A DNA stretch of 64,000 bases from Hyperoplus lanceolatus (taxonomy: Eukaryota > Chordata > Actinopteri > Uranoscopiformes > Ammodytidae). The notes under the pieces were generated by a model. It ran no database searches, was not told the origin of the DNA, and saw only the letters and a list, made by a program, of their open reading frames with translations. The position numbers and the translations under genes are program-made. The DNA is taken from positions 14,812,501-14,876,500 of the forward strand of contig CM049410.1 of the NCBI GenBank assembly GCA_026929865.2. The letters run 5' to 3'. Positions within the stretch are counted from its first letter, which is position 1, and each line of letters starts with the position of its first letter. This document shows positions 1-64,000 of the stretch, piece by piece.

Positions 1-10
1 AGTTATTACT

Positions 11-1692
11 TCAAACTTTTTTCTTGAGAACAGTGATTCGATTCTTAATGTAGAATTTTATGGCAGACCAATTTCTGTCTTTGAGAGCTACTTTCTCCAG
101 CTTAAGGCACTTATCACAGTCACTCTTCCCTGGGACACGGCATGAAGTGATGAAGGACATCAGGTGCTTCTCAACAGCAAGGATCTCCTTTTTATCCCAC
201 ACCTTTCTCTTGATAGGTGGACGACCTGTATAGCAAGAGAATAGAAAAGTCAATAAAGACTAATTTTAAGAGTTTGACAGCAGAAGGGAACATATTTTGT
301 TGATTACTTAATAAAATACTTAAAAGACCCGTCAGGTCACAAATGACTCAGCTAGTATCAGCCTGTTTTAAGTGCTGTATGGATGAAGATACACTGGTAC
401 ATGTGCTATGGTCATGCCTTAAGATTAATTAATTTTGGATGTAGATTCAGTTACATTGTCAGTATCATAAAGAGGCAATTTGTGCTCTGTTCCAAGTACT
501 TGCTTCTAGCCCTGCATACAGTAGTGCAAGCAAGAACTGTAACTTATGCATCAAAGAGAAAATGTTCATTATATATAGGCCAGATCTATCTTCACTTAAC
601 AAACGCAACAAACTGGTGTCATCTTGCAGGTATAGATGAAAAGCATTGTTGTCCAGCACGTGATAGGCCAACCTGTACACGCCCCCACCCCCTATGTACA
701 TGCACTGTAAGCATATATTGAATGTCGGTCGAATGTTTCAATAAATCCCCCGAGGAGTGGTGTGAGCCATGAAACAGGTCTGTTGGGATAAAATAACCGA
801 GTGTATTTTTTATTTATACGTATAGATATCTAGATAGGTAGATAAAATAAATACGGAGCCGAAAGTTTGAAACAATCAACTTTACCTCTGTCCCTTTTTG
901 ATGACTGGCGGTGAGAGGCTTGTGGAGGTGTCATGGTGCCTTGCTGTGGTGCTGTATCCCTTTGGCTGACGTCTGGCATTGTCGTCTCTTCCATCTGACT
1001 GGATGTGACTTGACTCCTCTCCTCTGAAAACCAAGACAAAACAAGTGACAAAAACTAATATTAGTCGTCACATCACAGTAAATTTGGCCTCAGGGCCAAA
1101 CTGGGCATACTTTAAAGAGATTGATATTGGCTAAGTCCGATCCCTTCTTTAATGTATTCTATGGTGTTTGGCCACCTCAGCCTGCTTGTATTGCTGCTCT
1201 TTTACAACGAAGTTTCTACAATGGGAGAATTTCACTGCATAAAGTGGAAATCAATGTGTAACACTTGGATGCACCAGTTGGTGAGTTCTTGATAGAGGCT
1301 GTAGAAATTCACTGAACTTGATGGCAGTAATTAATTAGTAGAGCAGTGCACAAAAATCAGCTAGGCAGCATATCATGTTTAGCCATATCAAATAATTATA
1401 ATTTATGACTCACGTCAACTTAACATTTGTGACCCAGGATCCAATAATTCAATATTAGCTCAAAAAAGTTAAAAATAAGATCTGTCAGATATATATTAAA
1501 AAAACATTATTGTAAGTATAAGAATCAGATTCAGTATCGGTAGATACCCAAAATTAAAATGGATACTTGATCGTGACATCCCTACAGTAAATGGATAGCC
1601 TTCAATACATAAACATGATCACATTTCATAAGATACTACCTCTGAGCCTGAATCACACACCACCTCCGTGTCGCTGTCAAGGTGCACATTCT
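11..1692 (-). CDS. Three C-terminal exons, last one Myb/SANT-like
   Basis: Exons 1692-1640, 1021-886 and 225-11 are open and in matching phases. The last begins [20 protein letters not shown] and contains [13 protein letters not shown], then a second Trp ([10 protein letters not shown]) and a basic tail ending at TGA. The tryptophan spacing and helical look resemble Myb/SANT or MADF-type DNA-binding folds, which is an inference. The 3' UTR lies outside the window. Confidence 0.6.
226..885. other. Intron of the chimeric gene
   Basis: AT-rich intron sequence between the last two exons. I see no repeat with clear termini and no other gene. Open frames here are short and unremarkable. Confidence 0.5.
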
Positions 1693-1881
1693 CTGTGAGT
1701 TAGTGGGGATTGGAAGAGGGGGTAGAAGGAAGAAAATGACTGTTAGCGAGCTTCGAATGCAATCTTCTGATTCTGAGATGTTCCAATAATGCCCAAGAAA
1801 AACTCAAGACATAATATATAATGTAGATAAGCAAATTTTCCTTTATGCACAACAGTGTTGAGAAAGAAAAATAATTAGTAC

Positions 1882-4043
1882 CGTCAGGATCAATGTTGAT
1901 TTCATCCAGGGTCTTGCCTTTGAACTCTGCCATGCGTCCCTGTTCCAGAGCCATAAGAACTTTGCTTACTTTAGCAAGTTGGAGGGTGCCTTCTGGAAGT
2001 CTGTAGAACTGACGATGCACTCTTATATCATGACCAAGAAAATCAGCTAACTGATCCAGCTCTGTATTACTGAGGTTGAGAACTGAGACAGAGTTCTGTT
2101 TGTTTGCGCAGTTTGTAGAGGTGAGACTTCAGGACTTCTTTGGCACCACAGATCTTGGCATAGTATCGAAGGCAATCAGACCCACGGTAGCAGGTAAATG
2201 CACTTGGTCTTGCAAATAAATATGCATTATCATGAGGAACCCCACATTCCTGCCGTTTGCTGACAAGCAAATCCAATGATTGTTTCATTGCTGGGGTCAA
2301 AAGCACAGGAACCTTTCTTCCCCTTTTTCCTCTTATCTCTAGCCGCCTGAAGTGTTGACAGAGTTTCTTTTCCAAGTCTGTGAGGGCTACATTCACATCT
2401 TCCTGGGGGCCCGATGGAGTTTCAGACAAATATGCAGAGAGGGGCATTTTTGACACCTCCCCAGCTCTTCGACGGTTGAACAAAATGACTTGTGTCAATG
2501 TGATCTTAGTCAGCAGTGACCATGTCTGGGACGAAGCCTCTGTTGACAATTTACTGTGACTTTGTTGTTGTTGCGCATCTAAATAAGAATGCAAGGTCTG
2601 ACGTCTTTTGTGAATGGAAGCAACAGAGGGGCATTCCACTTAGATTCCTGAAGTGTTCTCAGTGATGCAGACGATACCATTTCATTCCATCTTGTTTCAT
2701 AGACTCTGCGGAATGTACGAGCATCTTTTGCTGCACTGTAGTCCTTCTGTACATTTGCACGGCTTTCAACAAGCATTGAAATCTTTGTCAAGCTATGTCC
2801 AAGTTTGAGAGCAAGACTTGGGGTCTTGTATTTATTGGTTTTACTGTCATGGCCTGCCACGTGTTTCACTGCTTGAACAACATGCATGAAATTCGCAGGT
2901 TTTGATGTGCTCTTCCATGGTCTTCAAAGGAGTAGTTTTCCTTGAGCATACCAGAAGCCTCCCCAGCTCTCTCAATTTCTGCCGAATGAATTCATGTTTG
3001 CCAACATCATATCCAAGCCTGTTATACAGATGCTCACCAAACTCTATGATGCACGTATCAGATTTGACTGCAGAATAAACTTCATCTTGAACCATGTTGT
3101 TTAACAGCTTCCATAACTCTACTCCAACACCAGGAGGTGGAGGAACAGCAAATGCACAAAGGGCCTGGACACGGGTTTTGCCAGGGTTTTTTTGTCGAAC
3201 ATCAGGCCTGAACTTGCAGATCTTCATGTGCCGCCAAAGGACCTTCTTTGTGAAAAAGCCTTGGCAATATACACAATGCAGGAAATTCTGTGCTTGAGAA
3301 TCCTGTTTTGGTTGCTTGCGAGGAACAAGATTTCCTAGACCAGTATTTAATACTTCAACATTGTGTGCAAAGTTGCCCCTATTTCTCAGATGTTCCAGGT
3401 GCATTCGTCTTCCTTTGGATCCTTTTGGGAACGACAGAGCCTGTGCAACCTCTGGCTTATTGAAATGAGCACGCTCCAAATGCCTCGCCATTTTTCCAAC
3501 TCCTAACTTACAGTACAAACAGTATTGCTTTTTGTTATACATTCTTGTCCCGTTATCCTTTTTACAGACGGCAGGTATGGAAAGTGAACCATCAGGCACT
3601 CCATCTTCTATATGGAGGGAAGATGCACTGTCAGGAAGATTCTGATCTAGATTTGGCGTTTCGTTTTCAAATAGGACTTCAGTGTCTCCCATTTCACTCT
3701 GTTTTGATGAGTGCCCACTAGTGGTTTGTGTTCTAGGACAGGATGAATGACTTAAACGTCGCCTTTTACATCTCACACCAGAGACTCTCTCTTTTCTTGA
3801 GCTTGAGCGTCCTCTGTTCAGCACCTGCTTTGAAGAATGACTGTTCAGTTTCGTTTTTGAGAGACATACATCTCTCATTTTTAGGCATTGGCCCAGGCTT
3901 GGTATCCGTTTAAATGGCTCAATAACTTCACTTGTGTCTGTATCATCAGAATGATCCGTACTAGTCTCAGGAATATATTCCTCTCCACTGTCACCTGAGG
4001 TGTCAAAGAGCTCATCCGAATCAAATTGAATCCGGTTGCCCAT
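1882..4043 (-). pseudogene. Large exon: two zinc fingers plus tyrosine recombinase-like domain
   Basis: The exon opens at ATG after an AG acceptor. It encodes an acidic start (DSDELFDTSGDSGEEYIP), then one finger at about residues 175-193 (CLYC...HLERAH) and a second at about 257-276 (CVYC...HMKIC). The second half carries the hallmarks of tyrosine recombinases: a first catalytic Arg in NRRRAGEV, a second Arg in LYKLRK, an LGH box in LADFLGHD, and a Tyr eight residues after that His in HRQFYRLP, the spacing seen in XerD-type enzymes. This suggests descent from a Crypton-like or other recombinase-bearing transposon. About three frame breaks split the exon, so the enzyme is presumably not made. 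The exon ends at a GT donor after an Asp-rich stretch. Confidence 0.72.
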
Positions 4044-4183
4044 CTTTAAGAAAGAAAATGTAAATTAAATGTATGTCAGCTTAAATAAAGTATCTATTGT
4101 TACTCCACTCAAGATAATAACAATCAGTAAAGAAATGTAAAGCCAATGTATTCATCTTTTCTCCCTCACTGTGTGTTGCTTAC

Positions 4184-4510
4184 TTGTATGCTTTTGGTCC
4201 TCCTCAGTCTTGGGATAGTGACTTGGTCCTCTTTGGAGAGGCAATGTTCAGAGTCTGAACTTGGACTTGATATCTAGGGTGTCCGAAAGAAATGTCTTGT
4301 TAAAGTTTTGACCAATGGACGAAGAACAAAATGATATAAAGAAAGACATGAAAACGTTCGAGTGTATAAACATCACAATACCAGAAAGCTGGAATTTAGG
4401 GACACAGGACTTGTGGATGTAGCCTGAGGTTCATCAGAATCGGTGTAATTTACAAGGGAAGTAATCCTGACTTTTTCAGTTGGAGAGTGAAGTTCTGGGT
4501 CTTCTGAGCC
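4184..4510 (-). CDS. Two further linker exons of the chimeric gene
   Basis: Exon 4510-4382 (43 codons, begins GSEDPELHSPTEKV) and exon 4273-4184 (30 codons, begins ISSPSSDSEHCLSKED) are both phase 0 with consensus splice sites. They encode low-complexity Ser/Asp/Glu-rich sequence with no recognisable fold. They connect the SET module to the finger/recombinase exon. Confidence 0.5.
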
Positions 4511-4865
4511 CTATAGGAAGAAAAAAAGATTTGATAACTTTCAATTTTTATTTTACTATAAATTATCAACTGGACAATCAATTAATTCACAAGTATAATA
4601 AAGTATTACTTTTGTTAAAAAAACATAATTATAGCTGGAAATGAAATAAAAATCATTTATACTTCATAAATTAGTGAAGTCACATGAAAACATCATAACT
4701 ATACTGTGCTTATAAGAAAATACTTTGACTCATACTTAAAGATTTCCTCCATCTGACACAAAGCAGTTTTACTTTTGATGTTTAAGTTGTTTCTGATTTC
4801 TAACATTAATAAGCTGCCTACGGTTCCCATTACAGTTAACAACAAGTAAAGCTGAGGTCTGACTA

Positions 4866-5272
4866 GATGAACTGACCTCAGACCAACAGCTGGTCTGTCT
4901 GGTAGAGAGTAAAACTGAGCTCAAATTCAAGGATGCATGTTATTGATGGTGTTTTGTTAAGTTTAAGGACAGAAAAATGAAGATAAGTCAACTTAAAATG
5001 ATAAAATATTACTGAGTAACCGTGGACCCCACAACTCATGAAGACCTGAAAAGTGTGTCTGACACTGGACAAGATGAACTGACCTCAGACCAACAGCTGG
5101 TCTGTCTGGTAGAGAGTAAAACTGAGCTCAAGTTCAAGGATGCATGTTATTGATGGTGTTTTGTTAAGTTTAAGGACAGAAAAATGAAACTAAGTCAACT
5201 TAAAATAGTAAAATATTACTCAGTGACCGTGGACCCCACAACTCATGAAGACCTGACACGTGTGTATCTGAC
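4866..5272. repeat. 209-bp minisatellite, block A (two units)
   Basis: Units begin GATGAACTGACCTCAGACC at 4866 and again at 5073 (period 207). Both run through the same ACAGCTGGTCTGTCTGG and GTGACCGTGGACCCCAC-type landmarks. The block lies in the intron between exons 5569-5474 and 4510-4382. Confidence 0.9.
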
Positions 5273-5473
5273 ACTGGTCTTCTTAAAGCACTCTGATTGG
5301 ACCACATCAAGTCATAAAAACCAGAATGCTCATTTATGTCCAATCATACTGACCCAAACAAAACCAAAATGTGTCTTCTAGTGAAAAGACCACAGCAATC
5401 AAAGAAGAAAAGCTTAGAACTAAAGTATAGTTGAATGATAGACATTTAAATACATTCTGACAGAAATTCGTAC

Positions 5474-5569
5474 CTGCATCTGGTCGCATGAAGGTCCCTG
5501 AAGAGCCTCATCTTTGGATCTGCAGGTGTCAGTCTCAGAAGACTCAGGGGCAAAGCAGACTCCTTTAAC
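5474..5569 (-). CDS. Duplicated 96-nt linker exon, copy 1
   Basis: A 32-codon phase-0 exon with an AG acceptor and a GTACG donor. It encodes an acidic, Ser/Cys-containing linker beginning VKGVCFAPESSETDTC. It is almost identical to 6640-6735 and lies exactly 1166 bp away, so it was duplicated with its introns. Because the exon is symmetric, using both copies would not change the frame. Confidence 0.6.
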
Positions 5570-5821
5570 CTGAACAATCAGTTGAGAATTATTATTGAGC
5601 AGTTAGTGAGCAGTGACACCATTTCAGTTGCACAACATCAACCATGGGTAGATACACAATATGGCCAACAATGACTGTGGTTGTATTACTTAAAGATTTC
5701 CTCCATCTGACACAAAGCAGTTTTACTTTTGAAATGTTGAAGTTGTTTCTGATTTCTAACATTAATAAGCTGCCTACTGTTCCCATTACAGTTAACAACA
5801 AGTAAAGCTGAGGTCTGACTA

Positions 5822-6448
5822 GATGAACTGACCTCAGACCAACAGCTGGTCTGTCTGGTAGAGAGTAAAACTGAGCTCAAGTTCAAGGATGCATGTTATT
5901 GATGGTGTTTTGTTAAGTTTAAGGACAGAAAAATGAAACTAAGTCAACTTAAAATGATAAAATATTACTGAGTAACCGTGGACCCCACAACTCATGAAGA
6001 CCTGACACGTGTGTGTCTGACACTGGACAAGATGAACTGACCTCAGACCAACAGCTGGTCTGTCTGGTAGAGAGTAAAACTGAGCTCAAGTTCAAGGATG
6101 CATGTTATTGATGGTGTTTTGTTAAGTTTAAGGACAGAAAAATGAAACTAAGTCAACTTAAAATGATAAAATATTACTGAGTAACCGTGGACCCCACAAC
6201 TCATGAAGACCTGACACGTGTGTGTCTGACACTGGACAAGATGAACTGACCTCAGACCAACAGCTGGTCTGTCTGGTAGAGAGTAAAACTGAGCTCAAAT
6301 TCAAGGATGCATGTTATTGATGGTGTTTTGTTAAGTTTAGGACAGAAAAATGAAGATAAGTCTACTTAAAATGATAAAATATTACTCAGTAACTGTGTAC
6401 CCCACAACTCATGAAGACCTGACACGTGTGTGTCTGACACTGGTCTTC
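5822..6448. repeat. 209-bp minisatellite, block B (three units)
   Basis: Units start at 5822, 6031 and 6240 (period 209) and are nearly identical to block A. The block sits in the intron between the two copies of the 96-nt exon. Its right edge joins unique sequence at CTGGTCTTCTTAAAGC, as in block A. Confidence 0.9.
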
Positions 6449-6639
6449 TTAAAGCACTCTGATTGGACCACACCAAGTCATAAAAACCAGAATGCTCATT
6501 TATGTCCAATCATACTGACCCAAACAAAACCAAAATGTGTCTTCTAGTGAAAAGACCGCAGCAATCAAAGAAGAAAAGCTTAGAACTAAAGTATAGTTGA
6601 ATGATAGACATTTAAATACATTCTGACAGAAATTCGTAC

Positions 6640-6735
6640 CTGCATCTGGTCGCATGAAGGTCCCTGAAGAGCCCCATCTTTGGATCTGCAGGTGTCAGTC
6701 TCAGAAGACTCAGGGGCAAAGCAGACTCCTTTAAC
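6640..6735 (-). CDS. Duplicated 96-nt linker exon, copy 2
   Basis: Same 32-codon phase-0 exon as 5474-5569, with one visible base difference (GGGGCTC against GAGGCTC on the coding strand). It sits upstream in transcription order, directly after the SET exons. It lies within a 1166-bp tandem duplication that also carries the 209-bp satellite units. Confidence 0.6.
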
Positions 6736-6975
6736 CTGAACAATCAGTTGAGAATTATTATTGAGCAGTTAGTGAGCAGTGACACCATTTCAGTTGCACA
6801 ACATCAACCATAGGTAGATACACAATATGGCCAACAATGACTGTGGTTGTATTACTTAAAGATTTCCTCCATCTGACACAAAGCAGTTTTACTTTTGATC
6901 TTTAAGTTGTTTCTGATTTCTAACATTAATAAGCTGCCTACTGTTCCCATTACAGTTAACAACAAGTAAAGCTGA

Positions 6976-7502
6976 GGAATGCTCATTTATGTCCAGTCAT
7001 ACTGACCCAAACAAAACCAAAATGTCCTTTCAATTGCAATTCTGCAGCAATCAAAGGAAACAAGGTTAAAGTTAAAGTTTGTCACATTAATAACAATAGA
7101 GGTTTTACAAAAGATCACCAAGATTGCTATTCCTCGTCCCTGAAAGTCAAGTCTAATATACACATCACCTTATTCGTCAGATATAACTCACTGGAAACAA
7201 GACAGAGTGACAAAAGCAAGAATATATAAATAGCTTGTCCTTTTTTATACACAATAATTTACACTAAGCACAGTGTAAACTGGAATTGCTTTAATTCAGT
7301 TAATCCAAAATAATGTATTGTACAGAGCAGACTTCAACATCCTGCTATCCTGAACTACACAAAACGAAAGATAATCAGAGGCAGAAACACCAGTATTGGT
7401 TCAAATCTAAGAAAAGAAATGGTGCATCATTCTGATCCACACATTTATTCTAATGTTCAACATCAATAGTCATCCAAATGAGAGACAATGATTTTGACAA
7501 AC
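6976..7502. other. Intron of the chimeric gene
   Basis: AT-rich sequence between the duplicated exon and the second half of the SET module. A second hit to the duplicated region (AATGCTCATTTATGTCCA) occurs near 6977. Otherwise nothing is recognisable. Confidence 0.4.
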
Positions 7503-9135
7503 CTGTTTCCTCCAAGGCCAGTCAGTGCCTCCATAGTTATAGGTGATCTCTTCTCCAGTATTAATGTCCCTCAGAGCAAAGAGACAGAGATGTGGCTTGT
7601 CCCTCTCCTACGACCTTCTTCATCCGGCAGTTTGGATGGATGTGGTCATCATTGACCAGCCTTCCAAGACTGTCATCTTCTTGTGCTGCATCGACACTTC
7701 AAACATAAAATAAATTACTTATAAAGGCTCCACAAATTCATATCATTGATTGTTGAACTATTTAGCGAAATAGATAACAGTATGCCGTTGTCTTTGGAGG
7801 ATTGTTTTACTCAGGAAAACAAATGATAACTGTGTCTAGAAGTCACTACTACAGTTTTGAGATTAAATTAATTGAACTGAATTGGTTACAATTAACTGAT
7901 ATTGATTTCAGTTAACCTTGTTGACTCGAATTGGATTAATTTCCTACGGATTAGTCAATGAGCTAAAAGAATGTTGGTGGTGCCCCCATTCAAAAATGTT
8001 GTATCAATCTCAAGTGATTAATAAATTAAATGTATAAATAGTGTATTTCCTACACACATGTTTGAGCCATTAAAATATTAAATTGTTCCTGTAAAATGTA
8101 ATCTAAGCCTTACCACCATGTTCTTTCTCGCCAAGAGAAGTCAAACATGAAGACTGCACACCTCCCATGATATATTCTCCTTCTCCTCTTTGACTCTTCA
8201 GAATTTATCAGTTCCCCTCTATATTCCACCACAAAGTCGCCTTTTTGGAAATTGGCCTTGGCAAACACCCCTCGACCTAGTGCACATATACAGAAAACAA
8301 TACACCACTGAAAGCTTTACAGTTATATTTTTTAATATCCCTAGAAGTAGCATAAGTAGGTGTTATTTCTTCAATTGCGCAGTGATGCTCATCTCTGATG
8401 CATAAAATTTGAAAAAAATCACCAAGCTCTCTATCAATGCAAGTAGGGGACCCACTCCATTTTGTTCCCTGATAATGCTACACTGTATTTCTACATTCAC
8501 ATTTATTTAGTCAGTTTTTTACAGTTTGCAGATAACTTTACAGATAAGTTTTGTTTTAAACCTATTATTTTAATAAGGAAAACAATGATAATAATTTACT
8601 TTCTAGACTCTAACATGTGAAAGATAATTTCAGTATACCACTAGATAATAATAACAACGTAAAGAAACAACCTTTGGTTTTGGGACGTTTTTTTCAGAAC
8701 AGTGGTAAAATAAATAAGTGTGGAGCCCTGCATTTTTCTGGGCCACACACTATTGCAGGTACATTTTTTAAATGTCCCTCCCTGCCTCAGCTCAGCCTAT
8801 TATAGAGATCCATTATAGATTTGGGACTTTATAGCTTTGATTTTCAGATATACATTTGTAACAACATTACATTACATTTGTCTTGAACATTAAACCTGCC
8901 ACAGACTAACACTACAATTTCTGAAAAAGCACAAATTTAAATTGGTACCCACTCAAATGACCACCTGTGTGCCCTCACAAAATGCACTGTTGTATGCTAT
9001 GCAACTAAACCCAAACAACTTACCTTTAAAAGAACTGATGTATTTCATTTCCAACTCTGCTGTCTTGTCCAGACCCCTGGCAGCGAGATCTCTTGCATCC
9101 TGTAAAGGAGGCGTCCTGCGTCTCCTTGCAGCCAT
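7503..9135 (-). pseudogene. SET methyltransferase module of the chimeric gene (three exons)
   Basis: Exon 9135-9024 starts at ATG with a short basic leader (MAARRRRTPP) and ends in phase 1. It continues into 8276-8114, which reads GRGVFAKANFQKGDFVVEYRG, the G-x-G and E-Y-x-G start of SET domains. It then continues into 7696-7503, which reads LGRLVNDDHIHPNC and ends LRDINTGEEITYNYG, matching the SET motifs around the cofactor pocket and the catalytic Tyr (x-x-Y-x-Y-G). The canonical N-H-S triplet is replaced by N-D-D-H, which I believe is normal for this fish family. SET domains transfer methyl groups from S-adenosylmethionine to lysine; no target can be inferred here. One frame break lies inside 7696-7503. 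Splice signals at all boundaries look good. Confidence 0.82.
8277..9023. other. Intron within the SET module
   Basis: AT-rich intron between the first and second SET exons. I see no element with matching termini. Confidence 0.4.
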
Positions 9136-9143
9136 CAATAATC

Positions 9144-10245
9144 CTATTATCAGATACAGTTTTAATTTGACCAGAAAGCCATAACGTTACAGTACACACC
9201 AATATACATGCCAATTTACAGCAATAACTTTATCGAGGCACTTGGATGAATGGGACATCAGCATAGGGCAGCAGTGTCTGTACTGTACTGTCACAATGCT
9301 TTTGGTCAGTGACTTTGGAAATAAAATCACGTGGTGCAAAGAACCAGAACTGATTAAATAACATTAAATATACTGTAAAGTAGGCTATATATCAGAGAGT
9401 GCACTGAACAGTAGGCTAAAGATTTTAAATTGATAGGCTAATGATTGAATAAGCTTAGTTTTAATTGAACTCCAACTCTTGCCAACAGTGGTGTAGCCTA
9501 TTCAAAAATTGGTTGAAGTTCATAACTCAGAGGAAGAGGGCTAATTTATCTAGTAACCTACTGGTTATTTTTTCATAACTCGTGGTGCTTTGAACACTGA
9601 CAGGTGACACTCTGCGCAGTCTGAGGACATCGTGGAGAGAACAGAAGTTCTGCTGAGGAAACTTTCCTTCAGCGCGACTGACACGACAGTGTTTCCCCCA
9701 GCCTTGACTACCAATTGGAAAAAGAAGAAGAAAGAAAGAAAAAAGAAGCCAAAAATGGGCCCGCAATAAGGCGCGCGCTGTCAGGCAGAACGACGAGTGA
9801 TGATGATAAATTCGATAATCCGCCAATAGTCCCCTTAATATTCAGGGATTTTTTTTTCCGGTGATTAATTAAAGCAGCGCCTCGCGCCTCAACTAGAATG
9901 ACACTTAACAGCTGTTTTCTGCGGTGGACAAGAGGACAGGTCGCGTCCCGCGAGCCGCGACCTCTCACCTTTTATCCAGTGCTGAACGCAGCGCGACCGC
10001 CAATCCCTTCAATAGAGGCTTCTAGTGTTAACCCGCTGCTGTAGCGGTGAACAGAAAAAAGCGGGTAGGCTAAATGCACCATCGAAGTGTGTTGGCACAA
10101 ACTCGCTCACTTTAACGCCGAGATCAGCGACACAGACACAGCAGACAGGCAGATAATTGACTGGAGCAGAAAGACAGCGGATGAGAGTAAAATGTGCGTT
10201 GTTGTTGAGATTAACTAACTAACCAGACAACACAACCAGACTGCG
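9144..10245. other. 5' flank of the chimeric gene
   Basis: The first part is ordinary AT-rich DNA. About 9640-10020 is richer in CpG (GCGCGCTG, CGCGTCCCGCGAGCCGCG), which could be a promoter or an upstream exon. No start site can be fixed from sequence alone. Confidence 0.3.
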
Positions 10246-10253
10246 GTCAAGCC

Positions 10254-11374
10254 TAGGGGTGTAAATCGCTGCTTTCATCACGATACGATATTACATCGAT
10301 TCATTAGACAACGATATGATATTTGCCGATATCTAAAATCTGCTGCAATACGATTTTGATTCGATTCGATTCAGGGGCCTGTGATCGATATGAGACGATA
10401 TTATATGCCCATTTAACACAAGATGGCCCATCTCGTTATCTAAAAATACATGTTGATAATATAATAGCCTTCTTAATCGTTTGTATAATTTTCATCCATT
10501 TTTATTCATTCTGAACACTAAAGTTCTTGAAATTAACAGGATAAACAAACTTAAACTGCTACCTCAGCCATTTCCCTCTTTTTGATGACATTTTATTTAA
10601 TGTCAAGGGGACTTCCTTATAAAATACAGCTAAAAAAAATATTAGCTTGAATTATTTGATTGAAAGATTAATATCTTTCATAAGATTAATATCTTTCAAT
10701 CTCTTATTATTCATATCTTAAGGTGTAGCGGCAGTAAACAATGCTTGGAGTGACATTTGAGTAGTTTTGGGCCGTGTGGGGTTTCAGGGCACAGATTGGT
10801 GGATTCCTCCTTAGCTTAGCTCATTAGCCTAATAGAGCTATCCTCTTTAGCTGAGGCTGCTGTAGCTCGTACATTCACCTAGCGGAGAGGGTGACCGCCC
10901 CGGGGAGCGCAGGAGCTTCTCACCGCTGAGAGAGCAGCCGAGCCGCGCATTCTTGGAACTTTACACTGCGAGCCGGGCAGCTGGACAGCCCGCGGGGATA
11001 ACAGCCCAAATGTCCCGCTAGCTCGGCTACTAACCCCCGCGAGCCTGTCGAGCGCTGCCCGGGTAACGTCGGTTCGACTGATCTGTCAGCGGGGATATAT
11101 GATCCTCTCCCCCATGGTGCCAACACCGATAGGTCTGTTACTGATGGATTTTAGTGTTCGAAATGAACTTTGATAATCACACACGACACAAGCGAGAAAA
11201 GCCTGGTGCGGTCTGGTGGAAATAGTGTCACAAACACCCGAGCAAGGACATTGTCAAAATAAAAGCATATACTACATCGATTTGCATCGATGTTTGGACG
11301 TTGCATCGATGCAGTTGGATCGTTCGCAAATCAATCGATGGATCGATCTACATCGATGGATCGTTACACCCCTA
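10254..11374. mobile_element. Non-autonomous hAT DNA transposon
   Basis: The ends are inverted: TAGGGGTGTAA at the left and TTACACCCCTA at the right. A perfect 8-bp duplication GTCAAGCC flanks it (10246-10253 and 11375-11382), the hAT hallmark. Sub-terminal CATCGAT-rich stretches are present at both ends. No transposase frame is visible. The interior 10860-11110 is GC-rich. Confidence 0.92.
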
Positions 11375-11582
11375 GTCAAGCCAGCCCGCTATTCGAAAAT
11401 GTCAGTCAAGCCAGCCCGCACCTGTTAGCCAATTTAAGATAGCTAGATCGCTAGCTAAACATAGTCACCCCTCCGAAGTAACATGAACAACAGACAGCTA
11501 CTAAACTGAATTACTTCTATCAATAACATTATGACAATCAAAAGCACAGTGATAATCAACATTTAATGTCAGCATAACTTAC

Positions 11583-11760
11583 CTTACAGCAATAGCAGCC
11601 GCTTGCCAAAACTGAGATGCTGACGTGCTTTCCCACCACAGCTATGCCATCAACTCGGCGTCAAGGAGCGCTTGGTTTGAATAGTAAGCGCCTCCTGTAC
11701 GGGCGGTACTCTCACACTTCGGTTTGCAGCGTCCGCACCGGGCATGTGACTGTAAATATA
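11583..11760 (-). other. Candidate non-coding 5' exon and promoter of the chimeric gene
   Basis: On the minus strand a consensus donor (CTGTAAG/GTAAGTT) ends at 11583. Upstream lies CpG-containing DNA with a CATGTGAC E-box-like site near 11745. Splicing from here to the acceptor at 9144 would give a 5' UTR exon. This rests on splice signals only. Confidence 0.3.
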
Positions 11761-12042
11761 TTCAGGCAACCCACGGAATTGTGCTATAAGCATGGCTACA
11801 TTTTTAGCTTAGCATTAGCATCTCCGACATACTTAGAAAATGTTTTAGAAGAGGTATACTGATAAACTTTAAACTAAAACTTAAACTTTTGGAAACTTAA
11901 TATTTGACATGTGAATATATTGATTTAGAATTATGTATCATGTTTAATATTTGGTGCTGATAGTATTTATCCTGTCTTTGCAGTTAATTGGTTCAATTAG
12001 GCCTACCTTAAAATTAGCTCCTTATTAGCAGCAAAGCATTAG

Positions 12043-12106
12043 TTGCTGCTTGCACATGCGCAGTAAGGGACGTGTTGCTTCTTGCACATGCGCAGTAAGG
12101 GAAGTG
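12043..12106. repeat. 32-bp tandem duplication with NRF1-like sites
   Basis: Two copies of a 32-bp unit each contain TTGCACATGCGCAGTAAGG. GCACATGCGCA resembles the NRF1 palindrome TGCGCATGCGCA. Confidence 0.7.
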
Positions 12107-12371
12107 TGCTTAAAGTGTGTGTAACTGCTGTACCAGTCCCCGCCTCTAGTCGGTGATACTGAGTTCATTTTGCTATACACACTTATACACATTCTGTTGG
12201 TAAAAGTGCATTGTGGGGTTAACCCTGAAAACTTCACAGGGCATTATTTAGACCTTAGTTTCACATAATCAAGCATAATCCTAATGGGGTCCAGCATTTT
12301 GGACCCCACGACAATTTTGGAACCCACGACGTGACTGGGCTGTCATGGTTCGTACCCCACAATGGGATAAA

Positions 12372-12372
<1 letters not shown>

Positions 12373-12439
<67 letters not shown>
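12373..12439. repeat. (CA)n microsatellite
   Basis: About 33 uninterrupted AC dinucleotides. A shorter CA tract occurs at about 12942-12962. Confidence 0.97.
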
Positions 12440-12442
<3 letters not shown>

Positions 12443-12462
12443 TTGCATGACAAACACAATAA

Positions 12463-12799
12463 AGGTGGTCAGCAATTCTGGAGAATGCCTGTTCAGCAAA
12501 CATCTCCTCGCAATCTGCTACCTGTACATGTATAGTACAGTTTGTATACTGTGTGTGCGCGCGCTGAAAAGAAATCCAGTGTTAATACACAGCCTAGGTT
12601 AAGTAAAAAGGGTATGTTGCTAGCTATGGTGGACCCCTTTGTTTACATACCCTTGTGTACAGAGCCTAAATTGTGTATTCACACCAGATTGTTTTTCAGT
12701 GCATGCACAGTGTGGACAGGCAGCAGATCTTGAGGATATATTGACTGTGACAAAATTGATTTTGACAACAAGCATCCTACAAAAGCGCTGACTCCACCT
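12463..12799. mobile_element. Short inverted-repeat element (MITE), family A copy 1
   Basis: The left end AAGGTGGTCAGCAATTCTGG and right end GCGCTGACTCCACCT are inverted versions of each other. The interior has CCAGTGTTAATACACAGCCTA and GCTATGGTGGACCCCTTTG, shared with copies at 18172 and 58294. Non-coding. Confidence 0.7.
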
Positions 12800-13507
12800 A
12801 CCCTCTGAGAGGACTGGAGATGAAATAGGAACATCAGATATTGTTTGTATTTACATGAGTTGAGTAGTAGAGTGGTACTGTGCACAGAATATAGCAGCTG
12901 TAACACCACTTAGGAGGCAATGGATGACTGCACGATATCAATTACACACACACACACACACACGCGTGACCAGCCACGAGAGACGCTTAGTTTGTCCACT
13001 ATAGTTAGCCCACTTTAGTCTTGTTCAGAGAGAAAGATTTGCGTTTGCCCATTCCGCAGAATGCGCACATATGTTGGCCAAATTACGCACAGCGCAGGTC
13101 AACGTTTCTGTTACCCACCTCTCCAACCCTATCTTGTGTACCTCTAACCTAGTTCCAGTTCATGACCCCATGAGTTTGGCAAGCGAATTTTATCTTACAC
13201 TCTATGCTACTATGTTTAAAAGTAAACATTTTCTTTCAATTCTGAAGAAAATTAACCAAATTTCATAATCCCATATTCAAAAGCTGTATGAGGTAATCGA
13301 TGTAGGCTATTTATGATTGAACATTTAGTTAGACTGCCATAGCAGTTTCAATTGATAGTCATGTAATGTTGCTTAATGGAAATTCGTAGTCGACCTAGCC
13401 TACCTGAAATTTGGCTGTAAAACAAAAATAAATAAATGTAAAAATACAACTACAAAAGCAAAATGCCGTAGCCCTACTGAGCACTTAGTATAAATCCTGT
13501 CACTTAC

Positions 13508-13649
13508 TTGATTTGGCTCTGTGCCCAGCAGCCCTGTGTCCATCCAGCAGCGCAGCGGGAAAGATAGTTAGAAGACTTTTGGTGATTTCTTGATTGCCTG
13601 AATAAAACAGTCGAAGTCTCTTAAAAACGAACCGCTGCAACATGACCAT
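13508..13649 (-). CDS. Orphan candidate first exon
   Basis: A minus-strand ATG opens 47 codons (begins MVMLQRFVFKRLRLFYSGN) that end at a strong donor (CAA/GTAAGTG). The leader is arginine-rich and hydrophobic, like a mitochondrial presequence. Its phase would fit the weak acceptor at 9144 in front of the SET gene. I do not recognise the sequence, and it may not be a gene. Confidence 0.2.
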
Positions 13650-14393
13650 GTTCTGACGTGTGTTTGTCAGCATCTGCAGAGAAAAGTCAACGAACCCTCT
13701 TCAATCAAAACTCACGTGCCGTTCCCGTCAGATAACCTCATTCAAACAGAGACTTTAACTCCAGGGTTGCCATGCAGCAGACGCAAAAACAGATTTAGAA
13801 AATGACCCCGAATTCGGAAAATTGTGTAGGCTACTCCTGTCTGATTCCACCATTGCATTTAAGATAACAACAAAGTGAAGCTCTCTGCGTAAACTTCACC
13901 TGAGCAAATGTCTTTGGTCAAAAGACAAAAAATAAATAAAATTGATTTAGCTCAAAACCCACTGGGTGCTACACAAATTATTTCACATTTATATATTCCG
14001 CATATCCCTTTTATGTCACGTTGATATAAATACAGCATGCAGACGACACACTTTGGTAGCTTCGTTCTAAAACTTTGAAATCGCCTTGCAACATTTGGTA
14101 GGCCTATTGCCGTATTGGTATACAGACAGAGGAATCATCCAGCTGGCAATGATTAACAGCTCATGGGCGCATTAGTGTGTTGAGGGCCCTGCTCATTTTG
14201 AACAGAAGCTAAATGTTTAATCTCTATCAATTTAACCTCAGAATTCTGGTTGAGTGCTGGTAATTGTTACAATGGTTTATTAGACACACACAACATAACT
14301 CCACATTCCCGTAATTTAATACTCCATGTCTGGCTTATATCTTTGAGGGCTTATAAAGCAGGCTATGGGTTATTCTTTCTATTGGTAGCACTT
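13650..14393. other. Intergenic stretch
   Basis: AT-rich with no recognisable gene. Short open frames here look random. Confidence 0.4.
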
Positions 14394-14869
14394 TACAATA
14401 AGGTACACAAAATTGTAGTACCTACTACATAGATATGTGTTACCAACTACATAGGTTTTTTTTGGTGTGTTACCTACTACATACGTTTTTTTGTGCTACC
14501 TAACACACAGGTTTTTTTTTGTTACCTACTACAGTTTTTTTTTGTGTGCTACCTAACACATAGGTAGCACAAAAAAAACCTAACACATTGTTTTTTTTTT
14601 TGGTGTGTCACCTACTGCATAAGTTTCTTTTGGACTACCAAACACATAGTTTTTTTGTGCTTAACAGTTTTTTTTGTTGTGTTACCTACTAGGTTTTTTT
14701 TGTGTGCTACCTAACATAAGATTCACCATCCTGACTTATCTTAGGCTGCAAACCACCAAAAAAAAAAAAAAACCAAAGATTTTGGGGGGGCCCAAACAGG
14801 GGGGGGAAAGGGAAAAAAAAAAAAGAAAGAAAGGGAAGGGGGAAAAAAAAAAAAAAAAAAAAAAAAATA

Positions 14870-14908
<39 letters not shown>

Positions 14909-14948
14909 GGAGGAGGGGGGGGGAAAAAAAAAGAGGGGGGGGGGAGGG

Positions 14949-14989
<41 letters not shown>

Positions 14990-15320
14990 GTTGTTGGTGT
15001 TTTTTTCCCCCCCCCTCCCGGGGGGCCCCGATTCGCCCCCCCCCCCCCCCAAAAAAAATTCCCAAAAGGAAAGATGAGGCGCCCGCAGAAAAAGACAAGG
15101 CAAAAAAAAACCCCCCCCACCCCCCGGCGGCCGACGCCCCAACACCCACCAAAAAAAATGGTGCCCCCCCCCCCCCCAACACTACGAGGGGGATTATGGC
15201 CGGGGGTTGGTTGAGAATGAACCTATGTGTTAGGTAGCACAAAAAAACTCTATGTAGTAGGTAACACATATCTATGTAGTAGGTACTACAATTTTGTGTA
15301 CCTTATTGTAAAGTGTTACC
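14394..15320. mobile_element. Inverted-repeat (foldback) element with low-complexity core
   Basis: The left terminus GGTAGCACTTTACAATAAGG and right terminus CCTTATTGTAAAGTGTTACC are inverted. The arms carry repeated TACCTACTACATAG and CTACCTAACACATAGG motifs. The centre, about 14755-15185, is long runs of A, G and C with almost no ordinary sequence. No clean target duplication was found. Confidence 0.75.
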
Positions 15321-16069
15321 CATCTATTTAGTATCAATACAAGGTTTCCTACTCCAACAACCAAATACATACTGTGTGTTCCCCTGTAGCCCAGCAGGTT
15401 GTGCTCATATGAACCTCTAGTCTGTCAATCCGCGTACTAATACCCAGCCGTCTGAACTGAATAACTACACGCACAAGGTTAAGTTAACAGCATAACTGGA
15501 AAAGCATTAGGCGACGGTATTTTGACAGCAAGTGTCTCCAGGGAACAGCTGGGGCCATGCTTAACTATCATATTCTCCAAACTGCTGGTCAGATTGACAG
15601 CAACAGGCACTAACATTGAAGCTGAAATCCTCACTGCCCGTTCAACCTTTAAAAAAAGATGATGCAACATTTTGTGTTGAGTTTGTAAAGTTGTTTTAAT
15701 TACTCTTCCTGCGCTGATGTTTCCCCATCTTCCGCATGCGGTTTCCTCGCACAACATTTGTCTGTTTATGCTTCATATTTGTCAAGGGTTTTAGCTATAC
15801 TCAAATGTAAAATCTGCCCTGCCTTATCCATAAACTCTGTCCAGGCCCAAACACATTTGATATTTGGTTTACGTGCTCTAAAAAGATCCAATGCCAACCG
15901 AAATAATTCAGCAGTTGAAGTAGACACATATACGATAAAAAAAAAAAAAAAATTAAAGAAAAAAATCTTTGTCTTAATACAACCATTATTCTGAAAAATA
16001 ATAGGGTATTAAAATGAGTAAAAAGAGTAAAGCACAAAACCAAATACCTGAGTTTTACTAAAAAAGCAC
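15321..16069. other. Intergenic stretch downstream of xpo6
   Basis: No gene is recognised. A segment near 15380-15420 (TAGCCCAGCAGGTTGTGC) looks slightly like a tRNA-type A box, but no SINE could be delimited. A poly-A tract lies near 15940. Confidence 0.3.
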
Positions 16070-16075
16070 TTTATT
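16070..16075 (-). terminator. xpo6: xpo6 polyadenylation signal
   Basis: AATAAA on the minus strand, about 510 bases past the xpo6 stop codon. No stronger signal lies nearer. Confidence 0.5.
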
Positions 16076-16582
16076 AATCAAGCAGGTTTCTCTCTTGTTC
16101 AGAATGGAATGATATGAAAGATCTTAAGTTGAGTCCGTCTCCTTTGGAGATAAAAAGAAATAAAAATTGAAGGCAAAATGAATAAAAGCAGAACATTTTA
16201 AAAACTCAAAATGAGTCGAAAGTGCTCAGTCCCAGTCTAGCTTTGTTTGGTAGGCGTGGGAAAGAAGGCCCTGGCTCAGACTGCTCCGGGTCTGGGCAAA
16301 AGCCAACTGCAGACCAGGATTACATTTCTTGCCAAATCATCATTGGCAACGCATTTGAAGGGCGCTGCTTTAAAAAAAAAAAAAAAATGCGCCAAACTTC
16401 TACAGTAGAAATCAAACAGAAATTTCAGCAGCATCCTCAACAATACATTGTGTGTTGTTCCTTCCTATAACGTTGAATAGGTGGAGCAAACATCGATTGA
16501 AGAAGGAGTGTTGGGCAAAGTGGTCAGCACAGGCAGTCCTTGAAGATCATGTGTGGAGTGGTTCCAGCAGTCAGTCATTGTG

Positions 16583-19500
16583 CTATAGCTTGATGGTGCC
16601 AGTGGGCAAGCTACTATTACACAGTCTGTAGTAGCGAAGATCATTCACAAGCCGCTGCACGCTTTGAGTGAATGAAGGCAAGTCCTTGAGAAAGGAGAGA
16701 AATGTTTGACAACGTCATATTCATACAAACTCTATGTAACAGTTTGTTAACTTTGTCTCAATTAAATGCAAAACAAATGTTCCGATTTCAGTACTATACA
16801 GTTGAATGGAAGGAAAAACACACATAAAAAAGTGATCTTACCCGCTCAAGTTTGAAATTGCGTGCGAGAACATTTCGCTGGCTGGTGTCCACACCTTGAC
16901 AGCCATTGAGGAACTCTGGCATGAAGGCCGAGAAGAAGGCATCAAAGTCAACTGAGGCCATGTTGTAAATAGCCACAGTGATTTCCTCCTGAAGAAGGTC
17001 GTGACTTTTGTGGAGAAGGACCTGCAGCAGCACGTTGATGAAGTGCAAGAGCATCGAGGTCCGGAAAAGCTTCTAAAAGTACAATAAAAAATATAGAATG
17101 ACAACAGTGTACACATGGGTTATAAGCACACACTGTATCAAACAGATTTTGGATAAGATGACACAGGTTGTCCTAATTACAGGGGGATAAAAAAAATCAT
17201 ATTATAAAAAGTGTGGTGTGTTGGTGCTCCACTCACTATTGCTTTGACTACAAGGGACTTTGTTTTTATCTATTTAATGAGTGAGTGAGTGAGTGTGATT
17301 AAGTGCTGCCATGTGTTCTCTCTCCTCCCGATGACTAACCAGATTTTATTTTTTGATAAAGGGATACAAATGACAAAATAATCAGATTTAACAACTAAAA
17401 ATTTTGGTTAAATGTAAAACCTCATACAAAAAGGTGGCAATGAATTGGCAGCAGCTGTAACTTGTAAGACACAACATGCACATGTTTACATCTGCAGGTC
17501 CCTTCCTATAAAATGGTTAAGGTTGGCAATTGTAGAAGTGGTCTGATGATTACGCTAAAAAGGAGAGTTATCAACTCCGCTACATGACATGCTGCAACGG
17601 CTGAAAACAAAGAAGCTGCCAGAAAAGCTAAACTCACTCTGTGATACAACTTGTGCTTGCTGTTGAGCGACTCCAAATAGGCGATATTCTGCTTGAAGAT
17701 GTGGATGTCAGGCTGAAGGAAAGACTGTCCAAAAGCCTGGAAAAGAGATTTCAGGAAGTTGGAATTCATTTAACTATTGCCTTATCCATTAACTAGAAGC
17801 TATAGTCTAAAAGTATAGAACAATCCCAAAAGGTATATGATAACAACTATATATGCATACACACACACACACACACCTGCATGGCAGCTGTGAACTGGGC
17901 CTCATTTTCCATGGTATCTTCAGCAACTCCTCTTTGGACACTTGTTAAGACTGACGTTTTGAAGAAGTACCTCCAGTTTTGGTGAAGTATTTGGTATAGC
18001 AATTCAAACATCTCTGCCTTGATGTCTTGGGAAGACCGCTATTGAATATGAGAGATTCCATGTTATCAAGGAAATGACCTGACAGTTTTCCTTTTACACT
18101 TCAATAAACCAATTTGTGATGAGTGTCTCGTTTCCACTGAACAACCATTAATTGGTTTACTTAAATATAAAAAGGTGGAGTAAGTGATTTTTGAGAACAC
18201 TTGTTGTCAAAAATCACATTTTGTTTTAATCAGTGAATCTCTCCTCACGAGCCCCTTTCTGTCCGTACTGTGTGTGCATTGAAAAAGAATTCCGTTGTTA
18301 ATACATAGCCCTTAAGCCCTTTTTTCAGCGCACACAAAGAACAGACAGATTGTGAGGAGATATTCACTGATTTTTCTCAACAAGCGTTCTCCAGTATCGC
18401 TGACTCTATCTTTAACGGGAGATTAATTTAGGTGTACGAACACTTTTTGTATGATTTCCAAAAGCAGATATGACACAACAGGCATCCATCCAGATGCAAA
18501 CTGAATCAAAGCCCAGAATTAAAGTTAATTCAAAAGAGAAGTGAGCACCAACTGACCTCTGCCACAACGGGGTAAACCTGCTCCATGCATAGAGAGAGGA
18601 TGCTGGGGAGGAAAGGCTTGAAAGCTTGACCGGGCTCTTGCACCACCACCTGCAGGATTTTCAGGAACTTCTGTACCACTCTACACCCTGCACTGCCCTC
18701 TTGCAAAATACTGGCTGCCAGCTGTTCCCTATAAACCATACAAATGACATTGCGTTAATTAGTGCTAAGAGTGCCAACAGCATTTTATTTATTTTCTACC
18801 TTAAGCCATTTACATTATGGCTAAACTACAAATGGAAGTAGTAAAAGTTAATAGAAAATGTGGTTAACGTTTTTATTTTTGTACCTGGTGAACATGCTGA
18901 GGAAAGTGTGGATGATCTGGCCTGTGAAGTCCACACCCATCTGGACTCGTAATGCCTGAAACAGCGTTAGGAAGAAGGCCAACATCTCATCTGTCACATC
19001 TGGGGAAAAAGGAGAAAGGACAATTAACAAAGCTAGACTAGCATTTCTGCAGTATTTTCATACTGATCAAATTTTACTTTTTTTAGGCGGAAATTGAGCT
19101 GAGAGAAACCCACCTGGATGCTGAATAAACACTTGGAAAAGGCTGAGGGACACTTGGACAGACTCCTGAAGACTCTGGTAACAGATCTGACGGGATTTGG
19201 TGGATTCTCCAGAAATGCTGTCCACGATGTCTCTGAGCACAGGCAGGGTCTGCTGTATCACTGCTTTCACTAGAACACAGATAGGATTGTCAGAAAGCAC
19301 AGAGCAGAGAAAGGAATGGCTGTGTGTGAAAAAACCCATTATATCACTATTTAAATAAAAGAAAGAAAAACTGACTGTTATTCAGATCTGGTTGTTGTGA
19401 AGGGACGTTTACGGTTCCTCTTAAAATACGATAATCCCGAGTGAGTGCTGCCAGTAGGCTGCCGTGGTTGCTGGAGCGCGTCTGCCACTGCTGCTCGCTC

Positions 19501-22500
19501 TCTGGAAGATTGGGCCACGGGAGCAGAAGCATGTTTGACAAACCCCTACACACCAATAGGTGAGCCTGAATGGGCAGACACGTGCACACACAAACATACA
19601 CAGAGTAATTACTTCATGTATTCAAAACATTATATGGTTAACTTTTAACTCGGATCCTTTTTTTAAAATCCACATGCTCTTAATCATTATGAGAAATATA
19701 AGACTAAATATCGACATTTCCAAATGTCAGTACACCTACTTTGCTACTTTTTGACATATAATAAATCAATAATTGATAAGAGGATTGAGTCATAACATAT
19801 CATATGCAAAAATAAAGCCACAAACATGTACCTCTTGGGGAAGTCTGCGGGTCTGATTCGCTGCGGTAATGAGGTTGAAGATGTTTTGAACAGCAGGCAT
19901 AGTGACCAAGAACACAGGCCGCACTGTGGAGGTTATGGAAACCAGCAGATGGCATGCTGAGAGCAGCAACTTATCAGGTACCTGGAAATAAAGATAGCAT
20001 AGAAGTGTTGAAAGAAGAGCAATTTGGGAAATACACTCTACCCCCATTCCTCTTAACAACCCTAAACATCCCCCCCAGCTTTCAAAATTGTTGCATTTTG
20101 TAAAAGAGAACTTTAAAAACGATGAACATGTAGTCATCTAACATTGAAAAACAGCGATGCAGAAGTTGGCTCTTTTAAAACTCTTTTATTATCTTGCTGG
20201 TGTACTTTGTTTTATTTACCTAAATGGATCAGATAAATAAAGTTGAAAATAAACACAAAGAGAAGCTCCTATGAACATGGGCTAAAGGTTGTACGTGTTT
20301 GTTAATATTTTCCAAGTGATACTTCCTCCTTAACAAACCCAATGTTTTAAAATGAAACCAATTTCTGTTTTTAGATCAAGTATACACAAACTTCCCTTTC
20401 TTATATTTGAGCCTTAATCGATTTGGAAGTTTGTATGACTCCAAATAAAATATTTAAGTTGATAATAAAGCATAATTAGATCAAATACATTAATCCAGCA
20501 CTGACTTAAAAAAAGGTAATATAAGTATGATCATGGGGAAAGTTACCTTAGCTGTGATGAGTGGGCTACTGGCATCTATTGCAGATGTTATAAGACTGAT
20601 GAACTGGCTCTGGTTTTGACTGTGGACCTCGCTGTAGAACTGTGCAAGCCAATGAGAGTAGGCTTGCAAAGCCGCAAGTGCCTGCGCATGTCTGTAAAAA
20701 ACAAAACAAGACATTCACATGGTTAAAACTTGCATTTCTATACAGATTTGCTCAGACTGCTCCAAATTTGCATTTACACTGTTCCTTACAATGTTCTCAG
20801 TATATTTGTGGTAGTTTCAATGGTCTTTGTCATGTGTTTCTAAGAAGAACTAAAACATATAATTTAAATAGCATAAAGATGGGTCTGGGTTTCTATAAAG
20901 TCAGTCCCAAAGATGAAATTATTCTGTAACTTCATGACGGAAACAGTAGCTCTGATAGCTATGAACAGGAGGTGACAAACAGCAGTGTGCTAATAGCCAA
21001 GCTACTTTTTAGTGGTTTTTGAGGCAAACACCATTGTGTTCACACACACCCAGTTCCTCAATTATCTTGTCAGTGACGCTGCACAAATGATGACAGTTAA
21101 GTCTTCTTATTTGTAACAGAATTTTCTATTGAAAAAAAATTGTTCTCATACAAATAGCATGACAGCCATGTTAGGTTTGCTTTAAAACATGTGATACTCA
21201 CACATCAGTGAGGTCTGGCTTGAGCACAGAAGGCACAGCGGTCTCCAGGTCATAAAGGCTGGTCTGAGACCCGTAGCAAGTCACTTCAACCAACCTTGAA
21301 AAGAAACACATTATGATGAGGTTTGCTCTATGAATAGAAAGATGTACAGTCGACCAGATAATCGACCACCAACTATAACTTTTACTGATGCATGAAAAAT
21401 AACCTCATAATATAAAAAGGCACAAGAATAAGTTTTACATTTTTTCAAAGAGTATTTAAACACTGACCTCTCCACCACTGCCAGGGCATCACTGAAACGT
21501 GCAGCAAAGATTTCCCCAATGAAATACTCTGCTAAGCGTCCAACAGCTTGAAGAAGGGAGCTGAGGTCCCTGAGTGAACAGTGGAGTCGACGACAGTCAT
21601 TCTCTGCAGAGATATTAAGCCTCCGACCTGAAAAATGTCATAACAATTAGTCCAAACATTTTACTATATTGAATTAGTCATTAATACCCAATGTGACTGC
21701 AACTCAAGACAAAAGACAGAAAGTGAAGCAAGAAAAAAAAAGTACAGTAAAAGGAAAGGTTACTTACTTGTACCAGAGGTGACAATAAACTGCCGCAAAC
21801 CCATGTATACGTCCAAGTTTTCTTGGAGGAGTGGAAACTTGAGAGAAAAAAAGGAGGGTATAACACTAAATATTTTTTTTAATGATACAATCCATAGCTA
21901 TGTGAAAATAATTCAGTTTTCTTTGAATATTTTTAATTTTTCTTAATTATTAGTTAGACAGGTCACTGAACACATACAGACAAGTGAAGTGCACAATACT
22001 GAATTGAAAGGCAAAGAAGAAATAAAGACGAAGAAGAACACAGTATCATAACCTCAGAACCAGACATAATCTATCTGGAGGAACCGGTTCCAAAAAGGAA
22101 CCAATTCACATTTAGTTACATTTTCACTTTTATGAACTAAAATATAATAAATAAAAGTATCATGGTGCATTTCTTTAGACACAGCATTTAAAAGAACAAA
22201 TTGCCCGTCTCCTGATATGTGCCCTGTTCTAGGCTGACATGTTGCAGACATCTAAACCAAACGAAAACATTAATACAAAACACACTACCTTAGAAAAAGT
22301 TTTATAGTTTTGCTAGTCTCATTCTCATTAATTTATTCTTTATTTCTAACAGAATTCTCTAGTAAAAACAAAGTGAAACAAATGATTGTAAATTTCATGT
22401 CAAATGTGTACATGAGTTGACACAAGGTGCATCCCCCTAATTCTGCCTTAGCACTCGAGTTAAAGTTCACTGTTAATGGGACATACACATGGATGGAATG

Positions 22501-25500
22501 CATTGAAGCAGAGTAAAATCTAATGTTAAGACATTTTTAACCAATTATAAAAGTTTTAACTGAAACTCGACCTTCACATTCTAATACTATTTTCTAATAT
22601 GAAGACACCTTGTTGAGGGTTTGTAGTTAAGTTTCAACAATTGTTTCATTCTTTAACTAATAATGGAGCATGCCGGATTGAGTATCATTGTTGTGCGTAC
22701 CTACAGTTTAACATAACAACTATGTTTGACCTGATGACCAATTTTAATTTACACCTTGCAGCCAACCAAGAACAAGGGGTAAATCGGTATTGCTTTAATG
22801 TTTTGGTAAGTGTTACGCGCTCCCACCTCTCTGTTCCTCCCTCCTCTTGCTCCGCCACACTTTCTCTCTCCCAGGTGTCCTGAGGCCTGATTGGCGGCAG
22901 GTGCTCCTAATTATGTGGGGCTTAATGGCGTGGCCTGCGCCAGTCACTCTCTCTCTCTGCCTGCCTGACTGGAGGACGGTGTGTTGCTGACCTGCTGCTT
23001 GTGGTTTATTTAGTTTATGGTTGGTTTACTTATGGGGGGCTGCTAGGTTGTATTATTTTACTTTGCTCGTAGTTTAGAGGGGCCGGGGTTATAGTTTAGT
23101 TGGAGGAAGGCCTGGGCAAAACTGTGGTCCAACTGTGCCTCCCCAGGTCTTCCTCCCGTTTACCTCTTTTCTTTTGCAACCTCCTTACTGAGTTGTTGTT
23201 TTGGGATTGATTTAATAAAGCACATTATTACTTTGATTCTTGGTTCTGTCTGGGTTACTTTTAATGTTTACTGGCCGGCTGAACGAGCCTGGGATGGCCG
23301 GCCGTAACAGTAAGATACAGTGCAGAAATAATCGATTGCAGCAGTAACTTTGCACTAGGTGGAATTCTAAAATGTAAATACCCCTGCCTTAAAAACCTGA
23401 CAAAATGTCACGGTGACCCTTCGATGATCTCTTACCAGTGTAGTGAATGCATGAGATGGGAGCAGCTCCATCACCTTGGCAACCACCTCCAGACTCTGAC
23501 GCAGGTACCTCTGCCACTCCGTCTGTTGCTATAGATACCAAAAGGAGGAGAACATTCAGACATTGACGTTAAAGTTAAGGGGGTTAATATTTCAATAATA
23601 AAACATAATACATTTTCATTACAGATTTCTTGAGGTTCAAAGAGATACACAGAAATTACAGAGACAAAAAACAAGGTGCAGCAGACCGTGAAATATTGAT
23701 CTTACATCATCATCCAGAGTCTCATCATCCAGCTCTTCTAACTGGGCCTGATTGTATCGGAACTGTATGCGATTCAGCACTTCCCTTAACAGAAGAACTA
23801 AGGCATCTTTGTACCTGTGCAATCAAATAATATATTGAGCAAATTTTAAACAAACACATGAATTATTACACACATCAGGAATCCACTTGATGACCTATAT
23901 TTTATAAGATTGAATTGATTTTAGATCACTGATCATTTGAGTTCACCGTTTAAAAAGGATAGCTATTTTTTTATGAATGACTTACCTATTTAGATAACTG
24001 TCCCTGTCAGCGAGTCTGCTTTTGATCTTTGTTGTTAGAAAATCCAAAAAGACACTCCATATATCCAAACAAGCAAAGTAGCCTTCATGGGTAGGCTGAA
24101 AGAACCCAATAAAGAAGTTTCATACTCTGTGACTCATATTTTGCATAAATAAATGACTGTTGGACAAAATCATCATTACCTGGTTGAAGGTGTACTTGAA
24201 AAGCAGGGCAAGAAACTCTACAATTGGAAACTGAGGACTGGACTCAATCCGCCTCAAGTGAACACTGACAAACAGGCGCAGGAAATCTGTGAACTTTTCC
24301 AAGTAACTTGGAGGGTGAAAGAGAAAAACATTAGAAACAAACATTAAAGTCAACACAAAGATCTTATGGTCAAAAGTAATTTAATATTATTTATATAGTG
24401 CATGTGGATTGATACTATTTCTAAAACCAATCTTGACAAAGGACAATGAAACCCTGGCTTATGTGTTGGTATGATGACACATAAGGCAAAACTGAGCCAC
24501 AATGCTGTATGGAGCCAGTGTGGAGAGCAGCAGCGGTGAAAACAAAGACTGTGTTTTGAGAGATGGACTACTAAGAAGAACCACAGTGCAACTTCTGATG
24601 GCAGATAAGGTTGAAGAAGTATCACATTTAGATGTGTGACCAGTAGCAGACCATGTGCTAAAGATGTTCATGGGAGAATACAATCTAAGTCTGCAAACAC
24701 TTCAGTTATGCACAAATGACAGTGAGCCATACTTCTCATCAAGATCCTGTAGGCGGCTCTTGACTGTATGAGCGTTATTCTCTCGCGTCAGCCTCTGCAG
24801 CAGAAAGAAGGTCTGCTGGAACATGCGCAGCAGATACTCCTCAAAATCCATTGGCACACAGTTCTTTGACACCAGCTCGTTGACACAGGTCATGGCCAGT
24901 ACACCGAGCCGGGCCCGGTCCACTTTGTTGCACTCGCTCTGCTGTCCATTTCGTCCTCCTCCTCCGTTGGTTGTCGGTGGCATTGTCCCGGGGTTAAGCT
25001 GCCCGTTAGAAGAGTTGGAAGAGATGAAGGATCCCTGGGTCTTGGCCTTTGTCCGAATGTCGCAGCCGAAACGTGCAAAATGGAAAATGGATGCCAGCAG
25101 ATTGGGCGTGATGCTTGTGGACAGAGGGATCCAGCTGAGCAGGTGAGCCAAACACTCCAACACCAGACAACAGAGCTGCTGACTTTCATTGTCCAACGCC
25201 GCCATGGGCTGGCAAAGCAGCTTTGAGTACTGGCTGCCCTGAAACAAACTGCCCAGCAATTCCACTGATAGATAGGAGAAACAAAATGAGGGTCTGGTTA
25301 ACACAACAACAACAACAACAACTAACCACTTGATGAAATGCCACCAAAATTATTATTAGGAAGTCTGTGCAGTTTCATGTAAAATTCACTCACCACTTTC
25401 CCCTGAGGTGGGTGAAGGTGGTGGGGTGGAAGTTATGACACTGTGCTTGTCCCAATACGTCTCCAGAATACCTGCAAAACAAGAAGTGGCAAGGATCCAA

Positions 25501-27570
25501 TTATCCATATACAGTATACTGTTGGGTTTTGCACCAACACATATTATGACTTGCAGCCTTACTGTTATTTATGGAAGATATTTATCTTTAGTCAAATTTG
25601 TGCATAACAAAAATATTTTAGAGCATCGTTTGTTTACATATTTTGCAATGAGGCATGCACACTGAGCTTTGTTTCCTCACTCAGACTCCAGCAGCAGTCA
25701 TCGTTACATACACCCATGTGCCTGCATCAACCACTAGTTCTGCACCATAATCACTAGTAAGTGATTACACAGACCGCAAGAGCATACATAGCATGCCTTC
25801 AACCCAGGGCTGTACGCTTATTTTTTTAGGTGGTAGCACTGGTGCTAGCAAGTAAAAAAATTCAGTAGCACAAAAATAAATTTGGTAGCACACAAAGTAG
25901 GCTATGATTGAAAACTTGCATAAACTTAACCCTTGCATTTTGCTCTAATTACCTTTGAGCATGTCATCCTGGTCTGATTTCAGATTCACAATTAATATGA
26001 TATCCTAGTGTGTGCAGTAATAATTGTAGAAAAATGAATAGGGGTGCACTGATTGCAATTTAGAAAAAAGAATCTAACCTGCCAATTGCAATTTTTTGCT
26101 GATTCAGAATTATTATTATTAAATGTCCTTCTGTTAATTAAAACCAAACTTTAAAACATTAAACATAGCCTATTAAATAAATAAGTATACATATTGGTAC
26201 AATTTAGGATAAATTAAATAGGTTGTTGTGAATGTGTTGGGAGTAGCTTTTCAGTGGCTTATTTAAAACTTTGTTTAAATAGACTAGGCTACTGTTGACT
26301 GCTCGCTGCTCCTGAAGGAGTTGCCTTTCAAGCTAGAAAAAAGCGCTAACTTCCTGTTCTTATCGGCTTCAAAATAAAAGTCAACTCACGTTTGGCTACT
26401 AGCAGGCTTTTAATGTGAAGGCGTACAGGAAATGTTCTGTTTGTACACGCGCTAACTTAACTGCGGTAATGTGCCGTCTCTTTCCGGTAATTGCCGTTGG
26501 TGAAGTTTTTCTACCTAGAATTGCTGGCGCTGCACGAGCACAGATCCCGAGCACACATGTCTTTCACCAGCCAAAGTGAAGGGTGGACTCAATAACTTAC
26601 TTGCCTAAGACTCATTTACCCGCAGTGTTAATGTAGGGCCCTCTAAGCAGCAGTGTTGTGCATCTCTCCTGAAGGCCAGCCTCTCCTCATTATCAACCTG
26701 TCGCACGAGTGCGAATCGATTCGTATTCATCATCGCACGTGATCAATTTCAGTAGCAAATGCGATCAAAACTGTCGCACTGTACAGCCCTGCTTCAACCT
26801 GTTGTTTTAATTCTATGCTGACAATAAAACAACCAGCTATCAAAACCAGAACTTTAAACATTATATTTGCATTAGAAATCTACTTTCACAAAGTATTAAT
26901 GATTGTTCTCACCCGTCAACAGTCCGAGCACTGTTGGTACCTGCTCCAGCAGCAGTTTACGCAGCTCATCTTTCCTGGCCACACTCAGGTCTTCTCGTGG
27001 ACATGCTAGTTCCTCTGATGTGGTTTTCAACATCACCAAGCCCAGTGGAGCCAGAGCTGGGGACTGGATCAACTGCAGATTGACAAACCAAAGCTCTATC
27101 AATTAAGATAATAGACGCTGAATTTTGCTAACTATATTCCGGGCTTTAAATACTGTTCTTAGACTGTTCCAAGGTAGCTAATAACAGAGGCATTGCGAGG
27201 GTTCAGTTTAGGGTTTATTGCAGTGTTTTATAGTGGAGGTGGCCCATGTCATCTAAAAAAGCATTTCCAAACTCCCAGTCCCCAGACCGGTGTCGGCCCG
27301 TGGACTTGATAGTACTACCGGGCCTTGCAATATTTCCAGATTATACACCTGACCTGTGACTTTGTGATTTCTTTATTTTTAAAGCACTTACCTTTTTACT
27401 TTTTTTTGTCAGTTATTCTTGATAATTTTATTCATTTTCTGTTTCCCGTTGGGGCTTGCAGTTATGTGTATAGTCCTTTCTAAACCGAAAATAATCCGAT
27501 AAAAAGAAAGAATATATATATATATATATATATATATATTCTTTCTTTTTATTGGATTATTTTTATTGGA

Positions 27571-27609
<39 letters not shown>

Positions 27610-29958
27610 AATTGGTAGCACACATCAACCAGCAACCGGTTACTAATTATTAAAACTTACACTAAAGATTTTTAACAGCACAAATGGCAACAGCGGGGCT
27701 TACCTGAAGGGTGTTTGTAAAGAAATCGTGGTAAAACATTGGCCAGTCCTGGCGACCGATGTCCACTACAACTTTGCAGAGTTTGTTACGGATGAAATAG
27801 GGCACTGTTTTGTGCTGAGCAAGTAGTAGTTTGGGCAGACAGCTGCGAATCTCCATCTTGTCTTGTGAAGCAACACCGATCCACATCTTGTTCACCAAGT
27901 TCTGAAAGTAAAAGAGGACAATAACTTGTCAAAGGCAACCAATAAATACATCCTAACTTCTCTGAATAGTCAGTGTAATCAGTCGTTCTTTTGAATGACA
28001 AATCATTTATTTAATTATTATTTATCTACTTTAAATATAGTTCCTACATACCCTCCATTACAGACCTGAACCCCATAAATGCAACATTTCAATTTAAGCA
28101 TACATATTTTAGATATGCATCAATGAAGATGAAAACATGTCATTAGCAGTCACAGTATGTTCAACCCGTTATGAATGCAAGATTTGTTACACATTTAGCT
28201 AACGTGTTTAGCAGAATTAAAGAAATGGGAAACAGGAACAGCTTAAAATAAGTTATCTTCTTAGTACCTTTATCAAACCATATTTTTGTGTACTGTTTTT
28301 CCTCAAAGCATAGAAAAGGCAAAGAAGGTCCTAGATAGTACAATGAGCTAAACATGTGTATCCCTCGCCTACAGGACTTACTTCAAATACTGTAAGGCTG
28401 TACATCATAACATACTCATTCCGAGTATTGGAGAGGAAGAACAGGCAGTGGCGCCACGCTCCAGTCTGCTGTGCAAAGTTATTCAGAAGCTCTTCTGCAG
28501 AAAAAAAGGAAGTAGGTATGGTCTCTGACAGACTTAGATGACAATGTAGTACTTAATTTGAACACAAACTGAAAGTAGTGCATCTCAACACAGGAAGTGT
28601 ATAAAAAGCAATGCAAAATATGTTTTTAAATAGAAAACAAATTGTCAGATCACATTGAGACTATTATCGACATAGAAACACAAACCTCAAACTAATTGCA
28701 GACAATGCTCGTCTTGATTTAAATGTGTAGTTGTGGGTCTTACAGGCCAAACCTTACCTATCTCTCTCTTTCGCTCATTGGTCGTGCAGTTGTGAAAAAA
28801 CTCTGTCATAAGGCTCTCCAGTGCCCGCAGTGACTCCTCCTCTGATGCCTAGTGGAGATTAAAAGGTAAAGTATAAAATTAATACCATCTTTTTTTGACA
28901 ATATGCTTAATCCAAACAACCGGATACTCTATCTATGTCATTATCCTCTAAGCATTAGCAGACAAAAATCTCATTCGGGCCAGTATCAGTCCAGTTATGC
29001 AGTAAACATATACAGCAGTTGCTAAACTGCAGATAAGTCTCTCAAAAGAACACATGTTCACTAACAAGAAATCCAATTTTCACACGGAAGGGAACAATTC
29101 ATTGCCATTCAAGTTTCTTGTTTATATATCTTAAACATTTTCATTTACACAAAGTTCATATCTTTTAATTAGTTAACAAATTATGTATTTTTGATTATGC
29201 AGAGTGCTTCAACATGTAGCCATCTATGTTATGAGGCTAAAAGTGATTGCTTGCAGGCATATATACCGTCTTGCTCAGGTGAGTCACATACTGAGTTGGA
29301 CACTTATCTTCATATGCCCACGCCTGCAGTTAGCTATAGTTTGCGATTGCACATGTATTTATGACCTTTGTTTACGTTTTGGCAAGGTGTCATTTGTCAT
29401 ACAATCTACACGACAGCAATCATTGGGCATCTATGATCGCTTGTGGAATCCAGCCTTGTGTCTTACAATCCGAGTTGCAATTAAAACAAATCAGTTGGGT
29501 TATATCAATTGTAATGCCACGCTTTGACAGGTGAAAGAAGTAGGGCCCTGCCTAGCACAAACAAGATAGCAAATAGGGATTTTAAAGAGCAGCTCCTGTG
29601 GCAGGCGGGTCTAAATTCCTCAAATAAGCCACAACTTGCCGAGGCTCAACACAACTCAAGTATTTGGTTTTGCAAGATGGGCGTCTATAACGTGAAATGG
29701 CTTAACGAGCTGTCACATCCCGTGAAATACCTGTCTCCCGTAAACCGTTATGACATTACAGCCATAGAGGACCGTAGTGCACACAGTCATACAAGTATTC
29801 CTTCAAGTGAGACATTTTCATGCATAAATAATATAATTTCACGTCTTCCTGGGCAGTACGAATCAAAAGCTTATGCACCACGTTAGCCACTAGCAAACAA
29901 GACAGGAAGACACCGTGAATAACCGAGTAAATATTATACGTTAAATTAAACTTACCAT
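16583..29958 (-). CDS. xpo6: Exportin-6, complete coding gene of 24 exons
   Basis: Exons: 29958-29956 (ATG only), 28848-28758, 28494-28382, 27901-27704, 27072-26913, 25471-25394, 25264-24733, 24306-24180, 24095-23986, 23814-23706, 23528-23436, 21837-21768, 21627-21468, 21294-21202, 20691-20547, 19981-19832, 19565-19376, 19269-19114, 18999-18885, 18728-18557, 18038-17877, 17736-17638, 17072-16842 and 16684-16583 (TAG). They total 3459 nt, 1152 aa, against 1125 in human XPO6. The N-terminus ASEEESLRALESLMTEFFHN, the block LDDETLDDD and the C-terminus PTGTIKL match the orthologue throughout. XPO6 is a RanGTP-dependent importin-beta-family exportin that removes profilin-actin from the nucleus. 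The first exons correspond to the importin-beta N-terminal domain and the rest to HEAT-like helices. Exon 25264-24733 carries a Ser/Asn/Gly-rich loop about 25-30 residues longer than in human. Introns hold a solo LTR and a hAT element. Confidence 0.98.
18172..18413. mobile_element. MITE family A, copy 2
   Basis: AAGGTGGAGTAAGTGATTTT at the left mirrors TATCGCTGACTCTATCTTT at the right. The interior GCGCACACAAAGAACAGACAG is related to the copies at 12463 and 58294. It sits in an xpo6 intron. Confidence 0.65.
22811..23309. mobile_element. Solo LTR of a retrovirus-like element
   Basis: A 499-bp unit begins TGTTACG, ends CGTAACA and is flanked by a perfect 5-bp duplication GTAAG (22806-22810 and 23310-23314). 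It contains an AATAAA signal near 23214. These are the features of a long terminal repeat left by recombination; there is no internal coding region. The family (Gypsy-type or ERV) cannot be decided. It lies in the xpo6 intron between exons 23528-23436 and 21837-21768. The perfect duplication suggests moderate youth. Confidence 0.85.
25805..26791. mobile_element. Non-autonomous hAT DNA transposon in xpo6 intron
   Basis: Ends CAGGGCTGTAC and GTACAGCCCTG are perfectly inverted. An 8-bp duplication CTTCAACC flanks it (25797-25804 and 26792-26799). No transposase frame remains. It lies between xpo6 exons 27072-26913 and 25471-25394. Confidence 0.93.
27501..27605. repeat. AT microsatellite with palindromic flanks
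   Basis: Two (AT)n tracts are separated by TTTTTATTGGATTATT. The first is flanked by AAAAAGAAAGAAT and its mirror ATTCTTTCTTTTT, so it can fold into a hairpin. Confidence 0.85.
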
Positions 29959-30140
29959 TTTTAGCTGGCTCAGATGCTTTCTTCACTGGATTCAGTCTCG
30001 GGTTAAAAACGGTAATACGACAACATTAGCTTTTTTTTTGAGCCAGCCAGTTCTGTAGCTAACGTTAGCTAAGGTAACCGCAGGGGCTCATCATGGTCTG
30101 CTCGATACTCCACACACAGCTACAGCTAACAGAGGCTGGC
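29959..30140 (-). promoter_or_regulatory. xpo6: xpo6 5' UTR and proximal promoter
   Basis: Upstream of the ATG-only exon the sequence contains repeated GCTAACGTTAGCTAA-type motifs near 30055-30070. No TATA box is clear. The big palindrome begins about 180 bp upstream of the ATG. Confidence 0.4.
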
Positions 30141-31531
30141 GAGTCCGGTAAAGTTGGAAAGATATTGACAGATTCGAACTTCCGGGATCAATACCTCATA
30201 AAAAAAACGTTATCAAAACACAAACGATGCATCATTGCTAGCGTCGTAAGGTATGCAATGGGCAACAACTTCATTTTAACCTAAACCAGACGTCCTGTAA
30301 GCTCCACTAATAACATTGTTAGCTATGAGGAGCGGGCCGTGAGACGAGTGCGCAGAAACCGTCTACAAATGGCAACACCGAAGAGAAAAATATTCAATTC
30401 ATTTTTATATGGTGCAGGTTGTGCAGCATCCCCAAAATCATTTCACTCAATAATGGTCTACTGTTAGTTAGGCCATACTACAACACTACATTTGAAAAAT
30501 ATTGCTTTTATGTAATTTTGGAAATATTTGTAATTATTTTGATGGGGAAAATGTTCAAACTTCACCATTATAAAGAAACACAAACTTATTTAAACTATTA
30601 TAAGTCTCGTGCAGATTATAATTCATCACTCAGTTCCGAAAATATTGCTTTTATCTAATTTTAGGGATTTAAAAAAATCATTTGATGTTAAAGTGGGTCT
30701 ATTCAATTACTTCACCTTTATACTACTGTGTGTATTGACAATCACACCCATCAATGGCCCCCTTGCTGGTTATACTAAAACACTTAATTTGGATAGTATT
30801 GCTTTTATTTAGGGATCTGTTATATATATATATTTTTTAGTAATCAATAATTTCACCATTATGCAGTGTAGTGTTACCAAATTCAGTTTCACAACTAGAA
30901 ATCTTTTCACCCATTGATGGGTTAAGTGATTTTGGTGCACAATGGTAATATAAATATATACAGTATATATGTTTAAATTCCCCCAATATAAACCTTATTT
31001 TACCAAACTGAATGTTGTAGCCTAGTATAATTATAGTGGTAGAAATTAATTTGGTGTTATAACACTTTATAATGGTGAAGTTATTTAATATTTTTGCCAT
31101 GAAAATAATTAAAAATATTCCCCAAATTATATAACAGCAATATTTGCCAAATGCTCAAAAAAAATCTTTAAATGAAGAGCAATATTTTCCAAACTAAAGG
31201 TTGTAGTATAACTAAACGTACGACCATTGATGAGGGAAGGGATTTTTGGGACCTTGCACCATTTTTTAAAGGTAGTTCATATTTTTCTCTTCGGTGTTGC
31301 CATTTGTAGACGGTCCCCGCGCACTTGTCTCACGACACGACCGACCCGCTCCTCATAATGATATGAGAAATCTTACAGGACGTCTCGTTTCTGTAAAAAT
31401 GTAATGTAGCCCATTGCTTGCCTTACGACGATAGCAATAATGCATAGTTTGTGTTTGAATAACGTTTTGCTTATGAGTTATGATCCCGGAAGTTCGAATC
31501 TGTCAATATCTTTCTAACTTTACTGGACTCA
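30141..31531. repeat. 1.39-kb long palindrome
   Basis: The left arm GAGTCCGGTAAAGTT mirrors AACTTTACTGGACTC at the right end. GATTCGAACTTCCGGGATCA (30172) mirrors TGATCCCGGAAGTTCGAATC (31480), and CGTCTACAAATGGCAAC (30360) mirrors GTTGCCATTTGTAGACG (31296). All pairs share a centre near 30836, so the arms have almost no net indels. Inside, TATTGCTTTTAT-type motifs repeat about every 160 bp. No coding frame. Probably a foldback-type DNA element. Confidence 0.88.
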
Positions 31532-32679
31532 TTTACGCTAGCTACATGTCAGAGGTAGACACCTAGCTGTTGGTCACGACGACCTGCCGTCACCGTTTGT
31601 AATTTCACAGTGGTTGAATATGCACACACCTACGTTATATATATGAAGAATTTGCAATAACACAACATATTTAATAATGCGCACTTATTCCTGTTATTCG
31701 CATTTTCAGTGCTTAGGGCGGCTCAAGAATAGCTAGCCTGCTAGTACAGGTTTTGATTCGCAACTTCCTCTTTGGCTGCATAAATGAACCAACCCAATCA
31801 GCCTGAGTCAAGTCAGGCACAAAAATAAAAGCATAGTATCCGTTAAATCTGTCACAACCATAGCCCTTTTTTTTTGGGGGGGGGGGGGGAAGAAACTACA
31901 ACTAAAGACAACATTTCTGAGTAATGTGATTACCAAATTGCAAGTAAATTATAAAGGTGCAATGACCTTTAAATGAAAGAAAATTCCCTAAATTAAAAGA
32001 AGTAATTAATATATTCTAAGCCATGTGATAGCGTATTTGTGCTACACAAATACAGAAATATAGCTGGCTTGCGGAGTGACGTTTCATTAATAGAAAATAG
32101 GCATTGCGTTTTTTCTCACATCCAGTTTAATGCTGCATGTTGTGTAGCTACAGAGACCCCTTCAGTAAAGTCAGCATTTTTTTATTAACAATATTGGTGT
32201 TTTAGTCCATGCAAATGTGTGGTTTTACTTTAATTCTTAAAGAAACCATTGCTTGGTATTTCTTGTTGAGACATGTTTCAAACACTGCTAGTTACAAATA
32301 AAATACATATCAAAATGGTTTAAAGCAACAAAAAACTAAAAAAAATAACTTTTTAGCAAAAATAGTGTGTCAGTATCATCAACAATTTAAGATTGTTGAT
32401 TTGTAATGTGCACACAACTATACAAGCAGTCATTGGAAATTCAATTATTGAGTCAGGCTACCTTCAACAACAAAACATTAAAATAATAGAAAACTGGATA
32501 AATAAAAAATGATATACAGTTGTAGATGTTGTAATAAATACTTCAGAAATGTAAGTTACTTAAAAGTCCTCATTATTCCAGTGAGGGATATTTACATTTT
32601 TGAACAGTATGTTGATATACACTTATACAGACACAGTATATGTTTTAGTGGGTAAAAGACTTGGAACATCCATATGGCT
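31532..32679. other. antkmt 3' flank and 3' UTR
   Basis: A G-rich tract follows a T run near 31866-31888. The rest is AT-rich. The antkmt 3' UTR lies at the right end, with a possible AATAAA (minus strand) near 32180. No other gene is seen. Confidence 0.4.
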
Positions 32680-34772
32680 TCAAGTGGATCCTTTCTCCTT
32701 GGTTAGATCATAGTCGATATCCGTTATCATTTTCTTTAAGGTGTGCTCTCTTTGTGCTTGCATGTTATAGGCCCAGGCTCGGTCCACACCTTGTCCCTCA
32801 ATTCTGCAGGGTGTCCAGCCATGGAATGGAAAACGACCAGCTACCACGTACGCATCATCAGGAAGCTCAGCCTCCAACTTCTGCTGCAATAATGAAAGCT
32901 AGTGATAGAAGAGCACAATACATACTTACTGCAATGCTTAAGGAGAAATGTACCCATGATAATGAGTTCCAAATGCATCCACACCCTAACCATGTGCTGA
33001 CAGATTATTCCTAGATTTGTTTAGCTTGTATCAATATTATAATTTAAGTCATGGTTCCTAATAGAGAGTGCACTATGCAGTTTCAGGGGAGGGATATTTG
33101 TTTATATTTGCAGAGCCGGCAGTTAGTTTAAAAAACACTTACACTACTTACTCTACATGTAATTTTAAGTATTGAATGATAGATCATCAATGACCTATGA
33201 TGATATGACTATCATCATAGATAAAAACTAAATTATTTAAGGCCAGAATATGTTTGTAAACAAAACTTTGCGCCCTGCTGCCGTAAACTACAAGGCTGCA
33301 ACAGTAACATTAAGATAGTTTTCTAACTGTAAACAGTGTTCCAGGGATCCAATGTTCCTCTGAGGGAAAGTTTAATTATTCTGTTTTGAGAATATATCTT
33401 AGAACATTTTCATTTCTCCGACACACGTCAAGTTACATAGTGCACCTTTAAGATTAATGTTGTTTTTTTGTAACATGACTCAAATGTTATATCAACCGGC
33501 GGTGCATCAATGCAACACGGCATGAGGGCTTCCTGTTTCAAGACAACAGGAATAGGCTTTTCTTTAATACTGCAACATTATTGTTTGGCTGTACAATACA
33601 TTGAGATTGAATTTAACTCACAATTTCTAGGCCTTTGTTTTTTTTCCTATTACTCACCACGCTAGGAGCCAAATACACTGTGACATTCCTGCATTCAGAC
33701 AAGTCGACCTGTGATGAGATACAAGGCAAGTGGTAATTAAGCCAATAACTTTTTTAAAAATTAAGCATAACATTACATGAATACAATAATCACATGTGAA
33801 AACCTAAGCTCTTTTTAGTAATCGGAAGGCTTTCTTTAGCTCTGTGGTTACTGAAGGATTTACTTTCTTACCATGTACATCATGTACACCAGTAGTGAAT
33901 GACCTCCGTCATTATCATCCCGTTGCTGTGCTGACACACACCACAGTAGAGCAACCTAGACCTTGAGGGAAAATACGTGTGTATTATTGATACAATGTTC
34001 TCACATGTTGCTAACTTTTTCCTCTGGGAGTGGGGACACTCTCCATTTTCCATTTCATTTAATGGTGGTCGGTGTAATGTAGGTGAGGCAACTTTTTGCA
34101 AGTGTAGACAGGAGTGTTAATAATGCCGTAATGCAAGTGACAAATGTCAAACCTTCCAGAGATCGTCCAGTCGGTATGACACTTTTTCATGATGGCCTGC
34201 TCTCCATGCATGGAAGCGGGCAATGCGAACAAGCCAGGGGTTGAGCTCATAGCCAACAGCAGGAGTGAAACCCTGCCGATGGGCTTCCAAGACCTTAAGA
34301 GTTAAAAATGGTCACGGTAAAAAAAAAAAAAAAATTGCTCACCAGTGCAAGAAAAAGGAGCCCGAATACCTTTCTTATACTTACAATGCGGCCATCGCCG
34401 GATCCCAAATCTGCAAGGCCTCCCCTTCGACCTCTTAGCAACGTCATCACATTAGCTACACTAGCTCTGCTGGCAGGGATGTACGGGACCTTGAAGAAAG
34501 AAGAGCTGCCCATTAAAAAGAACAATGTTTCCCAGTTATTCTTACACCCACAAGAAGAGTCCTATTCACAGTTTTTCAAAGCATTATGAAGATATAGTTG
34601 TAGAGCGTACCTGAAGTATCAGGGGGACTTTTCGGAAGCCTGGATGGAGGATTCCAACCCACATAGCGTATACAGCCAGCCCAGTGCTAGCAGCTATCTG
34701 AGCAACACCCCACCCTCCGAGGTGCCTGGACTGGATATCAGCAAGGGCCTCATCTGGTCCGTCATCATCCAT
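32680..34772 (-). CDS. antkmt: Adenine nucleotide translocase lysine methyltransferase (FAM173A)
   Basis: Exons 34772-34611 (ATG), 34489-34385, 34293-34153, 33708-33658 and 32898-32680 (TGA) total 678 nt, 225 aa, close to the human length. A short N-terminal segment is followed by a hydrophobic stretch (about residues 22-42) that acts as targeting and membrane anchor in this family. Then come PGFRKVPL, the SAM-binding motif DLGSGDGRI (81-89), GYELNPWLV, and C-terminal [10 protein letters not shown] and DRAWAYN. The enzyme methylates a lysine of the ADP/ATP carriers in the mitochondrial inner membrane. The paralogue ATPSCKMT is the main alternative; the short N-terminus, LRGRRG and PGFRKVPL favour ANTKMT. 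A non-coding first exon is likely, ending at a GTAAAC donor at 35592, because an AG acceptor lies two bases before the ATG. Confidence 0.93.
33068..33445. mobile_element. Probable MITE in antkmt intron
   Basis: GTGCACTATGCAGTTTC at the left and CAAGTTACATAGTGCAC at the right are inverted with mismatches. Non-coding, AT-rich interior. Boundaries are approximate. Confidence 0.45.
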
Positions 34773-35591
34773 TCCTGCATGAAATATGTAGTGGAGGGTC
34801 TGAGTTAATCTTATGACACAGCATATAATAAAACTTACAGGCCTTTAAATAGGATAAGTACTACTGATTCCTGTGATCTCGCTACTCTCACAGATCATAA
34901 ACATTTGGCTGCCCTGTTCAGTGACTGCCGGCTTGACTTTAATTCATAATTACAGTACGTCCCTCTTTTCCTTCTTCAATTAAACATCTGACAAACACAT
35001 GCATAGTGTGTTACAAACTGTTATTTTGCTTAATGTATTATACTATCATACTCAAATAACAAATATTTGTCCATAGATGGGTGTTTGTTTATTGACAAAC
35101 CTACATAAACAAACGTGTAGTCTGGATAAAGTGTGCTTCAGAGGACCTTGTTTGACCTATTATCATTCAGTTCCATTTCATTACCTTATGATAGCTAACA
35201 TCACAAACAATATTTCTATCAATCCTACATATTAAATGTAGCCTCCATAGGCATCTGACTTACTAGGCATTCCTCTGACAGGTTGTTTTATTTTGTATAC
35301 ATGCGTATCTAACCGACTCCTTCATTAGCAACACATATTTCTGGACTTAACATAATGCGGCCGTTAACATAGGAAAACCTCAACAATTACGCATTATTAA
35401 AGGGGCCATATGTAACATTTAAGGGACAATTTACATGTTATATTGCATATGAGCGAATGGGTAGCAATTTCACCTAAAATGAGACCTTCCCCGACTTCCT
35501 CCGTAACCGATAAAATCTACTAGGCTACATTTATTTTTAGTAAATTCACAAGAAATATCTCACTGACCTGCAGAGGTTGTTGGATGTTTAC

Positions 35592-35660
35592 CTTGTTAGA
35601 GCAGTCCGTCGGCGAAATATTCCGGATCTAGGAGTGCGTACTGAACAAAGGTTCCGGTGA
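35592..35660 (-). other. antkmt: Likely non-coding first exon of antkmt
   Basis: On the minus strand CTCTAACAAG/GTAAAC gives a good donor at 35592, upstream of which lies CpG-containing sequence. It pairs naturally with the acceptor before the antkmt start codon. The start site is not determined. Confidence 0.4.
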
Positions 35661-35970
35661 TGTGACGCAGACGTTTTTTTAAACATGAATTGAGCATGTG
35701 TTTTCAAGTCCAGCTCAGTTACTGAAAAGCACATGTGGAGGTACTGTGTAGACATTGGAGTCTGAACATTCTGGATGAGGTTTCAAATGTCTATTTTCTT
35801 CCTGACACTTTTATAGGCACTAGTTGACATGTTTTCTGGTCCATGTGTTTGCTGTGTTATTCCCCCCATCCCCCATTTTATATAAAATGTCTAATTCAGT
35901 TACAAATACAAAAGTAAATTAGTACTCTGTTTTTAATCTCCGGGTTAAAACAAAATTGGCATTCCATTAA

Positions 35971-36145
35971 AGCTGCAACGAGTAACATTTAAATATCTTT
36001 TAAAGGCACCATATTGCTTCCTGATTATTTGAATCTTGCACTCCCTGCACGAGCTAGAAAACAGCTTCACGACAGCTGGCGTCGTTAAAATACTACCGCT
36101 TTTCTTCAAAGGTGTCGCCAACGTGCCGACTTACTCGTAGTGGCT
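35971..36145. mobile_element. TTAA-flanked MITE, family B, short copy
   Basis: Flanked by TTAA on both sides (35967-35970 and 36146-36149). Ends AGCTGCAACGAGTAA and TTACTCGTAGTGGCT are inverted. Its whole 175 bp matches, in reverse, the two outer ends of the 8.8-kb element at 44721-53476. The TTAA target suggests Kolobok- or piggyBac-type integration. Confidence 0.75.
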
Positions 36146-36372
36146 TTAAAGCACAATATTTTTATTTGAAATACAACAAAGTGACATGAACAAATAATTT
36201 AACATCACTCTCCACTGATACCTTACTTTTTTTGTATAAATCTTATCTGAATTTTTCTGTATGTAAAAAGTAACACATTAAAAAAGACATTATCAAAAAA
36301 TCATTTGTAAACAACAACAACAAAATACAAGGACATATGTGGCCTCTGAACAATTGGAAGAATGGACTTGAT

Positions 36373-36767
36373 GGTTGCGTTCCGAATCGCATACTCTTTC
36401 TTTTTTCTATTCTACATACTACATCCGACGATAAAAAATAATCTAGTTAGGATGCAGTAGGCATACTATTAGGACATACTTTACTCTCTTATTTCATCAT
36501 AACATTGCGCCTTGATCTTGCCTCTTGCTTTAATATCCGTTGCATCCCCGTTTGTTTTCATATGGAAGCTTCGTCGATGTGACGCACTGGATTGTGGGTC
36601 AGAATTGCCCAAATAGGATGCGCTTTTCAACACTAACAATCTTGGCCGCATGAAGTAGGACATCCGGGTACTTCTAACCATCCTAAATCTGGCCACAAGA
36701 ATCGGGACATCCTAAATCTTCTTTCTACATACTATATAGTAGAAAGTGTGCGATTCGGAACGCAACC
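36373..36767. mobile_element. MITE family C, copy 1, in the hirip3 3' UTR
   Basis: Perfect terminal inverted repeats GGTTGCGTTCCGAATCGCAT and its mirror at the right. It is 395 bp and non-coding. A second copy lies at 50511-50918. Its right end is 6 bp from the hirip3 stop codon, so the hirip3 3' UTR must enter it at once. No target duplication is evident in this copy. Confidence 0.88.
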
Positions 36768-36773
36768 TCTGTG

Positions 36774-39700
36774 TCAGTCGCTGTCTGCATCGTCACTGAT
36801 GATCCCCTTCAGGTTGGCCCAGTCCGTTGCTCTTCTGCGTCCCTTGCTTGTATCGTTTTCCTGCTCACTATCAGAGCCGGAGTTCAGAGTGCTATGATAT
36901 GTGGAGGACGGAGGCTTGTGGTGTTCCTGCCAGACCCCTCTGCGTTTAGGTCTACCTGAGAGAGGTTTCCAAAATGTTGGGTACAATTAATCAATATTTT
37001 GCTTGTGCAATACAATTATAATACACGTGAGTAAATTACTTTGAAATTCAAACATGGTGGGAAAAAAACATTGAATCGCTATGCCAAATGAATTCCCACT
37101 TTGCTTTTCTAGGATTCACATTCAGTGATGCGTAACATTAATTTTCCTTCCTGCACAAATGGCAATTACAGCCGGGGTATATGATTTGGGAGAAAATAAC
37201 AGTTGGGATAAAGATTTGAATCCAAATACCTCAACCGCTCCGCTTGTGTTCTCTCTGGTCCCTCCCTGACATGCTCTACCTGCTGTAGCTCCTCTCTCCA
37301 AACGATAGAATGCGCGTTCATTTTTTTTCCCAACTAGTGTCTTTCCCGGTCTTTCCTCATATACTTGCTGTCTTAGCGGTGTAAGGAGTTGTTAAACGGG
37401 AAATAGGACATTTAGGGGCCATTGATTGTAGACATTGCCGTTTGTTGGCTGCCATAGTGCCAAACTCTCAGACTGCTAGGGTTGTGAATGTTCACGCAAC
37501 TGACGCAACAACGTTGGTGCCAAAGTGAATGGACAGTCCCAACAGCCAATAAGAATGGAGAATCCGAGCCTCGCTCTGATTGGTCAAAGTGTACATAAGC
37601 GGTGGCAATTTTTGAGGGCAGCACACAGAGCAGGGGAGAGCAAAGTGATGAGTAGATATTTTCAGACCACTTCACCTACATATAGCTGAATGGCTAATAT
37701 GACATTTTTGCCAAATATTACAGTGAAAAAGTTACCCACCCCAAGCTTTACAAAAAATTAAAAATTGTATAAATGAGAGACATGCACAGTAAACAAAGCA
37801 TATAAATTACATTAAAATGTTAGGGGTTGGTACAGGTTTTTGAATCATGTGAATCCAAACAACAGCTGGCCAGGGCGAAAATAGTCAAGACAAATGGTTA
37901 CCTTTTGCGGCAAGAATGTTGCTGACATCAAGCTCAGCTATCTCTTCAGCTTCCTCTCGCTCCATTCGCACTTTTTTGCATTTCTTAATACTTGGTTGAC
38001 CTGTGTGTGTAAAAAATGACATATTATTCCTTTAACCCACAGTTCCTGCAGTTAATCAAGTGGCGTCAGTTGTGAAGAAAATTAAAATAGTTAAATTTAC
38101 TTTTTACACTATGACAATTTGACAGAACAGGTTAAGGGACATCAGAAGAAATCAAACGAGGATCTGCTTTCTGGAGGCCACAATATCCCCTTTACACTTT
38201 TACCACTTATGATAATAATAACAACAACAGACAATATGTTTTCAAGATACCTTATTATGAGCAAACGGGAAGCCTGCATTTGGGAACCTCATAAATGTGC
38301 AATAATGCCCAGAATGTGTGTTCTTTAAAAGGTGAATGTTTTCCCACTGTCTCACCATCTACACCAAGATCTTCGAGCTCCTTCTTCAGAGCAGCCACCT
38401 TGGCGCCAATAGAGCGACATCCATCCAAGAGCTTCTTGTAATTCCGCCTCACACCACAGAGAGCAATGTAGCGTTTCAGCCTCACAACTGCTTTGTTGTC
38501 AGCCTGCAAGATAAAAATGGAGGATTATTCTACATCCTCACTCTAGTCTATACAGTAATAATTACCCAATATGCACTAGTGCTCCAGGGATTCATATTCA
38601 AAACTTAAATAATCTACTAATTATCTTGCTCTGAGGGATAATGGTGTCTGCTCACATTTCGCATGGTAAAATTAATCGTGATTAATCCACAGAATCCTGT
38701 GATTAATCTGATTAAAAATTGTAATCGTTTGACAGCCCATATATATACACGCACACACACACTACAACTACATTTCAAACCACAATACCACGTCAAAAAA
38801 AAAAATTATATATATATATAGGGGAAGGTGGGGTGATTTGTGCATTTTGGAAGTTGCAAAACCCCTTGTTTCTAGAAAACCGTGGAAGAAATTGGAAATG
38901 TGACCACATATTTAAGAAGAGCCATCCATTTGACTCATCCTGTAAAGAAGGGAGACACAAAGAATAAGATATAAGCACATTTAAGCTCAAAAAACTGTGT
39001 TTTGCCTTTCAAAGTAAAATTTCCATGATCAAGGTTTTTTGATTATTGTGTCTGAACAAATATAGACACGTTTGAAAACATTTGACACATGTTTTAGTGC
39101 TTTGGTATGCTACACAGTGGCCCTCATTTATCAAACTTGCGTGGAAACTGGTGCAGATTCTGGCGCAAATACCTCCCTACGCCAGGTATCGCGTGGGATT
39201 TATCAAACAGTCGTATCTCGCCAATCTCAGCGTACGCCAGGCCATTATTGATAAATGCGGCGGATGAAAACGAGCGTATCACGCCCCTATATTTTCTCAG
39301 TTTAGAAGCCTCGCCCAGAGGTTTTACGACATGGATATGCGCAATACGGCACTTACCTGAAGTAGAAATTGACAGAATAACAGCGAAAGTAGAAAAAAAG
39401 AGTTTCATTTCGGAGCATTAGCCTACAAGCAGCATCAAAGAACGACAGAAGGCAGCAGTTAGGAAGGAAATAACTGCTGCGGTCAACAGCGTTGGTGTTG
39501 ACAGCGTTGGTGTCGTGTCGCCACTAAAAAAAGCGTGTTGCTGTTCTGAAATGCAACCAACTGGGGGTGCGGGACTGCGGGCATAATATAAGTGGAGAAA
39601 AAGACGCACCAACTGTCGGATAATGGTCCCCATAAAATAAATACACGTCTGCAGAGATTTTAATGATTAGAATGTATTGGCCCTTTTAGATAGCACTAGG

Positions 39701-42700
39701 CTACTCAAAATGGTTTTAAAAACTAAAAATAACACATTTTGCGTTTTACTGTATGACAGCATGCGCTTGGCACGAGTGGTCAGCCCGGCCGTCAGCTGCA
39801 CAAGCCGACCCGGCAGCGATCGGCTGTGAGAGCGCCCACCGTCCTGCTCCACCAGCAGATCGGAACAACGTGCCGGTAAACGGTGGAAATAAGTCGCTCG
39901 CTTTAGCATCAATGACATATTAAAAGAGGAACTAACATCTACAAAGTGCGTCAAATAAATAAAATGTTAAGCTGAATGTTGTGCCGTGTATTTTTTTGTA
40001 TCATAAAGAGCAGTGTAGGCCTACTACATATTTAATACTTAGGCTAACATTTTGAATGAATGCAGCCCCCGTGCCTCAGTGTCCCTGCTCCAAGACAACT
40101 GCCCTTACGCAGTCCCATGCAGCGCTCCTAAGTGGCTGGTGTGCGCACTATTGAATCAGCTCTCCTACTCAGTTTCACACCATAAGCTGCACATTTTTAA
40201 GTGATTCATATCTTTATTTCGGTCTTATTTGCACTGCATTTGTATTATCTTCTAATAATTGTCCAACAAAGTCATCGGCTACCCGGCACAGCCTGCACTG
40301 CGAGTCCAAGCTGTTTTCAAATTTGCGTACACGAGCTGAGAGCTGGCGTGGGATTTGAGCGTACTCTACGCTCACGTCCATATTGATAAATGCCGAGATT
40401 TGCGTGGAAATGTACGTACACCCATTTTTCTGGTCTACGCAAGATTGATAAATGAGGGCCTTTGAGTCTATATAGTTAGCACAATGTCAACCCTAAATTG
40501 CTGCATCATGCCTATTATCCAAAATTCTGGGGATGGGGTGATTTGTGCGCAAGGGCCTGTGTGAGTTATAAGTAAGTAAGTAAGTAAAATGTATTTATAA
40601 AAGCACATTTATGACAGTTTGCACTGTCCAAAGTGCTGTACATAGTGCATTCAGTAGGTAAACAATGAAGGTAAAATAACAATAACCAAAATAAAGGACG
40701 TAAAGCCCATACATCCACATAAACACAGATAGTAGTGCAGAGGTAAGTAAGTAGTGCAGAGGTTAATGGGGAGGAAACACCAGGGTGTACATATGGGTTT
40801 TGAGCCTTGATTTAAAGGCAGAAATGTAGGGGGAATCACATTTGTCAGGTGGCAGTTGGTTCCACAAGCTCGGAGCAACTAGTGCAAAGTACATTTCTGA
40901 GAGTTGTGCCAGTGGCATGGCTGTATACGCTGGTCACCAAAAGAAAGTGATTGTCTACAGTAGCTCAGAAGAGAGTGACATCTCAATTCCACTTAACGAC
41001 ACCACTGATGAGAGTTCAGATGGCCAGAAAGATGATGATGGTGACTTTGTCATTGTGACTCAATGACGCACAAATCACCCCACTACGTGGGGTGATTTGT
41101 GCGACAAGACAACTTTTTTTCCGAAAGCTATATTTCTTAAACAGTTTATTCCAGAACCAAAGTTTTTATTGCCAGGGATGCACAACATCCTGAAATATAT
41201 GTACATATTTGAGTTGGAGACATAACTGTCAAGGCCTCACTTTAAAATCACTTTGAGTAAAAAGTTGCACAAATCACCCCACCTTCCCCTATATAAATAT
41301 AAGGGCTGTGGTGTATATATATATACACCACCATCATTAATATCATGCGTTCACCTCTGGAGTACTTGTGCTCTCCTTTTTCTTTGTGCCCTCCTTTTTT
41401 TTCACACGTTTCTTCTTTTTTTTGTCATCTTTTGTATTTTCCTTCCCACTACGTTTCGTATCCTCCAAAGAGGGGAGTGATGAGGAATCCGAGTCCGAGT
41501 TATTGTTTTTCTTTTCCGCCAAGACTTTTTCATCTGTGAAACACAACAGCCAAAAAGTGAAATGATGAATAAACATCTATTTATGGGATGAGTAGGTATA
41601 AGTTTGCAATGTCACCTTTTTCACCGTCGTCTGAGGATTCGTCAGATTTGTGGCTCTTTTCTGACTTGCCGCCCATGTCAGTTTCTTTCTCCTCATCGGT
41701 CTTAGCCATTTTCTGTTCTTCACTAGTTTTGCCGGCATTGGTTGTACTCTTAGCTTTCTTTTTCACCCTTTTCTTTGGACTGTCAACAAGGTTACTCTCA
41801 CTCTCTTCTTTTTCTGACTCATGCATTTTCTCTTCTGTGGAATCATCGCTGTCTATCTGCTGTTTACGCTTTCCACTTGTCTTTTGCGGTGTTGTTTTAA
41901 CCTCTTTCTCTTCAGATCCAGATTTGATTGGCTCTTGTTTGTCACTCCCCTCACTTCCTGTTTTGCAGCTCTCTTCATCCTCTGATTCTGCCATCAACCA
42001 CACAAGAACACATTTCAACATTTAATGTGTTGCCACAGGGCAGGGTAACTCACTGTAGAAAACTAACACACCTCACTCGGGATAAGACAGACAAAGTAAG
42101 GATAACAAAGGCACTGAGGGACTGAGGTTCTCGGAAATGGCAACAGCCTTCAATCAGTGGTATGCCAACTACAAAAGTTTTGTTTTCAGTGCAACATATG
42201 ACCTGGCATCATCATTAAGGGTGGAGCAAGCGATTGCCAATTGCCATTGTCAAATCAGTCAATATGTGCTGACTATTGGCTACCCGTATGTAGTGGATCG
42301 TGAGGAAATATTTAAATTTGACAACAAGCGGAGTTCACCTTTAAATGTAAACACACTAAAAAAAAAAAAAAAAACAGTATACCCGATGTAGAGCTTGACA
42401 GACGACCACAGGATTTCTTCGCCCTGGATTCATCTCCGTCTTCTCTCCCACTAAGCACCTTTTCACTTTCCTTTTCCCTCTTCCTTTTGTTTTGGGGCTT
42501 CTTGGTCTCAAAATCACTTCCACTTTTTTCATTGTCCGACTCCTACCAAAGAGAAAAAAATAAATAAAAATAAAATTATGAGGATGACAATTACCACAGC
42601 AGTGGATATGACCTCCCTACAACAATCTACACCACTCGAAAACACAAATACAAACTGTATAGGAAGAAATCAACACACCTTCATTTTCATCAGTTCCTCT

Positions 42701-43937
42701 TTAACCACCCGTTTCATGAAATGTTTGGCCTTTGGACTTAATGAGTCACGTCGCACATGTGCCAGATATCGCCTTTTTAGAATCCCGAAGGTCAGTGTGC
42801 TGCAATGAGACATTACAAAAATTAAATCAAAAGGTTTAAATCAGGGTGCATTAAGAAGGAGGTATTGTATTCAAAAAGTGACATACTTAACTTGATCCTG
42901 CTTGTTATTAAATATAGACAGAGAAATATATCTGATAATGATGAAATTTAACTTACAGAAATTGTATTGAATGAACAGAAAAATACCATGAAGAATGAAA
43001 TGCAAGAATTCTGAAGTGACAGAGGGATTTTTCGTTTTGTTTAAATATTAAAATTGCAGCTGCCAGCTGGGACTAGTCTGGCTTGACCACTCCCGCCAGC
43101 GTCTATTAAGCGCTGGCATCGGCAAACAACGCTACGCCTCCATTGGCTGCTTCCCGGGGTTAGCCCCGCCGTAGATGATTGTGATTGGTTTAAATAAATA
43201 AAAACAGGCCAGCCCAGTTTCCCCCCCGAATAGACGGCTCTAAACGGAGTGCTTCCAGACCATACTACTTGCTGTAGTTTGGTCTGGCTTTGCGAGACTA
43301 GCTGGGACACCATGAGATACCAAATTTCAATTCACAGGATTTGACCCACAATTGATTATCCATAGCCCAGAAACTTCACATCAAAAGGGAGAAACGGGAG
43401 AAACTCTGTTTTGTACAGGTCGACTTGGGAGTTTGTGGGCACAACTTCTATAACAAACAGGTTATTATCCATAAGACAATTCTTATCGTGTAGATGTCTT
43501 AATTTCAAAGGCGAAGACATGTTGTATTATTTGGTGATTTTTCTTCATCACTGAAGCTAACGATAGTAGGCCTACTTATTATAGGAGTATACTTTTCTCC
43601 ACAACGAAAAACAAACAAACGTGATTACAAAAATCAGACTCGATCATTAGATACACTTTCAGCACAAAACTTACTGACAAAAAGGGTTTCACGCTCCTTG
43701 GCAGCTGCTTGTCATCACCAATAAAATTGCATCAAAGTAGCTCGGTGACGTATGGTAAATTAGCAACCAAAGTTGTAAAATTACGCATAGATCTGTAGGC
43801 TATTTTTTGACTCGGTAAAACAGCACAGTGTGCTAAAAAACCTCTTGAGTATTTAAACCTTACCTGAGGTCTGTATCATCGCAGAGCTGACAAGACACAA
43901 ACCTGCGGATACTTGCTGTTTCTTTATCTGACACCAT
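36774..43937 (-). CDS. hirip3: HIRA-interacting protein 3, histone chaperone
   Basis: Exons 43937-43864 (ATG), 42799-42679, 42542-42383, 41987-41616, 41533-41355, 38503-38356, 38000-37902 and 36955-36774 (TGA) total 1335 nt, 444 aa (human 556). The N-terminal DLSTLTFGILKRRYLAH resembles human DLSTLTHSIVRRRYLAH. The middle is highly charged Lys/Glu/Ser low complexity, as in the family. Exon 38503-38356 holds the conserved C-terminal block VVRLKRYIALCGVRRNYKKL with the CHZ-type histone-binding region. The C-terminus WANLKGIISDDADSD also matches. HIRIP3 binds the histone chaperone HIRA and H2A-type histones in the nucleus. Many Ser-Asp/Glu runs suggest CK2 sites. Introns contain three transposon insertions, and a MITE begins 6 bp after the stop. 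Confidence 0.95.
37440..37660. promoter_or_regulatory. CCAAT-box cluster in hirip3 intron
   Basis: AGCCAATAAG and CTGATTGGTCA lie about 35 bp apart with a TACATAAGCGG element just beyond, inside the last hirip3 intron. The layout resembles a promoter or a promoter-bearing repeat. No coding exon is linked to it. Confidence 0.2.
39119..40460. mobile_element. Nested DNA transposon with GGCCCTCATTTATCAA termini
   Basis: Left GGCCCTCATTTATCAA and right TTGATAAATGAGGGCC are perfectly inverted. Sub-terminal TTGATAAATGC and TTTATCAAAC motifs repeat inward. No intact transposase. No clear target duplication was found. It sits within the TA-flanked element. Confidence 0.8.
40563..40887 (-). mobile_element. 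5'-truncated LINE, 3' end of ORF2
   Basis: On the minus strand a frame reads LWNQLPPDKCDSP then AFKSRLKTHMYTL and stops, the typical C-terminus of L2/CR1/Rex-type LINE reverse transcriptase ORF2. A 3' UTR follows and ends in a short (CTTA)n tail near 40563-40580. It is only about 325 bp long, as usual for dead-on-arrival copies. Confidence 0.75.
43074..43300. mobile_element. MITE family D, copy 1, in hirip3 intron 1
   Basis: A 227-bp unit begins TAGTCTGGCTTGACC and ends GGCTTTGCGAGACTA. It is flanked by GCTGGGAC on both sides. It is nearly identical to 53878-54103. Non-coding. Confidence 0.9.
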
Positions 43938-43986
43938 GATGTTTTCAATTGTGTTGATTTGTTTTTGGCGGTGGCGGGGTGGGGGG

Positions 43987-44071
43987 CTAGCCTGGCTCCG
44001 CCCGCCCGCCTACTTCCGGCCAAATTTTATTTTCCCTTCAGTAGTACGATGGTCTGGTAGCACCAGGCTAG
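43987..44071. mobile_element. Very short MITE beside the hirip3 start
   Basis: An 85-bp unit with ends CTAGCCTGGCT and ACCAGGCTAG, flanked by TGGGGGG on both sides. It shares GATGGTCTGGTAG-type sequence with family D. It lies about 50 bp upstream of the hirip3 start codon, so within the promoter or 5' UTR. Confidence 0.6.
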
Positions 44072-44862
44072 TGGGGGGCGGGACGTAGCAGGAAATGTTG
44101 TTAGGCCCTTTCAAAATCAAAATAAATACAACCTTTGATAATACCATGGATAATACTTGACTGCTAAATGTTTTCACATTTGAGCTATTATCAACTCCTT
44201 TTAAACTTCAAGTCAAAAAGAGGTCATTCTATATTCTTAAACCCCTAAACTTTTATTGTAATGGAAAAATGTTTTATTCACAATGGCCTTTACTTATTTT
44301 AATATGCTGCAGTATTTACCCATCTTTATTTCTTATACAGTCTATGGTATTTTAATGATTTAATTTAAGTCAATTTAAAAATATTCAATATGTAATACTC
44401 TTCATTTCATCTTATATATTTTCATAAGATTTGTGCCTTAATTTTGCACTGTTTTGCCCTTTAGCTATGTACGATGTACAGTCCCCTCCAATAGTATTGG
44501 AACAGTGAGGCCAATTCCTTTATTTTTGCTGTAGACTGGAAACATTTGGGTTTGACACCAAACTATGAATATGAGACAATAGATCAACATTTCAGCTTTC
44601 ATTTCCAGGTATTTACATCTGGATCTGATACACAACTGAGAAGATAGCATTATTTGTAAAGGAACACCACATTTTTAGGTGAGCAAAAGTATTGGAACAG
44701 ATACACTTAAAATAAATTAAAGCCACTACGAGTAAGTCGGCACGTTGGCGACACCTTTGAAGAAAAGCGGTAGTATTTTAACGACGCCAGCTGTCGTGAA
44801 GCTGTTTTCTAGCTCGTGCAGGGAGTGCAAGATTCAAATAATCAGGAAGCAATATGGTGCGT

Positions 44863-46792
44863 GTCCGTGTGTTGAAAGTGTGGAGGGCACCGGACTCTTT
44901 TCGGCTCTTTCCCAAACGACTCCCTAGGCACTCCCACTCCGTGAGCGAGTGTGACTTGCTGTGGAGTCACCATCGCGGCTGTGAAGTGCCACTCGATCAT
45001 TAAGGGGAGGGTACAACAACGGCGCGGGTTTGGCAAGCCCTCGCCTCTGTCAGACGGAAACAGGAAGACTAACTAACTAACTAACACTAGTTAAACTGTT
45101 AAGTCTTTATTTCTCACCCTAAAATTAAATTCCACCACATTTATATTTGACCTGAAACACTCTTTACATTCATATTCAGCTACGCATGTGAGAGTAAAAT
45201 GTAGCATTGAATAAAAACAAACACTTCCATGATTTTTTGGCTGCATAATTAATTTTTTGTTAAACATTTTGTAACTGCATATTCTTAATTTTACCAGCTC
45301 AGTCTGTAGTGGAGAAAACGGGTGGGTGTTTGATCAGCTGTTTAATTATCCTTTTAGTTTACATGCGCAGCAGCATACACAACCAGGGAAAAGAACAATA
45401 GTCTGCTAAAGCATGTATTCCACTTGTCATGATCTGCCATTACGACCGGCGAATCGCGGCAGTTAATTAGCGTGCATAAATTATAATGCACTGCAAGGGT
45501 GGTCATAAATAAGAAAAGTCATGCGCTCCAGCTGACTGTCACCCCCGCTATTACTACCCCTCATCGGCTTTAACAGTAACACAAATCTTACTAACAATTT
45601 AAGGAAATAATAATCACTGTCCCTTATTAACTTGTGGGCATTTTCTTCATCTGCTTCGTTTTATCTTTTATCCACGCCTTGAAAATACACTAACGGTAGA
45701 CAAGTGGCATAATCAAATCAACAAGTGTAAAACAACATGTTAATTCCGATAGTGTAGGCTACCCTCCGGTTCCGTCATATAGGGCTATGCATAAAAATAA
45801 TCAATCAAATGTTTGTTTGAGGTAAGAGAACGTTTCATTTATAATTCGGGAAACAAACTCCATGGAACTCTCATTTGTAGGTTTGGCTCTGTCGTTTCTG
45901 GGTTCTGGTGGTGTGGCGTGATGAAAGAAGTTGACAGCTGACGCAGTTGAGGAGGGTCCCAGGTACGATTCTTTATTTAAACAACAAAACTCATACTGCA
46001 GTCAAACGAAGCCAATAAAAAGTTAGAGTATTTGGAGCCAAATCAAATAGAGGAAGATGCATAGGACTAACTAAGAATGTTCTTGTCAGCTGAAAGCCCT
46101 GAAAAACCCTGTCTTTCTGGTGCTGTGTATCCGTCTTTAACCTGAGAATCTAAGCCATCTGATTGGTCATTAGGTCAAGCCTCCTTGCTTATAATTGGTG
46201 TATCCTGACTACTACAAAAGTATTCTTAAAAAGGACATTTTGCAGAAGGGTCTGCAGTGAGCATCATCTGAAAGGAATGTCCCGTTGGGCGCTGAGGGTC
46301 TTCCTCAGAGCTAAGAACAACAATGTTGGACAGTGGCCAAAATTATCTACACTCCCCAGGTTTGAGATGAATTCAAACCAGGCTGTGCTAGTTTGAACTC
46401 ATAAAACAGTCTATTTTAACCTATATACAAAACTAGTAGCCTATGAAATACAAGAGTTTACGCTAGAGGCCGCACAGCTAAGAACCCACATTCCTATCTG
46501 TACTCTCTTCTACAGAGGATGAGGAACTCAGTCCTCATAAGGCAGTTTTATAAAACAGTATCAAAAATGTGTAATGACAAAATACCCTACAGCTCCTCCA
46601 TTCCGGACTTAATTGATTGGCGGACACCTGTGTCAAACGTAAGGCTAAGCCACCATCGATGCAGACTCTGTGATCGAGGGCTTTATAACCCACTCACACT
46701 CGAGGCTCTGTGGTTTGGGATGACACTCAATATGGCGGGCCCTCCTCGCGAACGCGCAAACGGAGGGATAAAGGGCCTGAGTCTAAAGCCCC
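44863..46792. other. Unassigned interior of the composite element
   Basis: Mixed sequence with no delimited repeat and no recognisable protein. The start (44863-45070) is GC-rich. Near 45900-46500 there is only ordinary AT-rich DNA. Confidence 0.4.
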
Positions 46793-47831
46793 TTTTACAC
46801 AGCCAGTGAAAGCCGGGAATATGCCGGCCTTTCGGCCCTCCGCCCTGCTGTATAAATGCGACAGTTGCGGAACGAGGGAAGAAAGGTGCGAGAGATTGTT
46901 CCGGGAATTTTACTACCTCGGGGGGTAGTAAGATTCCCGACACAATCAGTTCCGCCTCTCTGTTTAAATGCTCCAGCTTGTTGTTGCGGAACAGGGGGGC
47001 GTTTGACGTTCCACAGCCTACGTTCTAAACATGCGACCATGTTAGCAGTTGAAGGACGTGTGTTTAACATTAATCACGGCGGCCTGATGTCCCGTGAAAA
47101 TCACCAAATAAAAGGAACGGCGTATAATCTATCTGATCATGAGGTCCGTTGCTCAATCCAAACCCCCACGCTTCATTTTGCAGAGTGTTTGAGTCTATTT
47201 CTGCCCAGGAGAAGTTGTACAATGGGAAAGCTAGGCTAGGCTAAGTAAGGGATAAAGTATAGCGAACGGGTCACTTGCTAGAAATAAAGACCAACAAGCT
47301 GAAGCAGGAGCACGACGCGCAGCGGAGGGCTCTTGTTCAGCTTGACCTAGTAACGGGGGAATAGTCTGCTCGCCCCGCTAGACTGTCTGCTTCAGCTGAC
47401 TGAAGGCTCCGGCTCAGCTGTTGCTGAGCTACTGTTTTGCTAACACAACTCAAGACGTGAAGAGGTGAAGCGGAGTGATTTTGTCAGTTTGGTTAACAGT
47501 CCCAGTGATGTTGGACTCAGCGCGTAGCGAGATCAGCTGGCACATCGTGGGGACAGTAAAATACGGCAAGCTCCAGCACTTCTGCTCTCAATTCACCGGC
47601 CAGTGTTGTTGTAAAGCAGCTGACCGGCGCGGCGCTAAATGTTTACGTCACACCTGACGCTGTTTACAAGCACCTCTTTCATTCCGGAACGCTGTGTAAA
47701 AGGAGCTACTGATGCGCCAGCAGGCCGGCGTTGCTTGCTTCTGTGTAAATAACACAGAAGCAAGCAAAGCCGGCATTTTGGAGTGATGTTGTTCCGTCAA
47801 TATGCCGCAATCTCTGTGTAAAAGGGGCTTA
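46793..47831. mobile_element. Inverted-repeat DNA element with TAAAGCCCCTTTTACAC ends
   Basis: Left TAAAGCCCCTTTTACACAG and right CTGTGTAAAAGGGGCTTA are inverted. TGAGT occurs near both outer borders, a possible 5-bp duplication. Interior is GC-rich with several internal GCCGG-type repeats. No transposase is recognised. Confidence 0.7.
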
Positions 47832-49626
47832 TGAGTGACACAGCATCAACTAATGGCAGTAAGTGCTAAACACACCTGATTGCAATGAGTTGATGCATTG
47901 TCACCTCTCACGGAGCTGAACGAGTCCGTGTCCTCACACCAAGCGAATGGTCCGTGTATGAAATACTATTTTGAATTAAGGGCCGAGTCCAAAGTGACAT
48001 AAAGGAATATACCACTTGTAATTTCGTTTTACCGTTTTCCAGCTGGAATGCAGAAACGAAAATTCCATCCGAATTTTCCTTTCTTTATTGGTTTATTGGT
48101 ACAAAACGAAAAACGAATATGACAGAGCAAGGAACTGGGTGAACGGAGGGTTTTGTTACTTTGTATTAAGAGCTGAGTCCAAAGTGACAGAAAGGAAATG
48201 GGTGAACGGAGAGATTTTATTTCCTACATTCAATTCTGACAGTAAAACAAATAAACGAGCCTCATTGGCTTTTCCGTCTGTGGGCGAACTTCTCCTGATT
48301 GGTTACAGCGCTCCTTCAGTTGTGCCACTGAGCCTACTTCTGTATTTCCAGCATAAAAGTAACCTAAAAGGATCGAAAACTGATACATTTATCTTCAGAT
48401 TGTGATCAATACTTGCAATAAGAAATTAGGGAAATCAGAAAGCAGCACATAATAAGCCTAAATTAGGCTATAATCAACCTCTAAATAAAATGCGTGGTTG
48501 GACATATAATAACAGGTCGGAACATTGTTATTTTTTCATGTGAATATGATTTTTTCTGGACAATTTTATTTTAACATCACGTTTTGCTTCAATAGCGTCC
48601 ATAGCAACAGGAGTGAACACCTCGCCAAAGCCGCAACATACGCCGTGACTATAACCTGCTGGATAGATGTTAGACCTACTCTGAGTTTGTTTTCACTTTA
48701 CGCTGCAGAAAGAGACACTGTCTGTCACAACGCGTCCCTGTACAGTTTAAAGCAAAATCACTCCATAGAAATCTCCATCGGGATGTTTTTATCATTTCCT
48801 GATGATTTTACGTTTGATCGATCATTTATCTGATCAGTAGCCTTGTTCTCAGCCCTCTTGTCGTTCATATAGGCGGCCACCTTACACATCGTGAACATGC
48901 TCTACATGGGATCATCCCTATGTTCCCCGGGTGCTATGTTCCCCGCTTTGTATGTGACCGGGTAACATTCCCCGTTTTTTCCAAAAAAGGGTCCTATGTT
49001 CCCCGGTGGTTCATGCGCCGTAGCTGGGGGCAGCCGCTCCAGCCCTGCCCGACTCGCTGGCTCTCCCAGCGGGGAGAAGCTCCAGTGATGCCCGGCGCGC
49101 AGTCGCCCTCTCGACCGCTCTCGACCGAGCGAATCTACGAGTGGCCGCCCCCGCCAGATCTGCCTTTTCAGCTTTGCTTTTCAGTCCAGAGATTCGACTA
49201 TTCGGTGGCCGTGCGGGGCAATTGTAGCCAACTTATTCCTGTCGGGTTTTAATTAGAACACAGCACTGTGTCGCAAGACTGACTGACTGCGTGCCTATAG
49301 AGAAAATGTAGCCTTAATGTGAGGGGAGACAGCCGCTTCCCTCTGTGAGATTCTATCTAGCAAACAAAGTTACAATGAATCAATCACCACCGTCACATGG
49401 ACAGTGTTTAAATAAAGCTTCTCTTTATCATTATCAATAGAGCTAAGCAAATGGTGAATATTAAGCCTGCGGTGCACCTGTAAGCGCGCAGTTTGCAATT
49501 TATGTTCAGCACCAACTGCAGCTGCAGAAGAATAATAAAAAATCACAATAAATGTGTCGATTCATCTTACACGTCTACACTAATTACTCAAATAAAAACT
49601 CTTCGAAAATACACAATGTAACGGTC

Positions 49627-49627
<1 letters not shown>

Positions 49628-49668
<41 letters not shown>

Positions 49669-49684
49669 CTCTCTCTCCCTCCCT
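49628..49684. repeat. (CT)n microsatellite in the left palindrome arm
   Basis: CT/CG-interrupted dinucleotide tract. Its mirror partner is the GA tract at 51403-51434 in the right arm. Confidence 0.9.
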
Positions 49685-50510
49685 CCTTCCTGCGCGCTGC
49701 ATTATAATGTGTGTGATTGCGTGTTGGTAGGGGTCCATGGCTGGTTTGTGTCCAGGGCCCGTCATGTTAATCCGTCCTTGCCTGTGCGGTGGCACATACC
49801 TTGCCAAAGTACTGGCTATAGAGGTAGGCTATATTATTGCACGTCGAAAAGTGACTCAAAGGGACACTGATCATTCGTCAATGAGGACGAGTTGGGGAGA
49901 AATGTTGAGTGGTTGGGAGTGAGAATGTGTTCTAAAATAAAATATTTGGCCTATTATTTTATTCGAACATGTAGGCTATACATTTTACAGATTGTGCTCA
50001 ATGGGGCATAGGCTATGGGTCAGTGTATGCCATGATCCTATTATAAAGGCTACTTTTACGCTGGAAATACAGAAGCAGGAAGCTCTCAGTGGCACAGCCA
50101 ATGAGGCTCGTTTATTTGTTTTCATGAATTGGGACTAAGCTCTTAATACAAAGTAACAAAACCCTCCGTTCACCCATTTCCTTGTTCTGTCATATTTGTT
50201 TTTCGTTTTGTACCAATAAACAAGAAAGGAAAATTCGGATGGAATTTTCGTTTCTGCATTCCAGCTGGAAAACGGTAAAACGAAATTACGAGTGGTATAT
50301 TCCTTTATGTTACTTTGGACTCGGCCCTTTATTCAAAATAATATTTCATACACGGACCAATATACCGTTCGTAATTTCGTTTTACCGTTTTCCAGCTGGA
50401 ATGCAGAAACGAAAATTCCATCCGAATTTTCCTTTCTTGTTTATCGGTACAAAACGTAAAACGAATATGACCGAACAAGGAAATGGGTGAACGGACGGTT
50501 TTGTTACTTT

Positions 50511-50918
50511 GGTTGCGTTCCGAATCGCATACTCTTTCTTTTTTCTATTCTACATACTACATCTGACGATAAAAATAATCTAGTTAGGATGCAGTAGGCA
50601 TACTATTGGGACATACTTTTCTCTCTTATTTCATCATAACATTGCGCCTTGATCTTGCCTCTTGCTTTTATATCCGTCGCATCCCCGTTTGTTTTCATAT
50701 GGAGGCTTCGTCGATGTTACGTCACTTCACGTGCGCACTGGATTGTGGGTCAGAATCGCCCAAATAGGATGCACTTTTCAACACTAACAATCTTGGCCTC
50801 ATGAAGTAGGACATCCGGGTACTTCTAGCCATCCTAAATCTGGCCACAAGAATCGGGACATCCTAAATCTTTTTTCTACATACTATATAGTAGAAAGTAT
50901 GCGATTCGGAACGCAACC
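50511..50918. mobile_element. MITE family C, copy 2, at the palindrome centre
   Basis: Same GGTTGCGTTCCGAATCGCAT termini as 36373-36767 and closely similar inside. Flanking TTT on both sides could be a 3-bp duplication, as in PIF/Harbinger elements. It lies at the very centre of the 4.9-kb palindrome. Confidence 0.88.
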
Positions 50919-51400
50919 TTTGTATTAAGAGCTTAGTCCCAATTATATGAAAACAAATAAACGAGCCTCATTGGCTGTGCCACTGAGAGCTTCCTGCTTC
51001 TGTATTTCCAGCGTAAAAGTAGCCTTTATAATAGGATCATAGCATACACTGACCCATAGCCTATGCCCTATTGAGCACAATCTGTAAAATGTATAGCCTA
51101 CATGTTCGAATAAAATAATAGGCCACATATTTTTTTTAATGTAAGAACACGTTCTCACTCCCAACCACTCAACATTTCTCCCCAACTCGTCCTCATTGAC
51201 GCATGGTCATTGTCCCTTTGAGTCACTTTTCGACGTGCAATAATATAGCCTACCTCTATAGCCAGTACTTTGGCAAGGCATGTGCCAAGTGTGCCACCGC
51301 ACAGGCAAGGACGGATTAACATGTCCACGGGCCCTGGACACAAACCAGCCATGGACCCCTACCAACACGCAATCACACACATTATAATGCAGCGCGCAGT

Positions 51401-51437
<37 letters not shown>

Positions 51438-53659
51438 AGCCTCGTTCGACATGTCGCCGTCTTGCTAAGACCTGCGCAATTATGACGCTCGGCTTGCTGA
51501 GCGCACAGCATTTTTCCAGCATTTTTGTTGTGCGCTCAGCAAGACGCGCGTCAAGACAAGTCGAACGAGGCTACTGTCTTTGCGTCGGAGCCTACACTCA
51601 AAGCCCCGTCTGAGAACACAGCGTTTCACGCCCGGTGAAACACACACACACCTGCCGCCCCAAAGGCTTTTTTTCCATGGGAAATTATGAATTTTACCTA
51701 GCAATGGCAAGACCACAGGTCTGTTTTTATAATATTGTTAGCAAGAAATATGCATTAGGCTATGATCGCCCGATCAAGTCATAGTCAATGGATCGCTGAT
51801 AACATGATTCACCATAGAAACAGAAGAAACTAATGCTTGATCCTAAAACACTCCTGTTAATAAAACAAAGAATGATATATGCCTATACAACTAGGTTTAT
51901 TAATCTGAATGTAGAGCATGTTCACGATGTGTAAGGTGGCCGCCTATATGAACGACAAGAGGGCTGAGAACTACTGATCAGATAAATGATCGATCAAACG
52001 TAAAATCATCAGGAAATGATAAAAACATCCCGATGGAGATTTCTATGGAGTGATTTTGCTTTAAACTGTACAGGGGCGCGTTGTGACAGACAGTGTCTCT
52101 TTCTGCAGCGTAAAGTGAAAACAAACTCAGAGTAGGTCTAACATCTATCCAGCAGGTTATAGTCACGGCGTATGTTGCGGCTTTGGCGAGGTGTGTCCTG
52201 TTGCTATGGACGCTATTAAAGCAAAACGTGACGTTTAAAAAATAAAAAATACAATCAGGAAAAAATCATATTCACATGAAAAAACTAACAATTTTCCGAC
52301 CTTTTAGGCCTATTATAGGCTATGTCCAACCACGCATTTTATTTAGAGGTTGATTATAGCCTATTTAGGCTTATTATGTGCTGCTTTCTGAGTTCCCTAC
52401 TTTCTTATTGCAAGCATTGATCACAATCTGAAGATAAATGTATCAGTTTTCGATCCTTTTATAAAGGTTACTTTTACGCTGGAAATACAGAAGTAGGCTC
52501 AGTGGCACAACTGACGGAGCGCTGCAACCAATCAGGAGAATTCCGCCCACAGATGGAAAAGCCAATGAGGCTCGTTTATTTGTTTTACTGTCAGAATTGA
52601 ATATAGGAAATAAAACCTCTCCGTTCTTCCGTTTCCTTTCTGTCACTTTGGACTCAGCTCTTAATACAAAGTAACAAAACCCTCCGTTCACCCAGTTCCT
52701 TGCTCTGTCATATTCGTTTTTCGTTTTGTACCAATAAACAAGAAAGGAAAATTCGGATGGAATTTTCGTTTCTGCATTCCAGCTGGAAAACGGTAAAACC
52801 AAATTACGAGTGGTATATATTCCTTTCTGTCACTTTGGACTCAGCCCTTAATACAAAATAACACTTTATACACGGACCGCGAATGAACGAGAGATGGCAG
52901 TTAGTTAGTATGGATCACGATGAGGTAATGTGTTTATGTTGTAAATAATGACTATTTCAGATGAATAATGGTCATCTGATGATGCTGGTGAGGCAAAGTA
53001 AACTTTGTTTTAGTAGGCTACCGCTCATTCATTTAGGAGTAAACACTGCAGTCTAGGTTCGCTGCGTGAAATTGTGTATACGTTGCTTGGCAACGCCCGC
53101 CCGCCTTTTAGCTTTTCTTCATTGCATTTTCTTTTTTTTCTTTGATGGTTCAGCCCCGTTATCAGTCATTATGAACAAACAACTGTCTCAAACAAGGCTC
53201 CCGCTCCCCTTCCCTCACCTGGAGCCATAGGCTTCTCAAATCGCGATCCTGCGCCGCACTGAAATCTGCGACCAATACAGATATGTGACCATAGAGCATG
53301 CACGCGTGAACCGAAAATCGGACTGGGTGTACGACCAGATCAAATTCAGTAATAAAAACTATATAAAAAAGTCTTTCTTTGCACAGATGGTCTCGTTTGC
53401 TGTTAAAGGTAATTTATGATTATGAGAGGAAACATGAGGCTGTTTAAAAGATATTTAAATGTTACTCGTTGCTGCTTTAAATTAAATACGACTTAATATT
53501 TTGTTGCAAATCCCTCCCTTGCAATAACTGCATCAAGCTTGTGACACATTGACATCACAACACTTTTGCATTCTTCTTTTGTGATGCTTTTCCAGGCTTT
53601 CACTGCAGTCTCTTTCAGTTGTTGTTTGTTTACTCTCTTCGGTCTCCTCTTTAGCGTTT

Positions 53660-53877
53660 AACTCTGGAGATAGACTTGGCCAGTCTGAAACCTTCCATTT
53701 CTTGCCCCTGATTAACTCCTTTTTTTGTTTTTACAGTGTGTTTTGGGTCATTATCTTGCTGCACGATCAAGGATCTTCCAATCAGTTTGGTTGCATCTTT
53801 CTTTAAATTGTCAGACAAAATGTTTCTGTAAACTTCTGAGTTCATTAAGCTGTTGCCATCGTGTGTTACATCATCAA
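53660..53877 (-). pseudogene. Tc1 transposase C-terminal fragment
   Basis: Reads NSEVYRNILSDNLKKDATKL and QQDNDPKHTVK, the conserved Tc1 region near the last catalytic acidic residue. A related piece, inverted, lies on the plus strand at about 54283-54420 (NSEVYRNILSANLKK). The transposase is otherwise missing. Confidence 0.8.
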
Positions 53878-54103
53878 TAGTCTGGCTTGACCACTCCCGC
53901 CAGCGTCTATTAAGCGCTGGCGTCGGCAAACAACGCTACGCCTCCATTGGCTGCTTCCCGGGGTTAGCCCTGCCGTAGATGATTGTGATTGGTTTAAATA
54001 AATAAAAACAGGCCAGCCCAGTTTCCCCCCGAATAGACGGCTCTAAACGGAGTGCTTCCAGACCATACTACTTGCTGTAGTTTGGTCTGGCTTTGCGAGA
54101 CTA
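53878..54103. mobile_element. MITE family D, copy 2
   Basis: 226 bp with the same ends as 43074-43300 and only a handful of differences. CATCATCAA flanks both sides. It interrupts the Tc1 transposase fragment, so it arrived after Tc1. Confidence 0.92.
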
Positions 54104-54979
54104 CATCATCAATGAAGATTAATGAGCCCATCCGAGAAGAAGCCATGCAAGCCCAAGCCATGACATTGCCTCCACCGTGTTCAGATGAGCCTGTACCGTA
54201 TGTTTGGGATCATAAGCAGATCCTTTCTTTCACCAAACTTTAGCCTTTCCATCACTTTGGTAAAGGTTAATCTTGACAACAAAACAGTAACACATGATAG
54301 CAAAATTAACTCAGAAGTCTACAGAAACATTTTGTCTGCCAATTTAAAGAAAGGTGAAACCAAACTGATTGAAAGATCCTTCATCATGCTGCAAGATAAT
54401 GATAAAAACATTAAGTCTTATTCACTTAAATGTATTTTAAGTCTATCTGTTCCAATACTTTTGCTCACCTAAAAATGTGGTGTTCCTTTACAAATAAGGC
54501 TATCTTCTAAGTTGTGTATCAGATCCAGATGTTAATACCTGGAAATGAAAGCTGAATTGATCTATTGTCTCATATTCATATTTTGGTGTCAAACCCAAAT
54601 GTTTCCAGTCTACAGCAAAAATAAAGGAATTGGCCTCACTGTTCCAATACTATTGGAGGGGACTGTATATACTCCTTCAATAATGTGTCACAGCGGCTTT
54701 ATAGTGACATTTCTAAAAATAGCTTTTTGCTGTATAATATGGTAAAATAAAATATAAATATGGTAAATCCAAATGGTTCATGCCAAATGATAGAGTAATT
54801 GTTGGGACACAGTTAAGTACCTTACATTAGAAAGATAACCGTAAGCATGGTAAAAATAGCAACAATCCTGAGGGTAACCTCCATTTCCTTTCTGTAACAT
54901 GTGTGTTTCAGGTATACTGTAGTTTAGGAAGGAAGGACAAACATGAGACCAAGAAGATAAAGCTGGGTTTCAAAAGTCA

Positions 54980-54985
54980 TTTATT
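54980..54985 (-). terminator. kctd13: kctd13 polyadenylation signal
   Basis: Minus-strand AATAAA about 1.2 kb past the kctd13 stop. The intervening sequence shows no other gene, consistent with a long 3' UTR. Confidence 0.45.
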
Positions 54986-56165
54986 TAGAACATTCCCATG
55001 ACCGCAAATGGACGGAATTTATATTAGTGCATATCTTAAAGGTATTCTGAGGTGATTTAAAAAAGGGTCTGAGATACATATTGCTCTCATTCATCTTTTT
55101 TCAGTATTCAGAATGATTAGGTTGACCAATACCCTGGTGAATACAAGCAAGGAAAATAAGTATCCTCTCCCTGAGAGGATTACAAACACAACCCAGTATT
55201 CACTGCCTTTATCACTCTTTGGCCAATTACTTTGAGCAAATTTCAGTGGTTTGGTATAAGACATAAAGCGAAAGTGGAAGATCATGGCTCTGAATAAAAT
55301 ACAATATCAAAGAAATGGTTGCAGGTCCTCTTGAAACATTGAACTGAAATGTGAGTTCACCATTTCGTCATTTACAGGCAAAAATTCGAAAATGGGAGGT
55401 GTGCTTTAGAGTGCATCATAGCGTTCCAAAAATCTAAACTCCCTTGAGCACTAGTTAACACAAAGATTGCATACAATACATTAAATACCAAACAATAAAT
55501 TAGGTTCATAAATTAATGAATAAAAAACATCTTGAAGCAACAGCAGTAATAATTTAAATAAAGAAAAATAGGAGCTGCCCAACAATCTCATTCATAGACA
55601 ACCTCGCTAAAAATGGCTACTCAGTTTTATTCCAGTGTTAACATATCTAAGCTAAACTCGGCCACTCCCCTGTTCATCCCTGTCAGGCAGAATATCAGCC
55701 CTATTTGAAAAGACAACAGATGTTTCCTACAAGTCAAAAACAGAGGAGGTTGCCAGTGCATTTCATGAACACCCACATTTACAGTGCTCTAGGAATAAAA
55801 ATCCACCAATAGGGTGGGAGTTGGGTTTGAGGCCCATTCAGTAACTTGCAGGAGGTTTGCAATATGTATGCCAGTTTCATGTCCCAGGTTATTTTTTTTT
55901 TTACACATTTCCTATTTAAATAATGTACACAATTGTTTTTTTCTTGCAAACAGAAGCATTCTCTATCTCCAAAGAAAAAAAAAGACTTTCTTCAGTTATA
56001 ACCCCTACATCTCTGCAGAAAAGTCTAAAGATGTTTGATGAAATAACTCACTACCAAGCTATTGCTATGATGACCGAGGAGATTTTTCATCCTCCTAGCA
56101 ACCTACCCCCCAAAAAAAATTGTACATACACGTTTTCACCTCCCCTGTATTAAGTTTTCACATTA

Positions 56166-59100
56166 TTAGTCCTTATACACAGTTTGCTGACCAGGCCCTC
56201 TTTCATCGTGCATTATATGCCTCCTTACGTGGATCCTTCTCACTCGCCTGTCGCCTCCCACAGCGCCCTCTTCCTCCGACTGGCCCAATGAAGACCCCGA
56301 GCCCTTTGAATCGAAAAGGTGCAAGCCTCCTGGACCAGTTGTTCTGCCGTTCTCATAAATCAGGATATTGAGGGTTTCTTCAAAAATTCGAGCCTCTGGA
56401 AACTCTACCTAAAAACACAAGATGTTCCGAGATTGGTGAGTGGCTCAAGGGTTTATTTGCTGGGGACAATAGAGTTGAAAAACAATTCTATACAGAATTT
56501 TTGTTTTACTGCAAAAAACACTTTGTCTTTCTGGTGGAGTGTGAGATGAAAAAAATTATACTATTCTTATATTCATCTGTTATAAAGGGTACACCTAGAA
56601 GCCGGTTAGCTTAGCTTAGTTTAGATGAGCATAAATATCGGAAACAGATTAGTCATCTTTAGAGGTGCCGGTGGGTGTATTTTGTTAACTTTGAAAAGAG
56701 CCAGGCTACCGGTTTCATCTGTTTTCTATTTCTGTGCTAAGCTAGGCTAAATGACTAGTGTCAAACTCACTATCAGAAAGCAAATAGCCATATTTCTTGT
56801 AGTATTGCTTTAAGGACTTAAGTGTACACATTATGTCGTGCTTACTTTGGTCTGCTTCTTCTCTGTGGCATAGACAATGGAAGTGCAGCATACTTCAGCA
56901 ATCTTGCGGCCTTCGCCATAGAAAGACCAACAGCAGATCTCATCACCGAGCACGTCTTTGCAAAACAGGACGCGGCCATTAAACCGCAGCACGAGTTTGT
57001 CAAAGAGTTCAATGTTCTTCAGCAAGTTATCGTCTGAGTTGCTGGTGACGGGGAGAGACAAAGATAACGTTTTTAACGACAGAGAAGATGAATAAGCGTG
57101 TGTGAGGCTAAAAAGGGAAAGTTTTTGTGGCAGCAATTAACGTGCAGCCATTTTAAATTCTTACCTGGTGTAGGAGTATTTGTTGTTTCCTCTGTTGTTT
57201 TGTAATTTTACAACCGGCTGTAGAGACAAGAAAGAGAAATTAATCCTGATAGACGGCAGACTACACTTTCCATAGCTCACAATTCTCTACAAACAATTTA
57301 TTATTATCATTATTGAACCCTTTGTGGCACGCATGTATACAATTAAACTGCTGCTAACCTAGTACACACTTTTTGTCAGTGGTCCATTTGATTGAGATAC
57401 AATGCAACTCACCTTTCTACAACTAGCAATCATCTTCTGTTCTTCTTTGGCTGAGGTAATCATGGGGATGCGACACACAGTTTCAAAGACATCTTTTTGT
57501 TTCTGAAGGGAAAGAAAGAAAGTACAATAACATATATCTGCAACTAACAGGTTTCTGTATGTATCAATTAATCATCAATCTGACCGATCTTGAGACTAAA
57601 GTGATGTCAATACGTTTCTCGTTTAGCCCAACCAACAGCTAAAGTATTTAACTACTGTACGTCGATCCGTTTACCAATGAAACAACTTACTGTTTAGCCA
57701 GAAGGAGTTTGAATGGTTATATGATTTCACACAAATAAGGATATTTCATGACTGCACCTGCTCTTGTATATAGAAATGCAACTTTAAGGGTATATTTGGC
57801 CGTTAAGTACAAATGAACTCATTGTGCTACTATATGAAAAAGCAGGTGAGCTGGGTGGTGATGTTCACACAGAAGGGATGGGGGAAATTATAATACATTT
57901 AAAATGGCTTATTAGGCATTTTAAATGTTGTACATATGCACATAAACAATAGCTACACAAATTGAAAAATAGAAGAACATCCATTTACCTCTAGAGCACT
58001 TTGGCAGTGCTGAACGAGTCCCTGGACCCGATAGTACTGGGCCTCCTTCAAAACCTCATCCAGTTCTTTGTGGTCGTCTGGTAGTGGTACTGAGCCATCT
58101 CGCAGGAAGTTCAAAACCACACCAAAATGGCGGCCACACCTTTCCAACACTACCCAACCTGAGGCAGCAGGAAAAATATTTTTGAGTGACTTGTACCGTT
58201 CAGTAATCACCGTTACTTTTTGTCAAACGTTTCTTAATGTGACATTTGAAAAGGCAGTAGGGTCATTTAAGAATACTCTCAGGACACAAACTTAAAGATG
58301 GAGTCAGTGATTCTGGTGAACACTTCTTATCAAAATCAGTGAATATCTTCTCATGATCAGCTACTTGTCCGTACTTTGTGTGCACTGAAAAAAAAATCCA
58401 GTGTTAGTACACACAGCCTAGCCTCTGTAACTGACTTGATGCTAGCTACGGTGGACCCCCTTGGTTTTTATACCCTATTACATACCGATTTAAAGAGCAT
58501 TGGATGTGTTTTAACCAACTTAGGTATTCAGCGCACACACTCTAAGGACAGGTAGCAAAATGTGCGGTTATATAGCGATTTTGACAAAAAAGCATTTTTC
58601 AGAATCGCGGACTCCACCTTTGACCTTTGAACCTTCTGAGAGAGCGGATCCATAACAATCTGTTTTCTATTAATCTTCCAATGATGTGGATAACTGTGAA
58701 ACACTAAGGGCACACTCTCACACTAGGCCATCTGTTTCGTTAACCTCAAAGTGACATTTCTAGAATTCCTGATACAAATGGCAAACAGCCCAGAGGGGTA
58801 TACTACGAAACCAACTCAACAGAGCCCGGCTCTCTTTTTTTGATCTGGTTCAACATAACACATACCCTCGCTCAGAGCTAACCGGTATCACGAAGGAAGT
58901 TATCAACCTCTTATGTTGAACGAGGGTTTCGGCTTCAGGCTCTGTGCGCGTCCTCATGAAAGGGGGCGTTCGACCCGTCATTTGACTCTGCATCCGCACA
59001 AAATGGACTGATCTTGTGCCGCTAACTTTACACAAACGGACTGATTGTGAGCAGCTGAGTAAAACAAAAGTGTGTCGCCAACTTGATTCAGGAGGAACAG

Positions 59101-60494
59101 TTTGTCAGTCTGAATTATTACAGCAGAAAACAGAGAGCCGAAAAAAACTCTTACTGCAAATAAGGAAAGTGGAATGCTGCCAGCATGGAAATTATTTATT
59201 TATCTTGGCGATCGTTCTCGCAGTGCGTAACGTGACATTATAAAACAATGAAACGTTGAACTCGGATTTGAACACTATACCATTTAGCCTAATATATATA
59301 TATAGGCTACTTTGCTATATTTATAGCACTACGCCTATAGTCCCACACTTAAGAATGTAATTTAAGTCTGACACTGTCCCCAAATGAATAGCTTATGGAA
59401 AATCACTTTAATTTTGGGCCACATCATAATGAATACAATTTTGATTTAGACTATTAGCCTTTTATTTGAATCTTACAAATACCAATAGGCCTACATTAAA
59501 AAACCTGTAGTCTGTATTTTTCGGACAAATATGGATCTACTGTGAGAAGCTTAACCTGCAAGTCTGCAGCGATGTCCGAACTGTGACAGCTGTCACGTCC
59601 CAACTGTAATCGCTACTGATGAAAAGAAAGAAGCCTACAGTGAAATAATGTAGCAAACTGTGATTTTATAGAACGCTTTATTAAGAGCCAGTGTGTGTAG
59701 ATCGCCAGGTAAAACCATTTGAGGTGAGAGCATAGAGTGGCGCTGCATACAGTAGGTCTAGGCTATTTAACATTTTCTGCATCAATAACTGTATGCATGA
59801 GGCAAAAAGCCCCAGCGCGATGTTACAGTTTACTCTGCTGTAAGCCTTATGTCACGGCTTTGTTTCGTTCATTAACATACTGATCAATAAGTTTTGTTAT
59901 TTAACGAGTTTCCTCAGTGAGAATATATCGCTCAGACAATATAGTTAAGTCCACGGGATTTCCTGAAAGGTCAGCGCTATAAGAGCCGAATTTAAGCTCA
60001 AACTCTGAAACAAAAACTGGTCTGGGCAGGTTAGCCGTGCAGCCTCTGATACCACGGTGATCTAGCCAGGTAAAAAGAGAGCCACCTTTCGTGATACTGA
60101 AAACTCTGGCTTTAGACCGCTTTAGACTCAACAGACCTCGCTCAGCCCTTAATCTCGCTTCGTAGTATACCCCTCTGGAGACATTAGGCAACAACAATGT
60201 GGATCCAGTGACAAAAGGTTGTTGCTCACAGGACAGACATACACATCCACACACACCTTCTGCGTCTATGGTGACCTCTGTTTCTCCGTTGCATATGCTG
60301 CGCAGTAGACTGTCTTCCTTGCTTAGCGTCTGCACGGTTGTATAATGCAGAGAGCCGCCCACGTTTATCTTGACATACTTGCTCCCCAGCAGACCCCGGC
60401 TTCTAAGCTCGTCTGTGTTGTGGAAGGCCGGCTGAGAGACAGTGGACTGGACAGAGTCAGCAGCAGCACTGCCAACCGAGGCCTCAGCAGACAT
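56166..60494 (-). CDS. kctd13: KCTD13/BACURD1, BTB adaptor of CUL3 ubiquitin ligase
   Basis: Exons 60494-60257 (ATG), 58158-57989, 57502-57413, 57217-57165, 57041-56846 and 56408-56166 (TAA) total 990 nt, 329 aa, the same as human KCTD13. It begins MSAEAS like the human protein. The BTB domain spans about residues 39-140 ([16 protein letters not shown] to QHCQSALE). The C-terminal half has [48 protein letters not shown] and ends [16 protein letters not shown]...GQQTVYKD. The start and tail favour KCTD13 over TNFAIP1 and KCTD10. The family pairs with CUL3 and targets RhoA. The BTB segment [18 protein letters not shown] differs clearly from mammalian MLKAMFSGR. A non-coding first exon ending at 61683 is likely. 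Confidence 0.95.
58294..58621. mobile_element. MITE family A, copy 3, in kctd13 intron 1
   Basis: AAGATGGAGTCAGTGATTCT at the left mirrors AGAATCGCGGACTCCACCTTT at its right end in part. Interior CCAGTGTTAGTACACACAGCC and GCTACGGTGGACCCCC are shared with the copy at 12463. Confidence 0.7.
58791..60177. mobile_element. DNA transposon in kctd13 intron 1
   Basis: CAGAGGGGTATACTACGAA at the left and TTCGTAGTATACCCCTCTG at the right are perfectly inverted. About 1.39 kb with no intact transposase. No clear target duplication. It ends only about 80 bp from the first coding exon. Confidence 0.82.
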
Positions 60495-61682
60495 GGGGCT
60501 GAAAGGTCACTTCCTGACTGGAACACAGTCAACAACAACATACAGCATTGGTTGTTTACAGTACAGGTGTTTAGGACTAGAACACGTTGATGAATTATCA
60601 TGTATTAAAGCCTCTGGAAACCTGCTCTAAAATAGTAAAAATCAAAAGTGATAATACAATAAAACTCAGTAAAATATACATAACTCTTTTCAGTTGCTTA
60701 CAATCAATCAACTAACTCCCCCAAATTACACAGGTAGAAGGGTTTTGTGGATTTGGGTTTACAGGGGCTTTAATGTGGATATATAGCCACTATTTCAGTT
60801 GTCTCCTAAAACTGTGTCATGGCATTTTTACCATCAATGCAGGCTATGTCTGAATCTTAACTACTGTAACTCCCTTGTTGTTATATAGATTAGGTCATGA
60901 TCATTTGTATTCAGTTAAAGCAGCAAAGGCAACAGATGTGATGGATTAAATATTTAGATTGATGAAAGCCGGTACGACGTACAAAATGGATCAAGTTATT
61001 AGAGGTGGGGATATGCATGTTGCTACCATGGCCCACTGTATGAGTTATGATTAGGATTTAGTACCACATTTAGCGTCTTGGACATAACCACCAGACACAT
61101 TATGTCATTGATCTTTGTGTGTAGCTGCTAGCCAAGCATACCCAAGTCCAGTTTACATAGTGCAGCTGTAACTGACACAGCACTAACTATGAAAATGTAT
61201 CTGGAATAGAAAATGAGAGATCACAACATTTTCGTTTGCCATATTAAGACTTTTTTTATTTATTAATTTGCTATATATGCATCCGAATCCACACTACTTA
61301 GTTAACCACACCCATTGTGTCTTGTTGTTGTTAATGCTAATGTGAAAAGTAGTCTAGATTAGCAGCAAGCATTTGAGCTATCCCGCAGCAGACAGACCCA
61401 GACATCAGTAGCCTATAGCTGGACATGAATATGAGTAAGATATGTTTTGATATTTTACAGCTGAACCTAGATATCATCCACAGACTATGATAGATATTGC
61501 ACCACAGTTTTGTTTATTTACATGATGTCAACAACAACAACTACTACAACAACAACACACAAGCACCGAACGTAAAAAAAAACGATTGCTGTGGCTAAGA
61601 TCTTGTTTGTTGTTGTGATGATCAGGCTGACACAATTCATGTAGTAGGCCTATTTAGCTATCTTATAACAAAGAGTACTTAC

Positions 61683-62110
61683 CACAAGCTGTGCCAAGGA
61701 AGCTGTGCCAGAGAACCAAGCAAAGATAAAGCTAAACGTGTACGCGTCTAATCAACCAATAATCGATAGTCAGCTAGCCAACTACTGTGAACAGTCCGAA
61801 CCTCACGAATTAATTTACAGCGGTGCTAATGTTTCACAGCGGATTTGAAACACTTGAAAACAGATTTGAAACGTTTGGCAGCTCATTTTAATCGCAGCTA
61901 AATCAAAGAGGCTAACAACAGACAGTGCTACGTGCTCTAAGCTAGCAATAGTCCTTTTTTGTATCGCTTCTTAAGTGAAAAATATGAAACTAACCATCAA
62001 ATGGAGGAAACTACTAAATGAAGAGCAGTTAACTCCATTGTTGTACACAAAGACTATTGATTGAGGTTCATAAACGAAGCTAAATAGGTCACTCGGAAAC
62101 GAAACCAGCA
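61683..62110 (-). other. kctd13: Likely non-coding first exon and promoter of kctd13
   Basis: On the minus strand CAGCTTGTG/GTAAGT gives a strong donor at 61683. A good acceptor (GTTCCAG) lies near 60521, upstream of the coding ATG. The start site is probably near 62050-62110. Confidence 0.45.
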
Positions 62111-63534
62111 CATCTTCTTCCGCTACATTCTTCTTCTACTTTCATGCTTTGGTTAAAAATTCAACTGTGACGTGATATCGCCGCCTTTTGGAACAGTAGA
62201 GAAATACGTGTCAGTAATGCCAACGGTTCAAATGTATCTGTATACTTTAGGTAGCCTACCCAAATAGCTTTTAAAAAAATTGAGAATAGACTGTAATATA
62301 TTTTTAGGTTAATGTTTAGCATTATCAGATTGAACATTTTCAACATGAATATGTACAACCACAATTATCACTAATACAGTGTATTTATATCTATGAATAC
62401 AGTTGACCTGATTGCATTTAGTTGTTAGTCTCCACTGCCCTCTGGCGGTCACCATGAAGAACTGCAGTCGTTTAATAGTCAAGGTAGCGTTAACACGGAC
62501 ATGAGAGGATACTACAACTTCCGGTAAGTACTTTCAAAATAAGCGGGTCAAAATGATATATTCAGAAACCAACACAATTATCATGAAATGCTCATGTTTG
62601 TTCTATTGATGACTAGACATAACCACACATTATTCAGTGGGAATAATACATATATTTTCTACTGATTAATATTATTATCATTTAGGGATATAAATAATAA
62701 TAATAATGCGTTTTATGTATGTTCAAAATTAATGTTAAACCAAACACAATTTCTAACTTTCTAAAAAAAAAATTCCCACTGTACATATGTCGAATGTTTC
62801 TGTGATATTTGGACAAATAATTGCTGATTTCAACAAGTTTTACACCATTCAACAGAGACTTTATTTCCATTTCAGCAAATAATGTACTGCCTTCAAAAGA
62901 GTGTATTCATATATGAAGCAAAGAAATGCTACTGGTGATAAGAGAAGAATTAAGTCTACAAAGCAACAGTCTCCAAGATCCTGCATTTGGCACAGTGAGT
63001 GAGAACACATTCACTGTTCAAACAATCATTTGTAAATAAATACATAATGCATCACAGCAAGCAGCCAAGTTTGTAATTTTTCATCAACATAGTGCATACA
63101 ACATCAAATCTGATAACAATGATAACTGTTAATAACTATAATGATAATGGCAAGATTGAGCAGAAGCAATATAATTTACAATCAGTGCATGCTCTAAGCA
63201 TTATGACATTCATGTCCTCAACTTTTCGTATATGTCATGTGACACTGGGTGACGGTGCACTCCAGAAACAGCGAAGAATAAAATAAACACTGCCTTTGTA
63301 AACAGTATTGCAACAACAGATGAAACACTTAGGGACATTAAATTATTTAACATTATATTTTGGCACTGAATTTTCATTACGTATATAATGAAAATATATA
63401 ACCTCCCACTACCTTGTATAAGTGTATATATGAGGCTTATATATAATGTAGTATATATATATCAACCTCAATCAATATTAAGTCGGATATTTACATTCAA
63501 TGTGTTTGTTTGTGTGTGTGTGTACATAGAGAGA
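62111..63534. other. Intergenic, upstream of kctd13
   Basis: AT-rich. Near 62500-62530 the plus strand has ATGAGAGGATACTACAAC followed by TTCCG/GTAAGT, which could be a first exon of a divergent gene or an ETS site (ACTTCCGG). Nothing else is recognised. Confidence 0.3.
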
Positions 63535-63597
63535 GAAAGAGTGAGAGCGAGAGCGAGAGCGAGAGAGAGAGAGAGAGAGAGAGAGAGTTAGAGAGAG
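63535..63597. repeat. (GA)n microsatellite
   Basis: GA-rich tract with GC interruptions. Confidence 0.95.
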
Positions 63598-64000
63598 AAA
63601 ATGACAAACTTACCACTCACTACCAATGTCAAACTTTTTCTCATGGTTCAAATTAAAGTATCCTCCCCCTTACTAACATCACTCTGTAAAATAAGACACT
63701 CTAAAAATTAAAAGAAAATAACATTCAGTGTGTACTATTACACTCATTTTGACAGTTACAAATTGAGTATTGCCAAGTTTTCTAATGTTTTGGCCTCATA
63801 ATAATTTAACATAATAAATAAATCAATGTTATTTAGCCCCCTCATTTTTTTTTTCATTTGTTGTCCATCTCTTAACCCTTTCATAAGGCACCAGTCCTAA
63901 TGATAGGATGATGATATGACGTTTGGCAAACCACCATCCCAGTGCAACAAATCAAAATAAAGAACTTGCACAATTAATAAACCAGAGAAAGAACAATGGC
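63598..64000. other. Intergenic window end
   Basis: AT-rich sequence with no recognisable gene or delimited repeat. Confidence 0.4.

Follow-up and report, generated by a model that had tools for sequence, protein, structure and literature searches.

The SET-recombinase gene found in the 64-kb window of Hyperoplus lanceolatus DNA (the whole stretch that was analysed) is best explained as a decayed member of a Crypton-like family of DNA transposon genes in fishes, multicopy and multi-exon, in which a tyrosine recombinase acquired a KMT5A-like SET domain; the probability of this reading is put at about 0.75. The gene is spliced and lies on the minus strand, running from 9135 to 11, and encodes in order a SET domain, a linker, finger 1, finger 2, a recombinase and a C-terminal domain (Table 1).

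The exon series was traced by tblastn with two relatives, P0001 and P0002, the matches of which (from 9135 and 9129, respectively, and both to 14) were collinear with the window. Exon borders were placed by eye from these matches, giving 11 exon pieces. AG precedes all ten pieces that need an acceptor, GT follows all ten that need a donor, and the joined pieces contain no in-frame stop. Exon 1 is 59% identical to residues 1-39 of P0001 and the last exon 81% identical to residues 1040-1111 of P0002 (both by tblastn). Four frame changes were located in the tblastn alignments, one near 7600 in the SET domain and three in the large exon (near 2895, at 2600-2630 and at 2100-2128); these are either mutations or assembly errors. 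An earlier note on this DNA had described a consecutive minus-strand exon series, broken about four times, with a SET domain, two zinc fingers and a tyrosine recombinase, and the strand, coordinates, content and number of breaks all agree with that description. The closest relative of the joined query scored 1732 bits (70% identity, 86% of the query covered), and this homology excludes a chance likeness. The 3' side of the element is cut off by the start of the window, and tblastn with P0001 and P0002 found no further copy elsewhere in the 64 kb.

Table 1. Parts of the SET-recombinase gene in the window, with the basis of each assignment.
Feature	Position	Strand	Basis or remark
Exon 1: ATG and N-terminus before SET	9024..9135	-	ATG at 9135, donor gtaagt
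Exon 2: SET first half (GRGVF, EYRG)	8114..8276	-	PF00856, AG/GT borders
Exon 3: SET second half (ND motif, GEEITYNYG, PWR)	7503..7696	-	frame change near 7600
Linker exon copy 1	6640..6735	-	96 bp, 32 codons, phase 0 at both ends
Linker exon copy 2	5474..5569	-	tblastn and splice borders
Linker exon 4	4382..4510	-	splice borders; weak tblastn match, P0002 190-261, E 6e-4
Linker exon 5, motif PRLRRTKSI	4184..4273	-	5' border by eye, frame-keeping, follows AG
Large exon: acidic stretch, two fingers, recombinase	1882..4043	-	three frame changes
Exon 7	1640..1692	-	AG/GT borders; no tblastn match of its own
Exon 8	886..1021	-	tblastn and AG/GT borders
Last exon: three-helix DNA-binding-like domain and stop codon	11..225	-	tblastn, P0121 model
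Zinc finger 1, C2H2 (C-x2-C, H-x4-H)	3465..3521	-	by eye
Zinc finger 2, C2HC (C-x2-C, H-x3-C)	3216..3275	-	by eye
Recombinase core-binding domain, helical	2597..3071	-	approximate, borders carried over from P0121 model
Recombinase catalytic domain (FNRRR, RGKRGRK, LRK, LGH..Y)	1883..2594	-	motifs, tblastn, fold search
Tandem duplication around linker exons	4733..6977	.	207/209 bp units within a ~1166 bp unit

Relatives were sought with the joined query, for which 651 of 7995 scored candidates were homologues (E<=1e-3), and with a frog protein, which gave 839 among 7988 scored; 120 were listed from each search. The 179 distinct homologues inspected come from these two lists and are a minority of all found; they are computed gene predictions that include many isoforms of single loci, and the counts that follow are thus non-independent. 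SET and the recombinase catalytic domain occur together in 133 of the 179 and all six parts in 113; in 45 the catalytic part is present and SET absent, and in one the reverse holds. Proteins with both come from at least 31 genera among the matches listed, 29 of them with a complete model (names counted by hand), and range from teleosts (Anguilla and Brienomyrus to percomorphs) to Polypterus and the frog Ranitomeya. The intact fish relatives that the earlier note had expected are therefore present as predicted proteins, and the two halves are not confined to separate genes.

Ranitomeya was the only frog genus among the matches listed, and on a quick recombinase tree the cyprinid copies (P0002, P0003 and P0008) nest among percomorph copies on weakly supported branches; horizontal transfer is a possible reading of both patterns in the sequences. 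Scans of viral contigs (two) and of prokaryote contigs, in collections that may omit the window's own genome, gave no confirmed relative.

Each of the eight ligand columns of the two fingers, which were read by eye, is kept in at least 90% of 42 relatives. In the recombinase of the window FNRRR, RGKRGRK, LRK and LGH are all readable, and a Tyr lies nine residues past the LGH His. With active-site columns assigned by motif alignment, the 66 relatives keep the box I Arg in 65 rows, the Lys in 65, the box II Arg in 61, the LGH His in 62 and the Tyr in 66; by the same motif alignment alone, the His of HxxR is a Thr in 63. Searches with sequence only were insufficient to identify the domain: no PDB recombinase was matched by a profile built from 17 SET-less relatives (its two matches were both to one unrelated protein family), Pfam Phage_integrase was matched in two of 42 members (best E 0.083), and a PHROGs search returned no recombinase match. 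A fold search was therefore needed. With the predicted structure of the relative P0121, recombinases (Xer, Cre) and topoisomerase IB filled ranks 1-15 at modest scores, none of the PDB matches reaching E 0.001 (best 3.8e-3). The matched part starts near residue 248 of the model, in which residues 591-610, holding the LGH-Tyr stretch, have a pLDDT below 50. The structure of P0121 thus supports the fold, and the Arg boxes, LGH and Tyr are found in the window itself. The C-terminal exon corresponds to a three-helix domain in the P0121 model, and homeodomains appear among the structural matches at ranks 47 and 50; of the Myb/SANT-like end that had been proposed, the three-helix domain stands and the Myb/SANT assignment becomes a possible one.

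The first half of the SET domain matched Pfam PF00856 on ORF 8316-8110 alone (E 9e-7), and GRGVF, EYRG and ITYNYG were all found. Against PDB sequences, the best 14 matches of the joined SET piece were KMT5A/SETD8 (E 3.2e-25 to 1.1e-23), followed by MLL (E 7.8e-17), and a fold search with the P0002 model (mean pLDDT 63) placed SETD8 at ranks 1-25, with 37-40% identity. KMT5A (SETD8, SET8) is therefore the nearest solved SET domain by both sequence and fold, and its active-site Tyr positions are mostly retained: the columns aligned to Tyr245, Tyr334 and Tyr336 hold Tyr in 38/44, 40/49 and 39/46 of the rows with letters (PDB titles name Tyr245 and Tyr334; the numbering was counted by hand on the KMT5A alignment). 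The fish family differs from KMT5A in its fusion to a recombinase and in the NHS motif, the His of which is Asp in 37/45 rows. These Tyr and Asp counts probably understate those among true SET domains, because some rows are SET-less and were aligned by chance. A conserved change of the NHS His to Asp would be considered unusual for a SET domain.

This Asp favours a reading in which the transposon is the same and its SET domain acts as a module for nucleosome binding or for folding, or methylates the protein that the element encodes, and is not a working histone methyltransferase. Such a role is compatible with the transposon reading and not exclusive of it. Against it stand the three retained Tyr positions and the conservation of SET, which is as high (mean identity of relatives 66.5%) as that of the catalytic domain (66.8%). 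A non-enzymatic or self-directed SET domain is accordingly considered a real possibility, at somewhat worse than even odds, and is given about as much weight as an active role in writing chromatin marks.

The copies of the gene were then compared within species. Five of seven loci in Alosa sapidissima are 98-100% identical across five parts (SET, finger 1, core, catalytic and C-terminal). Over the four parts that it has, a sixth locus, with no C-terminal/MYB match and 115 catalytic residues, is 97-100% identical to the five, and the seventh shows 53-70% identity. The first six sit on six different contigs. Nine Misgurnus loci (36 pairs for each part) are 97.5-100% identical in SET (mean 99.1%) and 98.7-100% in the catalytic domain (mean 99.3%), the lowest identity among them being 96.6%, in finger 1. 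A mobile family with SET as part of its cargo would be expected to show near-identical loci of this kind. The earlier note had left open whether the gene was transposon-encoded or captured; the near-identical copies at several loci per genome support the former, and a single captured host gene fits less well.

An old domesticated SET-recombinase gene, immobile and spread by segmental duplication and gene conversion, would instead make these loci a host gene family. Its multi-exon structure and the host-like character of SET (the KMT5A matches) would suit such an origin, and the domestication of Crypton recombinases in vertebrates is a precedent (PMC3212892, available portion). The near-identical copies on six Alosa contigs and at nine Misgurnus loci argue against it, as does the retention of the active-site residues, the tetrad being mostly lost from domesticated DUF3504 proteins according to the same portion of that paper. 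A host gene family is therefore judged unlikely.

The joining of SET to the recombinase could also be an artefact of prediction, in which gene finders fused a recombinase element to a separate KMT5A-like gene family upstream of it or around it. In favour of this are the predicted nature of the relatives and the 45 inspected models that are SET-less. However, the six parts follow in identical order in 113 of 113 complete models, the exon borders of the window keep frame save at the four breaks, and the two halves co-diverge. Distances in SET and in the catalytic domain correlated at r=0.675 (31 complete proteins of 35 chosen), a value as high in none of 999 permutations, and none of 999 reached the observed correlation for any of the ten part pairs; the test leaves the shared ancestry of the hosts in, and gene models favour intact domains. 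Among the relatives, mean identity is 62.9% in finger 1, 60.5% in the C-terminal part and 51.9% in the core-binding part. From the co-divergence, and from the like mean identities of SET and the catalytic domain, it appears that SET moves together with the recombinase and is conserved equally strictly. An artefact is thus very improbable, and the transposon gene with its own SET domain is retained as the preferred explanation.

The distribution of SET within the family was followed on the quick recombinase tree, which has 72 rows (71 proteins hand-picked from the 179, and the window), 30 of them SET-less. The SET label changes 21 times on this tree, at least 14 of the changes being forced by starred branches, whereas shuffled labels gave a mean of 23.3 changes and were as low as observed in 101 of 500 shuffles. 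With 21 changes lying near the shuffled mean, a single gain of SET is without support on this tree. SET-bearing rows are present in every main branch, and three SET-less models (P0129, P0162 and P0167) retain the linker that follows SET elsewhere and look truncated by eye. Because of these two observations, the scattered label is read, from the sequences, as probably that of an old SET domain with repeated loss, to which truncated gene models add; independent gains in several branches may also have occurred. One SET-less group comprises P0128, P0165, P0170 and P0178, of which the last three have another N-terminus. Different N-termini are seen in SET-less P0126, P0165, P0170 and P0178, one of them with MYM/TRASH fingers, which hints at an exchange of N-terminal modules among SET-less relatives of the recombinase.

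The linker is built of repeated exons. The tandem array around it repeats the 96-bp phase-0 linker exon, P0001 and P0004 contain about eight in-frame copies of a 32-residue unit that matches this exon, and the linker span varies from 351 to 490 among the nine Misgurnus loci. Mean linker identity among relatives is 24.7%.

Several other features were observed in the window. Exportin-1-like exons lie on the minus strand at 24705-25349 and 27665-27928 (PF08389, E 9e-4, which is below the curated cut-off, and E 1.1e-5), and because of them a host gene probably lies beyond the element. BTB_2 exons (PF02214) on the minus strand at 57956-60506 are taken to be those of a KCTD-like host gene. An inverted repeat at 14381-15323, with 84-nt arms that are 94% complementary and flank a low-complexity stretch, is perhaps a small transposon. 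An ORF fragment without a Pfam match on the minus strand (53654-53935) carries a QQDNDPKHT motif, which resembles Tc1/mariner transposases.

The proposed element would work through a single protein, in which a flexible linker of repeated exons ties an N-terminal SET domain to two fingers, the recombinase core and, at the C-terminus, a helix-turn-helix-like domain. The element ends would be held by the fingers together with this last domain. The chemistry of tyrosine recombinases is established for the class, and if the conserved active site works in the same way, the conserved Tyr would cut and rejoin the ends through a 3'-phosphotyrosine. Excision would yield a circle, to be rejoined at another site. 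At the element or at the target site, the SET domain might bind or methylate the nucleosome (an H4K20-like substrate) or some other chromatin protein, and in so doing would make these sites usable or keep the element expressed. It is tentatively proposed that the family is an old, still active vertebrate transposon lineage, the recombinase of which brings its own histone methyltransferase for use at donor or target chromatin; one protein would then govern both transposition and the state of the chromatin nearby.

The SET fusion seems to belong to the mobile family proper and to have persisted across ray-finned fishes. If it works, the idea that transposons mark chromatin in order to select their sites or to avoid being silenced becomes directly testable. 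Some fish SET genes that are uncharacterised or named 'SETD8-A', a name carried by one of the matches listed (Oryzias), may also be explained as transposon genes.

The family resembles the Cryptons (A, F, I, S and V) in having a tyrosine recombinase fold and no reverse transcriptase among the 25 of 35 Pfam families listed for 42 relatives, and in being repeated in animal genomes. In the Crypton tetrad R-H-R-Y, Arg, Arg and Tyr are shared (in 65, 61 and 66 of the 66 rows, respectively), whereas Thr takes the place of the HxxR His (63/66), and for this reason the family is called Crypton-like and not a Crypton. It also differs in its SET domain, fingers and many introns, a separation drawn from descriptions of Cryptons. 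Animal Cryptons have neither a C-terminal domain nor terminal repeats according to the available portion of Kojima and Jurka (PMC3212892), and the three-helix C-terminus of the fish family breaks the former rule. From papers likewise available in part, some CryptonV families insert into microsatellites (PMC8869645) and in zebrafish Cryptons account for 0.9% of the genome (PMC9341512). KCTD1, KIAA1958, ZMYM2-4 and QRICH1 are vertebrate proteins with Crypton-derived recombinase domains (DUF3504), which have lost most catalytic residues (PMC3212892, same portion), whereas the fish family keeps them.

DIRS, Ngaro and VIPER elements share the tyrosine recombinase, and a methyltransferase of unknown function is present in some DIRS (PMC6681497, available portion), but these elements also carry reverse transcriptase and RNase H. 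Neither was found among the 25 of 35 Pfam families listed for 42 relatives, nor was a reverse transcriptase found among the Pfam families of nine window pieces, and the introns are kept; a retrotransposon origin was therefore rejected, and a DIRS- or Ngaro-type element with an extra domain is hardly credible.

In the literature searched (titles and abstract openings, with few subscription papers) no SET-recombinase element was described, which is weak evidence, and the joining is likewise absent from the available portions of PMC5753468, PMC9004415, PMC7599744 and PMC9406493. SETMAR (Metnase, primates) likewise unites a SET methyltransferase with a transposon enzyme; it is a sequence-specific histone methylase that arose by insertion of a mariner element downstream of a SET gene, and its DNA-binding domain targets transposon ends (PMC6326780, available portion). 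No DDE transposase family is among the 25 of 35 Pfam families listed for 42 relatives of the window gene. To our knowledge, SETMAR is otherwise the only known fusion of a SET domain with a transposon enzyme. SETMAR is one domesticated gene with the Hsmar1 mariner transposase, whereas the fish family is multicopy and joins a KMT5A-like SET domain to a tyrosine recombinase.
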